Part shown: piece after piece, positions 1 through 64,000 of the stretch
Position numbering within the stretch: position 1 is the first letter of the stretch
Layout: every line of letters begins with the position of its first letter
Origin: Saprospiraceae bacterium
GTDB lineage: Bacteria > Bacteroidota > Bacteroidia > Chitinophagales > Saprospiraceae
NCBI GenBank assembly: GCA_028285085.1
Contig: JANQQI010000079.1
Coordinates: forward strand, 1-64,000
Reading direction: 5' to 3'
Length of the DNA stretch: 64,000 nt
Program-made: the position numbers and the translations under genes
Notes under the pieces: generated by a model
What the model was told of the DNA's origin: nothing
Database searches by the model: none
The model's input: the letters and a program-made list of their open reading frames with translations, nothing else

Positions 1-1
1 A

Positions 2-1930
2 CTGGCCAAATCACTGCGTTACTCCATTGAGCGGAGCAGCGTACTGACGCGCCTGGAAGAAACCCAGCGCTTATCGCATATCGGTAACTGGGAGTATAAT
101 CCCGAAACCGGAGAATTCATCGCCTCGGATGAGGTGTTCCGAATCTTTGGAGCGATATCCCGGCCGTACATTCGACTGGAGGAACTCAAGGGACAGGATC
201 CTTCCTTTGCCGTTTTTGATGATATCCACAGCGCGGCCATCCAGCAGCAGGATTTGAAAAAAGATATCCAGGTTAGTCTGGGCAACGGGGACGAGCGCTA
301 CGTTTATGTGCAATGCCGCGTCAATACGAATACCGAAAGCAAGCGGGTGTTGAATGGCATCATTCAGGATATTACAGAGCGTAAGCAGGCGGAGCGAGAG
401 CTCTTGAAAAGCCGCGAACGCTATCAGGATATTTTCAATAAGTCGAAAGATGCCATTTACATTTGTACACTCGATGGGCGTATCGTCGATTGCAACGAGG
501 CGACCTGCACTCTGTTCGGCTACACGATTGACGAGCTAAAAAAACTGGATAATATCCACCATCGCTACGGTCCATTCGACAATCGTCGGGAGTTTTTGTC
601 GGCCATGCTCAACGGGCAGCCGGTGCGGGATGTGGAAATTGAAGTCGAGAATAAGCAAGGTGATAAACGTTACTGCCTGATCACTGCGAGTCCGACGGAT
701 GGCGGTAGCTACAATGGTATCATTCGGGATATCACCGAGCGTAAACAGGCGGAGGAGTTACGTAAAGCACGCGATATTGCGCGCCAATCGTCCATGATGA
801 AGGAGCAGTTCATTGCTAGCATCAGCCACGAAATGCGCACGCCAATGAACGCGATTCTGGGGATGAGTAATCTTCTGATAAAAACAGAACTCAACGAAGA
901 GCAACATAATTACGTCAAATCCGTAAAACAATCATCTGAAATCCTCCTGGGGATTATCAACGATATCCTCGAAATTTCGACGCTGCAAAACGGTAAGATT
1001 GCTTTTGAAAATAAAGACTTCGATCTCTACCAGGTGTTGACGAACCTCGTCAATGTGATGCAGTACAAAATCAACGAGAAAGACCTCAGCTTTAAACTCG
1101 AGATAGAACCTTCCGTTCCCAAAATTATCATTGGCGATAAACTGCGCCTCAATCAGATTCTGTACAATTTGGTCGGTAATGCGGTCAAATTTACGGATAG
1201 CGGTTATGTGCGGGTACGCGTGCTTAACCTGAGTGAGACGGAAGCCAATGTACATTTGAAATTTGAGGTGGAAGACAGTGGAATTGGTATTCCGTCGGAT
1301 AAACTGGAAGCTATTTTTGAAACCTTTACGCGGATTCGCCAGAAGGATCGTCTGTACGAAGGAACGGGTCTGGGATTGTCGATTGCCAAGAATTTGGTGT
1401 TGCAGCAAGGTGGAAAAATTGGCGCGACGAGTGAAATCGGAGAAGGAGCTACCTTCTATTTTGACCTGATTTTCGAAAAAGGAGATGCCAAGAATATTGA
1501 AGATAATAAGGATAATGGTCAGAATGACCAAGATGCTTTTGATCCTGATCTGAGCTTGCGACTGCTACTGGTTGAAGATCATAAGATGAATCAATTGGTG
1601 GCCCGTAAGACGCTTGAACGGCAATGGGAAAATATCGATATTACGATCGCGAATCACGGTAAAGAAGCTGTCGATATTCTGGAAAAGGAAACCTTCGATA
1701 TTATTTTGATGGATATCCAGATGCCAATTATGGATGGTTATGAAACGACCGTACATATTCGAAATGAGATGCGGCCCGAGGTAGCCAAAATTCCAATTCT
1801 GGCCATGACGGCCCACGCACATATTTCTAAAGACGAGAAGTTTAAGGAATATGGAATGGACGATTATGTTTTAAAACCATTTGAACCAAAACAGCTATTT
1901 CAAAAAATTACACAATACACACAACACTAA
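2..1930 (+). CDS. Hybrid sensor histidine kinase (PAS-PAS-HisKA-HATPase-REC), 5' truncated by window edge
   Basis: The frame is open from base 2, so the gene starts upstream of the window. The first visible residues (LAKSLRYSIER) look like the C-terminal helix of a receiver domain, so a further REC domain may lie upstream; that is inference. Two PAS/PAC units follow, each ending in an ITERKQAE linker. The HisKA motif ISHEMRTPMN has its phospho-histidine codon at 827-829. Next come the N box (NLVGNAVKFT), G1 (DSGIGI) and G2 (GTGLGLSI) of the ATPase domain, and a C-terminal receiver with VEDHKMNQ and the acceptor Asp in LMDIQMPIMDG. The enzyme should autophosphorylate and pass phosphate to its own receiver. 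No transmembrane segment lies in the visible part. The Hpt gene 4 bp downstream is its likely next partner. Confidence 0.93.
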   Translation: MAKSLRYSIERSSVLTRLEETQRLSHIGNWEYNPETGEFIASDEVFRIFGAISRPYIRLEELKGQDPSFAVFDDIHSAAIQQQDLKKDIQVSLGNGDERYVYVQCRVNTNTESKRVLNGIIQDITERKQAERELLKSRERYQDIFNKSKDAIYICTLDGRIVDCNEATCTLFGYTIDELKKLDNIHHRYGPFDNRREFLSAMLNGQPVRDVEIEVENKQGDKRYCLITASPTDGGSYNGIIRDITERKQAEELRKARDIARQSSMMKEQFIASISHEMRTPMNAILGMSNLLIKTELNEEQHNYVKSVKQSSEILLGIINDILEISTLQNGKIAFENKDFDLYQVLTNLVNVMQYKINEKDLSFKLEIEPSVPKIIIGDKLRLNQILYNLVGNAVKFTDSGYVRVRVLNLSETEANVHLKFEVEDSGIGIPSDKLEAIFETFTRIRQKDRLYEGTGLGLSIAKNLVLQQGGKIGATSEIGEGATFYFDLIFEKGDAKNIEDNKDNGQNDQDAFDPDLSLRLLLVEDHKMNQLVARKTLERQWENIDITIANHGKEAVDILEKETFDIILMDIQMPIMDGYETTVHIRNEMRPEVAKIPILAMTAHAHISKDEKFKEYGMDDYVLKPFEPKQLFQKITQYTQH

Positions 1931-1934
1931 GGAC

Positions 1935-2294
1935 ATGAATGTGAAGACCTATAATTTCATTAACCTGGATTACCTTGAAATGATGGCCGACGGCGATGAC
2001 AGTATGAAGAAGATCATGTTGGAAATGCTGCTGGATGAGTTGCCGATGGAAATTGAAAAAATGTCGGGTTTGATCACCGATAGTAATTGGCAGGAGTTGA
2101 GTGCGGTGAGTCATAAAATGAAATCCACGCTGGCTTTTGTTGGTAATGATGAAATGACGAATGCCAATAAAGACATCGAACAAATCACCAAAGATGCAGG
2201 TGATGTGCTGCGTGTTCCCGATTTGTTTAATACCCTGAAGAATCTCTATCCTAAGGTAACGACCGAGCTGAATCAAGAACTCTCGGGATTGTAA
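1935..2294 (+). CDS. Hpt-domain phosphotransfer protein
   Basis: A 119-aa protein made of a single histidine phosphotransfer domain. The phospho-accepting histidine is H60 in SHKMKSTLAF, in an all-helical protein of typical Hpt size. I chose the ATG at 1935 because it follows the kinase stop (1928-1930) directly, with AAGGA just before it; the in-frame ATG at 1881 would lie inside the kinase receiver. Position and content suggest it takes phosphate from the receiver of the upstream hybrid kinase and hands it to a separate response regulator, possibly the one at 2543. No output domain is present. Confidence 0.88.
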   Translation: MNVKTYNFINLDYLEMMADGDDSMKKIMLEMLLDELPMEIEKMSGLITDSNWQELSAVSHKMKSTLAFVGNDEMTNANKDIEQITKDAGDVLRVPDLFNTLKNLYPKVTTELNQELSGL

Positions 2295-2472
2295 AAGTAG
2301 CTCCGAATTCGGATGGAGTCCAAACCGTGTTATTTCCCAAAATGCCAACTTTTGGTTCCAGTGAAGCGTCTTTTGAGCTATTGAAGCGTATCGATGTGTC
2401 AAAAAGTAGCCGAAGATCAAGCCCCGGGAGATGATTTTGTAAACCAAAGGATGAATTTTAAACAGGTTCTTA

Positions 2473-2480
2473 TATCTTTG
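2473..2480 (+). promoter_or_regulatory. Candidate Bacteroidota -7 promoter element
   Basis: TATCTTTG matches the Bacteroidota -7 consensus TAnnTTTG exactly and lies about 60 bp upstream of the response regulator start at 2543. No convincing -33 TTTG/TTG element sits at the usual spacing, so this is a weak call. It would let the regulator be transcribed apart from the kinase-Hpt pair. The rest of the 248-bp gap 2295-2542 shows nothing recognisable. Confidence 0.35.
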
Positions 2481-2542
2481 CTGCACAGTCACCCCGCTAG
2501 TTTCAGTCGGGTGTAATCATCGGCAAACCTGTTTAGAGAAAC

Positions 2543-2917
2543 ATGAAAATCCTGATCTGCGAAGACGAAGAAATTATGCTCACTGCACTCGAATTTAGAT
2601 TGCAGCGACAAGGTTTCGAAGTGGTGATCGCCAAAGACGGTCAGGAGGCGCTACAACTAATCGAAGCTGGTGATGCCGATCTGGTGATTCTCGATATCAT
2701 GTTACCCAGCCTTTCTGGTTTACAATTGATCCAACATCTACGCGAAGTCCGCAAAAGTAAGTTGCCGGTCATTATTATCTCCGCCTTAGAACACGATGAT
2801 ATCGTTTTGGAAGCTTTTAGATTAGGAGCCAGTGATTTTATCACTAAACCTTTTAAACCTAATGAGCTGATCCTCCGTATAAAACGTATCTTCCAAGAAA
2901 TGGAGATGCTTAACTAG
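2543..2917 (+). CDS. Single-domain response regulator (REC only)
   Basis: A 124-aa stand-alone receiver domain. The acidic pair lies in ICEDEE (residues 5-10), the phospho-acceptor is D51 in VILDIMLPSLSG, the switch Ser is S80 in IIISALEH, and the conserved Lys is K102 in ITKPFKP. The protein ends right after the receiver fold, so it has no DNA-binding or enzymatic output and must act by protein contact or as a phosphate sink or relay. It follows the hybrid kinase and Hpt genes on the same strand, which makes a kinase-Hpt-REC phosphorelay likely, although a 248-bp gap with a candidate promoter separates it from them. Confidence 0.9.
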   Translation: MKILICEDEEIMLTALEFRLQRQGFEVVIAKDGQEALQLIEAGDADLVILDIMLPSLSGLQLIQHLREVRKSKLPVIIISALEHDDIVLEAFRLGASDFITKPFKPNELILRIKRIFQEMEMLN

Positions 2918-2960
2918 AGGGTTACCCTCCAACATGTTTAAACCATACCAACCATAATTT

Positions 2961-3824
2961 ATGAAAGGAATTATCTTGGCGGGCGGTCTCGGCACCCGCT
3001 TGTACCCGTTGACCTTGGCCGTAAGTAAACAGCTGATGCCGGTCTACGACAAACCGATGATTTATTATCCCCTGTCAATTTTGATGACTGCCGGGATTCG
3101 TGATATCCTGATTATTTCTACGCCGCACGATTTGCCGAATTTTGAAAAATTGCTCCGCGATGGGAGCGAAATTGGATGTAATTTCACTTACGTACCACAG
3201 CACGAGCCTAATGGACTAGCCCAGGCTTTTGTGCTCGGCGAAGAATTTATCGGTGACGATAGCGTGGCGTTGATTCTGGGAGATAACATTTTTTACGGGA
3301 ACGGATTGAAGGAACTTTTACAATCTAGTGCTGATCCTGAAGGTGGGGTGGTGTTTGCTTATCAAGTAGCGGACCCCGAACGCTATGGGGTGGTGGAATT
3401 CGACGAAGGATTTAATGCGCTTTCCATTGAAGAAAAACCGGAACAGCCGAAGTCTAATTATGCGGTGCCCGGTTTGTATTTCTACGATAATCAAGTGGTA
3501 GACATTGCTAAAAATCTTGAACCCAGCGCCCGTGGCGAATACGAAATCACGGATGTGAATAAGCACTATCTGGCCGCCGGAAAACTCAAAGTGGGTGTAC
3601 TCGGTCGGGGCGTGGCCTGGCTGGATACCGGGACCCACAAATCATTGATTCAAGCAGGGCAGTTCATCGAGGTCATCGAAGAGCGGCAAGGCTTGAAAAT
3701 TGGGTGCATCGAGGAGATTGCCCACGAAATGGGCTTCATCGACGATGCACAACTAGAATATCTGGGTAATAAATACATCAAAAGCGGCTACGGCGAATAC
3801 TTGCTACGCTTGCTGAAAAAATAG
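2961..3824 (+). CDS. rfbA: Glucose-1-phosphate thymidylyltransferase
   Basis: A 287-aa protein of normal RmlA/RfbA length. It makes dTDP-glucose from glucose-1-phosphate and dTTP, the first step of dTDP-L-rhamnose and related sugar synthesis for surface polysaccharide. The N-terminus carries the nucleotidyltransferase signature [11 protein letters not shown] followed by [16 protein letters not shown]; the metal-binding Asp lies in [10 protein letters not shown] and the substrate-site EKP in [14 protein letters not shown]. It starts at an ATG 43 bp after the response regulator and ends just before a strong terminator. No other rfb genes adjoin it, so the remaining dTDP-sugar genes must lie elsewhere. 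Confidence 0.95.
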
Positions 3825-3851
3825 GGGCTGCACCGTCAGCTTGATTTTCGG

Positions 3852-3893
3852 AATCGTGGATGAGGAACAACCTGATCCACGATTTTTCTTTTA
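3852..3893 (+). terminator. Rho-independent terminator after rfbA
   Basis: A perfect 10-bp stem (AATCGTGGAT at 3852-3861 with ATCCACGATT at 3875-3884) around a 13-nt loop, followed by a T-rich tract. It lies 28 bp beyond the rfbA stop and should end that transcript. Confidence 0.85.
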
Positions 3894-4051
3894 TCCCTAA
3901 AGAGAAGTAGTTTGGGACAATTAGGTGGAAAAAGAACAAGCCATAAAGTCTCGGATTATTTAGTTTTGGGTATTAGTTATACTTGCCACTTGGCGGGCAA
4001 ACCCATAAGTTTGGGACATCATTGAGTATCGGCAATTTATAATAACCAAAA

Positions 4052-4810
4052 ATGTACGTACACACCCCAATTAATGGCGTCCTCCATCGCGCCGATCTAA
4101 ATCAACCACTTGATATTGCTATCCCGCTGAAAGAGGGGGCCGAAACGGTCAATTGCTTCTACGCACCACTTTTCGAGACCGCTCCCGTTGTGGCCGGAGA
4201 TTTTGTGGGTTCCACGGCTCAGGGCGGGTTGGTCAATTTTCTCAACCTCCGTCTCAACCCTCACGGCAATGGAACCCACACGGAATGTGTAGGGCATATC
4301 GCCCGAGAACCTTACGCGATTAATCAATGCCTAAAAAAGTTTCATTTTTTGGCGCGCCTAGTCAGCGTCTATCCCACCCAAAACGTTAATGGTGATAGGG
4401 TCATACAACGTTCGCAGCTTGAAGACGTTTTAGAAGGAGAGTGTCCTGAGGCATTGGTCATTCGAACTTTGCCCAACACAGACGACAAAACGCGACGCCA
4501 CTACTCCGGCACCAATCCACCCTACTTGCACCACGAAGCTATTGACTACCTCGTAGAACTCGGTGTTCATCACCTTTTGGTTGATTTGCCATCCGTAGAT
4601 CGGGAGGAAGATGACGGAAAATTATTAGCACATCGGGCTTTTTGGAAATATCCTGATGCGGTACGAACAAATTGTACGATAAGTGAGTTAATTTTTGTGA
4701 AAAATGAAATTAAAGACGGCTGGTATTTATTAAATTTACAAATCGCGAGTTTTGAAATTGATGTTAGTCCCAGCAAGCCAGTTTTATACGCACTAGAACA
4801 ACATGCCTAA
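4052..4810 (+). CDS. Cyclase-family (kynurenine formamidase-like) metal hydrolase
   Basis: A 252-aa protein of the putative cyclase family (PF04199), which includes bacterial kynurenine formamidase and other metal-dependent amidases/lactonases. The family metal-binding motif HxGTHxDxPxH appears in changed form as HGNGTHTECVGHI, with H71, H76, E78 and H82 as likely ligands. A second conserved region, VDLPSVDREED, lies around residues 178-188. There is no signal peptide, so it is cytoplasmic. Its 3' end overlaps the next gene by 8 bp, so the two are probably translationally coupled. No other tryptophan-catabolism gene is nearby, so I do not assign kynurenine as substrate. Confidence 0.8.
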   Translation: MYVHTPINGVLHRADLNQPLDIAIPLKEGAETVNCFYAPLFETAPVVAGDFVGSTAQGGLVNFLNLRLNPHGNGTHTECVGHIAREPYAINQCLKKFHFLARLVSVYPTQNVNGDRVIQRSQLEDVLEGECPEALVIRTLPNTDDKTRRHYSGTNPPYLHHEAIDYLVELGVHHLLVDLPSVDREEDDGKLLAHRAFWKYPDAVRTNCTISELIFVKNEIKDGWYLLNLQIASFEIDVSPSKPVLYALEQHA

Positions 4811-5474
4811 ACTCAGTTCGACATATCATTCCCGTATTTATCAAGAGTTCAAAACGATTGATATGCAGGAGCATTTGTCGATTGTGCGTTTTTATGAAGC
4901 TTACGAAAAAGATATTCCCCGCCTCGCCTTTAGCGAATATTTTGAACTACTGATCGCTTATGCCGATGCCTTGTTTGAAGTTGGCGCTTATCAAAGCCAC
5001 CTCAAAATGGTTGATATCGCTATCGAGGCCTCGATTCTGAATAATATCAAGTTTTATAACGGGAAGGATATTTTTGCCGAATTGCTCTTCAAGAAGGCCG
5101 CTTCCTGTCATAATTTGATGCAATACCGCGAAGCGGAGCATGTCCTGCGCGAACTGTTGAAGATTAACCCCTATCACGAACTGAGCACTCGCTTTCTGAA
5201 GCGCTGCCTGCGGCAGCAAAAGCCGAGTTGGCTTCGCCACGCTCAGGCTGCTACCATCTTTTTATTTTTGATGTCGGCGCTGATCATTGCCGTTGAAATC
5301 GTTTTTGTTCGTGGCCTTTTCCCCGAGTTTACTTCCACCATCGAGCAGTCACGCTCTACGACCTTCCTTTTAGCCTGCTTTATTTTTGCGGGAAGTGATC
5401 TTGGCCATCGCTTTTTGGTTAATCACGATGTCAATTCTTTTATCGCTTATTGCAAAGAGCGAAAGCAACGCTAG
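4803..5474 (+). CDS. Unknown TPR-like protein with two C-terminal membrane segments
   Basis: A 223-aa protein without a recognised family. Residues about 15-135 are helical and TPR-like: acidic/aromatic helix pairs and a segment with YREAEHVLRELLKINPYHE typical of a TPR unit. Two hydrophobic stretches follow at about 149-170 and 187-203, so the N-terminal helices probably face the cytoplasm on a membrane anchor. Its ATG lies inside the end of the cyclase-family gene (8-bp overlap), which indicates a two-gene operon. The convergent gene at 5482 begins its 3' end only 7 bp away. Confidence 0.75.
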   Translation: MPKLSSTYHSRIYQEFKTIDMQEHLSIVRFYEAYEKDIPRLAFSEYFELLIAYADALFEVGAYQSHLKMVDIAIEASILNNIKFYNGKDIFAELLFKKAASCHNLMQYREAEHVLRELLKINPYHELSTRFLKRCLRQQKPSWLRHAQAATIFLFLMSALIIAVEIVFVRGLFPEFTSTIEQSRSTTFLLACFIFAGSDLGHRFLVNHDVNSFIAYCKERKQR

Positions 5475-5481
5475 CACTTTT

Positions 5482-6882
5482 CTATTTCAACTGTTCCAAT
5501 AACCATTTTTTCTCCGCCACCACGTCGGTGGTGTTGATTTCCGTTTGTAGTTTTTCTCTCACCGCTCGGTTGGAGATCGGTAGATCCAATAATTTCTTCA
5601 CAAAGCGGATCGTGTTCAGATAATTGCGTTGGTGATAGACCATGATGTCCTTCCGGCCGATGAATTGTCGCATGGCATCGAGATGCGAATAGAGTAAATC
5701 AAAGGCTTGCAATTCGTAGTAGATTTTCATCGCGATGGTCTTAGCCGAGAGATTAAGCAAGAGATCATCGAACGCGGCTTGATTGATCAATCTCAGGGCT
5801 TTGTCATAATCTTTTCGTTCGTAAGCCAGCCAAGCCAAATTAAAGGCGTAGGCATTGTCTTGATATCTGGTTTCGAGCCGGTCGCGGTAAGCCTCGATGA
5901 ACGACTCCGCCCAGTCAAATTCACGTGCGATGATGGCCTTGGCCACAATGTTCCGGTAAGTAAAACGAGACAAAATGCCATTGAGCAATAGCACCTCGTT
6001 TTGCAGGCCCTCCCGATAGATACTCAAGCCTTCCTTGGCAAAATGTCGTGCCCCTTGATTCATTTTACGGATGCAATAATTCGCGGCCAGCAAAAATAAA
6101 TCCCGGACTTCATCCCGTGGAAATTGATCTTGAAAAGTAAGTATCTGTGTTTTGAAACGCTCAAAATGCTGCTCCTCGTCGGGCTGCGTCAGGGTATAAT
6201 AGCAGTAATAATACACGGAGATGGCTGGGATTTCGAGCAATTCCTGTGCACTGATATGCGAGAGGATGGCGGAGAGTAAGCCAAAGTCGTACGACTTTTT
6301 GTAAATGCTTTGGTGCGACAACGAAAAGCAAATTTGTCGCAGTTTGGAAGTAATGTAGGCAATGTCGAGATTTTCGTGGACCTCTTCCAGATGCAGATCC
6401 TCCATGCGATTCTGCTCGGACTCAAAGCGGTACTGCTCCAAATACCAGGTGTAACGGTCCTGATAATAATCGGCATGGCGCAGCCCTTGCTTTTCTTGTT
6501 GGCGCGCGACTTCGTTGATGGTCGACTTAAAATGCCGGGGGAGATTGAGGTCGCGGTACGCGCGTGCGAGTTTAAGGCGTGCGTCTACGGATTCTCGATT
6601 GAGCTGCTCCCAGATGAGATATTGCTCGATAATCTTGTGCAGGAGGCTCATGCTCAACCGGAGTTTATGATCATCGTAAGCCTGCCCGGGAAACAGCTGG
6701 CCGAAGGCGATTTTGCGCTCGGGCAGGGCCTTTTTTCGCTTCCGAACATCGATCAAATAGGCCAATAATTGCTTCACATGCTCCCGCTGATTGAAGAACG
6801 GAGAATCGACAAATTTGCGTAAAGCCAGTATTTCCGAACTGGGAATGGCCATAAAGAGCTCAAAGAGACGACTTTTGCGCAT
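5482..6882 (-). CDS. Unknown ~466-aa helical (TPR-like) protein, copy 1 of a duplicated family
   Basis: A 466-aa soluble protein with no signal peptide and no membrane segment. It is rich in charged, aromatic and Leu-containing helices of TPR/SHNi type. It is a clear homologue of 13124-14521 along its whole length: shared landmarks include SRLxxLF at the N-terminus, SPFxNQRExVxQL near residue 30, EIPAIxxYYYCY near residue 215, IYREGLQNEV, YNLAxLxYE-type motifs and a WLLEQLK/WLLRQLT end. It is divergent from the T9SS-exported protein at 7083 with a 200-bp AT-rich intergenic region. This divergent arrangement is repeated in mirror image at 10043-14521, so the two proteins probably work together or share control. 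Function unknown. Confidence 0.82.
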   Translation of the reverse strand: MRKSRLFELFMAIPSSEILALRKFVDSPFFNQREHVKQLLAYLIDVRKRKKALPERKIAFGQLFPGQAYDDHKLRLSMSLLHKIIEQYLIWEQLNRESVDARLKLARAYRDLNLPRHFKSTINEVARQQEKQGLRHADYYQDRYTWYLEQYRFESEQNRMEDLHLEEVHENLDIAYITSKLRQICFSLSHQSIYKKSYDFGLLSAILSHISAQELLEIPAISVYYYCYYTLTQPDEEQHFERFKTQILTFQDQFPRDEVRDLFLLAANYCIRKMNQGARHFAKEGLSIYREGLQNEVLLLNGILSRFTYRNIVAKAIIAREFDWAESFIEAYRDRLETRYQDNAYAFNLAWLAYERKDYDKALRLINQAAFDDLLLNLSAKTIAMKIYYELQAFDLLYSHLDAMRQFIGRKDIMVYHQRNYLNTIRFVKKLLDLPISNRAVREKLQTEINTTDVVAEKKWLLEQLK

Positions 6883-7082
6883 AAAGGTGGTTCAAATTAT
6901 TGAGACAAAATTTTTTATAAAAAACTGTGTGTCAATTTTATAAAAATATTTTTATAAAAATAAATGATGCAAATTAGAAAATATGTATTTGAAAAAACAA
7001 TGCTCTCTGTCCACTTTTGTAAGGCACGACAAGTCGTATCGAATAGATCTGATCCCATTAAGGAATTTCAAAAAATGACAAC

Positions 7083-9956
7083 ATGAAAAATAATTGTATC
7101 ATCTCGCTGCCTTATCTCCTCTTCCTCCTGCTCTGCTTGTCGACTAATGGCTTGATGGCGCAAAGCTGGGAGCGTGTCCTGACGGACAATCATCAAAGTA
7201 ACAGTAAATACGGTTATGTCGATGTCAATGGGGATTATCTCGTTGACTACCGGCAGGACGACATTAACCCAAGACAATTCATACGCCTCAATGATTTGGG
7301 AGAACTCGTAACCATCTATCCACCTTTGATGGATAGCCTCTCGACGATTCATCCCGTTTATCTGTCGGCGCGTGCCGCCGATGGAAATTTTATAACGGCC
7401 CGTAACTTTTTCACCGTTGAAGATCAGGACACCTTCCGTATGTTTAAATACGATTTGAGTGGGAATACCATCTGGATGCATGAATTTCCTTATTCAGGTT
7501 ATGATATCTCCGTAAATAATCTCACCCAAAGTAGCGACGGCGCCTACCTTGTTGTTGGTTGGCGTGGCTTTAATGGCCTTGATCACCTTCAGCTCCATAA
7601 GTCTGATGAAGCGGGGAGTGTCCTTTGGGAGGCGACCATGCCACTCAATGGCACCTACGGATTTTATACGGATGTGGTGGAGTTGGCCGATCAAAGTTAT
7701 TTGACTTTGACGAATCTAACGGACAGTAGTTTTATTGCTAATCGCTACTTCATGGCCAAGGTCTCGGCTAGTGGAAATGTAGTCTGGTCGCAGTATCGCG
7801 ATCAATTGAACCCCAGGGTGGTGGATGAAACGATCTTGGCTGATGGTAGCTTTGCAATCCTGGAACGCCTGGGCAATGGCCTTGAGGTCCGGCTGGTGAA
7901 ATTTGATAGCAATGGCCAAGAGCTGTGGTCTCAAAGCTGGGATATTGCTAATGTGGGCTTTCCTTATCAATTACTAGCCACCGCGGATGGTGGTTATGCT
8001 GTCGCTTCGGTTATCGACAGCGATGACCCCAACGCTACGGAAGATAACCGTATTGGCCTGATGCGTCTGGACGGGAATGGCAATACGCTTTGGCAAAATA
8101 GCTACGCCGCCGCTATTTATCATCGTGTCGAGGACATCAAGGAAGCACCTGATGGTGGATTTGTTTTATTCGGGGGTGCTGGATTAGATGTTGAAGATAG
8201 TAATGTTTATGTGATAAAAACGGATAGTGAAGGGGTATCAATTACCAATTTGATTGAAGGGTATGTGCATTACGATTTGAATGAAAATTGTATTAACGAG
8301 GCGGGAGAAGATGCGTTGGAAAATTGGCTCGTCAAAGCTGAAGGTACGCAAGGCACTTTTTATTCAAGTGTCAACAGTGCGGGCTACTACGCCATCGCAG
8401 TCGATACGGGTAGTTATACCGTCAACAACGTTATACCCAATGCCTATTGGGATGCTTGTGTCATTGACTCTATCGTTCAGCAAACAATGCCTAATGATAC
8501 CATCCGGGTGGATTTACCGGTACAAAGTATTGAGCAATGTCCGCTCATGGAAATTTATACTAATACTGGCCCTTTCCGAATCTGCGATACCTCGGTGATT
8601 TATGTCTCCGTCTGCAATCAGGGGACCATACTTGCCGAAGATGCTACGGTAGAGATGACGTTGGATTCAGAACTAACGTACACTGGAGCTACCGTGCCTT
8701 TGCTCAGTCAAAATGGAGACGCCTATGTGTTTGATTTAGGCGATATGAATTATCTCGAATGTGTGACCTTTCTGGTGTACGCAGTAGCGCCCTGTGATGT
8801 AGAATTACTAGGACAGTCAATTTGTATCGAATCGCATGTATTCCCAGATACCAGCTGCTTCCCGCAAGATTCTTTGTGGAATGGCGCTAGCATTGCGGCC
8901 TTTGCTAACTGTGAAGGAAATGATGTACGCCTGACCTTGAAAAACGTTGGCTTAGGTGATATGTTGGAATCTCTCGAATATATCGTAGTGGAGGATGATG
9001 TCATCATGATGAACGAGCCTTATACCTTACCGAGTGGAGATTCGATCGAGTTTATCCACCCCGCCAATGGTACTTTTTATCTGATTTCGAGCCCGCAGGT
9101 TTTGGGCCATCCCGGTAATTCCATGCCGACCGCTTTTGTCGAAGCTTGTGGGGAGGGGGAAAACGGCGAGGTGAGCCTGGGCTTTGTCAATCAATTCTCC
9201 TTGGACGACGCTGACTTCTTTATTGATATTATCTGTGAGGAGATCGTAGGTGCTTATGACCCTAACGATAAGCAGGCGGAGCCTAGAGGATACGGTGACC
9301 CACATTATATTGATGCCAATACGGATATTGAATACAAGATCCGTTTTCAAAATACCGGTACTGATACTGCTCATCGAGTAGTCGTCCGTGATCCATTGTC
9401 TGCTTTGCTTGATCCGTCGACCATTCGCCTCGGTGCCAGCAGTCATCCTTACACGTTCAATTTGACGGGAAGTGGTTTAATGGTTTTTACTTTCGAGGAT
9501 ATCATGCTCCCGGATTCGAACGTGAACTTTGCGGCATCTCAAGGATTTGTGCAATTCACCATTTCCCAGCAAGCTGATCTACCGGTCGGTAGCCAGATTT
9601 TAAATGAGGCCGCCATTTATTTTGATTTCAATCCACCAATTATCACTAATCAAACCTATCACACTATTGGAGAAGATTTTATCGAAGTCAATACTGGCCG
9701 AGTGTTACGCCCCGATTTAGAAGTTCGAGTCTATCCCAATCCTTTTTCAACCCAAACCACTATAGAAATTTTAGGAGGACCTCAGGAACGATTGGATTTC
9801 AAGTTATTTGATACAGCGGGTCGCCTACTGCGTCAAGATCATTTCACAGATAACCGTTATGAATTATCCGCCGCAGGGCTTTCCGTGGGATTGTATTTCT
9901 ATACTATCCGCGATCAAAACGGCATTGTAAATACAGGAAGAGTCATTGTGCATTAG
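7083..9956 (+). CDS. Secreted T9SS type A surface protein, copy 1 of a duplicated family
   Basis: A 957-aa protein. An N-terminal signal peptide (hydrophobic core LLFLLLCL, ending near MAQ at residue 27) is followed by a beta-propeller-like half with repeated TxDGGYxxxG units (residues about 80-390). A middle CarboxypepD/DUF11-like region follows, then a conserved domain starting GAYDPNDKQAEPRGYGDPHY with RFQNTGTDTAxxVVVxD. The last ~75 residues are a T9SS type A sorting domain (VYPNPFSTQTTIEI through GLYFYTIRD). It should be exported across the outer membrane and attached or released. It is homologous end to end with 10043-12955, and the two genes converge on one terminator. No enzymatic motif was seen. 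Confidence 0.87.
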   Translation: MKNNCIISLPYLLFLLLCLSTNGLMAQSWERVLTDNHQSNSKYGYVDVNGDYLVDYRQDDINPRQFIRLNDLGELVTIYPPLMDSLSTIHPVYLSARAADGNFITARNFFTVEDQDTFRMFKYDLSGNTIWMHEFPYSGYDISVNNLTQSSDGAYLVVGWRGFNGLDHLQLHKSDEAGSVLWEATMPLNGTYGFYTDVVELADQSYLTLTNLTDSSFIANRYFMAKVSASGNVVWSQYRDQLNPRVVDETILADGSFAILERLGNGLEVRLVKFDSNGQELWSQSWDIANVGFPYQLLATADGGYAVASVIDSDDPNATEDNRIGLMRLDGNGNTLWQNSYAAAIYHRVEDIKEAPDGGFVLFGGAGLDVEDSNVYVIKTDSEGVSITNLIEGYVHYDLNENCINEAGEDALENWLVKAEGTQGTFYSSVNSAGYYAIAVDTGSYTVNNVIPNAYWDACVIDSIVQQTMPNDTIRVDLPVQSIEQCPLMEIYTNTGPFRICDTSVIYVSVCNQGTILAEDATVEMTLDSELTYTGATVPLLSQNGDAYVFDLGDMNYLECVTFLVYAVAPCDVELLGQSICIESHVFPDTSCFPQDSLWNGASIAAFANCEGNDVRLTLKNVGLGDMLESLEYIVVEDDVIMMNEPYTLPSGDSIEFIHPANGTFYLISSPQVLGHPGNSMPTAFVEACGEGENGEVSLGFVNQFSLDDADFFIDIICEEIVGAYDPNDKQAEPRGYGDPHYIDANTDIEYKIRFQNTGTDTAHRVVVRDPLSALLDPSTIRLGASSHPYTFNLTGSGLMVFTFEDIMLPDSNVNFAASQGFVQFTISQQADLPVGSQILNEAAIYFDFNPPIITNQTYHTIGEDFIEVNTGRVLRPDLEVRVYPNPFSTQTTIEILGGPQERLDFKLFDTAGRLLRQDHFTDNRYELSAAGLSVGLYFYTIRDQNGIVNTGRVIVH

Positions 9957-9988
9957 CTGAAAAAAGTCTGGTAAATAGTAGTAAAAGT

Positions 9989-10020
9989 AAGGCCCGAGAA
10001 CTGCACTCGGGCCTTTTTTA
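9989..10020 (+). terminator. Terminator between two convergent T9SS-protein genes
   Basis: A 10-bp GC-rich stem (AAGGCCCGAG at 9989-9998 paired with CTCGGGCCTT at 10006-10015), 7-nt loop and T tract. It lies 32 bp after the stop of the plus-strand gene and 22 bp before the end of the minus-strand gene, and marks the axis of the inverted duplication 5482-14521. Confidence 0.85.
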
Positions 10021-10042
10021 ATTGCGTTATTCAATACGGCTG

Positions 10043-12955
10043 TTATTTTACCAAAAGTTTTCCGCTGCTGAGCCTTAAACCATCGCCATAGAATTCGTAA
10101 AAATAAACCCCTTTGGCGAGGCCAGGTTGTGGTTGTAGTTCCAATCGCTGTCCGCTAGCGGTTTGCTGTATGACCAATTGCCCGAGCGAGTTGTACAGCG
10201 ATAATTCCAAGCGATTAAATTGAGCATCTTTTAGCTCAAAAGTCACCTGCTCCCGGAATGGATTCGGGAAAATATCAACGGCATAATCTGTTTCGGGGCG
10301 TTCAGCATCGGTGATAATAACCATTTCGATGAAGTCTTCCCCGATAGTATGATACGCGGTGTTCGTAATAATTGGGTCGTTGAAGTCGAAGAAGATGGAG
10401 GCGGTGTTTTCAATCAAAGTACCAATTGGCAAATCCGCCCGGCTTCGGATATTGAATTTGATGAAGCCATTCGAAGCGGCTTGATTTACATTGGAATCCG
10501 GGAGCATGATATTGTCGAAACGGAATTTAAGGAGCCCATTACCTTCTATGTTCCAGGTATAATCGTGACTTGATACACCGGGGCGGAAGCTAGGAATATC
10601 CAGTTCAGAGGACAGTTGATCCTCAATGACAACCGTAAAAGCGGTATCGGTACCGGTATTTTGGAAACGGATCAGGTACTCAATCTCGGTACCCGCTTCG
10701 ATGAAGTGTGGATCGCCGTATCCGCGAGGGAAAGCTTGCTTGTCGTTGGGATCGTAGGAGCCTATATTGGGCCGACAATCGATATCCTGAAAAAACACAT
10801 CATCGTCAAGGGCCAGCCAATTAAAGAACAGTCCTACTTCGCTGGCGTCGGGGCAGCCCGTCACCAGTACACTAGCCTGACCATTGCCGGGATGCCCGGG
10901 TGATTGATTGGTCAGCAAGTGAAAAACTTCAAAATTAGCGGGAACAGTCAAGGTCAGAGTTTCACCAGAAGGTAATTGGACAACGCCTTGGTACATGATG
11001 ACTTCGTCAACCACAATGTAATAATCCTGTCCGGTGCTCATGTCGCCCGTTCCAACGTTGATAATTTGAAATTGGACGGAATCTCCGATGCATTCTGCCA
11101 GCACCTCCAGGCTCGACAAGTCCCAATTCGTATCGGGAGGTAAGCAAAGGGAGTCGGGATAAATATGAGCGGTTGAGCAGTGGATTTGCCCCAGCACGGT
11201 GCTGTCGCAATCCACGTAAACATCCATCTGAATCGTTCCGCATTCGCCAACGGTCAAATCACCAACTTCAAAAATGATGAGACTATCATTCTGTGTATAG
11301 GGGACACTAGCACTATTAAGACTCAGGTATGGATCTAGTACGACTTCAACGTAAGCATCAAAGGCTGTTTGGGTGCCTAGATTGCAATATTCAAGGAAGT
11401 AGTCGTTATCGAAGCAACGGCGCAATCTCGTCGTTGCTAAGTCTACGGTCAGTAATGGACATTCTAATAGTACATCAAAGAGTGTATTGACTGTAGACGT
11501 ATCATTGATATTTAAATCAACGCTTTGTGGATTAGATCCGGGACAGGCTGCCCACAAAGGAGAAAGTGGTTGCACGTTGACACTGATAGTGCCGGTATCA
11601 ATGGGAATTTCGTAGGATCCGGTGCTGTCCGTAGTGGCATACCAGGTGAAAGTCCCCTTAGTCGCTTGTACGATCCAGCCAGATTTTATAGTTGAATCAG
11701 CACTACTAACGGTACAATCCTGATCCAGATCGTGCCAGACATTACCCTGAAGCAAGGATTGGTAATAGCGCCCGTCTGTTCCTGTACGTAATAAAAATAG
11801 ATGGTCGCTGAATTCACCTGTTCTTCCCATTATGACGTATGATTGATCTGTGGTCTGGATAAAACCGTTGCCGAATAGGCCAGGAAAATCTTCGCGGTAC
11901 AATAGCTCACCATCTGCGGTGAGATGGAGAAGACTCATACTGGCGTATCCAGGTGTCGCATTGTTCATTAACATCTGGACAGTGCCATCAGGGTTTTCGA
12001 GCAGGTTGGCTTCTACTCCCTGATCAAATATTTGAGACCATAATAATTCTCCAGTACTATTCAGTTTGATTAGCCTAATGTTATTGTCTAACAGATAAGC
12101 TGTAACTAAGATATCTCCATTACTTAATTCAATGAGGTCAGTAGTGAAGTCGTTATCTGTCAGGAAAGGACTGGATGTCCACAAAGTATCGAGTAGATTC
12201 GGTGCCATCTTCATGACCATGATATTCACATCGTTTGGGTTATCTTGATCTATGCCATTAGCATAAGCGCCGACCAGCACATTACCATCCTGGGATGGTA
12301 TAATGTTAGTTCCAACATGAGTCTGTGAGGTGAAATTAAAAATCTCTTCGGTCAGTATGTTGCCATTGCTATCGAGACGAATCAGGTAGTAATTTAAAAG
12401 ACCCGCGGTCGGAATCAATGAAGCATAGCCGGTAATTAAGTATTCATTATCGGCGGTGGCTTCGATATCTCTGGTGAGAGTGACGCCGTTAGCTCCGGCA
12501 AATTCCTCGTACCAAAGCAAAGCACCTGTGCCATCTACTTTCATGGCAAAACTCGGTCCTTGGTTACCATCCTCGGTAAGAACACTATCCAAAAGACCGG
12601 TAATGACCAGGCCTCCGTCGGGAGTAGCGGCAGAACTATAAGCAGCTTCAGTACCCGAGCTACCGTAAGTCTGGGTCCAAAGAAGTTCACCCACCGAATC
12701 AACTTTAATAATAGTAATATCGTAATCGTCTTGTCCTGCCGGTATATGGCTGGTTGCGGTGATAAAATCGCCCTCCGGGGTTTCTAGAATATCGTGATCC
12801 ATTACACCAATACCGGACGAAACCAAGGAGTCATTGATTGATGGATATTCCTGAAGCCAAGGTTGAGCAAACAAAGAAGAGGATTGGATCAGCAGGAGGA
12901 AAAATAATCCTGCTAATCCATGCTTAAGTTTCCATAACGTTATTAATCTTTTCAT
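10043..12955 (-). CDS. Secreted T9SS type A surface protein, copy 2 of a duplicated family
   Basis: A 970-aa protein when started at the ATG at 12953-12955. The longer frame to 12994 adds 13 residues before a normal signal peptide (MKRLITLWKLKHG, then a LAGLFFLLL core ending SLFAQ), so the inner start is preferred. The order matches 7083-9956: repeated xxDGGLVITG / PDGTVQMLM propeller-like units, a middle region with LxGNVWHDLDQDC, the GSYDPNDKQAFPRGYGDPHF domain with RFQNTGTDTAFTVVIED, and a T9SS type A C-terminus (DIFPNPFREQVTFEL ... KGVYFYEF). It is divergent from the 465-aa helical protein at 13124. Partner or ligand unknown. Confidence 0.87.
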   Translation of the reverse strand: MKRLITLWKLKHGLAGLFFLLLIQSSSLFAQPWLQEYPSINDSLVSSGIGVMDHDILETPEGDFITATSHIPAGQDDYDITIIKVDSVGELLWTQTYGSSGTEAAYSSAATPDGGLVITGLLDSVLTEDGNQGPSFAMKVDGTGALLWYEEFAGANGVTLTRDIEATADNEYLITGYASLIPTAGLLNYYLIRLDSNGNILTEEIFNFTSQTHVGTNIIPSQDGNVLVGAYANGIDQDNPNDVNIMVMKMAPNLLDTLWTSSPFLTDNDFTTDLIELSNGDILVTAYLLDNNIRLIKLNSTGELLWSQIFDQGVEANLLENPDGTVQMLMNNATPGYASMSLLHLTADGELLYREDFPGLFGNGFIQTTDQSYVIMGRTGEFSDHLFLLRTGTDGRYYQSLLQGNVWHDLDQDCTVSSADSTIKSGWIVQATKGTFTWYATTDSTGSYEIPIDTGTISVNVQPLSPLWAACPGSNPQSVDLNINDTSTVNTLFDVLLECPLLTVDLATTRLRRCFDNDYFLEYCNLGTQTAFDAYVEVVLDPYLSLNSASVPYTQNDSLIIFEVGDLTVGECGTIQMDVYVDCDSTVLGQIHCSTAHIYPDSLCLPPDTNWDLSSLEVLAECIGDSVQFQIINVGTGDMSTGQDYYIVVDEVIMYQGVVQLPSGETLTLTVPANFEVFHLLTNQSPGHPGNGQASVLVTGCPDASEVGLFFNWLALDDDVFFQDIDCRPNIGSYDPNDKQAFPRGYGDPHFIEAGTEIEYLIRFQNTGTDTAFTVVIEDQLSSELDIPSFRPGVSSHDYTWNIEGNGLLKFRFDNIMLPDSNVNQAASNGFIKFNIRSRADLPIGTLIENTASIFFDFNDPIITNTAYHTIGEDFIEMVIITDAERPETDYAVDIFPNPFREQVTFELKDAQFNRLELSLYNSLGQLVIQQTASGQRLELQPQPGLAKGVYFYEFYGDGLRLSSGKLLVK

Positions 12956-13123
12956 ATCATCTCGTTTTACCAATGAGGTACAATTTATACCCATTACAAA
13001 GATGCTTCAATCCTCGTGGCGTCTCAACCACATTTTATGTATATTATCGAATATTTGAAAGTTTAATAAAGTTATAATTAACTGATTAATAGTTATTTAA
13101 AATAATTGTAAATCGAAAAATAA

Positions 13124-14521
13124 ATGCACAATTCGCGTCTTTTACAGCTATTTGAACACTTAAGAGAGCAAGAATTTCGAGAATTAAAGCAATTTGTGCG
13201 TTCACCTTTTCATAATCAACGGGAAGATGTCGTGCAACTTTTTGATTTTTTGCGGAGAAATAGGGACCGCGCACTGCAGCCCGAACAACTCTTTGCGGCG
13301 GCTTATCCCGGGCGTCCATTTGATGCCCGTCAGCTGACCTATGTACAATCTTATCTGTTGCAAGTTATCGAAGAATACTTCACGATTAGTGAAATGCGAA
13401 AGGATACGGCACAGCGACAGTTATTGTTGGTGAGAAGCTATCGACGGCATGGCTTGGAAGCGGGGTTTCGAAAGCAGGTGCGCCGCTTACAACGCACTTT
13501 ACAAGTGGACGAGCGCGGCAATTTAGCCAAGCACCATGTACGCTATCAGTTGGCGATGGAAGAATATGACCTGCAAAAGAATCGCCGCCGCGATGCCTCC
13601 TTGAATTTGCACTATCCGACCGAACAATTAGATATCTTCCTTCTTGGCTCACGCCTGCGTCAGGCCTGCACGATGCTTGCCCATGAGAGATTGTCCGAGG
13701 TGCATTATCAGGATAGTTTGTTGACCCATCTCATTGCTTTCATCGAAGCCCCCGAGCAGGTCAGCTTGCTGGAAGTACCGGCTATCGCATTGTATTACTA
13801 CTGCTACAAAAGTATGCTCGAAGAAAATGATGCCCATTTTCAGCGCCTCCGTGAGCTCATACAGCGCTATCGGCAGCAATTTGATGTGGAAGAGCAACTG
13901 GAGTTTTACATCGCGGCGATCAATTACGGTATTCGTCAGCTCAATCAGGGCCGCCGGGAATATGTGCGCCAGACTTTTGAATTGTACCGAGAGGGCTTGC
14001 AAGAAGAGGTTTTCATCGAACGGGGTGAAATCTCGCAATTTAATTTTAAAAATATCATTGCACTCGGGCTGGGCCTCCAGGAATATGATTGGGTCGAACA
14101 GTTTTTGCACAGCTATAAACCCTTCCTGGAAGCGACCAACCGCGAGCAAAACTACAATTACAATCTTGCCAAGCTCTACTACGAAAAGCAGGAGTTCGAC
14201 AAGGCAATGCAATTGCTACAAGAAGTGAAGTATGAAGATGTTTTACCGAACTTAACGGCTAAGATTTTATTACTTAAGATTTATTACGAGTTGGGTGAAA
14301 AAGAAGTCTTGTATAGTTTTCTGCATAGCTTCGAACGCTTGGTGCGCCGACAACGGCGCCTTGGCTATCATAAACAGAATTATTTGAATCTCATCTTGAC
14401 GGTCCGCCGATTGCTGCATTTGAATCCTTTTGACCGTACGGCGTCCAGTAAACTACGCTCCAACATCGAAGGGATTGAAGCACTGCCGGAGAAACAATGG
14501 CTACTCCGGCAGTTGACTTAG
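13124..14521 (+). CDS. Unknown ~465-aa helical (TPR-like) protein, copy 2 of a duplicated family
   Basis: A 465-aa cytoplasmic-looking protein, homologous over its full length to 5482-6882. Shared segments: SRLLQLF at the start, SPFHNQREDVVQL near residue 28, EVPAIALYYYCY near 220, LYREGLQEEV near 290, and WLLRQLT at the very end. It is rich in Arg, Gln and Leu helices, consistent with a solenoid. It has no signal peptide, membrane segment or catalytic motif. The 168-bp region to the divergent T9SS gene is AT-rich and probably holds both promoters. Co-location of the same two families twice suggests a functional link; its nature is not visible. Confidence 0.82.
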   Translation: MHNSRLLQLFEHLREQEFRELKQFVRSPFHNQREDVVQLFDFLRRNRDRALQPEQLFAAAYPGRPFDARQLTYVQSYLLQVIEEYFTISEMRKDTAQRQLLLVRSYRRHGLEAGFRKQVRRLQRTLQVDERGNLAKHHVRYQLAMEEYDLQKNRRRDASLNLHYPTEQLDIFLLGSRLRQACTMLAHERLSEVHYQDSLLTHLIAFIEAPEQVSLLEVPAIALYYYCYKSMLEENDAHFQRLRELIQRYRQQFDVEEQLEFYIAAINYGIRQLNQGRREYVRQTFELYREGLQEEVFIERGEISQFNFKNIIALGLGLQEYDWVEQFLHSYKPFLEATNREQNYNYNLAKLYYEKQEFDKAMQLLQEVKYEDVLPNLTAKILLLKIYYELGEKEVLYSFLHSFERLVRRQRRLGYHKQNYLNLILTVRRLLHLNPFDRTASSKLRSNIEGIEALPEKQWLLRQLT

Positions 14522-14555
14522 AATAATCAAAAGATGATAAATTATTACGCATGCT

Positions 14556-15281
14556 TTATCCTTTGCGGAAATAGATATCTCCGCAGCTGGTGAATAGTTT
14601 TAAAGGCACCCCTGATTGTTCGTTCAGCTGCGTTTTGACAACGATGCTGGAGTGGCAGTGGCGATTACTCTCGGATGCTTCTTTTGATTCCAGTGGGAAG
14701 TCCGTATAAATATTCCCCCGATGGGTTTTCAGTGACAAGTCTGCCCCGGCATTGCTGGGATAGGTTACATCAATGAATCCATTATTGGTCTCGACGGTTA
14801 TCGCTTCGAGCATGGATTTTATTTCGACATTACCTCGATGGGTGTCGATCTGAACTGGTGTATCTTTGGGGGCACGGATGCGATAGACGACATCTACTCG
14901 ATACACCCGCCAATTGCCATCTTTATCTCTGGAAATGGAAACTGGCTGATATTCCAGATCATTGAGCTCTTCTCCTTCCACGGCTCGGCTGGGGAGTTGA
15001 TCTAAATCCAATTCGGAACGGATGAGATGCTTATCACCAACACGATCAACTTCCAAGGTGTAGCCTTTGCTCGTTTTCTCATCGAACACCGTCACTTCTG
15101 CTTCGATGACTACTTTTTGCTGATCCCAACCTTCAACGCTAATGAATTTGGCGTAGGGTAAATCGAGTTCGATGGATTCCCCTTTGGCGGCAGTAAATTC
15201 TTGCTTAACTGTATTTTGCGCCTGGGCATGCGTGACCAGGGCCAGAGCCAGCAGGCTCTGGAAGAACCAAAAGAATTTCAT
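14556..15281 (-). CDS. Exported DUF4097-like beta-helix/adhesin-type protein
   Basis: A 241-aa protein if started at the ATG at 15279-15281, which places a signal peptide (MKFFWFFQSLLALAL, ending AQAQ) at the N-terminus; the frame up to 15323 would bury it. The body consists of short beta-strand repeats of the DUF4097 type: KGESIELDLPYAKFISVEGW, DTHRGNVEIKSM, TNNGFIDVTYP, THRGNIYTDFP, SCGDIYFRKG. These families are thought to form periplasmic or surface beta-solenoids. It lies downstream of a related gene (15359) and of the sigma/anti-sigma pair on the same strand, so it is probably part of that regulon. Exact role unknown. Confidence 0.78.
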   Translation of the reverse strand: MKFFWFFQSLLALALVTHAQAQNTVKQEFTAAKGESIELDLPYAKFISVEGWDQQKVVIEAEVTVFDEKTSKGYTLEVDRVGDKHLIRSELDLDQLPSRAVEGEELNDLEYQPVSISRDKDGNWRVYRVDVVYRIRAPKDTPVQIDTHRGNVEIKSMLEAITVETNNGFIDVTYPSNAGADLSLKTHRGNIYTDFPLESKEASESNRHCHSSIVVKTQLNEQSGVPLKLFTSCGDIYFRKG

Positions 15282-15358
15282 AAGATATAATTTTGAGTGA
15301 GAGAAAAGAGTGGGCCACTTCAAACGAAGACTTCCGCTTGAAGTGATCCATTTGGATG

Positions 15359-16165
15359 TTAAGTCTTCGCTTTACGTAGATAAATATGATCCTTGACGGA
15401 CTTGACGAAAAGATTCGTACCACCTCCATTGATGGTGCCTACTACTTGATTCGAACTACAATTACAGCATCCGCTTTTATGTTTATGCTCATTTTCTTCG
15501 CTTTTTGCTTCCTCCATATTGATTTCAAAATCAGTATAGACTTCCCCGGAAATGGTTTCAAGTTCTAGATTGGCCTTGGTATTCGCTGGTAAAGTGAGGT
15601 CAATAAAGCCTTTGGTGGAAATAACGGAAGATGGGCCATCTTGAGAAAATGAAGCAAATACAATATTGATATTGCCTCGGGTACTTTTCGCTACGATAGG
15701 ACCTTTTACATTTTTTAAATTTAAGCTAGCACCGTAGCCATCAATTTCGATCTCGCCTGCGCAATTTTGAATGACGACCTCGCGTGGCCTGGATTGGTTT
15801 TCCTGGAGATACAAATTTGCATTCTGTGGAATCTTAACGGTACACTTTAAATGAGTCCGCTGGGTTTGGGTGATAATGATTCTATTATTTTCACCGCGTT
15901 TCACTTCCAGTCCCATTCCGGTATTATCGGAAGCGCCTTGGCGTAAGGGACGCAACCCTTTGGCACGTTCGGGAAGTGGTTTCATGCCTGTGGCCATGAC
16001 TTTCACTTCATTCCCGGTATAACCTTCGAGGGTAAGATCGGCATCTTGCAAATAAATTTCGACTCTTTGGTTACCGCGACTTTGAAAAGCGAGTTTGTAT
16101 TCATTCTGAGCCATTATACCGGAAGTCAGTAGAAGGCCAATGATTAAAGTGACTATATTTTGCAT
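15359..16165 (-). CDS. Exported DUF4097-like protein, related to the downstream gene
   Basis: A 268-aa protein with a clear signal peptide (MQNIVTLIIGLLLTSGIMAQ). It shows the same repeated beta-strand pattern as 14556-15281: RVEIYLQDADLTLEGY, GEIEIDGYGASLNLKN, STRGNINIVFA, STKGFIDLTLP, TISGEVYTDFEI, and an ending SVKDHIYLRKAKT. A His/Cys-rich stretch (ENEHKHKSGCCNCS) near residue 225 could bind metal; that is speculation. It is followed by 14556 with a 77-bp gap and preceded by the anti-sigma gene, all on the minus strand, so the four genes look like one envelope-response unit. Confidence 0.78.
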   Translation of the reverse strand: MQNIVTLIIGLLLTSGIMAQNEYKLAFQSRGNQRVEIYLQDADLTLEGYTGNEVKVMATGMKPLPERAKGLRPLRQGASDNTGMGLEVKRGENNRIIITQTQRTHLKCTVKIPQNANLYLQENQSRPREVVIQNCAGEIEIDGYGASLNLKNVKGPIVAKSTRGNINIVFASFSQDGPSSVISTKGFIDLTLPANTKANLELETISGEVYTDFEINMEEAKSEENEHKHKSGCCNCSSNQVVGTINGGGTNLFVKSVKDHIYLRKAKT

Positions 16166-16233
16166 AATATTTTTTTGAAAAAATGAAGTTTTAAAAGTAG
16201 GATAAGATCATATATGTCTTGTGTATAGTAGTC

Positions 16234-16983
16234 TCAAAGTAAAACCTCCAAGCCTTTTTCCGCCCGTGATTGGACTTCATCGATTAGATCATCCTGTTCC
16301 AGTAATTTCAATAGTTCATCGACTGCTCGTGTCTCCTTCCAGGCAATGAGAATATCGATAATTTTAATCTTCATCTCAGGATCATCTTGGGTGGATAAGC
16401 CACGTAAAAAAGCTTTGCGGACATCGGGATGATCACCAAAACGATAAAGCGCTTCGGCGGTATGAATGCGAACGTTGAGATTAGGGTCGTACTGTAAGAT
16501 ATCAAGCAGAGCGGCGATCACTTTTTGATCAGTCGGCTGAAAATCGTGGCTATAACCTACCGCCTTGATGCGTGCGCTGGCGGACTCTTGCTCAAGCATC
16601 TGCAACATCATCAGGCGTTGATTCTCCATGATGGTTTCCTGCGTGCTAGCTAAGTCTGAAATAGAAGTGCCATTGGACCGCTGGCCGAGCCAAAAACCCA
16701 GGAGCAGAATAGCTACCCCCGCGGCGGCCTGCCATAGCCAGCCAGGGAGTCGCCGCTGGATCGTTGGCCGTTGCTCTTGTTCGAGCAGTTGATAAAAGCG
16801 GGCACTCATCTCTGCACTAGGCTCAGGGGCTGGCAGCTGATCGATCAAGCCGTACATCTCACGGAGGCCGTCCAACTCTTGCCGCAAGGCCGGCGATTGC
16901 GCCAGTTGTGCCTCAACCTGTGCCCGTTCCGTTGCCGATAAGGTCTCTTCGAGATAATTGATTAATTGTTCTTCAGTGCTCAT
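16234..16983 (-). CDS. Membrane-anchored anti-sigma-like protein with HEAT repeats
   Basis: A 249-aa protein. Residues 1-75 are helical and resemble anti-sigma N-terminal domains (LINYLEETLSATERAQVEAQLAQSP), without the Cys/His zinc motif. A transmembrane segment spans about 83-100 (LWQAAAGVAILLLGFWLG). The outer part, about 150-249, consists of HEAT-like repeats (VIAALLDILQYDPNLNVRIHTAEALYRFG, DPEMKIKIIDILIAW). Its start overlaps the end of the ECF sigma gene by 11 bp. Known ECF systems pair a sigma factor with a membrane anti-sigma factor encoded next to it, so I infer that the cytoplasmic part holds the sigma factor and the periplasmic HEAT part senses a protein signal. Confidence 0.8.
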   Translation of the reverse strand: MSTEEQLINYLEETLSATERAQVEAQLAQSPALRQELDGLREMYGLIDQLPAPEPSAEMSARFYQLLEQEQRPTIQRRLPGWLWQAAAGVAILLLGFWLGQRSNGTSISDLASTQETIMENQRLMMLQMLEQESASARIKAVGYSHDFQPTDQKVIAALLDILQYDPNLNVRIHTAEALYRFGDHPDVRKAFLRGLSTQDDPEMKIKIIDILIAWKETRAVDELLKLLEQDDLIDEVQSRAEKGLEVLL

Positions 16984-17515
16984 ATGCTTTGAGATATATG
17001 GTGCGCAGTTGGCGCATCGCGCGGTACACTTTGACCTTCACGGCACCTTCGCTGCAGTTAAGTAATTGGGCGACCTCACTATATTTCATACCCTGAAAAC
17101 GGGTGAGCAGGAGGATCTCGCGTTGTTCTTCTTTTAGATGCTGTAATGCTTGCTCGAGGAGCCGTAGCTTTTCTTTTTTCTCCAGTTGCGCTCCCGGACC
17201 GTCATCGACAAGACGGGTATCAAATTTCGGCTCAAAGGGTTCCGTGGCTTGGCGAATGCGCTTTTTTTGGTACTCCGCGCGGACATTCCGAGCTATTTGA
17301 AACACCCAGGCTTGAAAACTGTAGGCTTCATTGTAAGTTGAGCGATAGCGCAACACGCGTTCAAATACATTTTGCGTCAAATCTTCACTAACGGCCTGAT
17401 CGTAGGTCAGGCGGAAGAAAAATCCGTACAAACGACGGTGGTAACGTTCGAACAGGGCAGACATTTGCTGCAAGTAGCCCGTTTTCACTTGTACCATCAG
17501 TTGTTCGTCCGTCAT
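16973..17515 (-). CDS. ECF-type RNA polymerase sigma factor
   Basis: A 180-aa sigma-70 family protein with only regions 2 and 4, as in ECF factors. Region 2 is at about residues 18-80 (LFERYHRRLYGFFFRLTYD, EDLTQNVFERVLRY, FQAWVFQIARNV) and region 4 at about 125-175 (LKEEQREILLLTRFQGMKYSEVAQLL, SEGAVKVKVYRAMRQL). It is first in a minus-strand row with the HEAT-repeat anti-sigma-like gene (11-bp overlap) and two DUF4097 genes, which are its likely targets. The divergent gene at 17640 is 124 bp away; no -35/-10 pair could be assigned in the gap. Confidence 0.92.
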   Translation of the reverse strand: MTDEQLMVQVKTGYLQQMSALFERYHRRLYGFFFRLTYDQAVSEDLTQNVFERVLRYRSTYNEAYSFQAWVFQIARNVRAEYQKKRIRQATEPFEPKFDTRLVDDGPGAQLEKKEKLRLLEQALQHLKEEQREILLLTRFQGMKYSEVAQLLNCSEGAVKVKVYRAMRQLRTIYLKAYEH

Positions 17516-17639
17516 GTTTTATTAGCTTTGAAGCTTCTTGTATTTTATTCAGGATATTGCCGGAATAGAGAAAGGTTACACGATAAGTGATTTTTTCTTT
17601 AAAATTTTAATAAAAACTCAAAACGGAATCTAACGAATC

Positions 17640-18074
17640 ATGGAGCTAAAACCAAATAGTGGATTAGGGGAGATCAAATTCGGTATGCAGCAATCGGAGA
17701 CAGAACAGATTCTTGGTCCGGCCACTCGCATTCGGGTGGATGAGGATGATGAAAGCCGGCTGATGCTGGATTTTAATCAACACAAAATCCGACTGATCTT
17801 CTTTCGAGACGAAAGTAATCGACTCGGCTATATCGAGACGGCGCTTCCTGATTTGTCCTACCGGGGGAAGGCTATTATCGGTCGTCCGGTCGAAGAAGTA
17901 CTTGAGCTATTGAGCGATTTAGAACCTGATTGGGAGATTGAAAATTACCGCTCTTTTGACTCCTATTTCAACGAACTCCATTGGTTGACGCTGTTTGTTG
18001 AATACGGCTGTGTGATCAATGTTTCGATGGGCGTTCCGTTTATGAATGATGAGGAGTATAATTGGCCTTTATGA
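17640..18074 (+). CDS. Unknown small acidic protein
   Basis: A 144-aa cytoplasmic protein, not assigned to a family with confidence. Its N-terminal GEIKFGMQQSETEQILGPAT resembles the GxIxFGMSxxEVxxxLGxP start seen in several small immunity-like or uncharacterised proteins, but this is only a pattern match. It is acidic and rich in beta-prone segments. Its base composition is like the surrounding host genes and unlike the AT-rich nuclease gene that starts 70 bp downstream on the same strand, so the two need not belong together. It is divergent from the sigma-factor gene. Confidence 0.65.
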   Translation: MELKPNSGLGEIKFGMQQSETEQILGPATRIRVDEDDESRLMLDFNQHKIRLIFFRDESNRLGYIETALPDLSYRGKAIIGRPVEEVLELLSDLEPDWEIENYRSFDSYFNELHWLTLFVEYGCVINVSMGVPFMNDEEYNWPL

Positions 18075-18144
18075 TGGTCCTCCAACAATACTGTTTACAT
18101 ATTTGATATTTTTTGTATATTAGTTGTTGGTTAAAAAAGGTAAC

Positions 18145-19986
18145 ATGAAATTAGCAGAGATTCTGAACTACGTCAACTCTTTCGAGAAAAATTCATTCTT
18201 ACGAGTTATTGATAACATTATTAGTGATAAGCCAAGAAACTTTAAAAGGGTAGATAAAATTCTTCGACAACTTGATGGACAATTGAAGAATGCGGATAAT
18301 AATAGTGTCACGGCAGTTTTGGAATTAATAGAAGATGAATATGTAACTCAAATTAATGAAGAGTTCACAAATACAACCTCTCAACTGGATATTTTAATTG
18401 ATATTATTATAAGAGATGGAAACTCTTTGATGAAACGTGAATGGTTGTTAAAGCTATACGAGAAAGAAATAAGAGGAATCAAGGCAAAGCTGAAGCAATT
18501 TAGAAACTTACTAGATTCAGAAGTAGAAGATCCAAGGATTAAACTTTATCAAATTTACGAAGCATGCTTAAATACAGCATATAGTAATGATGTGAAAAAT
18601 AACCAGGATTGCAAAATTACTAAGGATGAGCAATCAATTTTAGTAACACTTGCCAATAGACTAGAGATGTCGCATGAGGAAGTCAAGTTGATAAATTATT
18701 CGGTAGTTCCACTTAAAAAAAATGATGTTGATGAAATAATAAAGTATTTGTCAAAAATTGGAGTAATACTTTATTCAAGAAAAAATCATCAAGTCTATGT
18801 GCCTGACGAAGTAGTCCGAATCTTAAGAAGAGTTAGGGATAAGGAAGTTTCAGATAAAGTGTTCAGGAAAATTTTAAGACAATTGAAAGATAGCCAAATA
18901 AACTTATTATGCAGAAAACATAATATTGATAGAAAGTTAGATAGGAATAGTAAGGTGAAAGAAATAATTAAAGAAGGAATTAATTTCACCACAGCTATGC
19001 TAAATGGTATCCATAAAGAAGGGACTAAAAAAAATGAGAAGAGAACATTTTTAAACGATCTAATAGAAAAAAAACTAAAAATAGAGACACATATAAAAGG
19101 AGTTTCACTAGAAGATAAGTTAACAAACTTAAAGAACTATTTAAATGAAAAGGATAGGGATACTTCAATTAGTATTTCGATTCATGGCTATGATAAATTG
19201 ATGTCTGATTTGAAATCTTCAATGCCTCGTGTTGAAAAAATGTTGCAAGAAGAGTTTGAGTTAGAAGATACTGTTGAGTTAAACGCTTCAACGTTAATGA
19301 ATTATAATATTAAGCCAATTGATGTTTTATACCTGTTGGATCAAGATAGGATTAAACAATTTTGTGAAAAACATGAAATTTCTATTAGAGGTAATGAGGT
19401 GAATAATATTTTAAGTGCATATAAGGATGTTCAAAATTTGCTACTTGAAAATTATACCTTAATAGCGTCAAGGGATATAAATGCATTGAAGGAGAATGGT
19501 GTGGCGGTAAAGGATAGTGATTTAGGATTACAGTTTGAAGAACTTACTAAACTTATTTTTGAGAAGCTTGGATTTGATGTTGATGAGGATTTGAAGCGCC
19601 AGGTAGGGGATTCGAAAAATAAATCTGATATAGTAATAAGATTGTCAGATGACGAAATAGTTATTATAGAATGTAAATCAATAAAGGAAAGAGGATATAA
19701 TAAATATAGTACTGTCTCACGTCAAGTAAAGGCATATAAGAAGTTGGCAGAGAATAAAAATTATCGAGTATTGAAAACGTTTATTGTAGCTCCTGGGTTT
19801 ACAGATGATTTTATAAGGGAATGTGGACTAGACTATGATCTTAACTTATCCTTGATTACGGCAGAAGCATTGTATAATATTTATAATGAATTCATGAGGT
19901 CGGATTTACAAGGATTTCCACTTACTCTTTTAATGAGGGATGTATTAATTAATGAAGATAGAATTATAAAATCTATTACTAAATAA
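18145..19986 (+). CDS. AT-rich PD-(D/E)XK (Mrr-like) nuclease with SAP-like repeats; candidate defence gene
   Basis: A 613-aa protein. I chose the ATG at 18145, which has AAAAAGG four bases upstream; the TTG at 18124 is less likely. The C-terminal ~150 residues carry an Mrr/PD-(D/E)XK nuclease pattern: E465/E466 (QFEELTKLIFEKLGF), D495 (KSDIVI), E509-C-K511 (IIECKS) and Q527 (SRQVKAYKK). The N-terminal ~450 residues are helical. Two stretches resemble SAP-type DNA-binding motifs: INLLCRKHNIDRKLDRN with an EIIKEG tail, and IKQFCEKHEISIRGNE with an NILSAY tail. No methyltransferase, ATPase or partner adjoins it. Its sequence is much richer in A/T and in AGA/ATA codons than its neighbours, suggesting horizontal gain. 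A 7-bp inverted repeat (CCAACAA 18082-18088, TTGTTGG 18124-18130) lies upstream. Likely a DNA-cleaving protein; target unknown. Confidence 0.8.
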   Translation: MKLAEILNYVNSFEKNSFLRVIDNIISDKPRNFKRVDKILRQLDGQLKNADNNSVTAVLELIEDEYVTQINEEFTNTTSQLDILIDIIIRDGNSLMKREWLLKLYEKEIRGIKAKLKQFRNLLDSEVEDPRIKLYQIYEACLNTAYSNDVKNNQDCKITKDEQSILVTLANRLEMSHEEVKLINYSVVPLKKNDVDEIIKYLSKIGVILYSRKNHQVYVPDEVVRILRRVRDKEVSDKVFRKILRQLKDSQINLLCRKHNIDRKLDRNSKVKEIIKEGINFTTAMLNGIHKEGTKKNEKRTFLNDLIEKKLKIETHIKGVSLEDKLTNLKNYLNEKDRDTSISISIHGYDKLMSDLKSSMPRVEKMLQEEFELEDTVELNASTLMNYNIKPIDVLYLLDQDRIKQFCEKHEISIRGNEVNNILSAYKDVQNLLLENYTLIASRDINALKENGVAVKDSDLGLQFEELTKLIFEKLGFDVDEDLKRQVGDSKNKSDIVIRLSDDEIVIIECKSIKERGYNKYSTVSRQVKAYKKLAENKNYRVLKTFIVAPGFTDDFIRECGLDYDLNLSLITAEALYNIYNEFMRSDLQGFPLTLLMRDVLINEDRIIKSITK

Positions 19987-20025
19987 ATCTAGATTTAAGA
20001 TACTCTCCTTATTCTTCTGATTAAA

Positions 20026-21312
20026 TCAAAGGGTTTTTGAATATGTCGTTAGCTTATATGTCCGCCTACCATTCTGCAACAAAATAAAGATCACCAACAC
20101 CAAAGCCAGTAATCCTCCAAACAAGCAGAGCGATAAATAAAAATCCAGCCAAGCCAGGTTGGTATTTCCAAAATTCTTGTAAAGCATAATGACGATGCTG
20201 CCGAGGTAGCCAAATGCATCGGCGATGTACATAATGAAGCCGACATTGCCATTGATTTTATAGGCGGCAATGAATCGGTCAAAGATGATCCCGTTGAAAA
20301 GGATGTAGGGTAAGAATAAGCCAATCCCGGAAAAAATCATCCAAAGAACAGGGGAGAGTGATCCCCAGGTAAACAATCCGGTGGTGCAAAGCAAAAGAAG
20401 TATACCCGCCAGACAAATAATAATATTGGCGCGCAGGGCTTTTTGATTGTTTTTGATGCGGTACAAAAAGCCCAGGCCGATTAGAACGATAAAAGTGACT
20501 GGCAACTCGGTCGTTGAGAAAATCTCAGGACTTTCGCCGTAGCCAAGACCCGTCCAGATTTCTACGGCGAAGTTGTCCCGTATATCCCGGATGATGGTTA
20601 GGACCAAATAGAGCAATACAAATAAGGTGACGGGCAGGCCATATTGTTTTAAAAAAAGACGCTTAGCGCGATTATCCATAGCCGGCCGTACGGATTTCGA
20701 CTGCGTCTCTTCGGGAGAAGGCGGTGGAATTTGACTGAGCATCCATAGCGACAAAAACAGTAAGGGCATCACCAACAATCCCACCAGCATGGGCATCACT
20801 TGCTCGCTGTAACCCAACTCCAACAACCATCGGCCGATGGTTTTCGCTACCCCGGAGGTAATGATGAAATTGGCGGCGATGAAGACCGTGATCATCTCTG
20901 TGAGCTTACGTCCTTCGCAATACGTAAACAAAATACCCCAGATCATGCCTAGTGGTAGCCCATTGATGAACAACCAAAAAGGCCCCCAGGAGGGTGGGCT
21001 AAAGGCAAACCCGACCAAGGCCAGCCAAGCGATGCCAATGAAACCCAAGAAGAGCGGAATCCTGCGCTTTAAATTGAGCTCCGAGATGATTTTGATCCCG
21101 ATAAACTTACTTAAAGCATAGCCCAAAACCTGCGCAATGACGAGCACGATTTTATAGTCAATTCCCCAAAGGGTCCAATCCGCATAAGTGCCGGCGGTGT
21201 ACGGTTTTCGAAAAAGGTACATACAAAAGTAAGCACAGAAAGCCGCAATGCCTGCCCACAAGCCAAACGCCAAATCGCTACGCTGCAGTCGTCGCTGAAA
21301 TGGGGTCAACAT
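20026..21312 (-). CDS. DUF5690-family MFS-like membrane transporter, last gene of the phosphonate locus
   Basis: A 428-aa protein with about 12 hydrophobic segments, close to MFS size. The N-terminal segment FCAYFCMYLFRKPYTAGTY resembles the first membrane helix of organophosphate:phosphate antiporters of the GlpT/UhpT type; that is a pattern-based inference. The family is, as I recall, DUF5690. It begins 3 bp after the phosphonatase-like HAD gene stop, so it belongs to the same transcript as the HAD, FAD, HD and phosphatase genes. A role in moving a phosphonate or organophosphate across the inner membrane fits this place. The opposite-strand nuclease gene ends 39 bp away. Confidence 0.82.
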   Translation of the reverse strand: MLTPFQRRLQRSDLAFGLWAGIAAFCAYFCMYLFRKPYTAGTYADWTLWGIDYKIVLVIAQVLGYALSKFIGIKIISELNLKRRIPLFLGFIGIAWLALVGFAFSPPSWGPFWLFINGLPLGMIWGILFTYCEGRKLTEMITVFIAANFIITSGVAKTIGRWLLELGYSEQVMPMLVGLLVMPLLFLSLWMLSQIPPPSPEETQSKSVRPAMDNRAKRLFLKQYGLPVTLFVLLYLVLTIIRDIRDNFAVEIWTGLGYGESPEIFSTTELPVTFIVLIGLGFLYRIKNNQKALRANIIICLAGILLLLCTTGLFTWGSLSPVLWMIFSGIGLFLPYILFNGIIFDRFIAAYKINGNVGFIMYIADAFGYLGSIVIMLYKNFGNTNLAWLDFYLSLCLFGGLLALVLVIFILLQNGRRTYKLTTYSKTL

Positions 21313-21315
21313 CAG

Positions 21316-22002
21316 CTAGTTGGCTTTAGCACCTTGCACAATGGGGAGCAATTCCAGCATGTCATCAATGATGAAATCGGGTGCCGCTTCGGCGATTTGC
21401 GCTCGACTTTGTGCACCTGTGGTCACACCTACCGTATAGCGCACATCACCATTTTGCCCTTCTTCAATATCAATGGCGCTATCGCCTACTTTGACCATCT
21501 CCGTCGTTGGAATACCTGAGATTTGACTGATATGCAAAATCATATCTGCCGCCGGGCGACTGTTTTCAACATCCGATGCGGTGGCTAAAAAGTCGATATC
21601 TCTTCCGACAGCGAAGCCTACTTTGTTCAGGATGTTTTCGGCCACCGATCGGGCGTAGCCCGTATTAAAAGCGACCAGCACCCCCTCATTCCGCAATGCC
21701 GTGATGACCTGTTGGACACTCGGAAATACAGACATTGGAAACTGAGCATAAGCTTCATCCAGGTTTTGTCGAAAGGCCGCGTGGAGTGTATCTACCAGAC
21801 TGTCTTCTGGAGTTTCGCCGGCCATTTCTGTGAGAATATCACGGATGGCGCCCCACTTCTCTTTTCCAGCCCCAAGTAAAAGGACTGTGTCTAGGGTGAC
21901 CGAATAGCCGTGATCACTCAACGTGGAATGGATGGTTTTGTACACTAAATTATCTTCATAAATGGCAGTGCCGGCCATGTCAAAAATGACAATCTTGATC
22001 AT
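21316..22002 (-). CDS. Phosphonatase-like HAD hydrolase (TIGR03351-like)
   Basis: A 228-aa HAD-superfamily protein. Motif I is FDMAGT: D8 is the nucleophile and the usual second Asp is Ala10, the DxAGT variant typical of phosphonoacetaldehyde hydrolase (PhnX) and its close relatives. A cap lysine, K47 or K49 in GAGKEKWGAI, is placed where PhnX carries its Schiff-base lysine. Motif II is FNTGY (T114), the motif III region has R149 in SRPAADM instead of the usual Lys, and motif IV is GDSAIDIE (D174, D178). It should cleave a C-P bond of a phosphono-aldehyde or act on a related phosphate. Its ATG overlaps the FAD-gene stop by 4 bp. It is shorter than true PhnX (about 265 aa), so I place it in the phosphonatase-like group. 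Confidence 0.87.
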   Translation of the reverse strand: MIKIVIFDMAGTAIYEDNLVYKTIHSTLSDHGYSVTLDTVLLLGAGKEKWGAIRDILTEMAGETPEDSLVDTLHAAFRQNLDEAYAQFPMSVFPSVQQVITALRNEGVLVAFNTGYARSVAENILNKVGFAVGRDIDFLATASDVENSRPAADMILHISQISGIPTTEMVKVGDSAIDIEEGQNGDVRYTVGVTTGAQSRAQIAEAAPDFIIDDMLELLPIVQGAKAN

Positions 22003-23168
22003 AGAATAGGAGAGTTTAAAGCTAGAACTTGTTGAATATGTTGCTTGGCATAACCGAGTGATGCGGTCATGCCTTTACCACCGATTCCCGTAACAATGTG
22101 AATGTGCTGATCGATGGTTTGATTGAAAATATCATCCGACGCACTCTGGCAATAATAGCCTTGCCAGCTTTCCCGGATCAAAGCACGGTCGAGTTGAAAG
22201 ATTTTTTGGGCCTCGCTCAAAATGAATTGATTGATCGCGTGATCTGTGTCGAAGGCTAAGGCTTCCGGCTGTTGTATGGGGGTATACTCGTGGGAGTCTC
22301 CCAGGATGATGGAACCATCGTCTGCTTGTTTAAATAAGATGTGAATACCTTTTTGACGGTGGTAGGCCGTTTCATCCTCTCTTGTTTTGATGGATCGAAA
22401 AGAAGGGCATTCCTGGAAACTCTCGTAGCGCCGAATGGTCCAACCTGTGAGTATCGAAGACTTGATTTTAAGATCCGCGGGCGGGTGGATCGCCAGCATT
22501 TGTAATTTGACCAGTTGTAGATCACTCGCTTGAAATAGCTCCGGAAATAACAGCTGGAATTCGTTGCCGGAGCAAAGGAAAAGCTTTTGAGCTTTATACT
22601 GCTGCTTGTGGTTGGTTACTAATTCTACCTCGCCGTTAGTGACGCTGACTTCATTGGCGAGCGTGTGCGGATAATAGTCCAAATCGTAGCGATCGATGCA
22701 GTATTGGATCAAGCGTTGGCCAACTTGCCGGGGATCAACAGTGACTTCTTCCGGGAAATATAAACCACCCAAAACGTAGGACGGCTGCAAGCCGGGGAAT
22801 TGCTCCAGGCATTGACTACGCGTCAGCAGTTCTGAGTTGTAATGATTATCCTGATTGATGCGCCACAGCTCTTGTAATAGCACTAATTCTTCGGCATTGC
22901 TGGCCAAGTAAATACTTCCGCCCGGTCGTACGCTGATATCCATTTGCTTTTGTATGGATTTGTAAATGTCCAGGCTTTCGCGACCGTAGCTTTGCCACTT
23001 GGTGGCAAAACCAGAGGGGACGACTTGCCCAAAATTGCGTGCCGTAGCCGCGCGCGGATAGTCTGTTTTCTCAAACAAAGCCACTTTTAAGCCGGCTTGT
23101 AAGCAATGGTAAGCGTGGGCAATCCCCAGGATGCCTGCTCCCACCACGATGATGTCGTATGTTTTCAT
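21999..23168 (-). CDS. TIGR03364-like FAD-dependent oxidoreductase, probable aminophosphonate oxidase
   Basis: A 389-aa DAO/glycine-oxidase-fold flavoprotein. The N-terminus has the dinucleotide-binding motif VVGAGILGIAHAYH and the acidic end of the second strand (LFEKTD), followed by ARNFGQVVPSG, a segment characteristic of the TIGR03364 group. The C-terminus has VTGIGGKGMTAS, the FAD-contact GxGGxG region. TIGR03364 proteins are known to sit next to phosphonatase-like hydrolases and are thought to oxidise aminophosphonates to aldehydes. Here the gene overlaps the HAD gene by 4 bp, so the oxidase product is probably the HAD substrate. It follows the HD-domain gene by 56 bp. No signal peptide: cytoplasmic. 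Confidence 0.87.
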   Translation of the reverse strand: MKTYDIIVVGAGILGIAHAYHCLQAGLKVALFEKTDYPRAATARNFGQVVPSGFATKWQSYGRESLDIYKSIQKQMDISVRPGGSIYLASNAEELVLLQELWRINQDNHYNSELLTRSQCLEQFPGLQPSYVLGGLYFPEEVTVDPRQVGQRLIQYCIDRYDLDYYPHTLANEVSVTNGEVELVTNHKQQYKAQKLFLCSGNEFQLLFPELFQASDLQLVKLQMLAIHPPADLKIKSSILTGWTIRRYESFQECPSFRSIKTREDETAYHRQKGIHILFKQADDGSIILGDSHEYTPIQQPEALAFDTDHAINQFILSEAQKIFQLDRALIRESWQGYYCQSASDDIFNQTIDQHIHIVTGIGGKGMTASLGYAKQHIQQVLALNSPIL

Positions 23169-23224
23169 TTTAAGGTAGTATGGTGTGTGTTATTCTAAAC
23201 ATGAAATGTGTCTAGCAACTGATT

Positions 23225-23812
23225 TTATACAGAGTCTTTGAGTTTGTGTTGTTCTTTGAAATGCTTGTTGACGAGGAAAAACAGTCGTTCCCAGTGAGCG
23301 GGCTGAACGGTGAAATGAGTACCTTTAGCTGCTTCGTCAAGCTTACGAATGGCAATGATGTCTGTAAAAAATGGATGCTGTTTGAACGCCTCAGCCTCAG
23401 CTACAGACATAATGCCACCCTGGAAGACCATAGTCTGTCGACTTGCTTCGGAGAGTTGAGAAAAATAATCGGGATCGGCCTGACACAAATAGCGCTTGGC
23501 AGCAACGTGATTTTTGACCGTCGCCACGATGCGTTTCGAAAATCCTCTTTCTTCCAAAAATTGAGCACCCCAGTCCTCGTGGTTTTGAATACCGTAGGCT
23601 GCCATTTTATCGTGATGCCCATCTAATGCTAATGGATACAAATGACCGATGTCGTGGAGGTAAGCCGCCAATTCTAATTCTTCATCAAGTTCAGCAGCAC
23701 GAGCCAGGCAGCCTGCCTGGAAAGAATGGGATTGCACGGTACAACCTTCTCCGTAGGTGAGGTGACCGTATTTTTGGAATAAAGCGAGTATTTCTTGTGC
23801 CAGAACGATCAT
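23225..23812 (-). CDS. PhnZ-like HD-domain di-iron oxygenase
   Basis: A 195-aa HD-domain protein of the size of PhnZ. The histidines and aspartates needed for a di-iron site are present at H29, H53-D54 (YLHDIGH), H78, H102 and D159, with nearly the same spacing as the ligands I recall for PhnZ (34, 58, 59, 80, 104, 161). A Tyr/Glu pair before the first His (Y20, E22 in TYGEGC) resembles the PhnZ substrate-loop Tyr/Glu. PhnZ splits 1-hydroxy-2-aminoethylphosphonate oxidatively into glycine and phosphate. Its start overlaps the phosphatase gene stop by 4 bp. No PhnY-type 2-oxoglutarate dioxygenase is in the window, so the substrate here may differ. Confidence 0.87.
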   Translation of the reverse strand: MIVLAQEILALFQKYGHLTYGEGCTVQSHSFQAGCLARAAELDEELELAAYLHDIGHLYPLALDGHHDKMAAYGIQNHEDWGAQFLEERGFSKRIVATVKNHVAAKRYLCQADPDYFSQLSEASRQTMVFQGGIMSVAEAEAFKQHPFFTDIIAIRKLDEAAKGTHFTVQPAHWERLFFLVNKHFKEQHKLKDSV

Positions 23813-24912
23813 AATTTAAGCATACTTTTTATTACTTGACCGGCTTCATAGCGGTCGCCTTGATAGTCGTAGCCAAGTAATTTGACCACCGTCTTGGCAA
23901 TCTGATTTTGGTAAAGTTGCTGCTCGGTTTTTACTTCGCCGAGCGCTGGAACATTAGGACCGATTGCGGCCGCCCAGATTTGGTCCGATCCTTCGTAGAC
24001 CGTGCCGTGGCTTTTCCACTCTTTCATTGGAGAAGTTCCCCGACCGTGGTCAGTCGTAATGACCATCGTTGTTTTATCTTTATAAAATGGATCGCTTTGC
24101 AGCGTTTCCCAAATTTCTTTAATCCATTGATCGGTTTTGTGAGCCGAGATCAAATAATGATCATAGCGACCATCGTGCGCAAAATCATCAGTCTCCCCGT
24201 AAGAGATATAAACCACTCGGGGATGGTGCTTTTTCAAATACTCTAGCATGTAGTTGTGGGTAAAAGCATCGAGACGCACATTGAACCAAGGGCCAGATAC
24301 TTGATCTTGCATCTCATTAATAATTTGCTCTTTGTAAGTCAAATACTCATCTTCCGCTTTGCGGAAACCAGCATTAACGGGGATACCGCTGCGCTCGTCG
24401 TTGATGATGTAAGGGAACACATCCCAGGAACCGAAAGCGGCTACTTTGCCTGCAAAAGCTGGCATCTCATTCAGATATTCGAGTAAGGTTTTATTTGGAT
24501 TGTATTTTTTGGCATTGCTATCGATTTCGGGATCGCTGTAGCCGGTCAGGATTTCGTTGTAGCCAGGGTAAGAAAACCAGAAACGGTTAGCGCAATTCAT
24601 TTTGTTGCCTTCCCAGCGATTGCCGTAAAGCTGACCTTCGGTCGCCAGCGTCTCCCAAAACCACGGCATTAGAATTTTGCGTGCGGCTTCCGGGGTTGGG
24701 GCACTGAATTTAGCCATCAGCGCTTCGGGGGATTTGACAAGCGCTTCGTTTTGCATCATGCTGTCGACCGCACCACCGAATACTTCTTGCCAACGTAGGC
24801 CATCCAAAGTAATGAGAACCAGGTGCTCGGCGACTTGCTCTTTTTTATCATTTTGTGCCCATGCGAAAAGCGGTAGGAGGCAAATGGATAAGTATAGTAA
24901 TAGAGGTTTCAT
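23809..24912 (-). CDS. Secreted alkaline-phosphatase-superfamily hydrolase
   Basis: A 367-aa protein with a signal peptide (MKPLLLYLSICLLPLFAWAQ), so periplasmic or beyond. It has the alkaline phosphatase/NPP metal-site pattern: D37 in LITLDGLRWQEV, a Ser (S114) in WFSYPGYNEILTG at the place of the NPP Thr nucleophile, D and H in GETDDFAHDGRYDHY, the Asp-His pair in TTDHGRG, and a final His in KSHGT. It should hydrolyse a phospho-ester, phosphodiester or phosphonate outside the cytoplasm; phosphonoacetate hydrolase belongs to this superfamily too. It is followed directly by the HD gene (4-bp overlap) and preceded by susD across a hairpin, which ties it to uptake and breakdown of one organophosphorus substrate. 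Confidence 0.85.
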   Translation of the reverse strand: MKPLLLYLSICLLPLFAWAQNDKKEQVAEHLVLITLDGLRWQEVFGGAVDSMMQNEALVKSPEALMAKFSAPTPEAARKILMPWFWETLATEGQLYGNRWEGNKMNCANRFWFSYPGYNEILTGYSDPEIDSNAKKYNPNKTLLEYLNEMPAFAGKVAAFGSWDVFPYIINDERSGIPVNAGFRKAEDEYLTYKEQIINEMQDQVSGPWFNVRLDAFTHNYMLEYLKKHHPRVVYISYGETDDFAHDGRYDHYLISAHKTDQWIKEIWETLQSDPFYKDKTTMVITTDHGRGTSPMKEWKSHGTVYEGSDQIWAAAIGPNVPALGEVKTEQQLYQNQIAKTVVKLLGYDYQGDRYEAGQVIKSMLKL

Positions 24913-24946
24913 TTTTAAAAATTGGTGTTAGAGCGATTTTATGAAA

Positions 24947-24984
24947 ACTTGCCCCTGTTGGCAATTGATGCAACAGGGGCAAGT
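24947..24984 (-). terminator. Intercistronic hairpin between susD and the enzyme genes
   Basis: A perfect 14-bp inverted repeat (ACTTGCCCCTGTTG at 24947-24960, CAACAGGGGCAAGT at 24971-24984) with a 10-nt loop. On the minus strand it follows the susD stop by 12 bp and is trailed by a short T run. It probably acts as a partial terminator or RNA-stabilising structure, allowing more susCD than enzyme transcript. Confidence 0.75.
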
Positions 24985-24996
24985 CAAAACAATGAT

Positions 24997-26436
24997 TTAC
25001 TTAACTAACCACATTTTGGTCGTATTCTCATCCGGGCCTTGTTGGGCCACCGCAGCATTATAACTGTCTGTATTGAGTACTTGCTCACTACCGGGATATT
25101 GAATCCGCATCGGCAGTTGATCCAAAACGGCATTAGGGCCAGGTGTCAGTTCAGGTAATTCGGTACGACGGTAGTCAAACCAAGCTTCGTTACCTACCAT
25201 GAAGAGTGACAACCATTTTTGGGTAGCAATGCGCTCCAACTCATCAGTAGTCAATGCAACATTATCTTGAGCCAGATAATCGCTGACGTCGAAAAGGCCC
25301 AAATCATTCATGTTGGCCGTGATACCGGCTTCATAGTAATCGGCGGCCTCACCACTGACGTACCCCTTCTGCGCCGCCTCCGCGAGAATGAACATCAATT
25401 CTGCGTAGTGCATCACGGTCATTTCAACCGTCGCAGGATCTTCGCGGAAACGTGTACCCAGCCGAGATTGATTGTTAGCACCACCGTTGAAGTTAGACGC
25501 GGCATCTTCCGACAAGCCGTTAGGTACGCCAACAAACTCATTACTGTCAGGGTTGTCTACCGGACGGAACAAAATAGGCATCCGTGGATCGTTCAAGTCT
25601 TTGAGGATGCCTTCGATGCGTTGGCTCATGCGCTTCTCATCAAATGAACCTACCCGGGCCGTATTTAAAGGCCAGCGATTGGTGCTCTCCAGATAAGATA
25701 CTGCGGCATTGTCAGCAGTGCTGGTGAAATGAACACCAGAATCCATGATCTCCTGAATGAGGGCTGGCCCGTCGATTCCTAAATCATCCCAGCGCTTTTC
25801 CAAGCGCATTAGGTAGCGAATGCGTAAGGAGTTTGCCAATTTTTCCCACTGCGCCGCATCACCATTGTATAAAATATCACCAGTCAAACTACCACCCATC
25901 GCCAATTGCTCGGCCGCATCTTCGAGGTCTTGCAAAATGCTGCGGTAGATATCTTGCTGTTGATCGTAGCGGGGCAAAAATTCGTCTTCTTTGCCTTTTA
26001 AAGCGCCGGAGTAAGGGACATCACCGTACATTTCCGTTAAGTTGGCCAAGATCCAGGCGCGAAGCGTCAAGGCGGCTCCTTGATAAGCATTATTATTGCT
26101 GGATTCGCCGAGTGCCAAAAGATTATTGGCATCTCTCAGGTTGCGATAAAACAGATTCCAGGTGCCTTCATAAGTGCCCAAAAGGTAGCGATCTACGCCG
26201 GTAAAGTTGTTGGTGGCTACCAACTGGGCGAGGATGTTACCCGTTCCCCAGGCTAAGTCAGACGTGATTTCATCCCCTGTTTCAAAGAGAATCTTAGGGA
26301 GGAGCAAAGCCGGGTTGGCTTCGTCTACTGTAGGGAAGTTAGGATTATCGTTGATGTCTTCGAAGTCGTCGGTGCAGCCTACCGCCAAGAGCAGTAAGGC
26401 AAACAACAGAAGCGATTTATATTTTAAAAATTGCAT
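24997..26436 (-). CDS. SusD/RagB-like outer-membrane substrate-binding lipoprotein
   Basis: A 479-aa protein when started at the ATG at 26434-26436, which gives a lipoprotein signal (MQFLKYKSLLLFALLLLAVGC, lipobox Cys 21) followed by the acidic TDDFEDINDNPN typical of surface-exported Bacteroidota lipoproteins. The frame up to 26484 is an extension I reject. The body has the helical pattern of the SusD-like 2 family (LLLPKILFETGDEITSDLAWG, ALTLRAWILANLTEMYGDVPYS, LRIRYLMRLEKRW, GNEAWFDYRRTELPELTPG). SusD-like proteins form the lid over a SusC barrel. It follows susC by 34 bp. The enzymes downstream point to an organophosphorus substrate rather than a glycan. Confidence 0.93.
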   Translation of the reverse strand: MQFLKYKSLLLFALLLLAVGCTDDFEDINDNPNFPTVDEANPALLLPKILFETGDEITSDLAWGTGNILAQLVATNNFTGVDRYLLGTYEGTWNLFYRNLRDANNLLALGESSNNNAYQGAALTLRAWILANLTEMYGDVPYSGALKGKEDEFLPRYDQQQDIYRSILQDLEDAAEQLAMGGSLTGDILYNGDAAQWEKLANSLRIRYLMRLEKRWDDLGIDGPALIQEIMDSGVHFTSTADNAAVSYLESTNRWPLNTARVGSFDEKRMSQRIEGILKDLNDPRMPILFRPVDNPDSNEFVGVPNGLSEDAASNFNGGANNQSRLGTRFREDPATVEMTVMHYAELMFILAEAAQKGYVSGEAADYYEAGITANMNDLGLFDVSDYLAQDNVALTTDELERIATQKWLSLFMVGNEAWFDYRRTELPELTPGPNAVLDQLPMRIQYPGSEQVLNTDSYNAAVAQQGPDENTTKMWLVK

Positions 26437-26470
26437 TGTTCTATTTTTATAAAGAGTTGGTTTGGAAAAA

Positions 26471-29400
26471 TTAGAATGTAACACCGAGGTGGAAACCTAC
26501 GCTACGAGTGCTAGGCGTCGCCATATCCTCTACACCCGGTACGATGGTATTGCCATCGAAAGAGAAGGTTTCAGGATCGAAGTGTGGATTTTCGGTAAAT
26601 AGCAGGAGATTACGACCAATGACACTAAGGGTCAAGCTTTGTGCACCAATTTTTGAAGCCAGATTTTTACCGAAAGTGTACCCTAGGCTTAGCTCACGGA
26701 GTTTGACAAAAGTGGCATCATAAATTCCAACTTCTTCGTTGCCACGATTAAAGTGCGACCAGTAGAAATCACGAGCGGATACCTCTACATTGTTGGTGAC
26801 ATAGTTGCCGTCACCATCCAGCATATAACCAGGGCGATCCAGTGTACTGACACCGGTGACTTTGGTTTGACCACCGATGTAGGTGTGGGTTTCACGGTCG
26901 TATTCTGCAGTTTCTTCCATTAGGCCGGAAGTCCCACCAATCAATAAGGTACGAGACATAATGACACCACCTTGGCGCCAGTCCAGCAAGAAACTTAGGC
27001 TGAAATTTTTCCAAGTCAGGCGATTGTTCATCCCTAGGTTGAAATCAGGGTTGTAGTTGCCTAGTTTACGTAGGTTGGGATCGCGAACGGGGAAACCATC
27101 GCTGTACAAGTGCCCCCAACCATCTTCAATATCATTGACATCGTCTACGACTACTGTTTCGTTAGTAGAAGGATTTACCAGCACGAATCCGGTGCCGTAT
27201 ACATCTCCCATGCGGCCGCCTTCGCGTGCTTGTACGCTGAGGTAGTTGTTCGAGATTTCGTAAGTCGTAAGATCGTCGGTCAGTTCGATTACCTTACTGC
27301 GGGCGCGGGTGAAATTAAAGCCAACTTCCCATTCAAAATTTTTGGTGCGAACGGGTACGACACTAACCAAAGCCTCGATACCAGTGCTTTCGATTTCGCC
27401 GGCGTTGATGAACTTAGAACCAAAGCCTGACGTCTGTGAAACGGGGATGCTGATGATCTGATCCGTCGCATTGTTACGGTAGTAGGTCAGATCAAAGCTC
27501 AGGCGATTGGTAAACAAGCGAATATCGGTACCGATCTCAAAAGTGGTTAAGCGCTCCGGTTTTAGATCCGGGTTTGGTAACACATTACCTTCAGTACCGA
27601 GCAATTGAGTGCCGTAAGGGTTAGACAAGAATTCGAAATAGGGCTGCAAAGAGTAAGGATCGGTATCGTTACCAACCTGACCGTATCCCAAGCGGAGTTT
27701 AGCGAATGAAATACTCTTCGGCAATTCGAAAATCTCACTAGCGATGAAAGATACCGAAGCGGAAGGATAGAAGTAACTATTGTTGCTTTCTGGAAGGGTA
27801 GAGGCCCAGTCGTTACGACCTGCCAGGTCGACATAAATCGCATTTTTAATCCCCAAAGAAGCCGTAGCGTAGAGAGAGTTAATGCGACGTTTGCTATTGA
27901 ACGAGTTTTGTAGCAGAGGAATATTGGAGTTGTTGAAGCTGTAAACACCCGGTACCGCCAGCTCATTTGCGGAAACTTGGTTGAAGCGGTTTTCCTGCGT
28001 CATACGGTTACCACCACCGGAGACGCTCAAGGTCAAATCCGGGCTCAGATTAGTATTGTAGCTAAGCAAGAAATCGGTGTTGATTTCCTGGAAGTAGACT
28101 TTGTCTTCGCGGTACTGACCAAGTGGAAAGCGCTGTGAACTCCAGGCACGACGACCTTCTCGGAGATCATTAAATACATCGGTACCCGAGCGAACCATCA
28201 GGCTCAGATTGTCCGTGATATTGTAAGTGATATTAATGTTTCCGAGAATACGGTCCTTATTGAAGCCGTTCGTGTTTTCGAACATGGTGAAATAAGGATT
28301 GTCATGCCAGTTGTAGTTGTAGTTAAACTGCTGCACACCTTCCAAGCCGGGTTGCCAGTAATCACGCAAAGACTCCATTGGGATCTGACGACCAAACCAA
28401 ACCCAGAGATACATAATGTTCTCTGTGCCGTAGGAGTTGTTCGGACGGTTTTTAGACCCGGAATTGATGTAATTAATGTTGGCGTTGATCCGCAGCTTGT
28501 TGTCAAGCATTTTGTGACCCAAGTCGAGATTGATACCATTTCGGCGTAGGTCAGTGTTTGGCAAAATGCCTTTAGAATACTGATTGGTATAAGACAAGCG
28601 GAAATTGCTGGTCTCGTTGGCGCCGGTGATCGAGATATTATTATTGGTAGAAACACCCGTCTCGAAGAAATCTTCGATATTGCTTTCTTGCGGGGACCAA
28701 GGCAGTTTTTCGTAAGAATCCTGATCGGAATAGTCAGATGGACGTACGGCCCAGTCACCGGCACGAACACCTTTGTCGTTGACGCTTTGATGCTGGACCA
28801 TCATGCGACCGTCGAGAGCTGGTCCCCAGCTTTCATCGATATTATCGTTGGTGCCGGAGCCGAAGCCATCCACAAACTCAAAGTTGAAACCAGCTCCCTG
28901 GCCGTATTTATTTTGGTATTCCGGGATGCGGAGCGGTCTTTCGAATGTGGTTGATGAGCTGATACTCACACCGATTCCTTTGGTGCCTTTACCGGATTTC
29001 GTCGTAATTAAGACGACCCCGTTGGCGGCGCGCGAGCCGTAGAGCGCTGTCGCATTGGCGCCGCGCAGGATAGTGACAGACTCAATATCATCCGGACTGA
29101 TCTCAGCGGCACCATTCCCGTAATCTGCCTCCAGGTTCCCTTGGGAGCGGCCGTTGCTACCGACAGCATTGCTGATCGGTACCCCGTTGACCACGAATAA
29201 AGGCTGGTTGTCACCCGATAGAGAAGACTCTCCGCGGATAACAATCCGGGAAGAAGATCCTACCCCAGAACCGCCCTGAGTGATATTTACCCCGGCTACT
29301 TTTCCGGTCAGGTTATCCAGTAAATTCGGTGTTTTTACCACCGAGATATCTTTGCCGTCTACTTCTTGGGCGGCGTAGCCAAGAGCCTTAGTGGCTCGCT

Positions 29401-29770
29401 CAATACCCAGAGCGGTGACGGTCACTTCGGTAAGTGCGACCCCTTCTTTTAGATTTGCATTAATGCTTGATCGGTCGCCTACCGTTTCTTCGGTAGTCAT
29501 GTAGCCTATGTATGAGAATACAAGAATATCTTCTGCATTCAATTCTTCTAGTCGGAAGACGCCATTGACGTCTGAACTGGTTCCCTTTGTAGTGTTTTTA
29601 ACTTGGATGTTTACCCCGATGAGTGGCTCGGAGGTAGTAGCGTCGGTGATAGTTCCGGTTACCGTCTTTTGACCCTGTGCGGACAAGAAGAAAAGTAACC
29701 CGCAAGCGGTAAGTACAACATAGCGTACCCCTTGCTTGGTTTTGTAGAGCAAATGGTTTAACTTCTGCAT
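26471..29770 (-). CDS. SusC/RagA-like TonB-linked outer-membrane receptor
   Basis: A 1099-aa protein. The signal peptide ends near FLSAQGQ; a carboxypeptidase-regulatory-like domain follows (VTGTITDATTSEPLIGVNIQV, about residues 35-115), then the plug (LLDNLTGKVAGVNITQGG, RGESSLSG, FVVNGVPIS, VTILRGANATALYGSRAANGVVLITTK, about 130-270), and a long beta-barrel to the C-terminus (TPSTRSVGFHLGVTF). With SusD it forms a pedal-bin importer driven by TonB. It is the first gene of the minus-strand phosphonate locus. A 252-bp region upstream separates it from the divergent cupin gene. Confidence 0.95.
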   Translation of the reverse strand: MQKLNHLLYKTKQGVRYVVLTACGLLFFLSAQGQKTVTGTITDATTSEPLIGVNIQVKNTTKGTSSDVNGVFRLEELNAEDILVFSYIGYMTTEETVGDRSSINANLKEGVALTEVTVTALGIERATKALGYAAQEVDGKDISVVKTPNLLDNLTGKVAGVNITQGGSGVGSSSRIVIRGESSLSGDNQPLFVVNGVPISNAVGSNGRSQGNLEADYGNGAAEISPDDIESVTILRGANATALYGSRAANGVVLITTKSGKGTKGIGVSISSSTTFERPLRIPEYQNKYGQGAGFNFEFVDGFGSGTNDNIDESWGPALDGRMMVQHQSVNDKGVRAGDWAVRPSDYSDQDSYEKLPWSPQESNIEDFFETGVSTNNNISITGANETSNFRLSYTNQYSKGILPNTDLRRNGINLDLGHKMLDNKLRINANINYINSGSKNRPNNSYGTENIMYLWVWFGRQIPMESLRDYWQPGLEGVQQFNYNYNWHDNPYFTMFENTNGFNKDRILGNINITYNITDNLSLMVRSGTDVFNDLREGRRAWSSQRFPLGQYREDKVYFQEINTDFLLSYNTNLSPDLTLSVSGGGNRMTQENRFNQVSANELAVPGVYSFNNSNIPLLQNSFNSKRRINSLYATASLGIKNAIYVDLAGRNDWASTLPESNNSYFYPSASVSFIASEIFELPKSISFAKLRLGYGQVGNDTDPYSLQPYFEFLSNPYGTQLLGTEGNVLPNPDLKPERLTTFEIGTDIRLFTNRLSFDLTYYRNNATDQIISIPVSQTSGFGSKFINAGEIESTGIEALVSVVPVRTKNFEWEVGFNFTRARSKVIELTDDLTTYEISNNYLSVQAREGGRMGDVYGTGFVLVNPSTNETVVVDDVNDIEDGWGHLYSDGFPVRDPNLRKLGNYNPDFNLGMNNRLTWKNFSLSFLLDWRQGGVIMSRTLLIGGTSGLMEETAEYDRETHTYIGGQTKVTGVSTLDRPGYMLDGDGNYVTNNVEVSARDFYWSHFNRGNEEVGIYDATFVKLRELSLGYTFGKNLASKIGAQSLTLSVIGRNLLLFTENPHFDPETFSFDGNTIVPGVEDMATPSTRSVGFHLGVTF

Positions 29771-29808
29771 AATTTTCTAATTTTTGGTAATTGCTTAAAT
29801 TGGAAAGT

Positions 29809-29838
29809 GCCGGGGATGGTCCAGATCTCCGGCTTTTT
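29809..29838 (-). promoter_or_regulatory. Stem-loop in the susC leader region
   Basis: A 9-bp imperfect stem (29809-29817 with 29825-29833, one G-T pair) and a 7-nt loop about 40 bp upstream of the susC start. Read on the plus strand it has a T run and would look like a terminator, but no plus-strand gene ends there. On the minus strand it would lie in the 5' leader of susC mRNA. Its role is unknown. The rest of 29771-30022 is AT-rich without a promoter I could assign. Confidence 0.45.
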
Positions 29839-30022
29839 GTTTTGACTATGCTAAGCTAGAAGGAGGATGTTTCTTAGTTGTATGATGGTCATTAAGTTTT
29901 TACCGGGAAGTATTAAGAAACATTTAAGCCAGCGTTAAATAACAACGTGTAGGTGGATTTTTTGTAAAAAATGGTGTTATAATATCGGATATTTTGACAA
30001 ATAGTTAAATAAAAAATAGGTT

Positions 30023-30394
30023 ATGAAAGTCCAGAGCATTAATCTCGAAGAAAAATTTTCCAAGTTTTCGACACATTGGACACCCAAAATTATTGGTGAG
30101 TTAAATGGACAATATCTGAAACTGGCGAAGGTGAAAAATGACTTTGTATGGCATAGCCACGCGCACGAAGATGAACTCTTTTTCGTTGTAAAAGGGACAC
30201 TGATTATGGAGTATCGTGATCAACCTACAACGCGAACGGGACCAGGTGAAATTTTGATTATCCCTAAAGGTGTGGAGCATTTACCTCGGACCGAAGATGA
30301 AGAAGTATGGCTGATGCTTTGCGAACCTAAAACGACAAAGCATACCGGAGCGGTCGAGCATGAGAAAACAGTAAAGAATTTAGAATGGATCTGA
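30023..30394 (+). CDS. Cupin-domain protein
   Basis: A 123-aa single-domain cupin. Metal-site motif 1 appears as WHSHAHEDELFFVVKG (two His and a Glu) and motif 2 as PGEILIIPKGVEHLPR with the last His. There is no signal peptide. Small cupins of this kind are usually of unknown enzymatic role or act as metal-dependent isomerases/oxygenases. Its 3' end overlaps the next gene by 10 bp. It is divergent from susC, so it may share control with the phosphonate locus, but nothing in the sequence proves that. Confidence 0.85.
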   Translation: MKVQSINLEEKFSKFSTHWTPKIIGELNGQYLKLAKVKNDFVWHSHAHEDELFFVVKGTLIMEYRDQPTTRTGPGEILIIPKGVEHLPRTEDEEVWLMLCEPKTTKHTGAVEHEKTVKNLEWI

Positions 30395-31200
30395 CTTTTC
30401 GTTGGGATTATTGTTGGTACTGTTGCCTAGTGATTTTAAGTACTTTTTGGCAAGTATCAGTAGCTTCCGCACAAATCCCTATTCAAAGCATTCCAACCGG
30501 AATTTCTCAACCCATTTATATACAGACGGTGCATTGTGATTCAATCCGGGCTTATGAATCCGCATGGTCTTATTTTTTGCAGGCTGAAGATGGTCGCAGA
30601 TACCGCTATTTTGAAACCTATAAAAATGTTCAACTCTTCCATCTGCCCCCCGGAAACTATACTTTTCAACTCAACCAACCTTATCATGGGATTGATTACC
30701 ATTTACCCATTAGGGTGCAAGGTGGTGGCACGGATACAATAAAGGTTTGTAAGGAGTACTTTATTGAAAAGATTAAAAATGATCCAACGCCGGTCTTCGC
30801 GGATCAAATGGCGGTTGGAGATACTTTTTGCTTTCAAGTGAACTATGGTGGATGTGCCGGACCGCTTTATCTGGATAGCATCCAACTGGTACGTACAACT
30901 CAAGAGCAATTCACCGGGCACTTCATCGCTTGGACCTACAGTGGAGAACGGACGCGTACCGAGTGGCCCCTGATCGTTGATGCGATGGATTTTAGTGCGT
31001 TTGGTTTATTAGAAAAGAATTGTAGGTTATTGAAAAATAGTGGCTCTTCGAGTGCATCTCCTTCTGTATATTTGTTTTCTATAGGAGATAACATTCGACA
31101 CTTTGTAGATAAAAGGAGTAACCAGCCTACTGGCTATTGGCAGCTTCGCCAGAAACTATTAGCGTCAACAGATCACCTCAAAATAATCGACCATGACTAA
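30385..31200 (+). CDS. Unknown secreted protein
   Basis: A 271-aa protein with a hydrophobic N-terminal segment (CCLVILSTFWQVSVASAQ) that looks like a signal peptide, cleaved near residue 30. I do not recognise the family. The body has beta-rich stretches (IYIQTVHCDSIRAYES, RYFETYKNVQLFHLPPGNYTFQLN) and four or more Cys that could pair after export. It overlaps the cupin gene by 10 bp upstream and the next gene by 8 bp downstream, so the three genes form a tightly coupled operon even though their predicted locations in the cell differ. Confidence 0.7.
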   Translation: MDLTFRWDYCWYCCLVILSTFWQVSVASAQIPIQSIPTGISQPIYIQTVHCDSIRAYESAWSYFLQAEDGRRYRYFETYKNVQLFHLPPGNYTFQLNQPYHGIDYHLPIRVQGGGTDTIKVCKEYFIEKIKNDPTPVFADQMAVGDTFCFQVNYGGCAGPLYLDSIQLVRTTQEQFTGHFIAWTYSGERTRTEWPLIVDAMDFSAFGLLEKNCRLLKNSGSSSASPSVYLFSIGDNIRHFVDKRSNQPTGYWQLRQKLLASTDHLKIIDHD

Positions 31201-31606
31201 TCACTACCAATTTAATGATGCCACTTTTGCCCGCCAATTTGCTGCGGGTACGCTTGATCCGACATTATTTACCCACGAAGCCCATCTCCGCCTCGCCTGG
31301 ATACACCTCAAGCGTCACGGCGTCGAGCAAGCCGCCGAAATCGTCAGCACCCAAATTTTGCAATATACCACTCAGCTAGGCGCACAGGCTAAATTCAATA
31401 AAACGCTAACCGTTGCGGCGGTTAGAGTGGTGCACCATTTTATGCTCAAAGTCGAGCTGCCGACTTTCCCGACCTTTATTGCGACGTATCCTCGTTTGCT
31501 ACATAATTTCAAGGACCTATTGGCACAGCATTATGACATGGATATCTTCCGATCCGAGCGGGCCAAAGCCATTTACCTAGAGCCCGATTTGTTGCCTTTT
31601 GATTAG
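31193..31606 (+). CDS. Conserved unknown cytoplasmic protein
   Basis: A 137-aa helical protein with no signal peptide or membrane segment. A His-rich motif, LFTHEAHLRLAWIHLKRHG (residues about 25-43), and a second His pair in VVHHFMLKVE near residue 80 are striking and could form a metal site. I know similar short proteins from other Bacteroidota only as hypotheticals. It starts inside the previous gene (8-bp overlap) and ends just before the convergent cytochrome c gene. Confidence 0.7.
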   Translation: MTNHYQFNDATFARQFAAGTLDPTLFTHEAHLRLAWIHLKRHGVEQAAEIVSTQILQYTTQLGAQAKFNKTLTVAAVRVVHHFMLKVELPTFPTFIATYPRLLHNFKDLLAQHYDMDIFRSERAKAIYLEPDLLPFD

Positions 31607-31630
31607 CGTCTTTGCGTGAGAAAGATCAAG

Positions 31631-32086
31631 TTATTTTCCACCGACCTCATCGATATATCCCAAAATCTGATCGATGTCTGCTGTCGAAAGATTTGGAAAG
31701 GCGGGCATCGGTGACTTTTTCCAGTCCTTGACCAGCTGAGTGATATAAGGATCTCCGCTATCCCAGAGCTGACGTGAATTGCTAATCCAACTGTAGAGTA
31801 AATCCTCCCGGCCTTCCCAGCGTTTCCGAACGCCGGCTAGAGCCGGACCGGTCATATCATCACGCATATTGCGATTGTGGCAGGCGGCACAGTTGTTTTT
31901 AAATAACTTCTTCCCATCCGGAAATTGACTGGCAACCGGTTTGACTTGATCAATTACACTTTCTATCGGATTGGAAGTGCGCTCGGGAATAGGCTCGGGG
32001 AGTGGATACGTAGGATTGTCACAAAATCCCATAATGATCCCCAGGAGCAGCGCCAGAGCATAAAAGCAGAAACGGAAAATACGCAT
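31631..32086 (-). CDS. Exported c-type cytochrome
   Basis: A 151-aa protein with an N-terminal hydrophobic export segment (FYALALLLGIIMGFC) and one haem c motif, CAACH at residues 66-70, with M127 in SPMPAFP as likely sixth ligand. GPALAGV after the haem motif and the C-terminal LSTADIDQILGYIDEV are typical of class I cytochrome c. A Cys at 22 might be lipidated, but the preceding MGF does not fit a lipobox well. It stands alone on the minus strand and probably carries electrons in the periplasm. No oxidase or dehydrogenase gene is adjacent. Confidence 0.88.
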   Translation of the reverse strand: MRIFRFCFYALALLLGIIMGFCDNPTYPLPEPIPERTSNPIESVIDQVKPVASQFPDGKKLFKNNCAACHNRNMRDDMTGPALAGVRKRWEGREDLLYSWISNSRQLWDSGDPYITQLVKDWKKSPMPAFPNLSTADIDQILGYIDEVGGK

Positions 32087-32337
32087 CTTTAAATGGGGTT
32101 TAAAAAAGGTGAAATATTGCTTTCAAGATGCATTGGATCGGAGTAAGTGCGCTGCTGTTTTCACACCAAAAAATTATCTACACTTTTTCTAAATTACGAC
32201 ATTGTCAATGTCCTGGGAGCTTGTATCTTGTGCTTTTTTCTGCTAACTTGTACCTAGCCAGATTAGCTTCTCACCGCAACCTACTACTGCACACCACCTG
32301 CAATGACTGGCTTTGGAACAAGACTAAAACGGAAACC

Positions 32338-35300
32338 ATGACAAATCCCCTGCTGCGCAGTACTTTACTCTTTATCCTGTTTTTGGCCCTGCATGGGCAA
32401 ATTTCTGCCCAAATCCTGATTGATTATGAGTTGCCTGGTGCACCGGATGCGCTTGAGGTTTGTGATTCTGCCGTTTTTCAAGTCACCTTGACAAATAATG
32501 GGCAAGATTTGATTACCGGAGTATCAATTACGCTTAATCTGCCCGAAGGGGTACGCTACAATCCGGGGACAGTCAGCAACGCCAGTGAGGAGGATATTTC
32601 GGATTTATCAAATCCTGTTTTTTCTATCCCCGACCTTGATCCTTCCGAAATTCAGGTTTTTGCCTTCTTCGCCCGAGCGGATTGCGAGTTGGTCGAAGCC
32701 ATCAATAACAACGTCATTTTTACCAACACCATTTCTGTAAACTACGACGGCGGTAGCCAAAGTATTATCACGGATCCCTACGATATCGAGACGGCGCTGC
32801 TCGTGTTAACGAATATCACGAATCAGGTGACGAGTGGAAGTTTGGGTGATATCATTACCCGTACGCTGACTTACCAAAATACCCGCTTTGGCAAGTTGTC
32901 TTCTTTTGTCTTCAGCGATGTGTACGAACCGGGCATTGTGATCAGTTCGCCGGACGGCACGACGCTACCTTCCGGGCCCGGCCAATTATTGGTCGAGTTG
33001 GATGGGGCAGATTTCAGCCAAATCGGAGATGGCGACGCGTTTTTTGAGCTCAATGAATCCATCGTGATTACCGAAGTGATTGAGGTTGTAGATTGCGGTG
33101 TAGATGCGACTGTTTCAAATTCGGATATTGAAGCCTACTGGGGCTGCGAAAGTGCGATCTGCCAAACGACAGAAAGTATCGATGCTCTGGTGAATATATT
33201 CTTAACTGATTTGAGTCCAAACCTGGAGTTTATTCCAAGTAGTGAACCACCGTTGTGCTTTTGTGGAGATTTACCTACAACGCACAGCATGATGATTACC
33301 AATAACGGGACTGAAGCGGCTTCGAATATCACGCTTACGTTGAGATTACTCACAGAAGTAGAAACCTATGCACCGGGCGGATTTGTAGTGGATAGTGCTG
33401 AAATGGTCAATCCTGTGACACCAATTCTGAATAGCCTTCCGGCCACTGATTATCTCTGCGAATCTTTTAATGGTAATATTTATACCGGGGCTGTTTTGAG
33501 TTATCCTAGCCTGGCCGTTGGCGATACCATCATTTTTAGTTGGGAGGTCCTACATTGTAAAGATGGGTGCAGCTCGGTGGCTTACCACGGCTGGGAGTAT
33601 GATTATGGTTATTATAAAAGCTGTCCACCTAATCCTTTTATTTCCAATGAAGAGCTTTTTGTACAAGCAGCGGGCAATCCCGTATACACCAGTACTATAG
33701 CCGAAGATGATTCGGTTTTGGAAGATGGCGATATCCGTACATTTGAATATGAAATCGTTTCCGACTATCTCCTCGAACAGGAGGGGAACCTTCAGGTTAT
33801 GATTGAATTGCCTTGTGGGTTCACCTGGCAAAATAGTCCATTCATTATTGACGGCCAAAGTCCCGATATTGGTATCGAAAATACGGATACTTCGGTAATT
33901 ATTACCGCCCTGTTCGACTTGCCTTTTAGTAATGACTCCTTGACCTCTTCTTTTGATCTTTTATTTAATTGTGATGAAACCTGTCAGGAAGCTTTATGTA
34001 TCGATTCCATTGAGACATCTTGTGAAACGCCTTGTTTTGAAGTCATTCCACCGTCTGCTGGTTTTGAAATTGCTAGTTCAATTTCTCCCCTGGGGCTTTG
34101 TCCACCGGGCTGTGGTATTACCACTTGTGATCAGGTAAGGCTATCCTACGATTGTGAAAATATTGAATACTGCATCGACACGATTCCTGGCTACCTTAAA
34201 TATAATAGTTCCTTTAAGCGGGTCAATTTTGGCTTACCTGATAATGATGATAATCGCGAACCTGATCCCGGAGGTAGTCTTGATTTCGATCTGGTGAGAA
34301 CCGATCGGGCCGTTACCGGGGATACCTTGCAGAGTATTATAGAAGGAGCCGTAATTACTGATTTCCCGGATAGTAGTTTTGACTATGCCTTTGTGGATGT
34401 CACCTTTGGGGCACTCAACTTAAATATGGACATCAATGGTGGGCTACTGACGCAGTCAGGGATATTATTTTTAGAAGCTACGGTGGAAGTGTTTGATGCT
34501 AGTGCGAATTTGACTTATACCTGTACGGCCTTTCCGAGTATCACACCTTATCCTCAACCGGATGATGTATTGATTTACGCTTACGATTTAAGTGCATCGA
34601 CTTTAAGTGACTCCGGGGGCTGTGGATTCCCATCGGATTTTCGTTACGCCGATGGCGACTCGATACGATTGGTGGCGAATTACCGCGTCATGTACAATCT
34701 CCTTCAGCAAATAGCTAATAATCCCTTTCCTCCGATTGTGGATTTAGTGGCCTCTCCCAATGTGTTTTTGTTCAACGATCCCGTTCCTGCTTTCAAGCGA
34801 GATTTATTCAGCTGTGATTGCCAAAGCCAAGCTATAGAAGTGACGGGCTATAATTATGATGTGTTCAACGGTATTTTTGCACTTGATCCCTGTGATACCT
34901 CAGCTTATACGGGGAGTAGTCTATTCCGCTTCGATTTAGGAGAAGGTGATTTTTTCCCTTACGAATATCGAAGCTTGGCCCATTTACCTACTTGGTATGT
35001 AGTGGTGCCGGATGAAGTGATGCCGGTAGAAACGAAGATAACCACACTACAAAGACAGGAGCAGGAAATTTTGCTAATTGATCAACTACTTGACCCAATC
35101 TTTGACGGTACCGAATACAGTTTCGATCTCACCCCATATCTCGATCCACCATTAGACGAAGGCTATTCTATTTTGGTACAATATCGTTTTCTGAATGGGT
35201 GCTCTATTTCGGGTAGCTTCCCTTTGTCCGTACGTAATGAACTGTATTTCCCTAGTGGTTTTCCCAACGAACCCAATCCTTTAGATTCTTTGTATACTAA

Positions 35301-38300
35301 TCCTTCTGCATTGCGGACCTTGCAACCCAATCTGCAGTTGGATGCTGACTTCTTCAACATTACGGCATTTGGTGAGAATATCAGTTTTGATTTCATCATT
35401 GAAAACTTACAAACCTCCGTGGCCTCCTCCGTTAGTGATACGGCCTCATTCTGCTGGTTTTATCCGGTGTCACCTAGCGGTGATATTACCAATTTTGAAC
35501 TCGTAAATACAGAAACGGGGGATATTTATCCGCAAGTGAGCGGCATCTTCCAGCTCGGTAATTTAGCGCCGAACGATACTTTTGCACTCCAACTAAGAGG
35601 GGTGAATAGCAGTTGTGAAACAGAATCGGTGATCATGCAATACGGCTGGAGCTGCGACCCTTATACGAATCCGGTTCTAACGCCCTGTTATAAAAAGACC
35701 ATCTCGTTTTCAGTCATTTCGCCTCCCGCCGAGTTAGAGCTGTCGGTGACGAGTCCGGTCAGCCCATTCCCGCTTTGTGAAACGGTCGATTATCACACCG
35801 TTGAAATTTTTAACGCCCAACTGGGGACCGCTTATGAACTTCTGGCTCAGGTAGACTTACCGGCTGGGCTCAGCATTCTCCCTGGCTCCAGCCAGCTGGA
35901 GTATCCTATCGGTAGCGGATTTGTGGATATTGACGACCCTGAGCTCAATGGTTCGATCGCAGAGTGGCAATTGGCGCAATATCTTACCGATAATAGCCTG
36001 CCCGGCATCAATAGCGGTGGCCAAAATGCCTTAAACCTCCGATTCCTGACGACGACGAGCTGTGATTTTATTTCTGGATCATTTCCAATTTTCTACACCA
36101 GAGCGTTGCAAAATTGTGAACTGCCAACCAATTCCCTGGCTCGGGCTGGGGACCCATTGGAGGTCACCGGTGTGAATGCGCCTTATACTATGTCGATTGA
36201 TTTACAACTGCCCGATCCAGCCTGTGATGATCAAGCCGGCTTTTTGGTACAGCTTTTTGGAACCGGTCCGACGACGACCAGCGATAGTATTTTTATCACC
36301 TTACCCGCAGGTGTAGACTATGTGGATGGGTCTTATGTTGGGATTGAAAATGCACCGACGACGGTACCTTTTGTCACCTCCAATGGCGATCAGGATATAC
36401 TGCGCTGGCAGTTGCCCGCGAATCTACCGGCCAATGATACGATCATCTTCAGCATGTTCCTCGAAGGCTTCGCAGAGCTGGACTGTGGTAGCGAACTTAT
36501 CCGCGCACAGACGGTCAGTCCGGCGAGTGCCTTTTGTGCCAGTGCGGGTACAGATTGTGATTTATTGGTCGAAACGGGAAGTACCTTTTTGCCCGTCGAA
36601 ATTGAACGGCCCTTTTTCGATTTGTCGAATCTAAGTTTGGTAATCAATCCACCGACCGTTAATGATGGCATCAGTTATAGCGTGGATATTCTTAATAATG
36701 GCGCGCAAGCACTTCCACCCACCATTTTAGATTTTTATATCGATCAAGATGGGGATGGCCTCTTATCTGTAGGTGACGAGTTCCTCTTGGCAGATACGCT
36801 GGATTTTCCAATCGGAGGCAGCCAGTCCGTGCTTGCTACGGGCTTTTTCCCGTTTATCGATGAGTTTTGCAATTTGCTAGTGGTCATCGATTCAACCAAG
36901 CATTGTGCATGTGCCGTCGATCAAGCGGTGGTAAGCGGCCCGATCAATTTCTATATTCCAACCCCCTTAGAAGTGTGTAGCGGAGAAACTATAATGCTGG
37001 GCTCCCCGAGTGTGGCGGGGCACATTTATCAATGGACGCCCGACGATAATCTGAGCTGTTCCAATTGTGCACAGCCAGAATTCAGTTTAGAAAACACCAC
37101 AAATTCAACCCTTACCCACAATTATACCCTAGCAGAACAGCGCGGCGATGGCTGTATCATCAATTATTTTTACACCGTCATAGTCTATCCCGAAGTCAAT
37201 ATTTTACAGGATGATGCCTTGATCTGTCCGGGCGATAGCGTGACACTTAGCGTAACCGAAGGGCTCAGCTATTTCTGGACAGGGCCGGGGATCAGTGATC
37301 CCGATGAGATGAGCCAAACGGTGAGTCCGCCCAACACGGCACAGTATGCCGTCATGGTAACGGATCAAGCTGGATGTAGTGGCATGGATAGCATCCTGGT
37401 GGAAGTACTAACTTTGCCGATAGTTGATGCGGGAAGCGATACGACTTTTTGCCCCGGAGAATTTGCTCAACTGGGGGCAGAAGCCAATGATGATTATGCT
37501 TATTTTTGGTCGCCTCCGACCCAGCTCAATAACCCAATTAGTCCCGATCCAATTATTCTTGATGCAGTGAGTACAACTTATGAGCTCGTCGTTACGGACG
37601 AAAATGGTTGTACGAATACAGATGCCGTAACCGTGAATTTTGGCACTGCACTTAATCTGGTGGTTTCCCCAGATCAGCAAATTTGTGATGCCCAAACGAT
37701 ACAATTATCGGCGAGTGGTGCTGCTACTTATAGTTGGAGTCCAACGACGGGATTGGATTGTACAGACTGTCCGCTAGTGAACGCAAATCCTAATGAAAGC
37801 ATCGTTTACACCGTCACGGGCTTTAGTCCTGAAGGCTGTGCAGATAGTAGTTCGATTACAGTTACCGTTTCTTCATTTATTGAAACTGGCGAAGAGATGT
37901 CGATTTGCGAAGGAGAAACCATCTTTATTTTTGATCAAGAGGTGGGCGCAGCTGGTGATTATTGCGAAACTTACGCTACGCTTGCGGGCTGCGACAGTAC
38001 CCACTGCGTGACGCTTTCGGTATTGCCAGCCTTAGAGACGGATGAACCCATTGAACTTTGCGAGGGCGATACCTTATTTCTAAACAATCAAATCTATACG
38101 ACCGCTGGACGTTATTGCGAAAGCTTCATTGGCGCCAATGGCTGCGACAGCACCCACTGTGTTGACCTCAGTTTTGTCGCCCCACCTTCGGTGGAATTAT
38201 TAGATACCAGTATCGTTGCAGGAGAGAGTGTGCAAATCATCCTGCCCGAAGAGAATACTTACAGCTGGAGCCCCGATACCGGGATCAGTTGTACGGATTG

Positions 38301-38697
38301 TAATGATCCGGTATTTAGCCCGGAAGAAACGACGACCTATCAAGTAATTATTACGAGTGCCCGTGGATGTACGAGTATCCAAACGGTGACGATTCGAGTC
38401 GTGACCATCTGCTTTGAAAAAGAACCGGAAATTCCATCTGCATTTACCCCGGATGGAGATGGTATCAATGATACCTTTGGTGTAGCCACAACCTTCGGTT
38501 TTGACGTCGTCGCCTCAATCAAAATTTATAATCGCTGGGGCGAAAAGGTCTTTGAAGCTACCGGGTTAAATCCGAGTTGGGATGGCCGCCGCGATGGAGA
38601 ACTTGCTACGGCCGATGTGTACGTTTATATCATTACCGTAGAATGTAGTACCGGCGAATCCGAGGTGATGGTTGGGGATGTGACTTTAATTAGGTAA
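32338..38697 (+). CDS. Giant T9SS type B surface protein (gliding/adhesin type)
   Basis: A 2119-aa protein when started at the ATG at 32338, which gives a normal signal peptide (MTNPLLRSTLLFILFLALHG, cleavage after ISAQ). The upstream frame from 32128 adds 70 residues with no export logic. The first ~1500 residues consist of DUF11/conserved-repeat-like beta domains (VCDSAVFQVTLTNNGQDL, DTIIFSMFLEG). From about 36957 a row of Ig/PKD-like units follows (WTPDDNLSCSNC, WTGPGISDP, WSPPTQLNNP, WSPTTGLDCTDC, WSPDTGISCTDC). The end is a T9SS type B / gliding-motility C-terminal domain (PSAFTPDGDGINDTFG, IKIYNRWGEKVFEA). Likely an adhesin or filamentous surface protein; the many Cys may form disulphides. 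Confidence 0.9.
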   Translation: MTNPLLRSTLLFILFLALHGQISAQILIDYELPGAPDALEVCDSAVFQVTLTNNGQDLITGVSITLNLPEGVRYNPGTVSNASEEDISDLSNPVFSIPDLDPSEIQVFAFFARADCELVEAINNNVIFTNTISVNYDGGSQSIITDPYDIETALLVLTNITNQVTSGSLGDIITRTLTYQNTRFGKLSSFVFSDVYEPGIVISSPDGTTLPSGPGQLLVELDGADFSQIGDGDAFFELNESIVITEVIEVVDCGVDATVSNSDIEAYWGCESAICQTTESIDALVNIFLTDLSPNLEFIPSSEPPLCFCGDLPTTHSMMITNNGTEAASNITLTLRLLTEVETYAPGGFVVDSAEMVNPVTPILNSLPATDYLCESFNGNIYTGAVLSYPSLAVGDTIIFSWEVLHCKDGCSSVAYHGWEYDYGYYKSCPPNPFISNEELFVQAAGNPVYTSTIAEDDSVLEDGDIRTFEYEIVSDYLLEQEGNLQVMIELPCGFTWQNSPFIIDGQSPDIGIENTDTSVIITALFDLPFSNDSLTSSFDLLFNCDETCQEALCIDSIETSCETPCFEVIPPSAGFEIASSISPLGLCPPGCGITTCDQVRLSYDCENIEYCIDTIPGYLKYNSSFKRVNFGLPDNDDNREPDPGGSLDFDLVRTDRAVTGDTLQSIIEGAVITDFPDSSFDYAFVDVTFGALNLNMDINGGLLTQSGILFLEATVEVFDASANLTYTCTAFPSITPYPQPDDVLIYAYDLSASTLSDSGGCGFPSDFRYADGDSIRLVANYRVMYNLLQQIANNPFPPIVDLVASPNVFLFNDPVPAFKRDLFSCDCQSQAIEVTGYNYDVFNGIFALDPCDTSAYTGSSLFRFDLGEGDFFPYEYRSLAHLPTWYVVVPDEVMPVETKITTLQRQEQEILLIDQLLDPIFDGTEYSFDLTPYLDPPLDEGYSILVQYRFLNGCSISGSFPLSVRNELYFPSGFPNEPNPLDSLYTNPSALRTLQPNLQLDADFFNITAFGENISFDFIIENLQTSVASSVSDTASFCWFYPVSPSGDITNFELVNTETGDIYPQVSGIFQLGNLAPNDTFALQLRGVNSSCETESVIMQYGWSCDPYTNPVLTPCYKKTISFSVISPPAELELSVTSPVSPFPLCETVDYHTVEIFNAQLGTAYELLAQVDLPAGLSILPGSSQLEYPIGSGFVDIDDPELNGSIAEWQLAQYLTDNSLPGINSGGQNALNLRFLTTTSCDFISGSFPIFYTRALQNCELPTNSLARAGDPLEVTGVNAPYTMSIDLQLPDPACDDQAGFLVQLFGTGPTTTSDSIFITLPAGVDYVDGSYVGIENAPTTVPFVTSNGDQDILRWQLPANLPANDTIIFSMFLEGFAELDCGSELIRAQTVSPASAFCASAGTDCDLLVETGSTFLPVEIERPFFDLSNLSLVINPPTVNDGISYSVDILNNGAQALPPTILDFYIDQDGDGLLSVGDEFLLADTLDFPIGGSQSVLATGFFPFIDEFCNLLVVIDSTKHCACAVDQAVVSGPINFYIPTPLEVCSGETIMLGSPSVAGHIYQWTPDDNLSCSNCAQPEFSLENTTNSTLTHNYTLAEQRGDGCIINYFYTVIVYPEVNILQDDALICPGDSVTLSVTEGLSYFWTGPGISDPDEMSQTVSPPNTAQYAVMVTDQAGCSGMDSILVEVLTLPIVDAGSDTTFCPGEFAQLGAEANDDYAYFWSPPTQLNNPISPDPIILDAVSTTYELVVTDENGCTNTDAVTVNFGTALNLVVSPDQQICDAQTIQLSASGAATYSWSPTTGLDCTDCPLVNANPNESIVYTVTGFSPEGCADSSSITVTVSSFIETGEEMSICEGETIFIFDQEVGAAGDYCETYATLAGCDSTHCVTLSVLPALETDEPIELCEGDTLFLNNQIYTTAGRYCESFIGANGCDSTHCVDLSFVAPPSVELLDTSIVAGESVQIILPEENTYSWSPDTGISCTDCNDPVFSPEETTTYQVIITSARGCTSIQTVTIRVVTICFEKEPEIPSAFTPDGDGINDTFGVATTFGFDVVASIKIYNRWGEKVFEATGLNPSWDGRRDGELATADVYVYIITVECSTGESEVMVGDVTLIR
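37890..38172 (+). repeat. Two tandem ~50-aa Cys-containing repeats in the giant T9SS protein
   Basis: Two successive units of about 150 bp encode the same pattern: ICEGETIF / LCEGDTLF at the start, AGDYCETY / AGRYCESF in the middle and GCDSTHCVTLSV / GCDSTHCVDLSF at the end. The protein repeat is closer than the DNA, so the duplication is old or under protein-level selection. Confidence 0.75.
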
Positions 38698-38722
38698 GCT
38701 TAAACTATTTACTTGATATTAA

Positions 38723-38756
38723 AAACCCCTTGAGTAATACGTCACTCAAGGGGTTT
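38723..38756. terminator. Bidirectional terminator between convergent genes
   Basis: A perfect 13-bp inverted repeat (38723-38735 with 38744-38756; AAACCCCTTGAGT and its complement) around an 8-nt loop. The A/T ends give a T run on both strands, so it can end both the 2119-aa protein gene and acs, whose stops lie 25 and 26 bp away. Confidence 0.88.
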
Positions 38757-38782
38757 ACAATTATGTATCTAATAATCAATGG

Positions 38783-40696
38783 TTATTCTTTCAGTTCTAC
38801 CAAAGCGCCGATTTTGATCTGTTCGACGACTTCTGGATTTAGCAGAGTAGAGACATCACCAAGCTTGGAGACATCACCTTCGGCGATTTTCCGTAGGATA
38901 CGGCGCATGATTTTCCCGGAACGTGTCTTGGGTAATCCGGGGACAACTTGGATCATGTCGGGCTTGGCGATCGGGCCAATTTCTCGCGTGACTACTTGCA
39001 AGACTTCCTTGCGGAATGCCTCTTCGTCGGTCACATTTTCATTGGTGATGATGTAAGCGTAGATGCCTTGTCCTTTAATATCGTGTGGATAACCAACCAC
39101 GGCGGATTCAACTACATTATCGTGCTCGTTGATGGCGTTTTCCACTTCCGCGGTACCAATTCGGTGACCGGAGACATTGATCACATCATCTACACGACCG
39201 ATAATCCGGTACATTCCATCTTTATTGCGGCGTGCGCCATCGCCGGTGAAGTATTTATTTTCGAAAGCAGAGAAATAAACATTTCGGCAACGCTCGTGAT
39301 CACCGTAGGTCGTTCTAATCATCGACGGCCAGGGGAATTTGATACACAATAAGCCCTCCACATCGTTGCCTGCAATCTCATTACCGTCTTTGTCGACTAA
39401 GCAAGGTTGGATACCTGGCAGGGGCAAAGTGGCAAAGGTTGGCGGCGTTTCGGTGACATTCGGAATTGGCGTGATCATGATCCCGCCCGTTTCGGTTTGC
39501 CACCAGGTATCGACAATGGGACAGCGGCCCTTGCCGACCTTTTCGTCGTACCAATGCCAAGCTTCGGCGTTGATTGGTTCACCCACCGTTCCTAATACCT
39601 TGAGCGTGGACAAATCGTATTTTTCCACATATTCATCTCCGCGGGCCATCAAGGCACGAATTGCTGTTGGCGCGGTATAAAATTGATTGACTTTGAGTTT
39701 ATCACAAATTTCCCAAAAGCGACCAGCATCGGGATAAGTCGGAACGCCTTCAAACATCACCGTGGTTGCTCCCGCCAGAAGTGGGCCGTACACGATATAA
39801 GAGTGGCCCGTGATCCAGCCAATATCCGCCGTACACCAATAGATATCATCTTCCTGATACTGGAACACATTGCGGAAAGAGTAGCAGGTGTACACCATGT
39901 AACCGCCACAAGTGTGGACTACGCCTTTTGGCTTGCCAGTTGAGCCGGAGGTGTACAGAATGAACAACATATCTTCTGAATCCATGATGGTTGGCTTACA
40001 GCTCGTACGGCGGCCTTTTAACTCTTCGTGCCACCATTTATCGATCTCTGGATTCCAATCTACTTCCTGCCCGGTATTCTGGTGGCAAAGTACGGTTTCT
40101 ACCGATGGGCAGCCCATCGCCATTGCATCGTCGACTACTTTTTTGACGGGGATGTTCTTTTTCCCGCGCTTATTAAAATCCGAGCAGATGATCATCTTCG
40201 CCGTGGCGTCGTTGACACGGTCCGCTAGCGCCTGAGCCGAGAAGCCGGCAAAAACAACGGAGTGGACCGCACCAATACGTGCGCAAGCAAGTACGCCGAT
40301 GGCTAGTTCAGGGACCATGGGCATATAAAAAATTACCCGATCTCCCTTGCCGATACCATTTGCTTTCAAGGCGTTAGCGGTTTTGCAAACTTCAGCGTGG
40401 AGTTGTCGGTAAGTATAAGATTTTGTCTTACCATCCGCCTCGTTCGGTTCCCAGAGCAGAGCGACTTTATCGCCTCTTTCGGCTAAGTGGCGATCCAGAC
40501 AATTTTCCGTAATATTCAGTTTGCCACCAATAAACCATTTGACATCCGGTCCTTTAAAATCCCATTCTACCACTTTTTTCCAAGGCTTGCGCCAGTAGAA
40601 CGAGAGTGCCTGATCGTGCCAGAATTGTTCGGGGTTTTTGACCGACCGCGCGTATTCTTTTTGATATTGTTTGAAGTTTTTTATCTGTAAAGTCAT
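38783..40696 (-). CDS. acs: Acetyl-CoA synthetase (AMP-forming)
   Basis: A 637-aa enzyme of normal Acs length. It turns acetate, ATP and CoA into acetyl-CoA through acetyl-AMP. The N-terminal ACAS segment (FWHDQALSFYWRKPWKKV, WFIGGKLNITENCLDRH) is present, as are the ATP motif ILYTSGSTGKPKGVVHT, the Trp-containing acetate pocket region IVDTWWQTETGG, the hinge GRVDDVINVSGHRIGTAEVE and the acetylation-site motif PKTRSGK with catalytic K595. It heads a minus-strand acetate locus, with an operator-like AT-rich motif 21 bp upstream of its start. Its relation to the PrpE-like gene at 48363 is that of two acyl-CoA synthetases with different acid preference. Confidence 0.96.
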   Translation of the reverse strand: MTLQIKNFKQYQKEYARSVKNPEQFWHDQALSFYWRKPWKKVVEWDFKGPDVKWFIGGKLNITENCLDRHLAERGDKVALLWEPNEADGKTKSYTYRQLHAEVCKTANALKANGIGKGDRVIFYMPMVPELAIGVLACARIGAVHSVVFAGFSAQALADRVNDATAKMIICSDFNKRGKKNIPVKKVVDDAMAMGCPSVETVLCHQNTGQEVDWNPEIDKWWHEELKGRRTSCKPTIMDSEDMLFILYTSGSTGKPKGVVHTCGGYMVYTCYSFRNVFQYQEDDIYWCTADIGWITGHSYIVYGPLLAGATTVMFEGVPTYPDAGRFWEICDKLKVNQFYTAPTAIRALMARGDEYVEKYDLSTLKVLGTVGEPINAEAWHWYDEKVGKGRCPIVDTWWQTETGGIMITPIPNVTETPPTFATLPLPGIQPCLVDKDGNEIAGNDVEGLLCIKFPWPSMIRTTYGDHERCRNVYFSAFENKYFTGDGARRNKDGMYRIIGRVDDVINVSGHRIGTAEVENAINEHDNVVESAVVGYPHDIKGQGIYAYIITNENVTDEEAFRKEVLQVVTREIGPIAKPDMIQVVPGLPKTRSGKIMRRILRKIAEGDVSKLGDVSTLLNPEVVEQIKIGALVELKE

Positions 40697-40716
40697 AATC
40701 GAAATTTTGGCAATTT

Positions 40717-40743
40717 AAAGTATATAGATATTTAGATAAATAT
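40717..40743. promoter_or_regulatory. Candidate operator upstream of acs
   Basis: An AT-rich site 21 bp upstream of the acs start. It contains TATAGATATTTA (40723-40734) and a perfect 7-bp inverted repeat, ATATTTA-GA-TAAATAT (40728-40743). The same 12-base core occurs upstream of the porin/prpE pair (one difference) and of arsR (identical), all in the same orientation. The shared site is compatible with an ArsR-type dimer. Confidence 0.5.
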
Positions 40744-40826
40744 ATTTATAAAAATAGAAAAAACGGAACTATTTTCCAAATTCCGCCTATTCATTTGCAT
40801 TTTATTTTGTGAATACTGGAAAAGAG

Positions 40827-41207
40827 CTAACCAAATTCCAGGATTTCATTGACTGTTCCGATCAGTTCATCGTTATCAAAAGGTTTGGTTAGATAGATTT
40901 CTCCTCCAGCACCGTAGCCGTTAATTTTATCTTCGGTTGTCCCTTTGGCGGTTAAGAAGATGATATGAATATTAGCCCATTCGCTGTGGCTACGAATTTC
41001 GCGAGCCGTTTCAAGGCCATTCATTTCCGGCATCATCACATCTAAAATCACAAGATCCGGTTTGGTCTCTTTGATCAGCTGGAGTGCTTGCCTGCCGTTC
41101 GAAGCAGTTAGCGTATGATAGCCTTCCTGCTTAACCAAAAATTCCAAGGGTGCCAGAATGTTGGGCTCATCGTCAACCAGTAAAATAGTTTTATTCGATT
41201 TAATCAT
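40827..41207 (-). CDS. Single-domain response regulator of the acetate locus
   Basis: A 126-aa receiver domain only. Acidic pair at residues 12-13 (LLVDDEPN), phospho-acceptor D56 (VILDVMMPEMNG), T86 (IIFLTAKGT) and K108 (YLTKPFD). No HTH or other output follows. It lies 163 bp after the symporter-sensor kinase gene on the same strand and is its likely partner. In the related CrbS/CrbR and CbrA/CbrB systems the regulator carries a DNA-binding domain, so signal output here must go another way. Confidence 0.9.
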   Translation of the reverse strand: MIKSNKTILLVDDEPNILAPLEFLVKQEGYHTLTASNGRQALQLIKETKPDLVILDVMMPEMNGLETAREIRSHSEWANIHIIFLTAKGTTEDKINGYGAGGEIYLTKPFDNDELIGTVNEILEFG

Positions 41208-41370
41208 GTTGATTCATTTCTATTAACGGATTTGTCGAATGCATGCTCTCGTTGTCATCCTATTTTTATTGATAGGCCAGCATGCTTGATAGGCATCCGC
41301 CGCTTACCTTAAAATTCTGAAATAAATTTTGATTTTAGAGTATGTTTAAAATTTATTTTATGGAACGGGT

Positions 41371-44088
41371 TTAAACTTTTGGAAACGCAACAAAAAATGT
41401 AGCGCCCTCTCCGGCTTTACTTTCTACCCAAATTTCCCCCTCGTGCTGTTCAACCAGTTTTTTGGTGATAAAAAGACCAAGGCCACTGCCATCTGGTTTG
41501 CCAGCCTGTTCATCTTGCACCTGCGTAAATTTTTCAAAGATCAGCTCTTGTTTCTCCACTTCAATCCCAATACCATTATCTGCAACGGATAGTAGGATGC
41601 GATCCTCTGTATCGGACAATTGGATGGTAATGACACCTTCTTGCTCCGGGCAGAACTTCAAGGCATTGGAGAGTAGGTTGATAATAATTTGAATGAGATA
41701 ATCCCGGTTACCAAGCATGGGATAAGCAGGCTGCTCGGGTGAAAAGATCAATTGAATGCCTTTGGCCTCGGCTGACTTTTCGATAGAAGAAATCGTCTTT
41801 TCAACACGTTCGCGCAGATTGACTTCCGTTTTATCAAAAGAACGGTTTTTACGCATCTGCAACTTTTCAATATCCAATACCTGATTGACCATCCGGGCGA
41901 GACGTTCACTTTCGCCGACGATAATATTCAGAAAACGGTCCTTCTCGGCCGTTTCCAAATCGGGATTTTCACTGATGATTTTTGCTAGAGATTTGATCGA
42001 GGTAATCGGCGTACGAAGTTCGTGGGTAACGGTAGAAATGAATTCGGCCTTCATCTCGTCCAATTCTTTCAGTTGCTCGTTAGCGAGGCGGAGTTTGACC
42101 GTCGCGGCTTCCAGTTCCGCTCGGCTAATCTCAAGCTGGCGAGAATACTGAATAACTTCCTGAGTTTGATCCAGTACTTTTAGCATTTCTTCGAGCGAAA
42201 TCGGCTGCTTTTTGACGATCGAATTGATAACAATTTTCGCAGAGGCTGCACCGAGGGCGCCCGCCAGACTAGTCTCCGCAAAGTTGACCAATTCAGTTGG
42301 CGCTAAGGTCATACCCTCCGTTTTTAAGCGGTATTTCTTTTCAAATTTTTTCAAAATACTTTTCACCTTTTTCTCCCCAAAATACCGAACCAGCAGTGAG
42401 CGTAACTTTTCGAAATTGGCTTCGCGCTTTAAAATTTCGTAATCTGCCCCTTCTTTTTGATACTTGATGAAGTCCACAAAATAATCCGCCTGAGCGGCTT
42501 CCTCCGGGGAAGGTTTGCCCGAGAGAGAAACAAAGAAATACAGCCCAATATTGACCAACAAACTCCAAAAGACAGAATGAGAAATCTGGTCTGACATCTC
42601 AAGGCCAAACAGGCTTTGCGGCTTTAGAAAAGACAATCCCCAGAGACCTTCGGTCATAATGCTTTTGGGACATAAACCCACCTCAATCATATTGAGCATC
42701 GGTAGGGTGAACGCCCAGACAATGAAGCCCCCGATCATGCCAGCTACCGCTCCTTTTTTGGTCGCTCGTTTCCAGTAAATACCACCAATGATAGCCGGTG
42801 CAAATTGAGCAACCGCCGCAAAAGATACCAGTCCAATTGATACAATCGTGTATTGCTGGCCAACCGATTTGAAGTAACCGTAAGCCAGCAATAAAATCAT
42901 CAAAACCCCGACACGACGAATCCCCAAAACACTTTTGTGGAATTCGTTCAGATAGGGACTGCGCATCTGGCGGGAGCGAACCAGCAAGGGCATCAGCAAG
43001 CTATTACTGAGCATGATGGTGAGCGAAGTCACGGCGACGATCACCATACTGGCGGCGGCGGAGACGCCACCCAGAGCGATAAACAGAGCTAAGTATTTGT
43101 AGCCATAATCCAATGGAAGTTGCAGAATGAAGGTATCGGGTTCGACATTGCCTTGACCGTAGTGTAATAACCCCGCCGTTGCAATCGGTAATACGAAAAA
43201 GTTGATGAGCAACAAGTAAATAGGGAAGAGCCAGGCGGCTTTTTTTACAAATCCGGCATTGGTGTTTTCAACGACGGCGACGTGAAATTGACGCGGCAAG
43301 AAAATAACGGCCAAGCCAGAAAGCAGAAGTAGAAAAAACCAGCTTTCACCCTCCATCCCCGACTGTGAAAAATCGAGCACTTTAGCAATTTCGGGGACAA
43401 CGTAAGCCTGATCAAATAGCTTGTCAAAACCGCCGTATATTCCGTAGACTATGAAAATCCCCCCAGCCAGAAAAGCCACTAATTTAAAAACGGACTCGAA
43501 CGCAATTGCTGCTACCAGTCCTTCATGTCTTTGATTTGGATCAACATTTCGAGTACCAAAGAGAATCGCGAAGGCGGCCAGAGCAATGGCAATGTACAAA
43601 GCGGAATCTTCGTAAAACGGAATATCTTCTGAAGGTGGCCCAGTTTGTCCCGACAAAATGTCAAAGCAAAAAGCGATGCCTTTTAGCTGAATAGAAATGT
43701 AGGGAATGATACCAAAAATGGCAATGATGGTCGCCACAATACCCGGCAGAGCAGCTTTGCCATAACGAGACGAAATGAAATCAGCAATGGAGTTGATGCG
43801 CTGAGCCTTACTGATGCGAATAATCTTAGTCAAAAAGAAAATCCACAGTGGTGCAAAAATGGTGGGACCCAGGTAAATTGGCAGAAAGCCATAACCGTTG
43901 GTCGCCGCTCGCCCGATGCTACCGAAGTAGGTCCAAGCGGTGCAATAAACAGCTAATGATAAAGCGTAGAAATAAGGATTATTGACGATGCTTTTTTTAC
44001 TACGCTCCCGCTTCTCGGCGTAAAAGGCTATGACGAAAAGGAGGGAAAAATAGCCGAGAAAAGCAATGGTCAAGAAAGTTAATCCCAT
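41371..44088 (-). CDS. Sodium/solute symporter-linked sensor histidine kinase (CbrA/CrbS-like)
   Basis: A 905-aa fusion. Residues 1 to about 530 form a sodium:solute symporter domain with some 12-13 membrane segments (ALSLAVYCTAWTYFGSIGRAA, INSIADFISSRYGKAA, LPRQFHVAVVENTN). A STAC-like linker follows (ETSLAGALGAASAKIVINSI, residues about 605-660), then HisKA with H689 in VTHELRTPI, and an ATPase domain with NLLSNALKF, DNGIGI and GSGLGLFITKKL. There is no PAS domain. Known relatives sense acetate, histidine or related nutrients while spanning the membrane. Together with the REC protein at 40827 and acs it should adjust acetate use. The next gene upstream, a small membrane protein, ends 15 bp before its start. 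Confidence 0.93.
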   Translation of the reverse strand: MGLTFLTIAFLGYFSLLFVIAFYAEKRERSKKSIVNNPYFYALSLAVYCTAWTYFGSIGRAATNGYGFLPIYLGPTIFAPLWIFFLTKIIRISKAQRINSIADFISSRYGKAALPGIVATIIAIFGIIPYISIQLKGIAFCFDILSGQTGPPSEDIPFYEDSALYIAIALAAFAILFGTRNVDPNQRHEGLVAAIAFESVFKLVAFLAGGIFIVYGIYGGFDKLFDQAYVVPEIAKVLDFSQSGMEGESWFFLLLLSGLAVIFLPRQFHVAVVENTNAGFVKKAAWLFPIYLLLINFFVLPIATAGLLHYGQGNVEPDTFILQLPLDYGYKYLALFIALGGVSAAASMVIVAVTSLTIMLSNSLLMPLLVRSRQMRSPYLNEFHKSVLGIRRVGVLMILLLAYGYFKSVGQQYTIVSIGLVSFAAVAQFAPAIIGGIYWKRATKKGAVAGMIGGFIVWAFTLPMLNMIEVGLCPKSIMTEGLWGLSFLKPQSLFGLEMSDQISHSVFWSLLVNIGLYFFVSLSGKPSPEEAAQADYFVDFIKYQKEGADYEILKREANFEKLRSLLVRYFGEKKVKSILKKFEKKYRLKTEGMTLAPTELVNFAETSLAGALGAASAKIVINSIVKKQPISLEEMLKVLDQTQEVIQYSRQLEISRAELEAATVKLRLANEQLKELDEMKAEFISTVTHELRTPITSIKSLAKIISENPDLETAEKDRFLNIIVGESERLARMVNQVLDIEKLQMRKNRSFDKTEVNLRERVEKTISSIEKSAEAKGIQLIFSPEQPAYPMLGNRDYLIQIIINLLSNALKFCPEQEGVITIQLSDTEDRILLSVADNGIGIEVEKQELIFEKFTQVQDEQAGKPDGSGLGLFITKKLVEQHEGEIWVESKAGEGATFFVAFPKV

Positions 44089-44103
44089 ATATGGATCGCG
44101 TAA

Positions 44104-44307
44104 TTATCGTTGGTTTTTACTTTTTTTCTCTACCCAAAAATAAACCATAGCCACCAAAACCACCCATACCACAAAAAAATAAACGTACAGTATTGGAAAA
44201 CCGAAGACCGATCTTCCCTTTCCAAAAATAGAAATCAATGGAAAGTTAAAAGCCAGAACTGCAAGAAAGAAAAGCCCGACAAGCATGCTTGTTCTATCTT
44301 TTGACAT
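44104..44307 (-). CDS. Small membrane protein upstream of the sensor kinase
   Basis: A 67-aa protein if started at the ATG at 44305-44307 (MSKDRTSMLVGLFFLAVL). An ATG at 44328 is an alternative; the frame to 44430 is an unlikely extension. It has two membrane segments (LVGLFFLAVLAFNFPLI and LYVYFFVVWVVLVAMVYFW) and a basic tail. The kinase gene follows 15 bp later, so it is probably co-transcribed and may be an accessory subunit. I recall similar short proteins next to such symporter kinases, but the function is unknown. Confidence 0.72.
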   Translation of the reverse strand: MSKDRTSMLVGLFFLAVLAFNFPLISIFGKGRSVFGFPILYVYFFVVWVVLVAMVYFWVEKKSKNQR

Positions 44308-44471
44308 AAATGGAGAAGCATTGTGCATTTTCTGCGGAGGTTGGTGAACGATGGCATGCCTTGAGCAGTGTCCAACTTTGAAAATGCAAGTTAGGAAGTC
44401 TTTCGCAACTTCGGAATAAAAAACAGGCATTGACCCAAGACGACAATGCCCGTTTTGATGGTTTGCTGTGT

Positions 44472-44693
44472 TTACCCGTGTTCTCTTTCTCCCAATAGTC
44501 CAAACCAGGTTGGATTGATGATTTTACTTTTAACCAAAGCCCAGAGAAAGAGAAGTAAAAAAGCCCCGATGGCCATCGAAAGTATGACATTACCCGATAA
44601 CTGCGGCTCTATGTAGATGCGTCCGAAAAGCGTTAGCATAATGTAAATGGTAACGAATATGTCAGATGCAATATGTCCTAGTTGGAGTTTCAT
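44472..44693 (-). CDS. Small membrane protein of the acetate locus
   Basis: A 73-aa protein with two hydrophobic helices (IASDIFVTIYIMLTLFGRIYI and VILSMAIGAFLLLFLWALV) and a charged C-terminus. It lies between the ActP-like symporter and the sensor-kinase operon on the same strand, 69 bp after the symporter stop. No family recognised. Its place suggests a role with the transporter or kinase, which is inference only. Confidence 0.68.
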   Translation of the reverse strand: MKLQLGHIASDIFVTIYIMLTLFGRIYIEPQLSGNVILSMAIGAFLLLFLWALVKSKIINPTWFGLLGEREHG

Positions 44694-44762
44694 AAAACTG
44701 AAGTTTAGAATTAAAAAGTGGGAGGGGATTCCCCTCCCGAAAAAATATCATGGGATGGTGTA

Positions 44763-46496
44763 TTAATGATCGTGGGCTGCTCCCGCGCCGCGTGGGATAC
44801 GAATACTTTCGACAATATCTTGCACCTCTTTTGGTGGCGGAGCGGTCATACGAGAAACGACCAGTGAAACCACTAAATTGACGATCATCGCCACGGTTCC
44901 AAAGCCTTCCGGTGAAATACCGAACCACCAATCTTCAGCTGTGCCACCGCCAAACATTTGCAGCTTATATTTCATCATGTAAAACAGCATCAGCAGGATA
45001 CCGACTAGCATACCGGCTACAGCTCCTTCCCGATTCATGCGTTTATCAAACACACCAAGAATAATAGCGGGGAAGAAGGAGGCCGCTGCCAAACCAAAGG
45101 CGAGCGCTACCGTCGCGGCGACGAAATCGGGCGGATTGATACCAAAATAGCCAGCAACCAATACCGCGAAGACAGCACCGATACGTGCGGAAAGAAGTTC
45201 ACCTTTTTCGCTGATGTCCGGCTTCAATTGCATTTTAATCAAATCGCGGCTAATTGCTGTGGAAATCACCAGTAGCAAACCTGCTGCTGTTGACAAGGCT
45301 GCGGCTAAACCACCTGCCGCAACGAGGGCGATCACCCAGGCCGGCAGATTGGCAATTTCGGGATTGGCCAATACCATGATGTCTTTATCAATCGTCGTCA
45401 GCTCATTGCCTTTCCAGCCATTTTGAGCTGCTACGCTACTGACATAAGCTTCATTTTTATCATTATAGTATTGTACAACTCCGTCACCATTTTTGTCTTC
45501 CCATTTCAGCAAGCCCGTTTTTTCCCAGTTGGTCACCCAGCTTGGCATCTCCGTGTACTCTTTATTAGAAATCGTATTGATCATATTCGTACGAGCAAAA
45601 ACCGCGATAGCGGGTGCCGTAGTGTAAAGGATCGCAATGAAAATCAAGGCCCAGCCGGCTGATTTACGCGCATCTCTTACCTTTGGAACTGTAAAAAACC
45701 GAACGATAACGTGGGGTAAACCTGCCGTTCCCACCATCAGTGCAAAAGTGATGGCAAATACATCGATCATCGATTTTGTCCCCGAAGTGTATTCTGCAAA
45801 ACCAAGCTCCGTATGCAATTGGTCTATTTTGTCGAGCAAGAAAGTGCCGTCGGTTACTGTTCCGCCAAAGCCTAACTGTGGAATAACATTGCCGGTCATA
45901 GCCAACGAGATAAAAATTGCGGGGACCATGTAAGCAAAAATCAAAACGCAATATTGCGCTACCTGAGTGTAGGTAATGCCTTTCATGCCACCCAGTACGG
46001 CGTAGAAGAAGACAATACACATACCGATGAATACACCGATGTTGATATCTACTTCGAGAAAGCGTGAAAAGACGACCCCAACACCGCGCATTTGTCCGGC
46101 AACGTAGGTGAATGAAACGATGATGGCACAAGCCACCGCCACAGTACGTGCGATATTTGAGTAATAGCGGTCACCGATGAAATCGGGAACCGTAAACTTG
46201 CCGAATTTCCTTAAATAGGGGGCTAAGAGTAAGGCTAATAGAACATAACCGCCGGTCCATCCCATGAGATAAACCGAGCCGTCGTAGCCAATAAATGAAA
46301 TAATTCCCGCCATTGAAATAAACGAGGCGGCACTCATCCAGTCTGCAGCGGTAGCCATACCGTTAGCAATAGGCGGAACACCCCCGCCCGCGACGTAAAA
46401 TTCTTTGGTTGATCCTGCTCTGGCCCAAATGGCGATACCAATGTAGAGGGCAAAGGTCAATCCGACTATAATAAAGGTCCAGGTTTGTACACCCAT
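44763..46496 (-). CDS. Sodium/solute symporter, ActP-like large subunit (VC_2705 type)
   Basis: A 577-aa membrane protein of the sodium:solute symporter family with about 13 helices. ATAADWMSAASFISMAGIISFIGYDG, YVLLALLLAPYLRKFGKFTVPDFIGDRYYS and the loop GTAGLPHVIVRFFTVP are typical of the acetate/cation symporter (ActP) branch. An inserted hydrophilic segment (about residues 315-385, with DKNGDGVVQYYNDKNEAY, an EF-hand-like acidic stretch) is as seen in the VC_2705 type that works with a DUF4212 subunit. That subunit is encoded 52 bp upstream. It should import acetate or another short-chain acid for Acs/PrpE. Confidence 0.92.
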   Translation of the reverse strand: MGVQTWTFIIVGLTFALYIGIAIWARAGSTKEFYVAGGGVPPIANGMATAADWMSAASFISMAGIISFIGYDGSVYLMGWTGGYVLLALLLAPYLRKFGKFTVPDFIGDRYYSNIARTVAVACAIIVSFTYVAGQMRGVGVVFSRFLEVDINIGVFIGMCIVFFYAVLGGMKGITYTQVAQYCVLIFAYMVPAIFISLAMTGNVIPQLGFGGTVTDGTFLLDKIDQLHTELGFAEYTSGTKSMIDVFAITFALMVGTAGLPHVIVRFFTVPKVRDARKSAGWALIFIAILYTTAPAIAVFARTNMINTISNKEYTEMPSWVTNWEKTGLLKWEDKNGDGVVQYYNDKNEAYVSSVAAQNGWKGNELTTIDKDIMVLANPEIANLPAWVIALVAAGGLAAALSTAAGLLLVISTAISRDLIKMQLKPDISEKGELLSARIGAVFAVLVAGYFGINPPDFVAATVALAFGLAAASFFPAIILGVFDKRMNREGAVAGMLVGILLMLFYMMKYKLQMFGGGTAEDWWFGISPEGFGTVAMIVNLVVSLVVSRMTAPPPKEVQDIVESIRIPRGAGAAHDH

Positions 46497-46548
46497 GATT
46501 GAATTGTTTTAATAGTGGAAAATGAATTGAAAAGAATGCATTCGATGC

Positions 46549-46806
46549 TTATTTCTCGTCGACATCGTACTTCTGATCCAGTCGATTCATGAGCCAGACG
46601 TAGACGAAAATGAGAATGACGAATACATAAATGGAACCTTGTTGGGCAAACCAAAAACCGAGTTTGAAACCACCCAGTCGGATATTATTCAACGCTTCTA
46701 CGAAGAAGATGCCACAGCAATAGGAGACGACAAACCAGACCGCGAGTAATATCGCCAAGTAGAACAGATTGGTCTTCCAGTATTGTTTTAGATCCTTGTT
46801 TGACAT
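46549..46806 (-). CDS. DUF4212 sodium/solute symporter small subunit
   Basis: An 85-aa protein with two membrane helices (LFYLAILLAVWFVVSYCCGIFFVEAL and FWFAQQGSIYVFVILIFVYVWLMNRLD) and the typical KQYWKTNLFYL start and FKLGFWFAQQGSIYVFV motif of the DUF4212/TIGR03647 family. These proteins are encoded next to VC_2705-type symporters, as here, where the large subunit follows after 52 bp. It starts 71 bp after the porin-like gene stop. Confidence 0.92.
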   Translation of the reverse strand: MSNKDLKQYWKTNLFYLAILLAVWFVVSYCCGIFFVEALNNIRLGGFKLGFWFAQQGSIYVFVILIFVYVWLMNRLDQKYDVDEK

Positions 46807-46877
46807 AATTAAAAATGTTTAAGTTGGAAATGTTGATTCTAAAAACATCAGAACTATTCTGTGTTTTAACATGACCA

Positions 46878-48173
46878 TTATAAGAAAATATGCGCTTGTA
46901 GCCTGATTTGACTCAGGGTGTTGTTATCACCAAAGTCTGAAATAGCTCCTTCACGCAAATCGTTCGTAATTTGGTGGTATTCCAAAGTTAGCTTAGCGTG
47001 ATGCCCGTTCAGGAAGTAATTCACCCCGATATTGAGCTCACTAATGGTCTCATCGTAGCCATCGTAATTGGCATTTTGGTAGGAGACATAAGGCATGAAT
47101 CTGGTATTCGGGATCAGGTAACCCGTCTGTGCGTAGAATACATTCCCAGTACCAGCCCAACGGCTAACGTAGTTGTCACCGTAATCATAATTCATAAAAG
47201 AGACATAGGCATTAAATGCGCCATTGCCAACCGGCATGTCAAGGTAAACGTCTGCCGCAAGATGAGTAACGTTCCCATGCTCGCCAGTTGTGCTGTTGTA
47301 CATTCCGTTTGGATGTAAAAAGAAACCGGCTCCAACATTCAGCACTTTCTTTTTACCAAGATAGGAGCCTACAAAATAAGGGAGCTTATTAGATTCTTTG
47401 TCCCAAAGGCAATAGTTGAAGTAACCTTCAAGAATAGTATTGCCTACAGGGTCACCATCACTATTCAGGGAATCTGAACCCGTATAAGTCAAGTCACTAG
47501 GTCGCGTACCACGATGTGCTCCACCACTCAAGGCGTTTGCTGAGGTCATAGGATTATTGACTGCTACCCGGTACTGGAATCTGTCGATGCTTCCCTTGGC
47601 GTAGATGCCCAAATGGCGCGCAAATTGATCAGTCACCCCCAGAGAGTGCCAATGAGCAAACGGCCGGGTATTGTCCATCGTCATGAAATTTAGGGTCGAT
47701 TGGTTGGCCAAACGGGTCAACCCTTTCCAATAATGCAGTCCCGCACCAATGTAAAGCTCATCAAGCACCTTAAACTCTGTCCATGCATCATGTAGGAAAA
47801 ACTGAGGACCATCGCCCCCATTACCAAGTGCTTCGAGGTTACCAACACTTAGATTATTCAACCCAAAATGGGTTAAGATTAAGAATCTTGGGGAAATTTG
47901 TGCGTAAGCCAGGAAGCGAGACCGACGTATAGACGCAGAGAATTGTGTTTTCCCGTCATCGGCTAAATTATTGGAGGTCACCCACATCTGATGCCAGGTG
48001 ATGAAGCGGATGTACTTATGACCGCTATCATCCAGTTTCAGTGTAAGTGGTTTATAGCTGTGATCTACTTCTGGTTTCTCAGTTGATGTGTCCTGTGCGG
48101 CAAGTGACCCCCAGGTTAGCATCCCGAGAAAAGCCCATCCCCATGCGATTTTTTGTAAAAAATGGAATTTCAT
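46878..48173 (-). CDS. Porin-like outer-membrane beta-barrel protein
   Basis: A 431-aa protein with a signal peptide (KIAWGWAFLGMLTWGSLAAQ). The rest alternates hydrophobic and polar residues as in a 16-strand type porin: FITWHQMWVTSNN, SIRRSRFLAYAQISPRFLILTHFGLNN, GIYAKGSIDRFQYRVAVNNP, AKLTLEYHQITN, and a C-terminus LSQIRLQAHIFL. It opens the minus-strand symporter operon and shares a 189-bp promoter region with the divergent PrpE-like gene. Passage of short-chain fatty acids through the outer membrane is a reasonable guess. Confidence 0.82.
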   Translation of the reverse strand: MKFHFLQKIAWGWAFLGMLTWGSLAAQDTSTEKPEVDHSYKPLTLKLDDSGHKYIRFITWHQMWVTSNNLADDGKTQFSASIRRSRFLAYAQISPRFLILTHFGLNNLSVGNLEALGNGGDGPQFFLHDAWTEFKVLDELYIGAGLHYWKGLTRLANQSTLNFMTMDNTRPFAHWHSLGVTDQFARHLGIYAKGSIDRFQYRVAVNNPMTSANALSGGAHRGTRPSDLTYTGSDSLNSDGDPVGNTILEGYFNYCLWDKESNKLPYFVGSYLGKKKVLNVGAGFFLHPNGMYNSTTGEHGNVTHLAADVYLDMPVGNGAFNAYVSFMNYDYGDNYVSRWAGTGNVFYAQTGYLIPNTRFMPYVSYQNANYDGYDETISELNIGVNYFLNGHHAKLTLEYHQITNDLREGAISDFGDNNTLSQIRLQAHIFL

Positions 48174-48214
48174 CTTTTTCTCGTTTTTTCAGGTGTTTTT
48201 TGATTGTTTACAGT

Positions 48215-48261
48215 TTAGATATCTAACTATCTATTCATAAAAGTATATAGATGTTTATATA
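48215..48261. promoter_or_regulatory. Candidate operators between porin and prpE-like genes
   Basis: Two AT-rich elements lie in the divergent promoter region. TTAGATATCTAA (48215-48226) is a perfect 12-bp palindrome. TATAGATGTTTA (48246-48257) matches the acs and arsR sites with one change; over 22 bases (48240-48261) it agrees with the acs site (40717-40738) at 20 positions. No consensus -33/-7 pair could be fixed. Confidence 0.48.
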
Positions 48262-48362
48262 TTTCAAAAAAAATCTCCATTTTTGTAAAAAATAATCCGA
48301 ATAAGATTTTACAAACACCTTATTATGCCTAACCAAATTTGTTGAAATAAAAAAAGCAAAAC

Positions 48363-50291
48363 ATGAAATATCAAGAGTTCTACCAAGAGAGTATTCGGGA
48401 CCGAATTGCTTTTTGGGAAAAGCAGGCCAGGGAGATTAGCTGGTTCCAATTTCCACAAACGATACTTAGTCAAAATGACGAAGGATATTATCATTGGTAC
48501 AAGGGGGGAAAGCTGAATACTTGTTATCTGGCGGTGGATCATCAGATTATGAAGGGTAGAGGTCATCAAACTGCTTTGATTTATGATTCACCGGTCACGG
48601 GACAACAAGCAACCTTTACTTATACGGAGCTAAAGATTGAGGTAGAAAAGGTCGCCGCCGGATTGAGTCGACTTGGTGTGAGCAAGGGAGATCGTGTGAT
48701 TATTTACATGCCGATGGTGCCCGAGGTTGTTTTTGCAATGCTAGCCTGTGCCCGCTTGGGAGCTATCCACTCGGTGGTATTCGGCGGCTTTTCGGCTCAC
48801 GAGCTAGCAATTCGGATTGACGATGCGCAACCTAAGGTTCTGCTGACCGCCAGTTGTGGTATCGAAATTAGCAAAGTTATTCCCTATAAGCCCATTGTGG
48901 ATGCGGCCTTGGAAGAGGCCGCTCACCAACCAGAGCGGGTTGTCGTTTTGCCCCGTCCCCAAGCGCAGACGAGTTTGCAATCCGAACGTGATCTGGATTG
49001 GCACGATTTTACAATCGCTGATCATCCTATTGCTTGTGTCCCCGTAGATGCTACGGATCCGCTTTATATCTTGTACACTTCTGGGACGACCGGCCGGCCC
49101 AAAGGAATTGTCCGGGACAATGGCGGCCACGCTGTCGCGATGAAATTTTCTATGCAGCATATTTATGGAATGCAACCTGGGGAGGTGTACTGGGCTGCTT
49201 CCGACGTCGGCTGGGTCGTGGGCCATTCTTATATTGTCTATGCGCCACTCATCCACGGATGTACAACGGTGCTTTTCGAAGGAAAACCAATCAAAACCCC
49301 CGATCCGGGCACTTTTTTTCGGGTTGTCGAGGAACACCAAGTTAAGGTACTTTTTACGGCTCCGACTGCCTTTCGAGCTATTAAGAAAGAAGACCCAGAG
49401 GGTGATTTCAGAAAACAGTACGATACCTCTAGCCTTAATTATTTGTTCTTGGCTGGAGAAAGATGTGATGTGGCTACTTTGGAATGGTGTAAAAACTTAC
49501 TCAATGTTCCGGTAATCGATCACTGGTGGCAGACAGAGTCAGGTTCGCCCATGCTGGCCAATCCTGTAGGTGTGGAGTTGCTACCTATCAAACCGGGGTC
49601 GGCAACGGTGCCGGTATGCGGTTACGATATTCAAATTTTGGACGAGCAGGGCCAACCTGCGGCGCCGAATACCGAAGGGGCCGTCGTGGTCAAATTACCC
49701 TTAGCGCCGGGTGCACTACCGACACTATGGCTCGATGACGCCAGATTTCAAAAAAGCTATTTGGCACCTTATCCTGGATATTATTTCTCGGGTGATGGCG
49801 GCTATCAGGATGAAGAGGGCTACGTATTTATTACCGGCCGGATGGACGATATCATCAATGTTGCTGGGCATCGACTATCGACGGCCGAAATGGAAGAGGT
49901 TGTTGCTTCACATCCCGCCGTGGCTGAATGTGCTGTCATTGGTATCTATAATGAATTGAAGGGGCAAATCCCTGTAGGATTTTATGTGTTGAAAAAGGGT
50001 GTAAATCAGGAAAAGGAGGCCATTGAACGGGAATTGATTCAGATGGTGCGGCACACCATCGGGCCGGTGGCATCATTCAAACGTGCGGTGCCCACGCTTA
50101 GATTACCCAAAACACGGTCGGGCAAAATTCTGCGTAAAATCATGCGGGCTATTGCGGACCAAACTGCCTTTAATTCACCTTCCACCATTGAGGATATCAC
50201 GGTTTTGGATGAATTGAAGGGCTTAATGCAACGGGAAAAAGTCGGCTTAGTAGCGACCGAAGAAAATGCAATAAATACTAAAAAGGACTAG
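48363..50291 (+). CDS. Acyl-CoA synthetase, PrpE/propionate-CoA ligase-like
   Basis: A 642-aa AMP-forming synthetase, related to Acs but closer to the propionyl-CoA synthetase type. It has the ACAS N-terminus (YQEFYQESIRDRIAFWEKQAREISW, GGKLNTCYLAVDHQIMKGRG), the ATP motif ILYTSGTTGRPKGIVRDNGGHA (the PrpE-type RDNGGH follows directly), the WWQTESG pocket segment, GRMDDIINVAGHRLSTAEMEE and PKTRSGK with catalytic K588. It should activate propionate and perhaps acetate. It is divergent from the porin/symporter operon and its stop shares CTAG with the stop of the convergent ArsR gene. Confidence 0.9.
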   Translation: MKYQEFYQESIRDRIAFWEKQAREISWFQFPQTILSQNDEGYYHWYKGGKLNTCYLAVDHQIMKGRGHQTALIYDSPVTGQQATFTYTELKIEVEKVAAGLSRLGVSKGDRVIIYMPMVPEVVFAMLACARLGAIHSVVFGGFSAHELAIRIDDAQPKVLLTASCGIEISKVIPYKPIVDAALEEAAHQPERVVVLPRPQAQTSLQSERDLDWHDFTIADHPIACVPVDATDPLYILYTSGTTGRPKGIVRDNGGHAVAMKFSMQHIYGMQPGEVYWAASDVGWVVGHSYIVYAPLIHGCTTVLFEGKPIKTPDPGTFFRVVEEHQVKVLFTAPTAFRAIKKEDPEGDFRKQYDTSSLNYLFLAGERCDVATLEWCKNLLNVPVIDHWWQTESGSPMLANPVGVELLPIKPGSATVPVCGYDIQILDEQGQPAAPNTEGAVVVKLPLAPGALPTLWLDDARFQKSYLAPYPGYYFSGDGGYQDEEGYVFITGRMDDIINVAGHRLSTAEMEEVVASHPAVAECAVIGIYNELKGQIPVGFYVLKKGVNQEKEAIERELIQMVRHTIGPVASFKRAVPTLRLPKTRSGKILRKIMRAIADQTAFNSPSTIEDITVLDELKGLMQREKVGLVATEENAINTKKD

Positions 50292-50611
50292 CCTAATAGC
50301 TTTTTTAAAATTGGCAGGATTTCGTAAACGGCGGGATCCGCCAGAGAGTAGATCGAGTTTTGCCCTTGTCGATTGACTTTAACGATGTTTTTATTTTTCA
50401 TAATCCGCAAATGGTGGGAAGCAACGGCTTGCTGGATATCCAATGCGGTGAAAACTTCGGTAACAGACATTTCTTTGTTGGAATGAAGCAGTTCCACCAT
50501 CGCGAGACGTAAGGGATGAGCCATCGCGCGTAGGGTTTCGGTACTTGTTTCCAAAAAATCCAGATCTGTTCTGAGCATCATGGTTTGAATATAGCTTTTG
50601 AGCGATTTCAA
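50288..50611 (-). CDS. ArsR-family winged-helix transcriptional regulator
   Basis: A 107-aa protein, or 97 aa if it starts at the Met at 50579-50581. HTH segment: AMAHPLRLAMVELLHSNKEMSVTEVF, then QQAVASHHLRIMKNKNIVKVNRQGQNSIYSL, the recognition helix and beta-wing of ArsR repressors. There is no CxC metal site in the recognition region, so a metal is not the expected signal. Its gene lies between the PrpE-like gene and the CBS/DUF294 gene. An AT-rich inverted repeat upstream matches sites before acs and prpE, so it may repress the whole fatty-acid locus and itself. Confidence 0.88.
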   Translation of the reverse strand: MKSLKSYIQTMMLRTDLDFLETSTETLRAMAHPLRLAMVELLHSNKEMSVTEVFTALDIQQAVASHHLRIMKNKNIVKVNRQGQNSIYSLADPAVYEILPILKKLLG

Positions 50612-50652
50612 CGCTTAAGATAACGGAAATGCGCTACAAAGGTTCTAAAAAA

Positions 50653-50673
50653 TATAGATATTTAAATATATAG
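50653..50673. promoter_or_regulatory. Candidate operator upstream of arsR
   Basis: TATAGATATTTA (50653-50664) is identical to the acs core. A perfect 12-bp palindrome, ATATTTAAATAT (50658-50669), overlaps it. The site lies in the 178-bp divergent region between arsR and the cNMP/CBS gene, as expected for an autoregulated ArsR protein. Confidence 0.5.
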
Positions 50674-50789
50674 AAACATTATTTTCTAAAACGATCCTGT
50701 TTTGAAAGAAGTTGTATGAATAGAGTAGAGAGATCAAAGGGATTCAAATAGTTTTCAATTTTTTTTACACAAGTTGCGATTCATTAAAG

Positions 50790-52724
50790 ATGAAAAATCC
50801 CATCGCTCGAAGGATATACGATTATACTCGGAATTTTCCGCCTTTTAACCTCATGGAGCGGGAAACGCTGCTTGAACTATGTGAGTCTGCTGAAGTCAAG
50901 CATCTTAGTATTGATCAGTTTTTATTTAAAAAAGGAGAAACCCCACACTCCAAGGTTTACTTGGTTCGGGAAGGTGCTTTGCATCTCTACGGCGAAGAGG
51001 GCGAACAGCTCATTTTACTGGAAACACACGATGAGGGGGATGTCGTAGGCCTACGCCCCTTGATTTCGGAAGACAACTACGCCGCTTCGGCCAAGGCCGA
51101 GGAGGAATCTATCATCTACGCTTTTGGTATTGAGGAGTTTGAAAAAATAATGCAGCAAAATGCAGTCGTTTCCAACTATTTGCTTCGAACCTTTGCTGCT
51201 CTGGCGCGTAGCCGTTTTGATACCAACGAAAAGGCCAAAATATTTCTGCACCACGGCCAGAAAATGCCCGATGACTTCCCTCTGATTGAAGTGCAAACCA
51301 TCCGGGCCAGTAAGGAGCCCGTGACTTGTCGCCCCTCTGATTCCATCCAGGCGGCGACCAAGCTCATGAGTGACCGACGAGTAGGGTCGATGCTCGTTAC
51401 AAATCCTGAGGGATGCCCCATTGGCATTTTTACCGATCGGGATTTACGGCAGAGAATAGCTGGTGGGGCCTTTGATCCGGCCGAGGCAGTCTCAAATATC
51501 ATGGTCTCGCCTGTCGTGACGATCGCCCCCGAAATGACCGTCGCGGACGTCCAAATCCTAATGGTGAAGCACAAGATTCATCACCTGTGCGTCACCGTAG
51601 ATGGCACGGACGGCACCCCGGTTGTAGGCGTTGTTTCGGATCATGATCTTCTGGTGGTACAGGCGAATAACCCCGCTACCTTAATTCGGGAAATTCGCCG
51701 GGCAAGGATCGGGGAGCAATTGGCGGTGATCCGGGATAAGGCAGAAATTCTGCTGAAAAAATATATCTATCAGGAAGTGAATATCATGTTCATTTCGACC
51801 ATCATGTCTGAAATCAATGATGCGCTCATCGCGCGCGCCAATCAGTTGGCCGAAGAAGAAATGATCAGCGACGGTCGGGCTAAGCCACCGGTGAAATTTT
51901 GCTGGCTGGGGCTCGGCAGCGAAGGCCGTCGCGAACAACTGCTCCGAACGGATCAGGACAATGCACTGATTTACGAAAACGTACCGGCAGAACAAGAGGA
52001 AAGTGTCAAGGCCTATTTTCTGCATTATGCAAAGATCGTCACGAGCATTTTGCATCAAGCTGGCTTTGCATATTGCCCGGCCAACATGATGGCGAGTAAT
52101 CCACAGTGGTGCTTACCTTTAAAGGAGTGGAAAAAGAATTTTAGCGGTTGGATCAATTCCGGTACTAGTGCGGCGCTGCTCCACGGGAATATATTTTTCG
52201 ACTATCGCCCCCTCCACGGGGCACCAGAATTAGCGGAAGCCTTGACGCAGTTTATCTTTGAGGAATTGGATGACAAAACGATTTTCTTTGCTCGTCTTGC
52301 CAAAAATGCATTGGAGAATCCGCCACCGCTATCCTTTTTTCGCAACTTCGTAGTCGAGCGCGGTGGCGTGCACAAGGATAAATTCGATATCAAATCCCGG
52401 GCGATGATGCCGCTGGCCGACGCGGCCCGAGTGCTCATCCTCAAAAATCGGATTTCGGGGGTCCATAACACGGTCCGCCGCCTGCAACGCATGGCAGAAA
52501 TTGAGCCGCAGAATGCTGATGTCTACGAGCAGGCGGCGGATGCCTACGAAATTTTTATGCGCTATCGGGCTTTGCAAGGATTAAAAGACATGAATACCGG
52601 TCGTTATTTCGATCCGGCGGAGCTCAATAAACTGGAGCGCGTCAATTTGCGGAATAGTTTTAAGCCCATTGACGAAATTCAGACGTTACTAAAAGTAAGG
52701 TTTCAAACGGCCTTTTTAGGCTAA
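50790..52724 (+). CDS. cNMP-binding / CBS / DUF294 nucleotidyltransferase-like signalling protein
   Basis: A 644-aa cytoplasmic protein. A cyclic-nucleotide-binding-like domain lies at about residues 15-135 (FLFKKGETPHSKVYLVREGALHLYGEEGEQLILLE). Two CBS motifs span about 160-295 (SIQAATKLMSDRRVGSMLVTNPEGCPIGIFTDRDL; MTVADVQILMVKHKIHHLCVT). A GlnD-like nucleotidyltransferase core follows (GLGSEGRREQLLRTDQDNAL, about 370-390) and then the DUF294 C-terminal helical domain. Such proteins are commonly found beside DUF4212-symporter and acs genes together with a DNA-polymerase-III-epsilon-like exonuclease, as here. They probably adjust uptake or activation of short-chain acids to energy state. Confidence 0.9.
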   Translation: MKNPIARRIYDYTRNFPPFNLMERETLLELCESAEVKHLSIDQFLFKKGETPHSKVYLVREGALHLYGEEGEQLILLETHDEGDVVGLRPLISEDNYAASAKAEEESIIYAFGIEEFEKIMQQNAVVSNYLLRTFAALARSRFDTNEKAKIFLHHGQKMPDDFPLIEVQTIRASKEPVTCRPSDSIQAATKLMSDRRVGSMLVTNPEGCPIGIFTDRDLRQRIAGGAFDPAEAVSNIMVSPVVTIAPEMTVADVQILMVKHKIHHLCVTVDGTDGTPVVGVVSDHDLLVVQANNPATLIREIRRARIGEQLAVIRDKAEILLKKYIYQEVNIMFISTIMSEINDALIARANQLAEEEMISDGRAKPPVKFCWLGLGSEGRREQLLRTDQDNALIYENVPAEQEESVKAYFLHYAKIVTSILHQAGFAYCPANMMASNPQWCLPLKEWKKNFSGWINSGTSAALLHGNIFFDYRPLHGAPELAEALTQFIFEELDDKTIFFARLAKNALENPPPLSFFRNFVVERGGVHKDKFDIKSRAMMPLADAARVLILKNRISGVHNTVRRLQRMAEIEPQNADVYEQAADAYEIFMRYRALQGLKDMNTGRYFDPAELNKLERVNLRNSFKPIDEIQTLLKVRFQTAFLG

Positions 52725-52760
52725 TTAACTTAAGTGGCGATTCGCGAAAAGCAGAACGTT

Positions 52761-53450
52761 ATGTTTGATTTTTTTAAAAAACGATTCAAAAAACAGCCCG
52801 ACCATCTGCCGGCATTTTGGGCGACCTATCTGGCCCTTTTTGAGGATCGTTTTGCCAAGAATTGCTCCTTTCGTGACTTCCGCTTTGTGGTGTTTGACAC
52901 AGAAACAACCGGCTTTGACCTGAAAAATGATCGAGTTTGCCAGATTGGGGCCGTTGCTGTGCAAAATAATACGATACAGTTGCGTGATTTTTTCGATACC
53001 CTTGTCTATCAAGACACCGGTGGCGGCAGCAAAGTCAAAGAAATTCATGGTTTGCGGGACAAAACCATTCAAACGGGAATGGACGAAAAGAAGGCCGTTG
53101 AAGCATTTATCCAATATCTCGGCAATGCGGTTATTGTCGCGCACCACGCTGCTTTTGACATCGGGATGATCAACCAATCTCTCAAACGCCATTTTGGCCC
53201 CGGATTCAAGCTTAAAAATAAATTCCTCGATACCGCTCATCTCGAAAAACGTCTCAAGCCTTTGAGTGCTTACGCCGTCGAAAATCCTGCGGATTACGCC
53301 CTAGATATTTTGGCAGGAAAGTACGGTATCGACCTCCACGACCGGCACACCGCGATCGGGGATGCATTTATCACAGCCCTTTTATTTTTGAAAATTGTCG
53401 CACGTCTGGAGAAGCGCGGGGTAATGACCATTGGGAGTTTGATCGCCTGA
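52761..53450 (+). CDS. DEDDh 3'-5' exonuclease (DNA polymerase III epsilon-like)
   Basis: A 229-aa protein from the ATG at 52761; a GTG at 52734 would add 9 residues. Exonuclease motifs: Exo I FDTETTGFD, a middle HGLRD segment, Exo II VAHHAAFDIGMI, and Exo III DRHTAIGDAFIT with the catalytic His and Asp. An N-terminal basic helix (MFDFFKKRFKKQ) precedes the domain. It follows the cNMP/CBS/DUF294 gene by 36 bp. This pairing with an acetate symporter locus is known from many bacteria, but the nuclease substrate there is not established. It is probably not the replicative epsilon subunit. Confidence 0.88.
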   Translation: MFDFFKKRFKKQPDHLPAFWATYLALFEDRFAKNCSFRDFRFVVFDTETTGFDLKNDRVCQIGAVAVQNNTIQLRDFFDTLVYQDTGGGSKVKEIHGLRDKTIQTGMDEKKAVEAFIQYLGNAVIVAHHAAFDIGMINQSLKRHFGPGFKLKNKFLDTAHLEKRLKPLSAYAVENPADYALDILAGKYGIDLHDRHTAIGDAFITALLFLKIVARLEKRGVMTIGSLIA

Positions 53451-53588
53451 CCTATCTCGAATCTACTTTTGCTGAAATACTATCGACTATTAAGATGAAT
53501 TGAAAGCTAACAGCCAAAGGTGATTATTATACTGTGATTTCCCTCAGAAAATTAATTAGATTTGAAGGCATACTAAACCAGATACCCG

Positions 53589-54149
53589 ATGACAGAAAAG
53601 AAACCTCTACTGACTCGTTCGGATATAATGGCCTTATCGGCTCTACTGATCAGTGCTATCGCCTTAATCGTTTCCATGTATGAGGCGGGCATTATGAAAG
53701 AGCAGCAAGAAATCATGATCTCACAGCAGAAAGCCTCTGTCTGGCCCTATGTGGATGGCAACATATCGTATCAATTTGGCGATCGTTTTCAAATGACCTA
53801 TTCTCTGGTCAATAAAGGCGTGGGGCCAGCCATTATTAAAAATGGGAAGTTGATGATCAATGATTCTTCTCTTGAACTTTACGATGGAGATATTAAAAAA
53901 GCACTAGCCCCCTTTTTTCCTGTAGATTCAAATATAAGATTGTCTCTTTCACTGATGGACAATAAAGTCTTATCCCCGGAAGAAGAATACCAAATTCTTT
54001 TATTGGAAACTGAACTCCCAGAATCAGATTCAGCCATGAGTTTAATCCAACGTATCGATATTAGATACGATGCATGTTTTTGTTCCATCTACAATGAATG
54101 CTGGAGTCTGGAAGAAGAGGAAGTTGGAAAAAAAATGAAGTGTGATTAA
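53589..54149 (+). CDS. Unknown membrane-anchored protein
   Basis: A 186-aa protein with one transmembrane helix near the N-terminus (IMALSALLISAIALIVSMYEAG, residues about 13-34), followed by a short coiled stretch (KEQQEIMISQQKASVWPYVDG) and a beta-rich soluble domain of about 130 residues. Four Cys lie near the C-terminus (ACFCSIYNECWS and MKCD). I do not recognise a family. It lies between the exonuclease and ftcD genes, 138 bp after the former; its neighbours give no hint of function. Confidence 0.68.
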   Translation: MTEKKPLLTRSDIMALSALLISAIALIVSMYEAGIMKEQQEIMISQQKASVWPYVDGNISYQFGDRFQMTYSLVNKGVGPAIIKNGKLMINDSSLELYDGDIKKALAPFFPVDSNIRLSLSLMDNKVLSPEEEYQILLLETELPESDSAMSLIQRIDIRYDACFCSIYNECWSLEEEEVGKKMKCD

Positions 54150-54240
54150 TAAATAATTCTCCCGCCACCATTTTCAAAAAATCACTTAATTTCACGCCTC
54201 TAAATTCACCCGTGCTCAGCACACCAAAACCATAGCCAAA

Positions 54241-55932
54241 ATGCCAAAGCAATTGATAGAGTGCGTCCCTAATTTCTCCGAAGGGCGCGACATGGACATC
54301 ATTCGACAAATCACTGATACCATTGAGAGCGTAGAGGGCGTCAAACTGCTGGATGTCGACCCCGGAAAAGCGACGAACCGAACCGTGGTAACTTTCGTTG
54401 GAGAGCCAGAGCCAGTGGTGCAAGCGGCCTTTTTGGCCATCCAAAAAGCAGCTGAGCTTATCGATATGAGCAAACACAGTGGGGAGCACCCGCGTATGGG
54501 GGCCACTGATGTTTGTCCTTTGATCCCCATCGCGAATATCAGCATGGAAGAAGTGGCGCGCTATGCACATCAATTGGGTGAAATGGCGGGCCGCGAACTA
54601 GATATTCCATTTTTTATGTACGAATCGGCGGCCACCCGCCCCGAACGCCGCAATCTGGCCAGTATTCGGGTCGGAGAGTACGAGGCGCTTCCGGATAAAA
54701 TGAATAAACCCGAGTGGAAGCCCGATTATGGCCCCGCCCGCTTCAATGCGCGCGCTGGTGCTACGGCAATCGGCGCTCGCGATTTTCTCATCGCCTACAA
54801 TGTTAATCTCAATACGACTTCCGTACGGCGCGCCAATTCGGTTGCCTTCGATGTGCGCGAGCAAGGCCGCGTGAAGCGCGAAGGAAATCCCATTACCGGG
54901 CCGATCGTGCGTGATGAAAATGGCGAAGCGGTGCGTATTCCCGGAGCCTGCAAGGCGGTAAAAGGCATTGGCTGGTTCATTGAAGAATACGGTATCGCGC
55001 AGATTTCGATGAACTTGACGGATATCAATACCACGCCTTTACATATTGCATTCGAGGAGTGTGTCAAAAGCTCGGAACGGCGTGGTTTGCGCGTCACAGG
55101 CTCGGAACTGGTCGGCTTGGTACCGCTCCGCGTCATGCTGGACGCAGGTAAATATTTCCTCAAAAAGCAGCGCCGTTCAACCGGAATTGCCGAATCGGAG
55201 ATCATTAAAATTGCCGTCAAGACTTTAGGTTTAGATGAATTAGCACCTTTTGATCCCCACAAGAAAATCATCGAATACCAGCTTGAAGCGGACCATCCCG
55301 CGCCGCTGCTCAATATGAATTTGCGAGGTTTTGCGAATGAAACGGCTTCGGAAAGTCCGGCACCCGGTGGAGGATCAATCTCCGCTTATGTAGGCGCTTT
55401 AGGGGTATCCTTAGCGACGATGGTAGCCAATTTATCCGCGCACAAGCGGGGTTGGGATGAACGTTGGGAGACCTTCTCTGAATGGGCGGACAAAGGCCAG
55501 CAGGTCAAAGATCGTTTGCTGCATTTAGTGGATGAAGACACCGAGGCCTTCAATGGTATCATGCATGCTTTTCGCTTGCCGAAAGGGAACGACGAGGAGA
55601 AAGCGGCGCGGGCGGAAGCCATTCAGGCGGCGACGCGCCATGCGATCGAAGTACCCTTTCGAGTGATGGAAGCGACGATGGATGCTTTTGAGACCATTCG
55701 TTCGATGGCTGAAATCGGTAACCCTAACTCGGTAACGGATGCTGGCGTTGGTGCGCTTTGTGCCCGCGCAGCGGTACAGGGGGCATTTTTGAACGTTAGA
55801 ATCAATTGCGGTGACCTCAAAGATCGCGGTTTTGTTGATGACATTCTTCAGCGTGGCCAACAGATGGTGGATCAGGCGGATACATGGGAAAAGGAGATCA
55901 TGGCCATCGTAAACGAGAAGATGGATAATTGA
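54241..55932 (+). CDS. ftcD: Bifunctional glutamate formimidoyltransferase / formimidoyl-THF cyclodeaminase
   Basis: A 563-aa fusion of both enzymes of the last step of histidine breakdown. The formiminotransferase half (about 1-335) shows CVPNFSEGRD, the catalytic His region SGEHPRMGATDVCPLIP and KAVKGIGWFIEEYGIAQISMNLTD. The cyclodeaminase half (about 350-563) shows SPAPGGGSISAYVGALGVSLATMVANL and NPNSVTDAGVGALCARAAVQGAFLNVRIN. It moves the formimino group of formiminoglutamate to tetrahydrofolate and then releases ammonia, giving 5,10-methenyl-THF. The length matches the fused form found in animals and many Bacteroidota. No hut genes adjoin it. Confidence 0.94.
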   Translation: MPKQLIECVPNFSEGRDMDIIRQITDTIESVEGVKLLDVDPGKATNRTVVTFVGEPEPVVQAAFLAIQKAAELIDMSKHSGEHPRMGATDVCPLIPIANISMEEVARYAHQLGEMAGRELDIPFFMYESAATRPERRNLASIRVGEYEALPDKMNKPEWKPDYGPARFNARAGATAIGARDFLIAYNVNLNTTSVRRANSVAFDVREQGRVKREGNPITGPIVRDENGEAVRIPGACKAVKGIGWFIEEYGIAQISMNLTDINTTPLHIAFEECVKSSERRGLRVTGSELVGLVPLRVMLDAGKYFLKKQRRSTGIAESEIIKIAVKTLGLDELAPFDPHKKIIEYQLEADHPAPLLNMNLRGFANETASESPAPGGGSISAYVGALGVSLATMVANLSAHKRGWDERWETFSEWADKGQQVKDRLLHLVDEDTEAFNGIMHAFRLPKGNDEEKAARAEAIQAATRHAIEVPFRVMEATMDAFETIRSMAEIGNPNSVTDAGVGALCARAAVQGAFLNVRINCGDLKDRGFVDDILQRGQQMVDQADTWEKEIMAIVNEKMDN

Positions 55933-56032
55933 TCGCTTCCTCGGGAGACTTGATTTTTAAGTTCACCTTAACGTAACTATACTGACGCTGGTACAAAAAT
56001 TGGAGTGAAGTCTTACAGCTAACTTGAGAAAA

Positions 56033-57118
56033 ATGAGTAAGACTACACTATCCTTATTCCTAGCGTGGCTAGGTATCCCTTTGATGCTGTGGGCGCAGCA
56101 CGATTTCACCTACATTTCTGACCGCAAATTCATTGCTCCGAATGATTTGATTGGCTACGATTTCCGGCCGCAGGCGATGGAAATTCAGGGAGAGGTAGAG
56201 CGTGAACTCAAGCCCGGGGAATATTCCTTCGGTATTTCTTCGAGTAACCTGTACGTTGACGGCGAAGGCATCAAAGGCGTATATAGTGTCAACAATATCA
56301 ATCCTACGGAATACGGCTATAAATTGACGCTGATGAACGCGCGGGATCCCCGGATACAAGGACACCTCAAGTTGATGCTCAACAAGCATGCGAATGTAGA
56401 AGCCATGGTTTTCAAGCGGTCAAACAAAGATCCCGAGATGATCTTTTACCAGGCTTTTATGAAGGATAAACTGTACAAAAAAGAGAAAAAGTTTTTTACG
56501 GATCGCAACGAATTCTTTTTGACCGAAAACGACACGATCTGGGGACAAAAGATATTTCCTTTTCTACGTATTCATTTAGATCAAGGTGGCGTACAGCAAC
56601 GACTGGTGATGTCAGATAGTACTTCTATTGAGTTTATTGAAAAAATTACGATAATCGAAAAGAAGAAAAAGAAACGTCGTAAAAAGAAAAAGAAAAAAGA
56701 AGAAGAGGTCGAAGATGTTGAAACGCGTGAATTGGCGGACGAAAATATCACAGAAGCTGATCCCGGCGCTTATCCTCCCGTGGAAGTCTCAGAAGATATG
56801 GAGACCGCACTAGACAGCACCGCGGTGCAACAGGAAAAGGTCAAAGTAAAAATCGTTAAAGAATACTTTGCTAAAGTCCGTAGCATTATCACCTACGAAG
56901 ATGGCACCAACCAAGATGAAACTTTTGAAATTCCCCTGAAAGGAAAACTCGGTTTGTACGAAATCCAGACAGGTGGTGACCCGAGTGTTGCACCATTTGA
57001 ATTGGAGCTGGAACCAGCCAAACGCAAAGGCGATCCGGTCGTTCTTTATTTAAATAAAGATTATAGCGTACGCGGCCTGCTTATTCGAGATAAAATTTAC
57101 CTCTTGCGGGGGATGTAG
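56033..57118 (+). CDS. Unknown exported protein with a Lys-rich low-complexity insert
   Basis: A 361-aa protein when started at the ATG at 56033 (the earlier TTG at 56024 is less likely). A signal peptide is present (MSKTTLSLFLAWLGIPLMLW, ending AQ). The body is beta-rich (RKFIAPNDLIGYDFRPQAMEI, GEYSFGISSSNLYVDGEG, GKLGLYEIQTGGDPS). Between residues about 208 and 235 there is a run of Lys/Arg broken by Glu, followed by an acidic stretch (EEEVEDVETRELADEN). It is probably an exported protein of unknown role; the charged insert looks like a flexible linker. It converges on the barrel gene at 57120 with 1 bp between stops. Confidence 0.75.
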   Translation: MSKTTLSLFLAWLGIPLMLWAQHDFTYISDRKFIAPNDLIGYDFRPQAMEIQGEVERELKPGEYSFGISSSNLYVDGEGIKGVYSVNNINPTEYGYKLTLMNARDPRIQGHLKLMLNKHANVEAMVFKRSNKDPEMIFYQAFMKDKLYKKEKKFFTDRNEFFLTENDTIWGQKIFPFLRIHLDQGGVQQRLVMSDSTSIEFIEKITIIEKKKKKRRKKKKKKEEEVEDVETRELADENITEADPGAYPPVEVSEDMETALDSTAVQQEKVKVKIVKEYFAKVRSIITYEDGTNQDETFEIPLKGKLGLYEIQTGGDPSVAPFELELEPAKRKGDPVVLYLNKDYSVRGLLIRDKIYLLRGM

Positions 57119-57119
57119 C

Positions 57120-58004
57120 TTAAAAGCTAAATCCTACTGATGTTTGAATGGTGAAATTAGTATCCTTATCCTCTCGGGAAACGTATTCGAAGTCTTCTAC
57201 TTCGGTACGTGAGATATCGTAGAAATCATTCGTAACATCCAAAAGACCAAAGTTAAAGGTAACGCCTACATACAAACCACCATTGAGATAGAAGGCGGCA
57301 CCAGCGTGTAAGCCCAAGTCCATGATGTTGTAATATTTCCCATCTTTTTCATCGTAATCCAGGTAATAGGCACCAATAGTACGTGGGATTTGAATGGTAT
57401 TCAAGCCATTAGCGATTTCCACCAACTCGGTATTGGAATCAATAGTAACATCCTGGGCGAGTTTATCGCGAAAATAGCTGTGATCCAATTCAAAGGTGGC
57501 TTCTACTTCTGGATTATTTGGAATCGCTCCGGTAAAAGTATACTCGCCAAATCCTGACGAACCAACTAGAAAATTAATATTAGCACCGGCAGAAATCTCC
57601 AGCTTTTGATTTGCAAAGCGGAAATAAGCGGTAAATGGCAACTCAATGTAGGAATTGGTAACATCAATGAAAGAAAGGCGATTACCGACGCCTAGAACAG
57701 GATCACCGTCCGCCTCGCGAAATATTTGTACACCTTCGCCATCATAACCATATTCAACGCCTCGCTGGGAGAACAGGATCTCACCTTTGATACCAAATTG
57801 GTCGGTAAATTTGTAAATCAATCCACCACCGACGTGAAATCCAGAGTTGAAATTGAAATTTTCCAAATCCCCTTGTGCGCCTTGTTCTGAAGGTCCTCTC
57901 AGGGTACCAAAGTTGAGTCCTACTCTAAAACCATACGATAATTCCTGACCGAAGACGCTCAACGTCAGACACACAAAAAATAACTGGAGTACAATGCGTT
58001 TCAT
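57120..58004 (-). CDS. PorT-like outer-membrane beta-barrel protein
   Basis: A 294-aa protein with a signal peptide (MKRIVLQLFFVCLTLSVFGQ) and a barrel pattern: YGFRVGLNFGTLRGPSEQ, FHVGGGLIYKFTDQFGIKGEILFSQRGVEYGY, YIELPFTAYFRFANQKLEISAGANINFLVG, LGLHAGAAFYLNGGLYVGVTFNFGL, and a C-terminal strand ending TIQTSVGFSF. This fits the PorT/outer-membrane beta-barrel family (PF13568-like), which is abundant in Bacteroidota. The name does not imply the T9SS PorT itself. The acetyltransferase gene lies 22 bp upstream on the same strand. Confidence 0.85.
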   Translation of the reverse strand: MKRIVLQLFFVCLTLSVFGQELSYGFRVGLNFGTLRGPSEQGAQGDLENFNFNSGFHVGGGLIYKFTDQFGIKGEILFSQRGVEYGYDGEGVQIFREADGDPVLGVGNRLSFIDVTNSYIELPFTAYFRFANQKLEISAGANINFLVGSSGFGEYTFTGAIPNNPEVEATFELDHSYFRDKLAQDVTIDSNTELVEIANGLNTIQIPRTIGAYYLDYDEKDGKYYNIMDLGLHAGAAFYLNGGLYVGVTFNFGLLDVTNDFYDISRTEVEDFEYVSREDKDTNFTIQTSVGFSF

Positions 58005-58026
58005 ATTCTTAAGTTCTTTCTTTTTG

Positions 58027-58458
58027 TTATAACAGCTTTTTCAATAAAATGCGATTCTCTTCGATATCCTCTCGCGCTTCAAGTCCAATGATTTGGAAGC
58101 CTCGGCGGAGAGCAAATAGCAACATAGCACGATGGCGATTTCTCGTTTTAAACGTTACAGAGGTATATCCCTGCTGCCTGGCCCAGTCTTCTTGCGCTTC
58201 AGCGAGTGCTCGTGCCAAGCCATAACGTCGGAAAGTGGGCAATACACCTCCCATCCAACTGTAAAAGTAACCATCTCGCTCGTATCCAACTTTAAAACCC
58301 GCAATTTGTTGCGCAATTTCAGCGATCAAAATAAGATGTGGCTGACCGGATAGCCGATTCTCGTATACTTCGGCAGCATGTGGATCGTGGAATTCAGGGA
58401 TCGCTTGACTCGCGGCTACCGCCTCGGCAATGGAACCTTGTCTAATTTGATATTTCAC
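58027..58458 (-). CDS. GNAT-family N-acetyltransferase
   Basis: A 143-aa single GNAT domain. The central strand and acetyl-CoA motif A are at about residues 75-105: FYSWMGGVLPTFRRYGLARALAEAQ, matching the V-x-P-x-x-R-x-x-G-x-A pattern. The fourth strand region is SVTFKTRNRHRAMLLFALRRGFQIIG, with the usual N/F-x-x-A-x-x-L-x-x-x-x-G-F signature. It lies 22 bp before the barrel gene and is divergent from an alpha/beta hydrolase gene. Substrate unknown. Confidence 0.88.
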   Translation of the reverse strand: MKYQIRQGSIAEAVAASQAIPEFHDPHAAEVYENRLSGQPHLILIAEIAQQIAGFKVGYERDGYFYSWMGGVLPTFRRYGLARALAEAQEDWARQQGYTSVTFKTRNRHRAMLLFALRRGFQIIGLEAREDIEENRILLKKLL

Positions 58459-58533
58459 ATTACCTCACTTTTTGGATACTTTCTGGATTGGCTATCTTGC
58501 AATGTCTTCATTCACCAATCTTGGCTTATCGCG

Positions 58534-59337
58534 ATGAAATTACAAAAAGTGCTCCGCTACCTCCTGCTGATTCTTACAATTTATTTTGTTGCCGTTGGAT
58601 TGGTTTATCTTTTTCAAAAAAAGATCATCTTCCAGGGCAAAAGGTTGGCTGCGGATCATACCTTTTCTTTTAATCAACCCTTTCAAGAGCATCACTTCAG
58701 GGCTCAAAATGGCGATCAGATACACAGCCTTTACTTTCCGACGGCGGATACGACTAAAGGCGCCGTGCTCTATCTGCACGGCAATGCGGATAATCTGGAC
58801 CGTTGGGGGAAGCATGCTCATGAATTTACTTCAAGAGGTTATGCCGTGCTCATGATCGATTATCGGAGTTACGGGAAAAGTGCAGGTGTGCCCTCCGAAT
58901 TGGCCCTTTACGAAGATGCGGAACTGGCCTACGACTGGCTTAGCGCGCGCTTTCCCGTGGAGCAAATGGTCATTTATGGCCGTTCTCTGGGAACTGGTGT
59001 CGCCAGCCATCTAGCCACTCAGCGATCAGCACGCTTGTTAGTCCTTGAAACACCTTTCAACCACATCGCTTGTCCAATTCGAGAGAAAGTACCCTGGCTG
59101 TGGTTACTCTTTGATTTTCAGCATCGTTTTCTGACTGATAGTCGCTTGGCGAAGGTGGATTACCCGGTTTGGATCTTCCAAGGCACGAAGGATAAAGTCG
59201 TGCCTATGGATTGCGCGGAGCAATTGAAACCTTTATTGAAAGATCCAGCACGCTTCGTTGTTCTAGAAAACGGCGGTCACCGAGGATTGGATACTTTTAA
59301 TTTGTACCAAGAGACCATGGACGTGCTATTCCCATAA
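58534..59337 (+). CDS. Membrane-anchored alpha/beta hydrolase
   Basis: A 267-aa protein from the ATG at 58534 (MKLQKVLRYLLLILTIYFVAVGLVYLF is an N-terminal membrane anchor). The upstream frame from 58378 overlaps the divergent acetyltransferase gene and is rejected. The fold shows the oxyanion segment YLHGNADN, the nucleophile elbow YGRSLGTG (Ser), the acid region IFQGTKDKVVP with the Asp, and the final His in ENGGHRGL. It resembles the BEM46/YfhR (ABHD13-like) serine hydrolases. Probably faces the periplasm from the inner membrane. trmB starts 42 bp downstream on the same strand. Confidence 0.88.
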   Translation: MKLQKVLRYLLLILTIYFVAVGLVYLFQKKIIFQGKRLAADHTFSFNQPFQEHHFRAQNGDQIHSLYFPTADTTKGAVLYLHGNADNLDRWGKHAHEFTSRGYAVLMIDYRSYGKSAGVPSELALYEDAELAYDWLSARFPVEQMVIYGRSLGTGVASHLATQRSARLLVLETPFNHIACPIREKVPWLWLLFDFQHRFLTDSRLAKVDYPVWIFQGTKDKVVPMDCAEQLKPLLKDPARFVVLENGGHRGLDTFNLYQETMDVLFP

Positions 59338-59379
59338 TGTTTGCGCGGCCATTTTGTGCAGAAGTTGTATTTTTGCGCC

Positions 59380-60069
59380 ATGAGCAAGCGAAATAAACTG
59401 GAAAAATTTGCGGAAATTCTCAGCTTCCCAAATGTCTACGAAAACTTCGATGCGAAGGCGCCTCAACTACTTGGACAGAACGGCGTAGAGGTCGACTTGA
59501 AAGGGCAGTGGTGTACGCAGCATTTTCAGAACGATCAGCCTTTAGTACTGGAGCTGGCCTGCGGCCGCGGGGAATATTCTCTGGGGCTGGCCGAGCGCTT
59601 CCCGGAAAAAAACTTTGTTGGGGTAGATATCAAAGGCGCGCGCATCTGGAAGGGCGCGAGCCAGGCTTTGGAGCGCAGTATGACTAATGTAGCGTTCTTG
59701 CGCACGCGCATCGAGCAGATTACCTATTTTTTCGCGCCCGGCGAGGTAAGTGAAATTTGGATCACTTTTCCTGACCCCTTCATTCGCAAAAGTAAAGCGA
59801 ACCGCCGGCTCACTTCGGCTCATTTTATCAGCCAATACCGCAAAATCCTGCAGCCCAATGGCCTGATCCACCTCAAGACGGATGCCGATAGCCTCTACGA
59901 ATTTACGCTCGAAACGCTGGCGGCAGATCCTCAGTGCCAACTGCATTATCAGGACGATGATATCTACAGTAAGCCGCTACCTATCCCCGAGCTGGAGATC
60001 AAAACCTACTACGAGCGGATGCACCTCGAAGCGGGGAAGACCATTAAGTATGTACGCTTTAGTATTTGA
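59380..60069 (+). CDS. trmB: tRNA (guanine(46)-N7)-methyltransferase
   Basis: A 229-aa protein from the ATG at 59380 (MSKRNKLEKFAEILSFPNVYEN, the usual Bacteroidota TrmB start); the earlier TTG at 59341 is not supported. The SAM-binding motif is VLELACGRGEYSLGLAERFP with GVDIKG on the next strand; the tRNA-binding and catalytic segment is ITFPDPFIRKSKANRRLT, and KTDADSLYEFTLE follows. It uses S-adenosylmethionine to make m7G46 in the variable loop of tRNAs. Confidence 0.93.
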   Translation: MSKRNKLEKFAEILSFPNVYENFDAKAPQLLGQNGVEVDLKGQWCTQHFQNDQPLVLELACGRGEYSLGLAERFPEKNFVGVDIKGARIWKGASQALERSMTNVAFLRTRIEQITYFFAPGEVSEIWITFPDPFIRKSKANRRLTSAHFISQYRKILQPNGLIHLKTDADSLYEFTLETLAADPQCQLHYQDDDIYSKPLPIPELEIKTYYERMHLEAGKTIKYVRFSI

Positions 60070-60118
60070 GGAGTTTAATCACTGTTCTTATTGTTGAGCG
60101 GAATACTAAGCCCAAGCG

Positions 60119-60760
60119 CTATATTATGGATACGATACTAGCACTTCCCTGGAAGCGATTCCTGCGATTAATCTCGGAGTAGCCGGTCACAAATCGATAG
60201 GTGGTGAAGAGCTTGCCTACGGCGCTTCGATAGCTTAACCCAATCCCCAAGGCTAATCCAAAATCAAAACGGTGTAGCTCCTTGTTAAAATCGGCTCTGA
60301 TTTTCCGATATTCTGTGTTGAACGTATTATTCAGGACATCAAAGAAGTAAATCTCTTCTCGGCTATTACCATTTAGCGCCCATGCCAGTTGAGGGCCAAG
60401 CAACGTATGTAGTTCCAGAGGGCTACCGGGGAGATTGATATTCAACCTCAGGAGTAGTGGCCATTCTAAATACGTTATGTCGATATTGGCGGTGGTGAAG
60501 GTCGTCGGGGTGGCATCGACATCAAAACCCTGCAATTGGAGCTGTCTTTGCCCGATTAGTAATTCGGTTTGCCCCTGCAAGTACTTCCCCAAAGGCACCT
60601 CAAGGGTTAAACCAAATTGATAGCTGGATTTGTAATGATCGACATCGCTAGTAGAGCGAGTTAGCTGCGCACCCATTCGGATACCAAGATAGGTTTGGGC
60701 AAGCACTGGGCTTGTTATCCAATATAGGCTGAGGATGGATAATAAAATTATGTTTTTGAT
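60119..60760 (-). CDS. Outer-membrane beta-barrel protein with a non-standard start
   Basis: The mature part (from AQTYLGIRMGAQL) is a PorT-like barrel: YQFGLTLEVPLGKYLQGQTELLIGQRQL, YLEWPLLLRLNINLPGSPLELHTLLGPQLAWAL, RFDFGLALGIGLSYRSAVG. A standard signal peptide precedes it in frame (KNIILLSILSLYWITSPVLAQ), but no ATG, GTG or TTG begins it. The only usual start is a GTG at 60704-60706, which would remove most of the signal peptide. The codon before KNIILL is ATC (60758-60760); ATT (60764-60766) and ATA are alternatives. The upstream gene's TAA (60776-60778) is in the same frame only five codons earlier, so translation may restart there by coupling. A start mutation or sequence error is also possible. 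Confidence 0.72.
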   Translation of the reverse strand: MKNIILLSILSLYWITSPVLAQTYLGIRMGAQLTRSTSDVDHYKSSYQFGLTLEVPLGKYLQGQTELLIGQRQLQLQGFDVDATPTTFTTANIDITYLEWPLLLRLNINLPGSPLELHTLLGPQLAWALNGNSREEIYFFDVLNNTFNTEYRKIRADFNKELHRFDFGLALGIGLSYRSAVGKLFTTYRFVTGYSEINRRNRFQGSASIVSII

Positions 60761-60775
60761 AGTAATGGTATTTTT

Positions 60776-62065
60776 TTAATCCTTAGGGAGTTGAATGCAC
60801 ATCACATAATAATTATCTGCCGTGTAGAGTCGTCCGCTGGTAGGATCGATCTGTATACCAGCGGAGCTAAAATAATTATCGCTAAGCTCATCATTGGGGG
60901 TAGTAAATTCCCAGACTTTGAGGCCAGTGGTAATGTCGTGGGCGAAAATTTTTCCTTGTCCCCAATCAATACCAGTATAATAGACTTTGCCATTATAATG
61001 AGTCAAGCCGGTGGGTGACGATCCACCTTCTTCGTTTTTCCAGATGACTTGCCCATTATCTGGGTTAAGTGCATAGAGATTGTCGTTGCTGGGTTTAACA
61101 ATGATTTTATTTTCGACATAGACTATGTTATCTCGATCGAGAAAGTGCTCACCATTTGTACCGGGTGTTTGCCATTGCCAGATGAGATCGCCGTTAGCGG
61201 CATTAATGCAGGATACAGTATGTGCGCCTAAAAAAAAGAGCCGACCTCCTTCGGTCAAAATAGTTGACACGCTAGAGTTGCCGGACGGTGCCACATCATC
61301 GATGCGCCAAAGGATAGAATCCGCGGACCAGTTATAGGCGTAGAGATCAATTTTGCCGTCCCCGATAGAAAAATTCCACTGCCGGTTTTGGAAAAGGATG
61401 ATTTGATCGCGATTAGGATGCCTCCAGAGTTTAGTGGATTCGATGGAAGGAAGGTAACCATTATTAGCCGTTTTAGAGATGATGAGTAAAGTATCCCAAG
61501 CTGGTGTCTGCACAGAACTAACAACTAAATGTTCGTTTTCGTAATCATTATTACTTGTGCTTTCTTGATGCGTGTGAAAAATGAATTCATTTTCTACCCA
61601 GAGTCTTGGATTTCCGTCTCCTGCAGGACGGACATCCGTCTGCCATAAAGTATTTCCATCTTCATTACTAAGTATAATAACATCTGACCAACCTCCCAGT
61701 ACGATTTGGTTATCTCCGACACCAAGTGCTGCAATAGAGCTCCCATCCAGAAGACTAGCGGTAGGATCATCCCACCCCCAAACTTTTGTACCCGATTCGA
61801 TATCCCACGCTTGAACCATATTTTCCGTTCCACGAAACATTCGAACTAAGGAATAATGGCCGTTATGCAGCGTACCATGTCTGGTCAACCCCCAGTTGAG
61901 TTCTCCGGGCACGATAGAGGTCTGCCAAAGCACCTGGTATTGATTATCCACCTCGCTACTGTCACAGTCGACGAGGCAGGCTTGGGGCGGCTCAACAATA
62001 GGGAGGAAGTCGTCGGAGTGGCAGGCAGAAAAATAAATAACTATTAGGATAGAAATGATTCTCAT
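60776..62065 (-). CDS. PQQ-like beta-propeller lipoprotein
   Basis: A 429-aa protein with a lipoprotein signal (MRIISILIVIYFSAC, Cys 15 in FSAC). The body has at least six beta-propeller blades of the PQQ/BamB-like type, each with a Trp-containing repeat: VQAWDIESGTKVWGWDD, ILSNEDGNTLWQTD, CINAANGDLIWQWQTP, ALNPDNGQVIWKNEEG, AHDITTGLKVWEFTTP. There is no quinoprotein dehydrogenase active-site signature, so this is probably a binding or scaffold protein on an outer or inner membrane leaflet rather than an enzyme. It precedes the barrel gene in the same reading frame. Confidence 0.85.
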   Translation of the reverse strand: MRIISILIVIYFSACHSDDFLPIVEPPQACLVDCDSSEVDNQYQVLWQTSIVPGELNWGLTRHGTLHNGHYSLVRMFRGTENMVQAWDIESGTKVWGWDDPTASLLDGSSIAALGVGDNQIVLGGWSDVIILSNEDGNTLWQTDVRPAGDGNPRLWVENEFIFHTHQESTSNNDYENEHLVVSSVQTPAWDTLLIISKTANNGYLPSIESTKLWRHPNRDQIILFQNRQWNFSIGDGKIDLYAYNWSADSILWRIDDVAPSGNSSVSTILTEGGRLFFLGAHTVSCINAANGDLIWQWQTPGTNGEHFLDRDNIVYVENKIIVKPSNDNLYALNPDNGQVIWKNEEGGSSPTGLTHYNGKVYYTGIDWGQGKIFAHDITTGLKVWEFTTPNDELSDNYFSSAGIQIDPTSGRLYTADNYYVMCIQLPKD

Positions 62066-62129
62066 TATTTAAACATTTGTAGTCTTACCAAAGGAAAATA
62101 AGTCGCCAAAGGAGAGTTGTTTCGTTAAT

Positions 62130-63809
62130 TTATTGTTGAATACCTGTTTTAAAGAAAGGACCATATTCTCCTTCAAATAGCAGCAATAACTTCTCTCTCA
62201 ACTGATCATCATTCCGCATCTGCATGTGCGAAGAGCCGGGCATTTCAACCTCCTGTGCTCCGGGCATCGCAATCGCTGATTCGGCGAGTACGACTCCGTC
62301 GGCTGCTTTTTCGGTCCAGCCGATTTGTCCTTGTGCATATAGTGTGCGGCACCATCGGTCGGGAAAATCACTAGTACAATCGGCGACTTCAAAATCCATC
62401 GGTATAAAGGGAGTCCAACCACTTTCGCCAGCAGGGTAGGCGCATTCACAACCATCATAGACATTGCCATTGACAGGTTCGAGAGCACCGATGATGACTT
62501 TCCAGCGATCGTTTGCATCCCGCCACCAGTTGAAGCCTTTTTCCCAACTGTTGATTAAATTACAATATGATGTATTATTTGTATTGATACTACAAATTAA
62601 ATTGTCGTAGTCAATGGATAATTCATCTACTCCAAGTTCCTCCATTAAAAACTCTTCCAGCCCAAGGCAGGGGATATAGTAATTGATATCGGGGAAAGTT
62701 GAATTATCCAGCATGTAGGTATAAGCTATGGTCTTTGCTTGATAATAAAGCTGATTATTATCAGCACTTTCGACTCCTCGATCATCATTAATAGCACTAA
62801 AGTAATCGGCCGTGTTTGGATTGTTTGTAAAATAATAAAACGATCGCCAGATCATTTCATCTGGAACTTCCGTACCATAAAAAGCTACCTTGGGGATCGT
62901 TGGGCTGTCATAAGCATTTAGTTGATCGTCGATTTGGGGAGTACCCACAGCATACTCCTCTGACAAAGGGGTATCTAGATCCTCTAGAACGAGTCCTCTA
63001 AGTACATCATCGAGCACATTGCAGAAAAAACCGATAGACACATTACTCACGGTTAGTAACTGGTCGGCAATTTCATCTTCGTTGATAAATAGGTCTAGGA
63101 TTAAAGATTGATTAATTGTTGTTTCTATTTGATTAGCAAGATTGACAGCTACTTCTGAGATGAAGCCTGCGGAAAGTTCCTCGCAAGATTCATTGAGAAA
63201 CTGTTGTAAATCGTCCTTATTATTTATGATCTGTGCGCCCCCATTTGCACTACCAAAGGTTACCACTCCCCCAAAGCGCCGGTCGCTACTACCGATTTGT
63301 TCTTCAGTTTTGTCATAAATATAATCTGCCCACCGACTGATGATGCCCCCCTGACTATGACCGATGATAATATTTTTGATGTGGTCCTCAGGTTCTTGAA
63401 CTGCGGACTGTACTTCTAAATAATCTTCAATTAACTTAGCTGCGGTAGGTTCAATGGAAGAAGTAAAACTGGATAAATTAGGTAAATGAGAGTCTGCTTG
63501 ACGAGGAGGGAAGACCATTCCAGTAGGCAAAGTTACAAAATTCGAGGTGGCCGCCGCCGCACGTTGCCAAGCACCATCATTGCCACCTAAACCATGCACC
63601 CACCAAATTTTCCGGTACCCATCTGTGGCGGTTACAGCACTGCTAGGGATAACGGTTGCTGGATTTATTGATGGAGTAGGTACTTCGGTATTAGTAGGGT
63701 TAATGAATACAGTTGTTTTTCCTTCACAGCTATTAGTTTGAGCGTGGCTATTTGATAAGCTGGTTCCGAACAAAAAACAAAGTAGAAGAATGTATATTGA
63801 AAATTTCAT
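62130..63809 (-). CDS. Secreted lipase/esterase-like alpha/beta hydrolase
   Basis: A 559-aa protein with a signal peptide (KFSIYILLLCFLFGTSLSNSHAQ). WWVHGLGGNDGAWQRAAA is the oxyanion-side HG motif, and IIIGHSQGGIISRWADYIY carries the nucleophile Ser of GHSQGG, both typical of PGAP1/lipase-type alpha/beta hydrolases. A conserved terminal His may be in PGSSHMQMRND. A run of Cys between residues about 450 and 500 (CECAYPAGESGW, DCTSDFPDRWC) may form disulphides after export. No T9SS sorting domain is at the C-terminus. The T9SS-type gene at the window edge ends 2 bp upstream on the same strand. Confidence 0.83.
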   Translation of the reverse strand: MKFSIYILLLCFLFGTSLSNSHAQTNSCEGKTTVFINPTNTEVPTPSINPATVIPSSAVTATDGYRKIWWVHGLGGNDGAWQRAAAATSNFVTLPTGMVFPPRQADSHLPNLSSFTSSIEPTAAKLIEDYLEVQSAVQEPEDHIKNIIIGHSQGGIISRWADYIYDKTEEQIGSSDRRFGGVVTFGSANGGAQIINNKDDLQQFLNESCEELSAGFISEVAVNLANQIETTINQSLILDLFINEDEIADQLLTVSNVSIGFFCNVLDDVLRGLVLEDLDTPLSEEYAVGTPQIDDQLNAYDSPTIPKVAFYGTEVPDEMIWRSFYYFTNNPNTADYFSAINDDRGVESADNNQLYYQAKTIAYTYMLDNSTFPDINYYIPCLGLEEFLMEELGVDELSIDYDNLICSINTNNTSYCNLINSWEKGFNWWRDANDRWKVIIGALEPVNGNVYDGCECAYPAGESGWTPFIPMDFEVADCTSDFPDRWCRTLYAQGQIGWTEKAADGVVLAESAIAMPGAQEVEMPGSSHMQMRNDDQLREKLLLLFEGEYGPFFKTGIQQ

Positions 63810-63811
63810 TT

Positions 63812-64000
63812 TTATTGTTTTACGAATTTAAAAGTTTGAGTGTCGAGGCTAGTCTTTAATTGGAAGATGTAGGTGCCTGAGATTAGTGATTGTAACGGAA
63901 TTTGATAAAAGCTTACTTCGGGACTAAGCGTCCGTTGCCATAATAGGCGACCTCGAAGGTCGAGCAGTTCTATTTGTTTGGGAATATCCGTAGTGGGCAT
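63812..64000 (-). CDS. C-terminal end of a T9SS type A secreted protein, truncated by window edge
   Basis: The last 62 codons of a minus-strand gene that begins beyond position 64000. The residues IELLDLRGRLLWQRTL, then YQIPLQSLISGTYIFQLK and the end TFKFVKQ are the second half of a T9SS type A sorting domain (the PNP segment must lie outside). The stop is 2 bp before the start of the lipase-like gene, so the two are very likely co-transcribed. What the protein does cannot be told from this end. Confidence 0.82.
   Translation of the reverse strand: MPTTDIPKQIELLDLRGRLLWQRTLSPEVSFYQIPLQSLISGTYIFQLKTSLDTQTFKFVKQ

Follow-up and report, generated by a model that had tools for sequence, protein, structure and literature searches.

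What does a SusC/SusD (SusCD) importer carry when it stands beside genes for the cleavage of carbon-phosphorus (C-P) bonds? This question was raised by a minus-strand series of seven genes at positions 20026-29770 of the window, that is, of the whole 64,000-nucleotide stretch of Saprospiraceae DNA that was analysed. We consider it fairly probable that the locus is an operon through which the cell acquires organophosphorus in the form of aminophosphonates, combining outer-membrane capture, periplasmic ester cleavage, import by the DUF5690 protein and cytosolic C-P cleavage.

Layout of the seven-gene series

All seven open reading frames (ORFs) were present at the places and in the order given by an earlier, sequence-only reading of the window (Table 1), including the two 4-bp overlaps (phosphoesterase/HD and FAD/HAD) and the 3-bp gap between the HAD and DUF5690 genes. 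The HD and FAD genes were separated by 56 bp, and the SusD and phosphoesterase genes by 84 bp. In the ORF listing the SusD gene began with a GTG at 26484; starting instead from the ATG at 26436, it lay 34 bp from the SusC gene and its product carried the lipobox LLAVGC of a lipoprotein signal.

The exact gene order had no second case among the relatives' loci compared, with L044 and L070 coming nearest. Therefore, the idea of a conserved unit with identical gene order was rejected. A cupin gene at 30023-30394 was likewise rejected as a part of the locus, since it had no homologue in the relatives' loci that were read.

Table 1. Genes of the series, with the evidence for each assignment
Feature	Coordinates	Strand	Evidence
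SusC-like TonB-dependent outer-membrane transporter, 1099 aa	26471..29770	-	TIGR04056; plug, barrel and CarbopepD_reg domains
SusD-like surface lipoprotein	24997..26436	-	PF12771; sequence; tree of 55 SusDs
Exported alkaline-phosphatase-superfamily (AP) phosphoesterase	23809..24912	-	Weak Pfam matches, invariant residues, AlphaFold/Foldseek
PhnZ-like HD oxygenase, likely cleaving alpha-hydroxy-aminophosphonate	23225..23812	-	TIGR03276 below cut-off; PhnZ/TmpB similarity
FAD oxidase of PbfD type, likely forming phosphonoacetaldehyde from (N-methyl-)AEP	21999..23168	-	TIGR03364 above cut-off
Phosphonatase-like HAD, likely hydrolysing phosphonoacetaldehyde to acetaldehyde and phosphate	21316..22002	-	TIGR03351 below cut-off; D8, K49
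DUF5690, putative inner-membrane aminophosphonate carrier of organophosphate-antiporter type	20026..21312	-	PF18943, fold, R35/K69/R242

Probable cytosolic enzymes of C-P cleavage

The FAD oxidase proved to be a TIGR03364 protein, as the sequence-only reading had it (378.7 bits against a cut-off of 285.1, model positions 1-364 of 365). According to the text of PMC10590968, PbfD1 of A. baumannii, which is annotated as TIGR03364, acts on M1AEP and 2-aminoethylphosphonate (AEP). By analogy with such family members, to which the published biochemistry belongs, the oxidase of the locus likely converts AEP or N-methyl-AEP to phosphonoacetaldehyde in the cytosol. The same text describes most PbfD2-type clusters as being without phnW. 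This fits the host genome, in which neither PhnA nor PhnJ was found and PhnW gave two weak matches (25 and 22 bits), both below the cut-off. Like the pbfD-phnX clusters of PMC10590968, the locus lacked phnW and had its TIGR03364-type FAD oxidase gene next to that of a phosphonatase-type HAD; it added SusCD, an exported phosphoesterase, a PhnZ-like HD protein and DUF5690. The main text of that paper mentions the FCB group and contains no word starting with 'Bacteroid'.

The two other enzymes had been called phosphonatase-like and PhnZ-like, and in both cases the best NCBIfam family and the characteristic residues or motifs agreed with the name, whereas the family scores stayed below the cut-offs. 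The HAD protein reached 187.2 bits for TIGR03351, its best family (cut-off 218.9), and 91.5 bits for the PhnX family TIGR01422 (cut-off 220). Both the nucleophile Asp and the Schiff-base Lys of phosphonatases were found: D8 and K49 were invariant in 26 sequences including that of the locus, and a profile of these 26 HADs matched PhnX (2iof, E 5e-35) with K49 aligned to the Lys of GLLK, which we take to be the Schiff-base residue. Judging from these residues, the HAD likely cleaves phosphonoacetaldehyde to acetaldehyde and phosphate. The HD protein scored 171.0 bits for TIGR03276, its best family (cut-off 214.6). It was similar to PhnZ (4n71, E 4.4e-31, residues 8-191) and TmpB (6npa, E 1.9e-25), and its motifs HS, LHDIGH, NHED, NHVAAKRY and LDEAAK aligned with those of PhnZ, whose His and Asp are presumably metal ligands. 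This similarity suggests that the HD protein likely acts on an alpha-hydroxylated aminophosphonate, for example splitting (R)-HAEP into phosphate and an amino acid in the cytosol. Although the resemblance to PhnZ and TmpB extended over nearly the full length, the 2-oxoglutarate hydroxylase partner of the PhnY*/PhnZ and TmpA/TmpB systems was missing from the locus; the three PhyH-family matches of the genome were all on other contigs.

Proposed outer-membrane capture and the exported phosphoesterase

The SusC protein (TIGR04056, 627.5 bits, cut-off 368.25) was followed by the SusD lipoprotein (PF12771, 312.3 bits, cut-off 27), as expected of a SusCD pair. The pair adjoined a phosphoesterase and organophosphorus genes, which is the gene content of a PUS/PusCD system. 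We infer that it binds a phosphonate-containing ester or conjugate and brings it across the outer membrane. The sequence-only reading had regarded phosphonate as an unusual cargo class for SusCD. This view was weakened, as the class is not new: the text of PMC8115612 (Lidbury et al. 2020) already reports Flavobacterium PusCD complexes that low phosphate induces and that are found together with phosphatases, phosphodiesterases and 'phosphonate-degrading enzymes'. Induction by phosphate depletion was shown for those complexes. The combination of SusC, SusD, AP, HD, FAD, HAD and DUF5690 was not described in the text of PMC8115612, whose Fig. 6 may show a similar set.

The AP enzyme carried a Sec-type signal peptide (...AWA/Q, recognised by eye) and matched general AP-superfamily models only, and these weakly (best PF01676, 25.2 bits, cut-off 24.3). 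Residues D37, S114, D242, H246, D288, H289 and H302 were invariant in 24 sequences including that of the locus, and the AlphaFold model (pLDDT 90.9) had Foldseek matches to sulfatases, YejM, LtaS and NPP. In the periplasm, this enzyme would cleave the ester and so set the aminophosphonate free. A formylglycine sulfatase or phosphonate monoester hydrolase (PMH) was rejected since S114 lay in S-Y-P-G-Y, where an invariant Tyr replaced the Arg of C/S-x-P-x-R, presumably the formylglycine motif of both enzyme types. A phosphonolipid source is possible in view of a single gene, that of a phosphocholine phospholipase C, next to the locus in L039. As a marker exclusive to phosphonate loci the AP enzyme was rejected because copies stood alone: one in the genome G158 (73% identical) had no SusCD, FAD, HAD, HD or DUF5690 gene within 20 kb.

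Co-occurrence of SusCD with phosphonate genes was assessed in 395 genomes, taken as Bacteroidota, which contained 33 TIGR03364 loci; the profiles for neighbouring genes were derived from these very loci, and their thresholds were set by hand. The SusCD pair was present in 17 of the 33 loci and in 4 of 39 random control stretches, which we placed on the contigs of the loci at round offsets (of 40 requested, 39 existed). This exceeded chance (p = 1.9e-4 in a Fisher test, which ignores shared ancestry). The pair was absent from the stretch read in the other 16, a number that may include missed cases since two of the 33 stretches were short (L060, L067) and three were off-centre at contig ends (L048, L058, L059). 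Two overlapping stretches (L066, L092) came from a single genome. Any SusC was found in 18 of 33, including one at a stretch edge with no SusD in view (L054). Among the 24 loci that contained the HAD gene, 15 had SusD (p = 3.0e-5 against the same 39 controls, these counted by SusCD pairs). Within the family of the host, TIGR03364 was found in only one of the five genomes sampled, G162, where the FAD gene (L061) lay apart from DUF5690 and HAD (L091) and SusCD was at neither place.

Taken together, SusCD, AP-type phosphoesterase and DUF5690 recurred beside the FAD, HAD or HD enzymes across many families. Moreover, L070 is a case of the same uptake genes joined to a different C-P pathway: a SusC truncated at the end of the stretch, followed by SusD, AP and HD, led straight into PhnA, PhnY and PhnW, each of which exceeded its own cut-off. 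With a recurrent block that contains SusCD, an exported phosphoesterase and a single family of candidate carriers, the uptake of natural phosphonates by Bacteroidota can be tested gene by gene.

It is possible, if rather doubtful, that SusC-SusD-AP is a general PUS for scavenging organophosphate esters that happens to neighbour a separate phosphonate operon and imports phosphodiesters rather than phosphonates in particular. A tree of 55 SusDs, restricted to those found by our own profile and with 7 of its 15 non-phosphonate rows chosen for resemblance to the SusD of the locus, contained one clade of 18 rows, 17 of them from phosphonate loci. This and the tight arrangement of the seven genes argue against mere neighbours. 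However, in all four same-clade relatives outside phosphonate loci that were scanned, a phosphoesterase gene followed SusD: PF03372 in L093 and L095, PhoD in L096 and, two genes on, a calcineurin-like type in L097, a second copy in the host genome itself. These were four of the seven rows chosen for resemblance, the others being L094, L098 and L099; in L098 a gene upstream of SusC encoded an APH-family phosphotransferase. Furthermore, L106 had SusC-SusD-AP with no FAD, HAD, HD or DUF5690 gene, and in relatives other phosphoesterase types joined the AP enzyme or stood in for it. SusDs of this clade also adjoined other phosphoesterases at sites that yielded none of the phosphonate genes sought (one survey behind this statement scored at most three candidates per genome), so that esters of phosphate as well as of phosphonate may be substrates of SusCD. 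Thus, of the earlier claim that SusCD is dedicated to a phosphonate-type substrate, the recurrent linkage was supported and the dedication was weakened, given these SusDs and the 16 loci without the pair.

A further point against a plain ester scavenger was that SusCD tracked the cytosolic HD gene, which would be superfluous for it. The pair was present in 13 of 14 phylum-sample loci with HD and in 4 of 19 without, a pattern seen after the fact. Neither this link nor that between AP and SusCD, also post hoc, was borne out in the organism-named set, which comprised the best 80 DUF5690 matches (by our reading of the record titles, 48 from Bacteroidota and 32 others, an Ignavibacteriales record among the latter): HD occurred in only 3 of the 48 Bacteroidota loci, one of which had a SusCD pair. 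Culturable Bacteroidota with such gene sets included Fulvivirga kasyanovii (L188; SusCD, AP, FAD, HAD, HD and DUF5690), Leeuwenhoekiella marinoflava (L192; SusCD, AP, PbfA, FAD, HAD and DUF5690) and Zobellia amurskyensis (L209; SusCD, FAD, HAD and DUF5690).

SusCD systems mostly serve glycan uptake, and polysaccharides that bear AEP exist, so that the pair might import an oligosaccharide with aminophosphonate groups. We regard such a glycan locus as very unlikely: no glycoside hydrolase or polysaccharide lyase was found among ten proteins of and beside the locus or 27 different genes scanned in relatives. A classic glycan locus was rejected because carbohydrate-enzyme families were absent from the locus genes scanned. 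The nearest links to glycans in relatives were a phosphodiesterase with a chitobiase-like accessory domain (L052) and starch-synthase-type genes near L106.

DUF5690 as a candidate aminophosphonate carrier

The DUF5690 protein (PF18943, 475 bits, cut-off 25) was linked in 24 of the 33 TIGR03364 loci, more often than SusCD. At 34 of the 47 DUF5690 matches of the phylum sample (33 of 46, plus the locus) a C-P gene was present in the stretch read, compared with 0 of 39 control stretches. In the organism-named set, C-P genes were near DUF5690 in 59 of the best 80 loci, and within 100 bp in 41 of these 59; those sought were found at none of the remaining 13 of 46 and 21 of 80 loci, respectively. Several C-P pathways were accompanied in this way, namely phosphonatase-like, PhnWYA, PhnZ-like and PbfA. 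All six PbfA candidates (three from organism-named loci, three from cluster C1) exceeded the NCBIfam PbfA cut-off, our own PbfA profile being a single sequence (L073). The regulator, C8 and C9 gene clusters were each identified from one member.

The AlphaFold model (pLDDT 92.7) had G6PT/SLC37A4 as its best Foldseek match. Membership of the organophosphate:phosphate antiporter (OPA) family was rejected as a conclusion from this ranking alone, since NorA, FLVCR1 and PiPT were also in the top 17. Residues R35, K69 and R242 were present in 43 of 43 sequences including that of the locus. In hhalign with a GlpT/UhpT/UhpC profile, R35 and K69 aligned with R45 and K80 of GlpT, and R242 matched the equivalent of GlpT R269, namely R266 of UhpC, only within a stretch scoring -1.3 bits; we take these three GlpT residues to be important in OPA carriers. 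The best hhalign values were P 2.4e-4 to UhpT (106 columns) and P 4.9e-4 to the three-protein profile (103 columns); no full-length OPA match was significant, and the DUF5690 profile found no PDB sequence at E 1. Judging from linkage, fold and conserved residues, DUF5690 is probably an OPA-type carrier, which sharpens its earlier description as an MFS-like permease, and it would bring the aminophosphonate, once freed from its ester, through the inner membrane.

The same three residues were shared by UhpC, which is a sensor, and an antiporter would send phosphate outward in exchange. Accordingly, DUF5690 might be a UhpC-like sensor or an exporter of phosphate or amine, keeping the products of C-P cleavage in balance. 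We consider this unlikely since the protein went with several different C-P pathways, as expected of an importer, and the locus-region genes scanned included no other recognisable inner-membrane carrier.

An AEP-linked carrier akin to GlpT would resemble AepP, an AEP permease of the OPA family that is 27.75% identical to GlpT and is reported, in the text of PMC8316502, from one Bacteroidetes, Kriegella aquimaris; DUF5690 differs in being a separate Pfam family that lacks a PDB match at E 1. The text of PMC8115612 reports plant-associated Bacteroidetes to be without common organic-phosphorus transporters. A literature search, with most subscription journals outside its scope, returned no paper naming DUF5690; the role assigned to this family here appears to be new, as do the genome-wide counts.

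Tentatively, and with the balance leaning somewhat against it, we propose that the DUF5690 proteins make up a new family of aminophosphonate permeases with a wide distribution, and also that a subset of SusCD (two SusD clades) has become specialised for aminophosphonates that are esterified and in part alpha-hydroxylated, such as the head groups of phosphonolipids or phosphonoglycans. Such a specialisation would account for SusCD travelling with the HD protein and the exported phosphoesterase. Should DUF5690 prove to be the carrier, this family, which has no function assigned to it, would become a marker of aminophosphonate use in genomes and metagenomes; its best 80 matches came from Bacteroidota, Alpha- and Gammaproteobacteria and others.

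Layout of the locus and assignment of its enzymes

The gene content and order of the locus, including overlaps and gaps, were as described in the sequence-only reading (see the table). Family searches backed the identities of SusC, SusD and DUF5690, and the FAD oxidase (FAD) scored over the TIGR03364 cut-off. The phosphonatase-like HAD and the PhnZ-like HD protein had TIGR03351 and TIGR03276 as their best NCBIfam families but scored below the curated cut-offs; they resemble phosphonatase and PhnZ in sequence but do not qualify as certified members. When 26 HADs were combined in a profile, its match to phosphonoacetaldehyde hydrolase (2iof) had E 5e-35 and placed the invariant K49 on the PhnX lysine, the Schiff-base residue of phosphonatases. 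D8 would be the nucleophile. The HD protein matched PhnZ (4n71, E 4.4e-31) and TmpB (6npa, E 1.9e-25).

According to PMC10590968, PbfD1 was a TIGR03364 member and PbfD enzymes converted N-methyl-2-aminoethylphosphonate and 2-aminoethylphosphonate (AEP) to phosphonoacetaldehyde; by analogy with these family members, FAD would catalyze the same reaction. The host genome (7.47 Mb, 99.4% complete) had no PhnW over cut-off, no PhnA and no PhnJ, and thus FAD and HAD formed the sole hydrolytic route found there. Three PhyH-family matches were located elsewhere in this genome, away from the locus, so the HD protein may have a PhnY*-like partner. By eye, SusD had a lipobox and the alkaline-phosphatase-superfamily enzyme (AP) a signal peptide, while neither was seen on HD, FAD or HAD. 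Therefore, SusD and AP would sit outside the inner membrane, and the other three would be cytosolic.

Additionally, a 620 aa ORF lay within a low-GC stretch of the window. Neither Pfam nor NCBIfam gave a match for it at E 0.001, and its C-terminal part appeared restriction-endonuclease-like by eye.

Coordinates of the locus and of further features in the window and in related stretches
Feature	Sequence	Positions	Strand
Seven genes, SusC (29770) to DUF5690 (20026)	window	20026-29770	minus
620 aa ORF	window	18124-19986	plus
Low-GC stretch (38% vs 43-48% elsewhere)	window	16001-20000	
Phosphocholine-specific phospholipase C (TIGR03396, 821 bits)	L039	6577-9177	
Cluster C8 protein, ~930 aa	L044	14176-16959	
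Second same-clade SusCD of the host (L097), 27 kb beyond the window	host contig 56	91288-92721	

Recurrent linkage and shuffling of the locus parts

TIGR03364 was present in 33 of the 395 genomes sampled from the phylum, and about 20 kb was read around each of these loci (contig ends left two of the stretches short and three off-centre). Including the window, they contained DUF5690 in 24 cases, HAD in 24, HD in 14, AP in 13 and a SusCD pair in 17. Of the 39 control stretches taken from these genomes, four had a SusCD pair and none had DUF5690 or a gene for carbon-phosphorus compound breakdown (C-P gene). Thus, SusCD was linked to the phosphonate enzymes beyond chance (17/33 vs 4/39, Fisher p 1.9e-4). 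SusD was found in 15/24 HAD-bearing loci (Fisher p 3.0e-5 vs controls). In two splits noticed after the fact, it occurred in 13/14 loci with HD vs 4/19 without (p 5.9e-5), and in 11/13 with AP vs 6/20 without (p 0.004). The set of named DUF5690 loci was too HD-poor to confirm the HD split (HD in 3/48 Bacteroidota loci, one with a SusCD pair). At three loci without SusCD (L047, L049, L053), another TonB-dependent receptor adjoined DUF5690 (assigned by clustering, with one member named by family).

Gene content and order, conserved residues and the recurring linkage are shown directly; we infer the substrate form, the SusCD cargo, the AP reaction and the HAD and HD substrates. The boldest part of this proposal is that the substrate would be an ester that is also hydroxylated in part at its alpha carbon, which would explain why AP and HD travelled with SusCD in the phylum sample.

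In one genome of the same family (G162), FAD (L061) was apart from DUF5690-HAD (L091) and SusCD was missing from both. Four further sampled genomes of this family had no TIGR03364. Both observations speak against a fixed unit.

The locus parts were shuffled among relatives. At L070, SusC-SusD-AP-HD was followed by PhnA, PhnY and PhnW, all over cut-offs, with DUF5690 last. PbfA, the (R)-HAEP (hydroxylated AEP) ammonia-lyase, scored over cut-off at L038, L052, L063, L073, L166, L178 and L199. Other exported-looking phosphoesterases recurred, namely PF01663 phosphodiesterases (L040, L046, L052), a PhoD-like enzyme (L062), a calcineurin-like one (L043) and the phosphocholine phospholipase C of L039. 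An HTH-cupin regulator was present in 20 of 56 clustered loci (55 fetched, two of them overlapping, plus the window) and absent from the window.

At L038 and L063, both from the window's phylum, PbfA stood beside genes that clustered with the L070 PhnA and PhnY. PMC12366243 reported the pbfA-phnY-phnA combination only in Proteobacteria, in contrast to these two loci, where the putative PhnA and PhnY are assigned by clustering. The phospholipase C at L039 adjoined FAD-DUF5690-HAD and may point to lipid head groups as the source. Cluster C8 was found at five loci of the set; its L044 protein combined beta-propeller repeats with a PF04185 phosphoesterase part at the C-terminus.

SusD clades and the cargo of SusCD

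In a tree of 55 SusDs, 37 of the 40 from C-P-gene loci fell within two well-supported clades (17/18 and 20/27 rows from such loci, the 7 other rows of the window clade having been fetched as near relatives of the window SusD). The C-P label changed 5 times vs a shuffled mean of 13.3. In the four of these 7 that were scanned downstream (L093, L095, L096, L097), a phosphoesterase followed SusD directly or two genes on. These neighbours point to organophosphorus compounds as the cargo of the window clade, though not to phosphonate alone.

At L093, L095 and L096 (family f36), window-clade SusCD stood beside PF03372 or PhoD phosphoesterases, and L094 was alike at its SusCD; the phosphonate genes sought were absent from ~20 kb around the first three. 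These f36 loci are likely the phosphate-ester counterpart. Downstream of the second same-clade SusCD of the host, whose SusD was 45% identical to that of the window, lay genes for a 472 aa protein that Pfam did not match, for a calcineurin-like phosphoesterase and for an FMN oxidoreductase.

The cargo had also been considered an unusual class. As PMC8115612 already stated in 2020, PusCD complexes (SusCD-type, of phosphate utilisation systems) induced by phosphate depletion adjoin phosphatases, phosphodiesterases and phosphonate-degrading enzymes; therefore, a SusCD-phosphonate class was not new. In the text it covered, our literature search found no description of the gene set SusC-SusD-AP-HD-FAD-HAD-DUF5690 and no paper naming DUF5690.

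DUF5690 as a candidate carrier

Within the stretch read, a C-P gene was present at 34/47 DUF5690 matches of the phylum sample (33/46 plus the window) and at 59 of the best 80 named loci, comprising 41/48 from Bacteroidota and 18/32 from others, mostly Alpha- and Gammaproteobacteria. Among these best 80, the nearest C-P gene lay at a median of 8 bp (within 100 bp in 41/59), and all 20 loci with SusC and SusD had one. TIGR03364 exceeded its cut-off in the three proteobacterial neighbours checked (L163, L168, L186). The C-P genes sought were absent at 13/46 phylum-sample loci (e.g., L071, L072, L077, L079). The family may also carry other organophosphorus compounds; its role and transport direction are putative.

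Comparison of the AlphaFold model of DUF5690 (pLDDT 92.7) with the PDB placed human G6PT at ranks 1-4 and GlpT at rank 13; the TM-scores were 0.6-0.7, a range shared by other MFS carriers. R35, K69 and R242 were invariant in 43/43 sequences. In hhalign against a GlpT/UhpT/UhpC profile, R35 and K69 fell on GlpT R45 and K80, but R242 reached UhpC R266 (equivalent to GlpT R269) solely through an aligned segment with a score of -1.3 bits. R45, K80 and R269 are important for GlpT function. Finally, the proven AEP permease AepP was GlpT-related and kept the phosphate-binding residues, according to PMC8316502.
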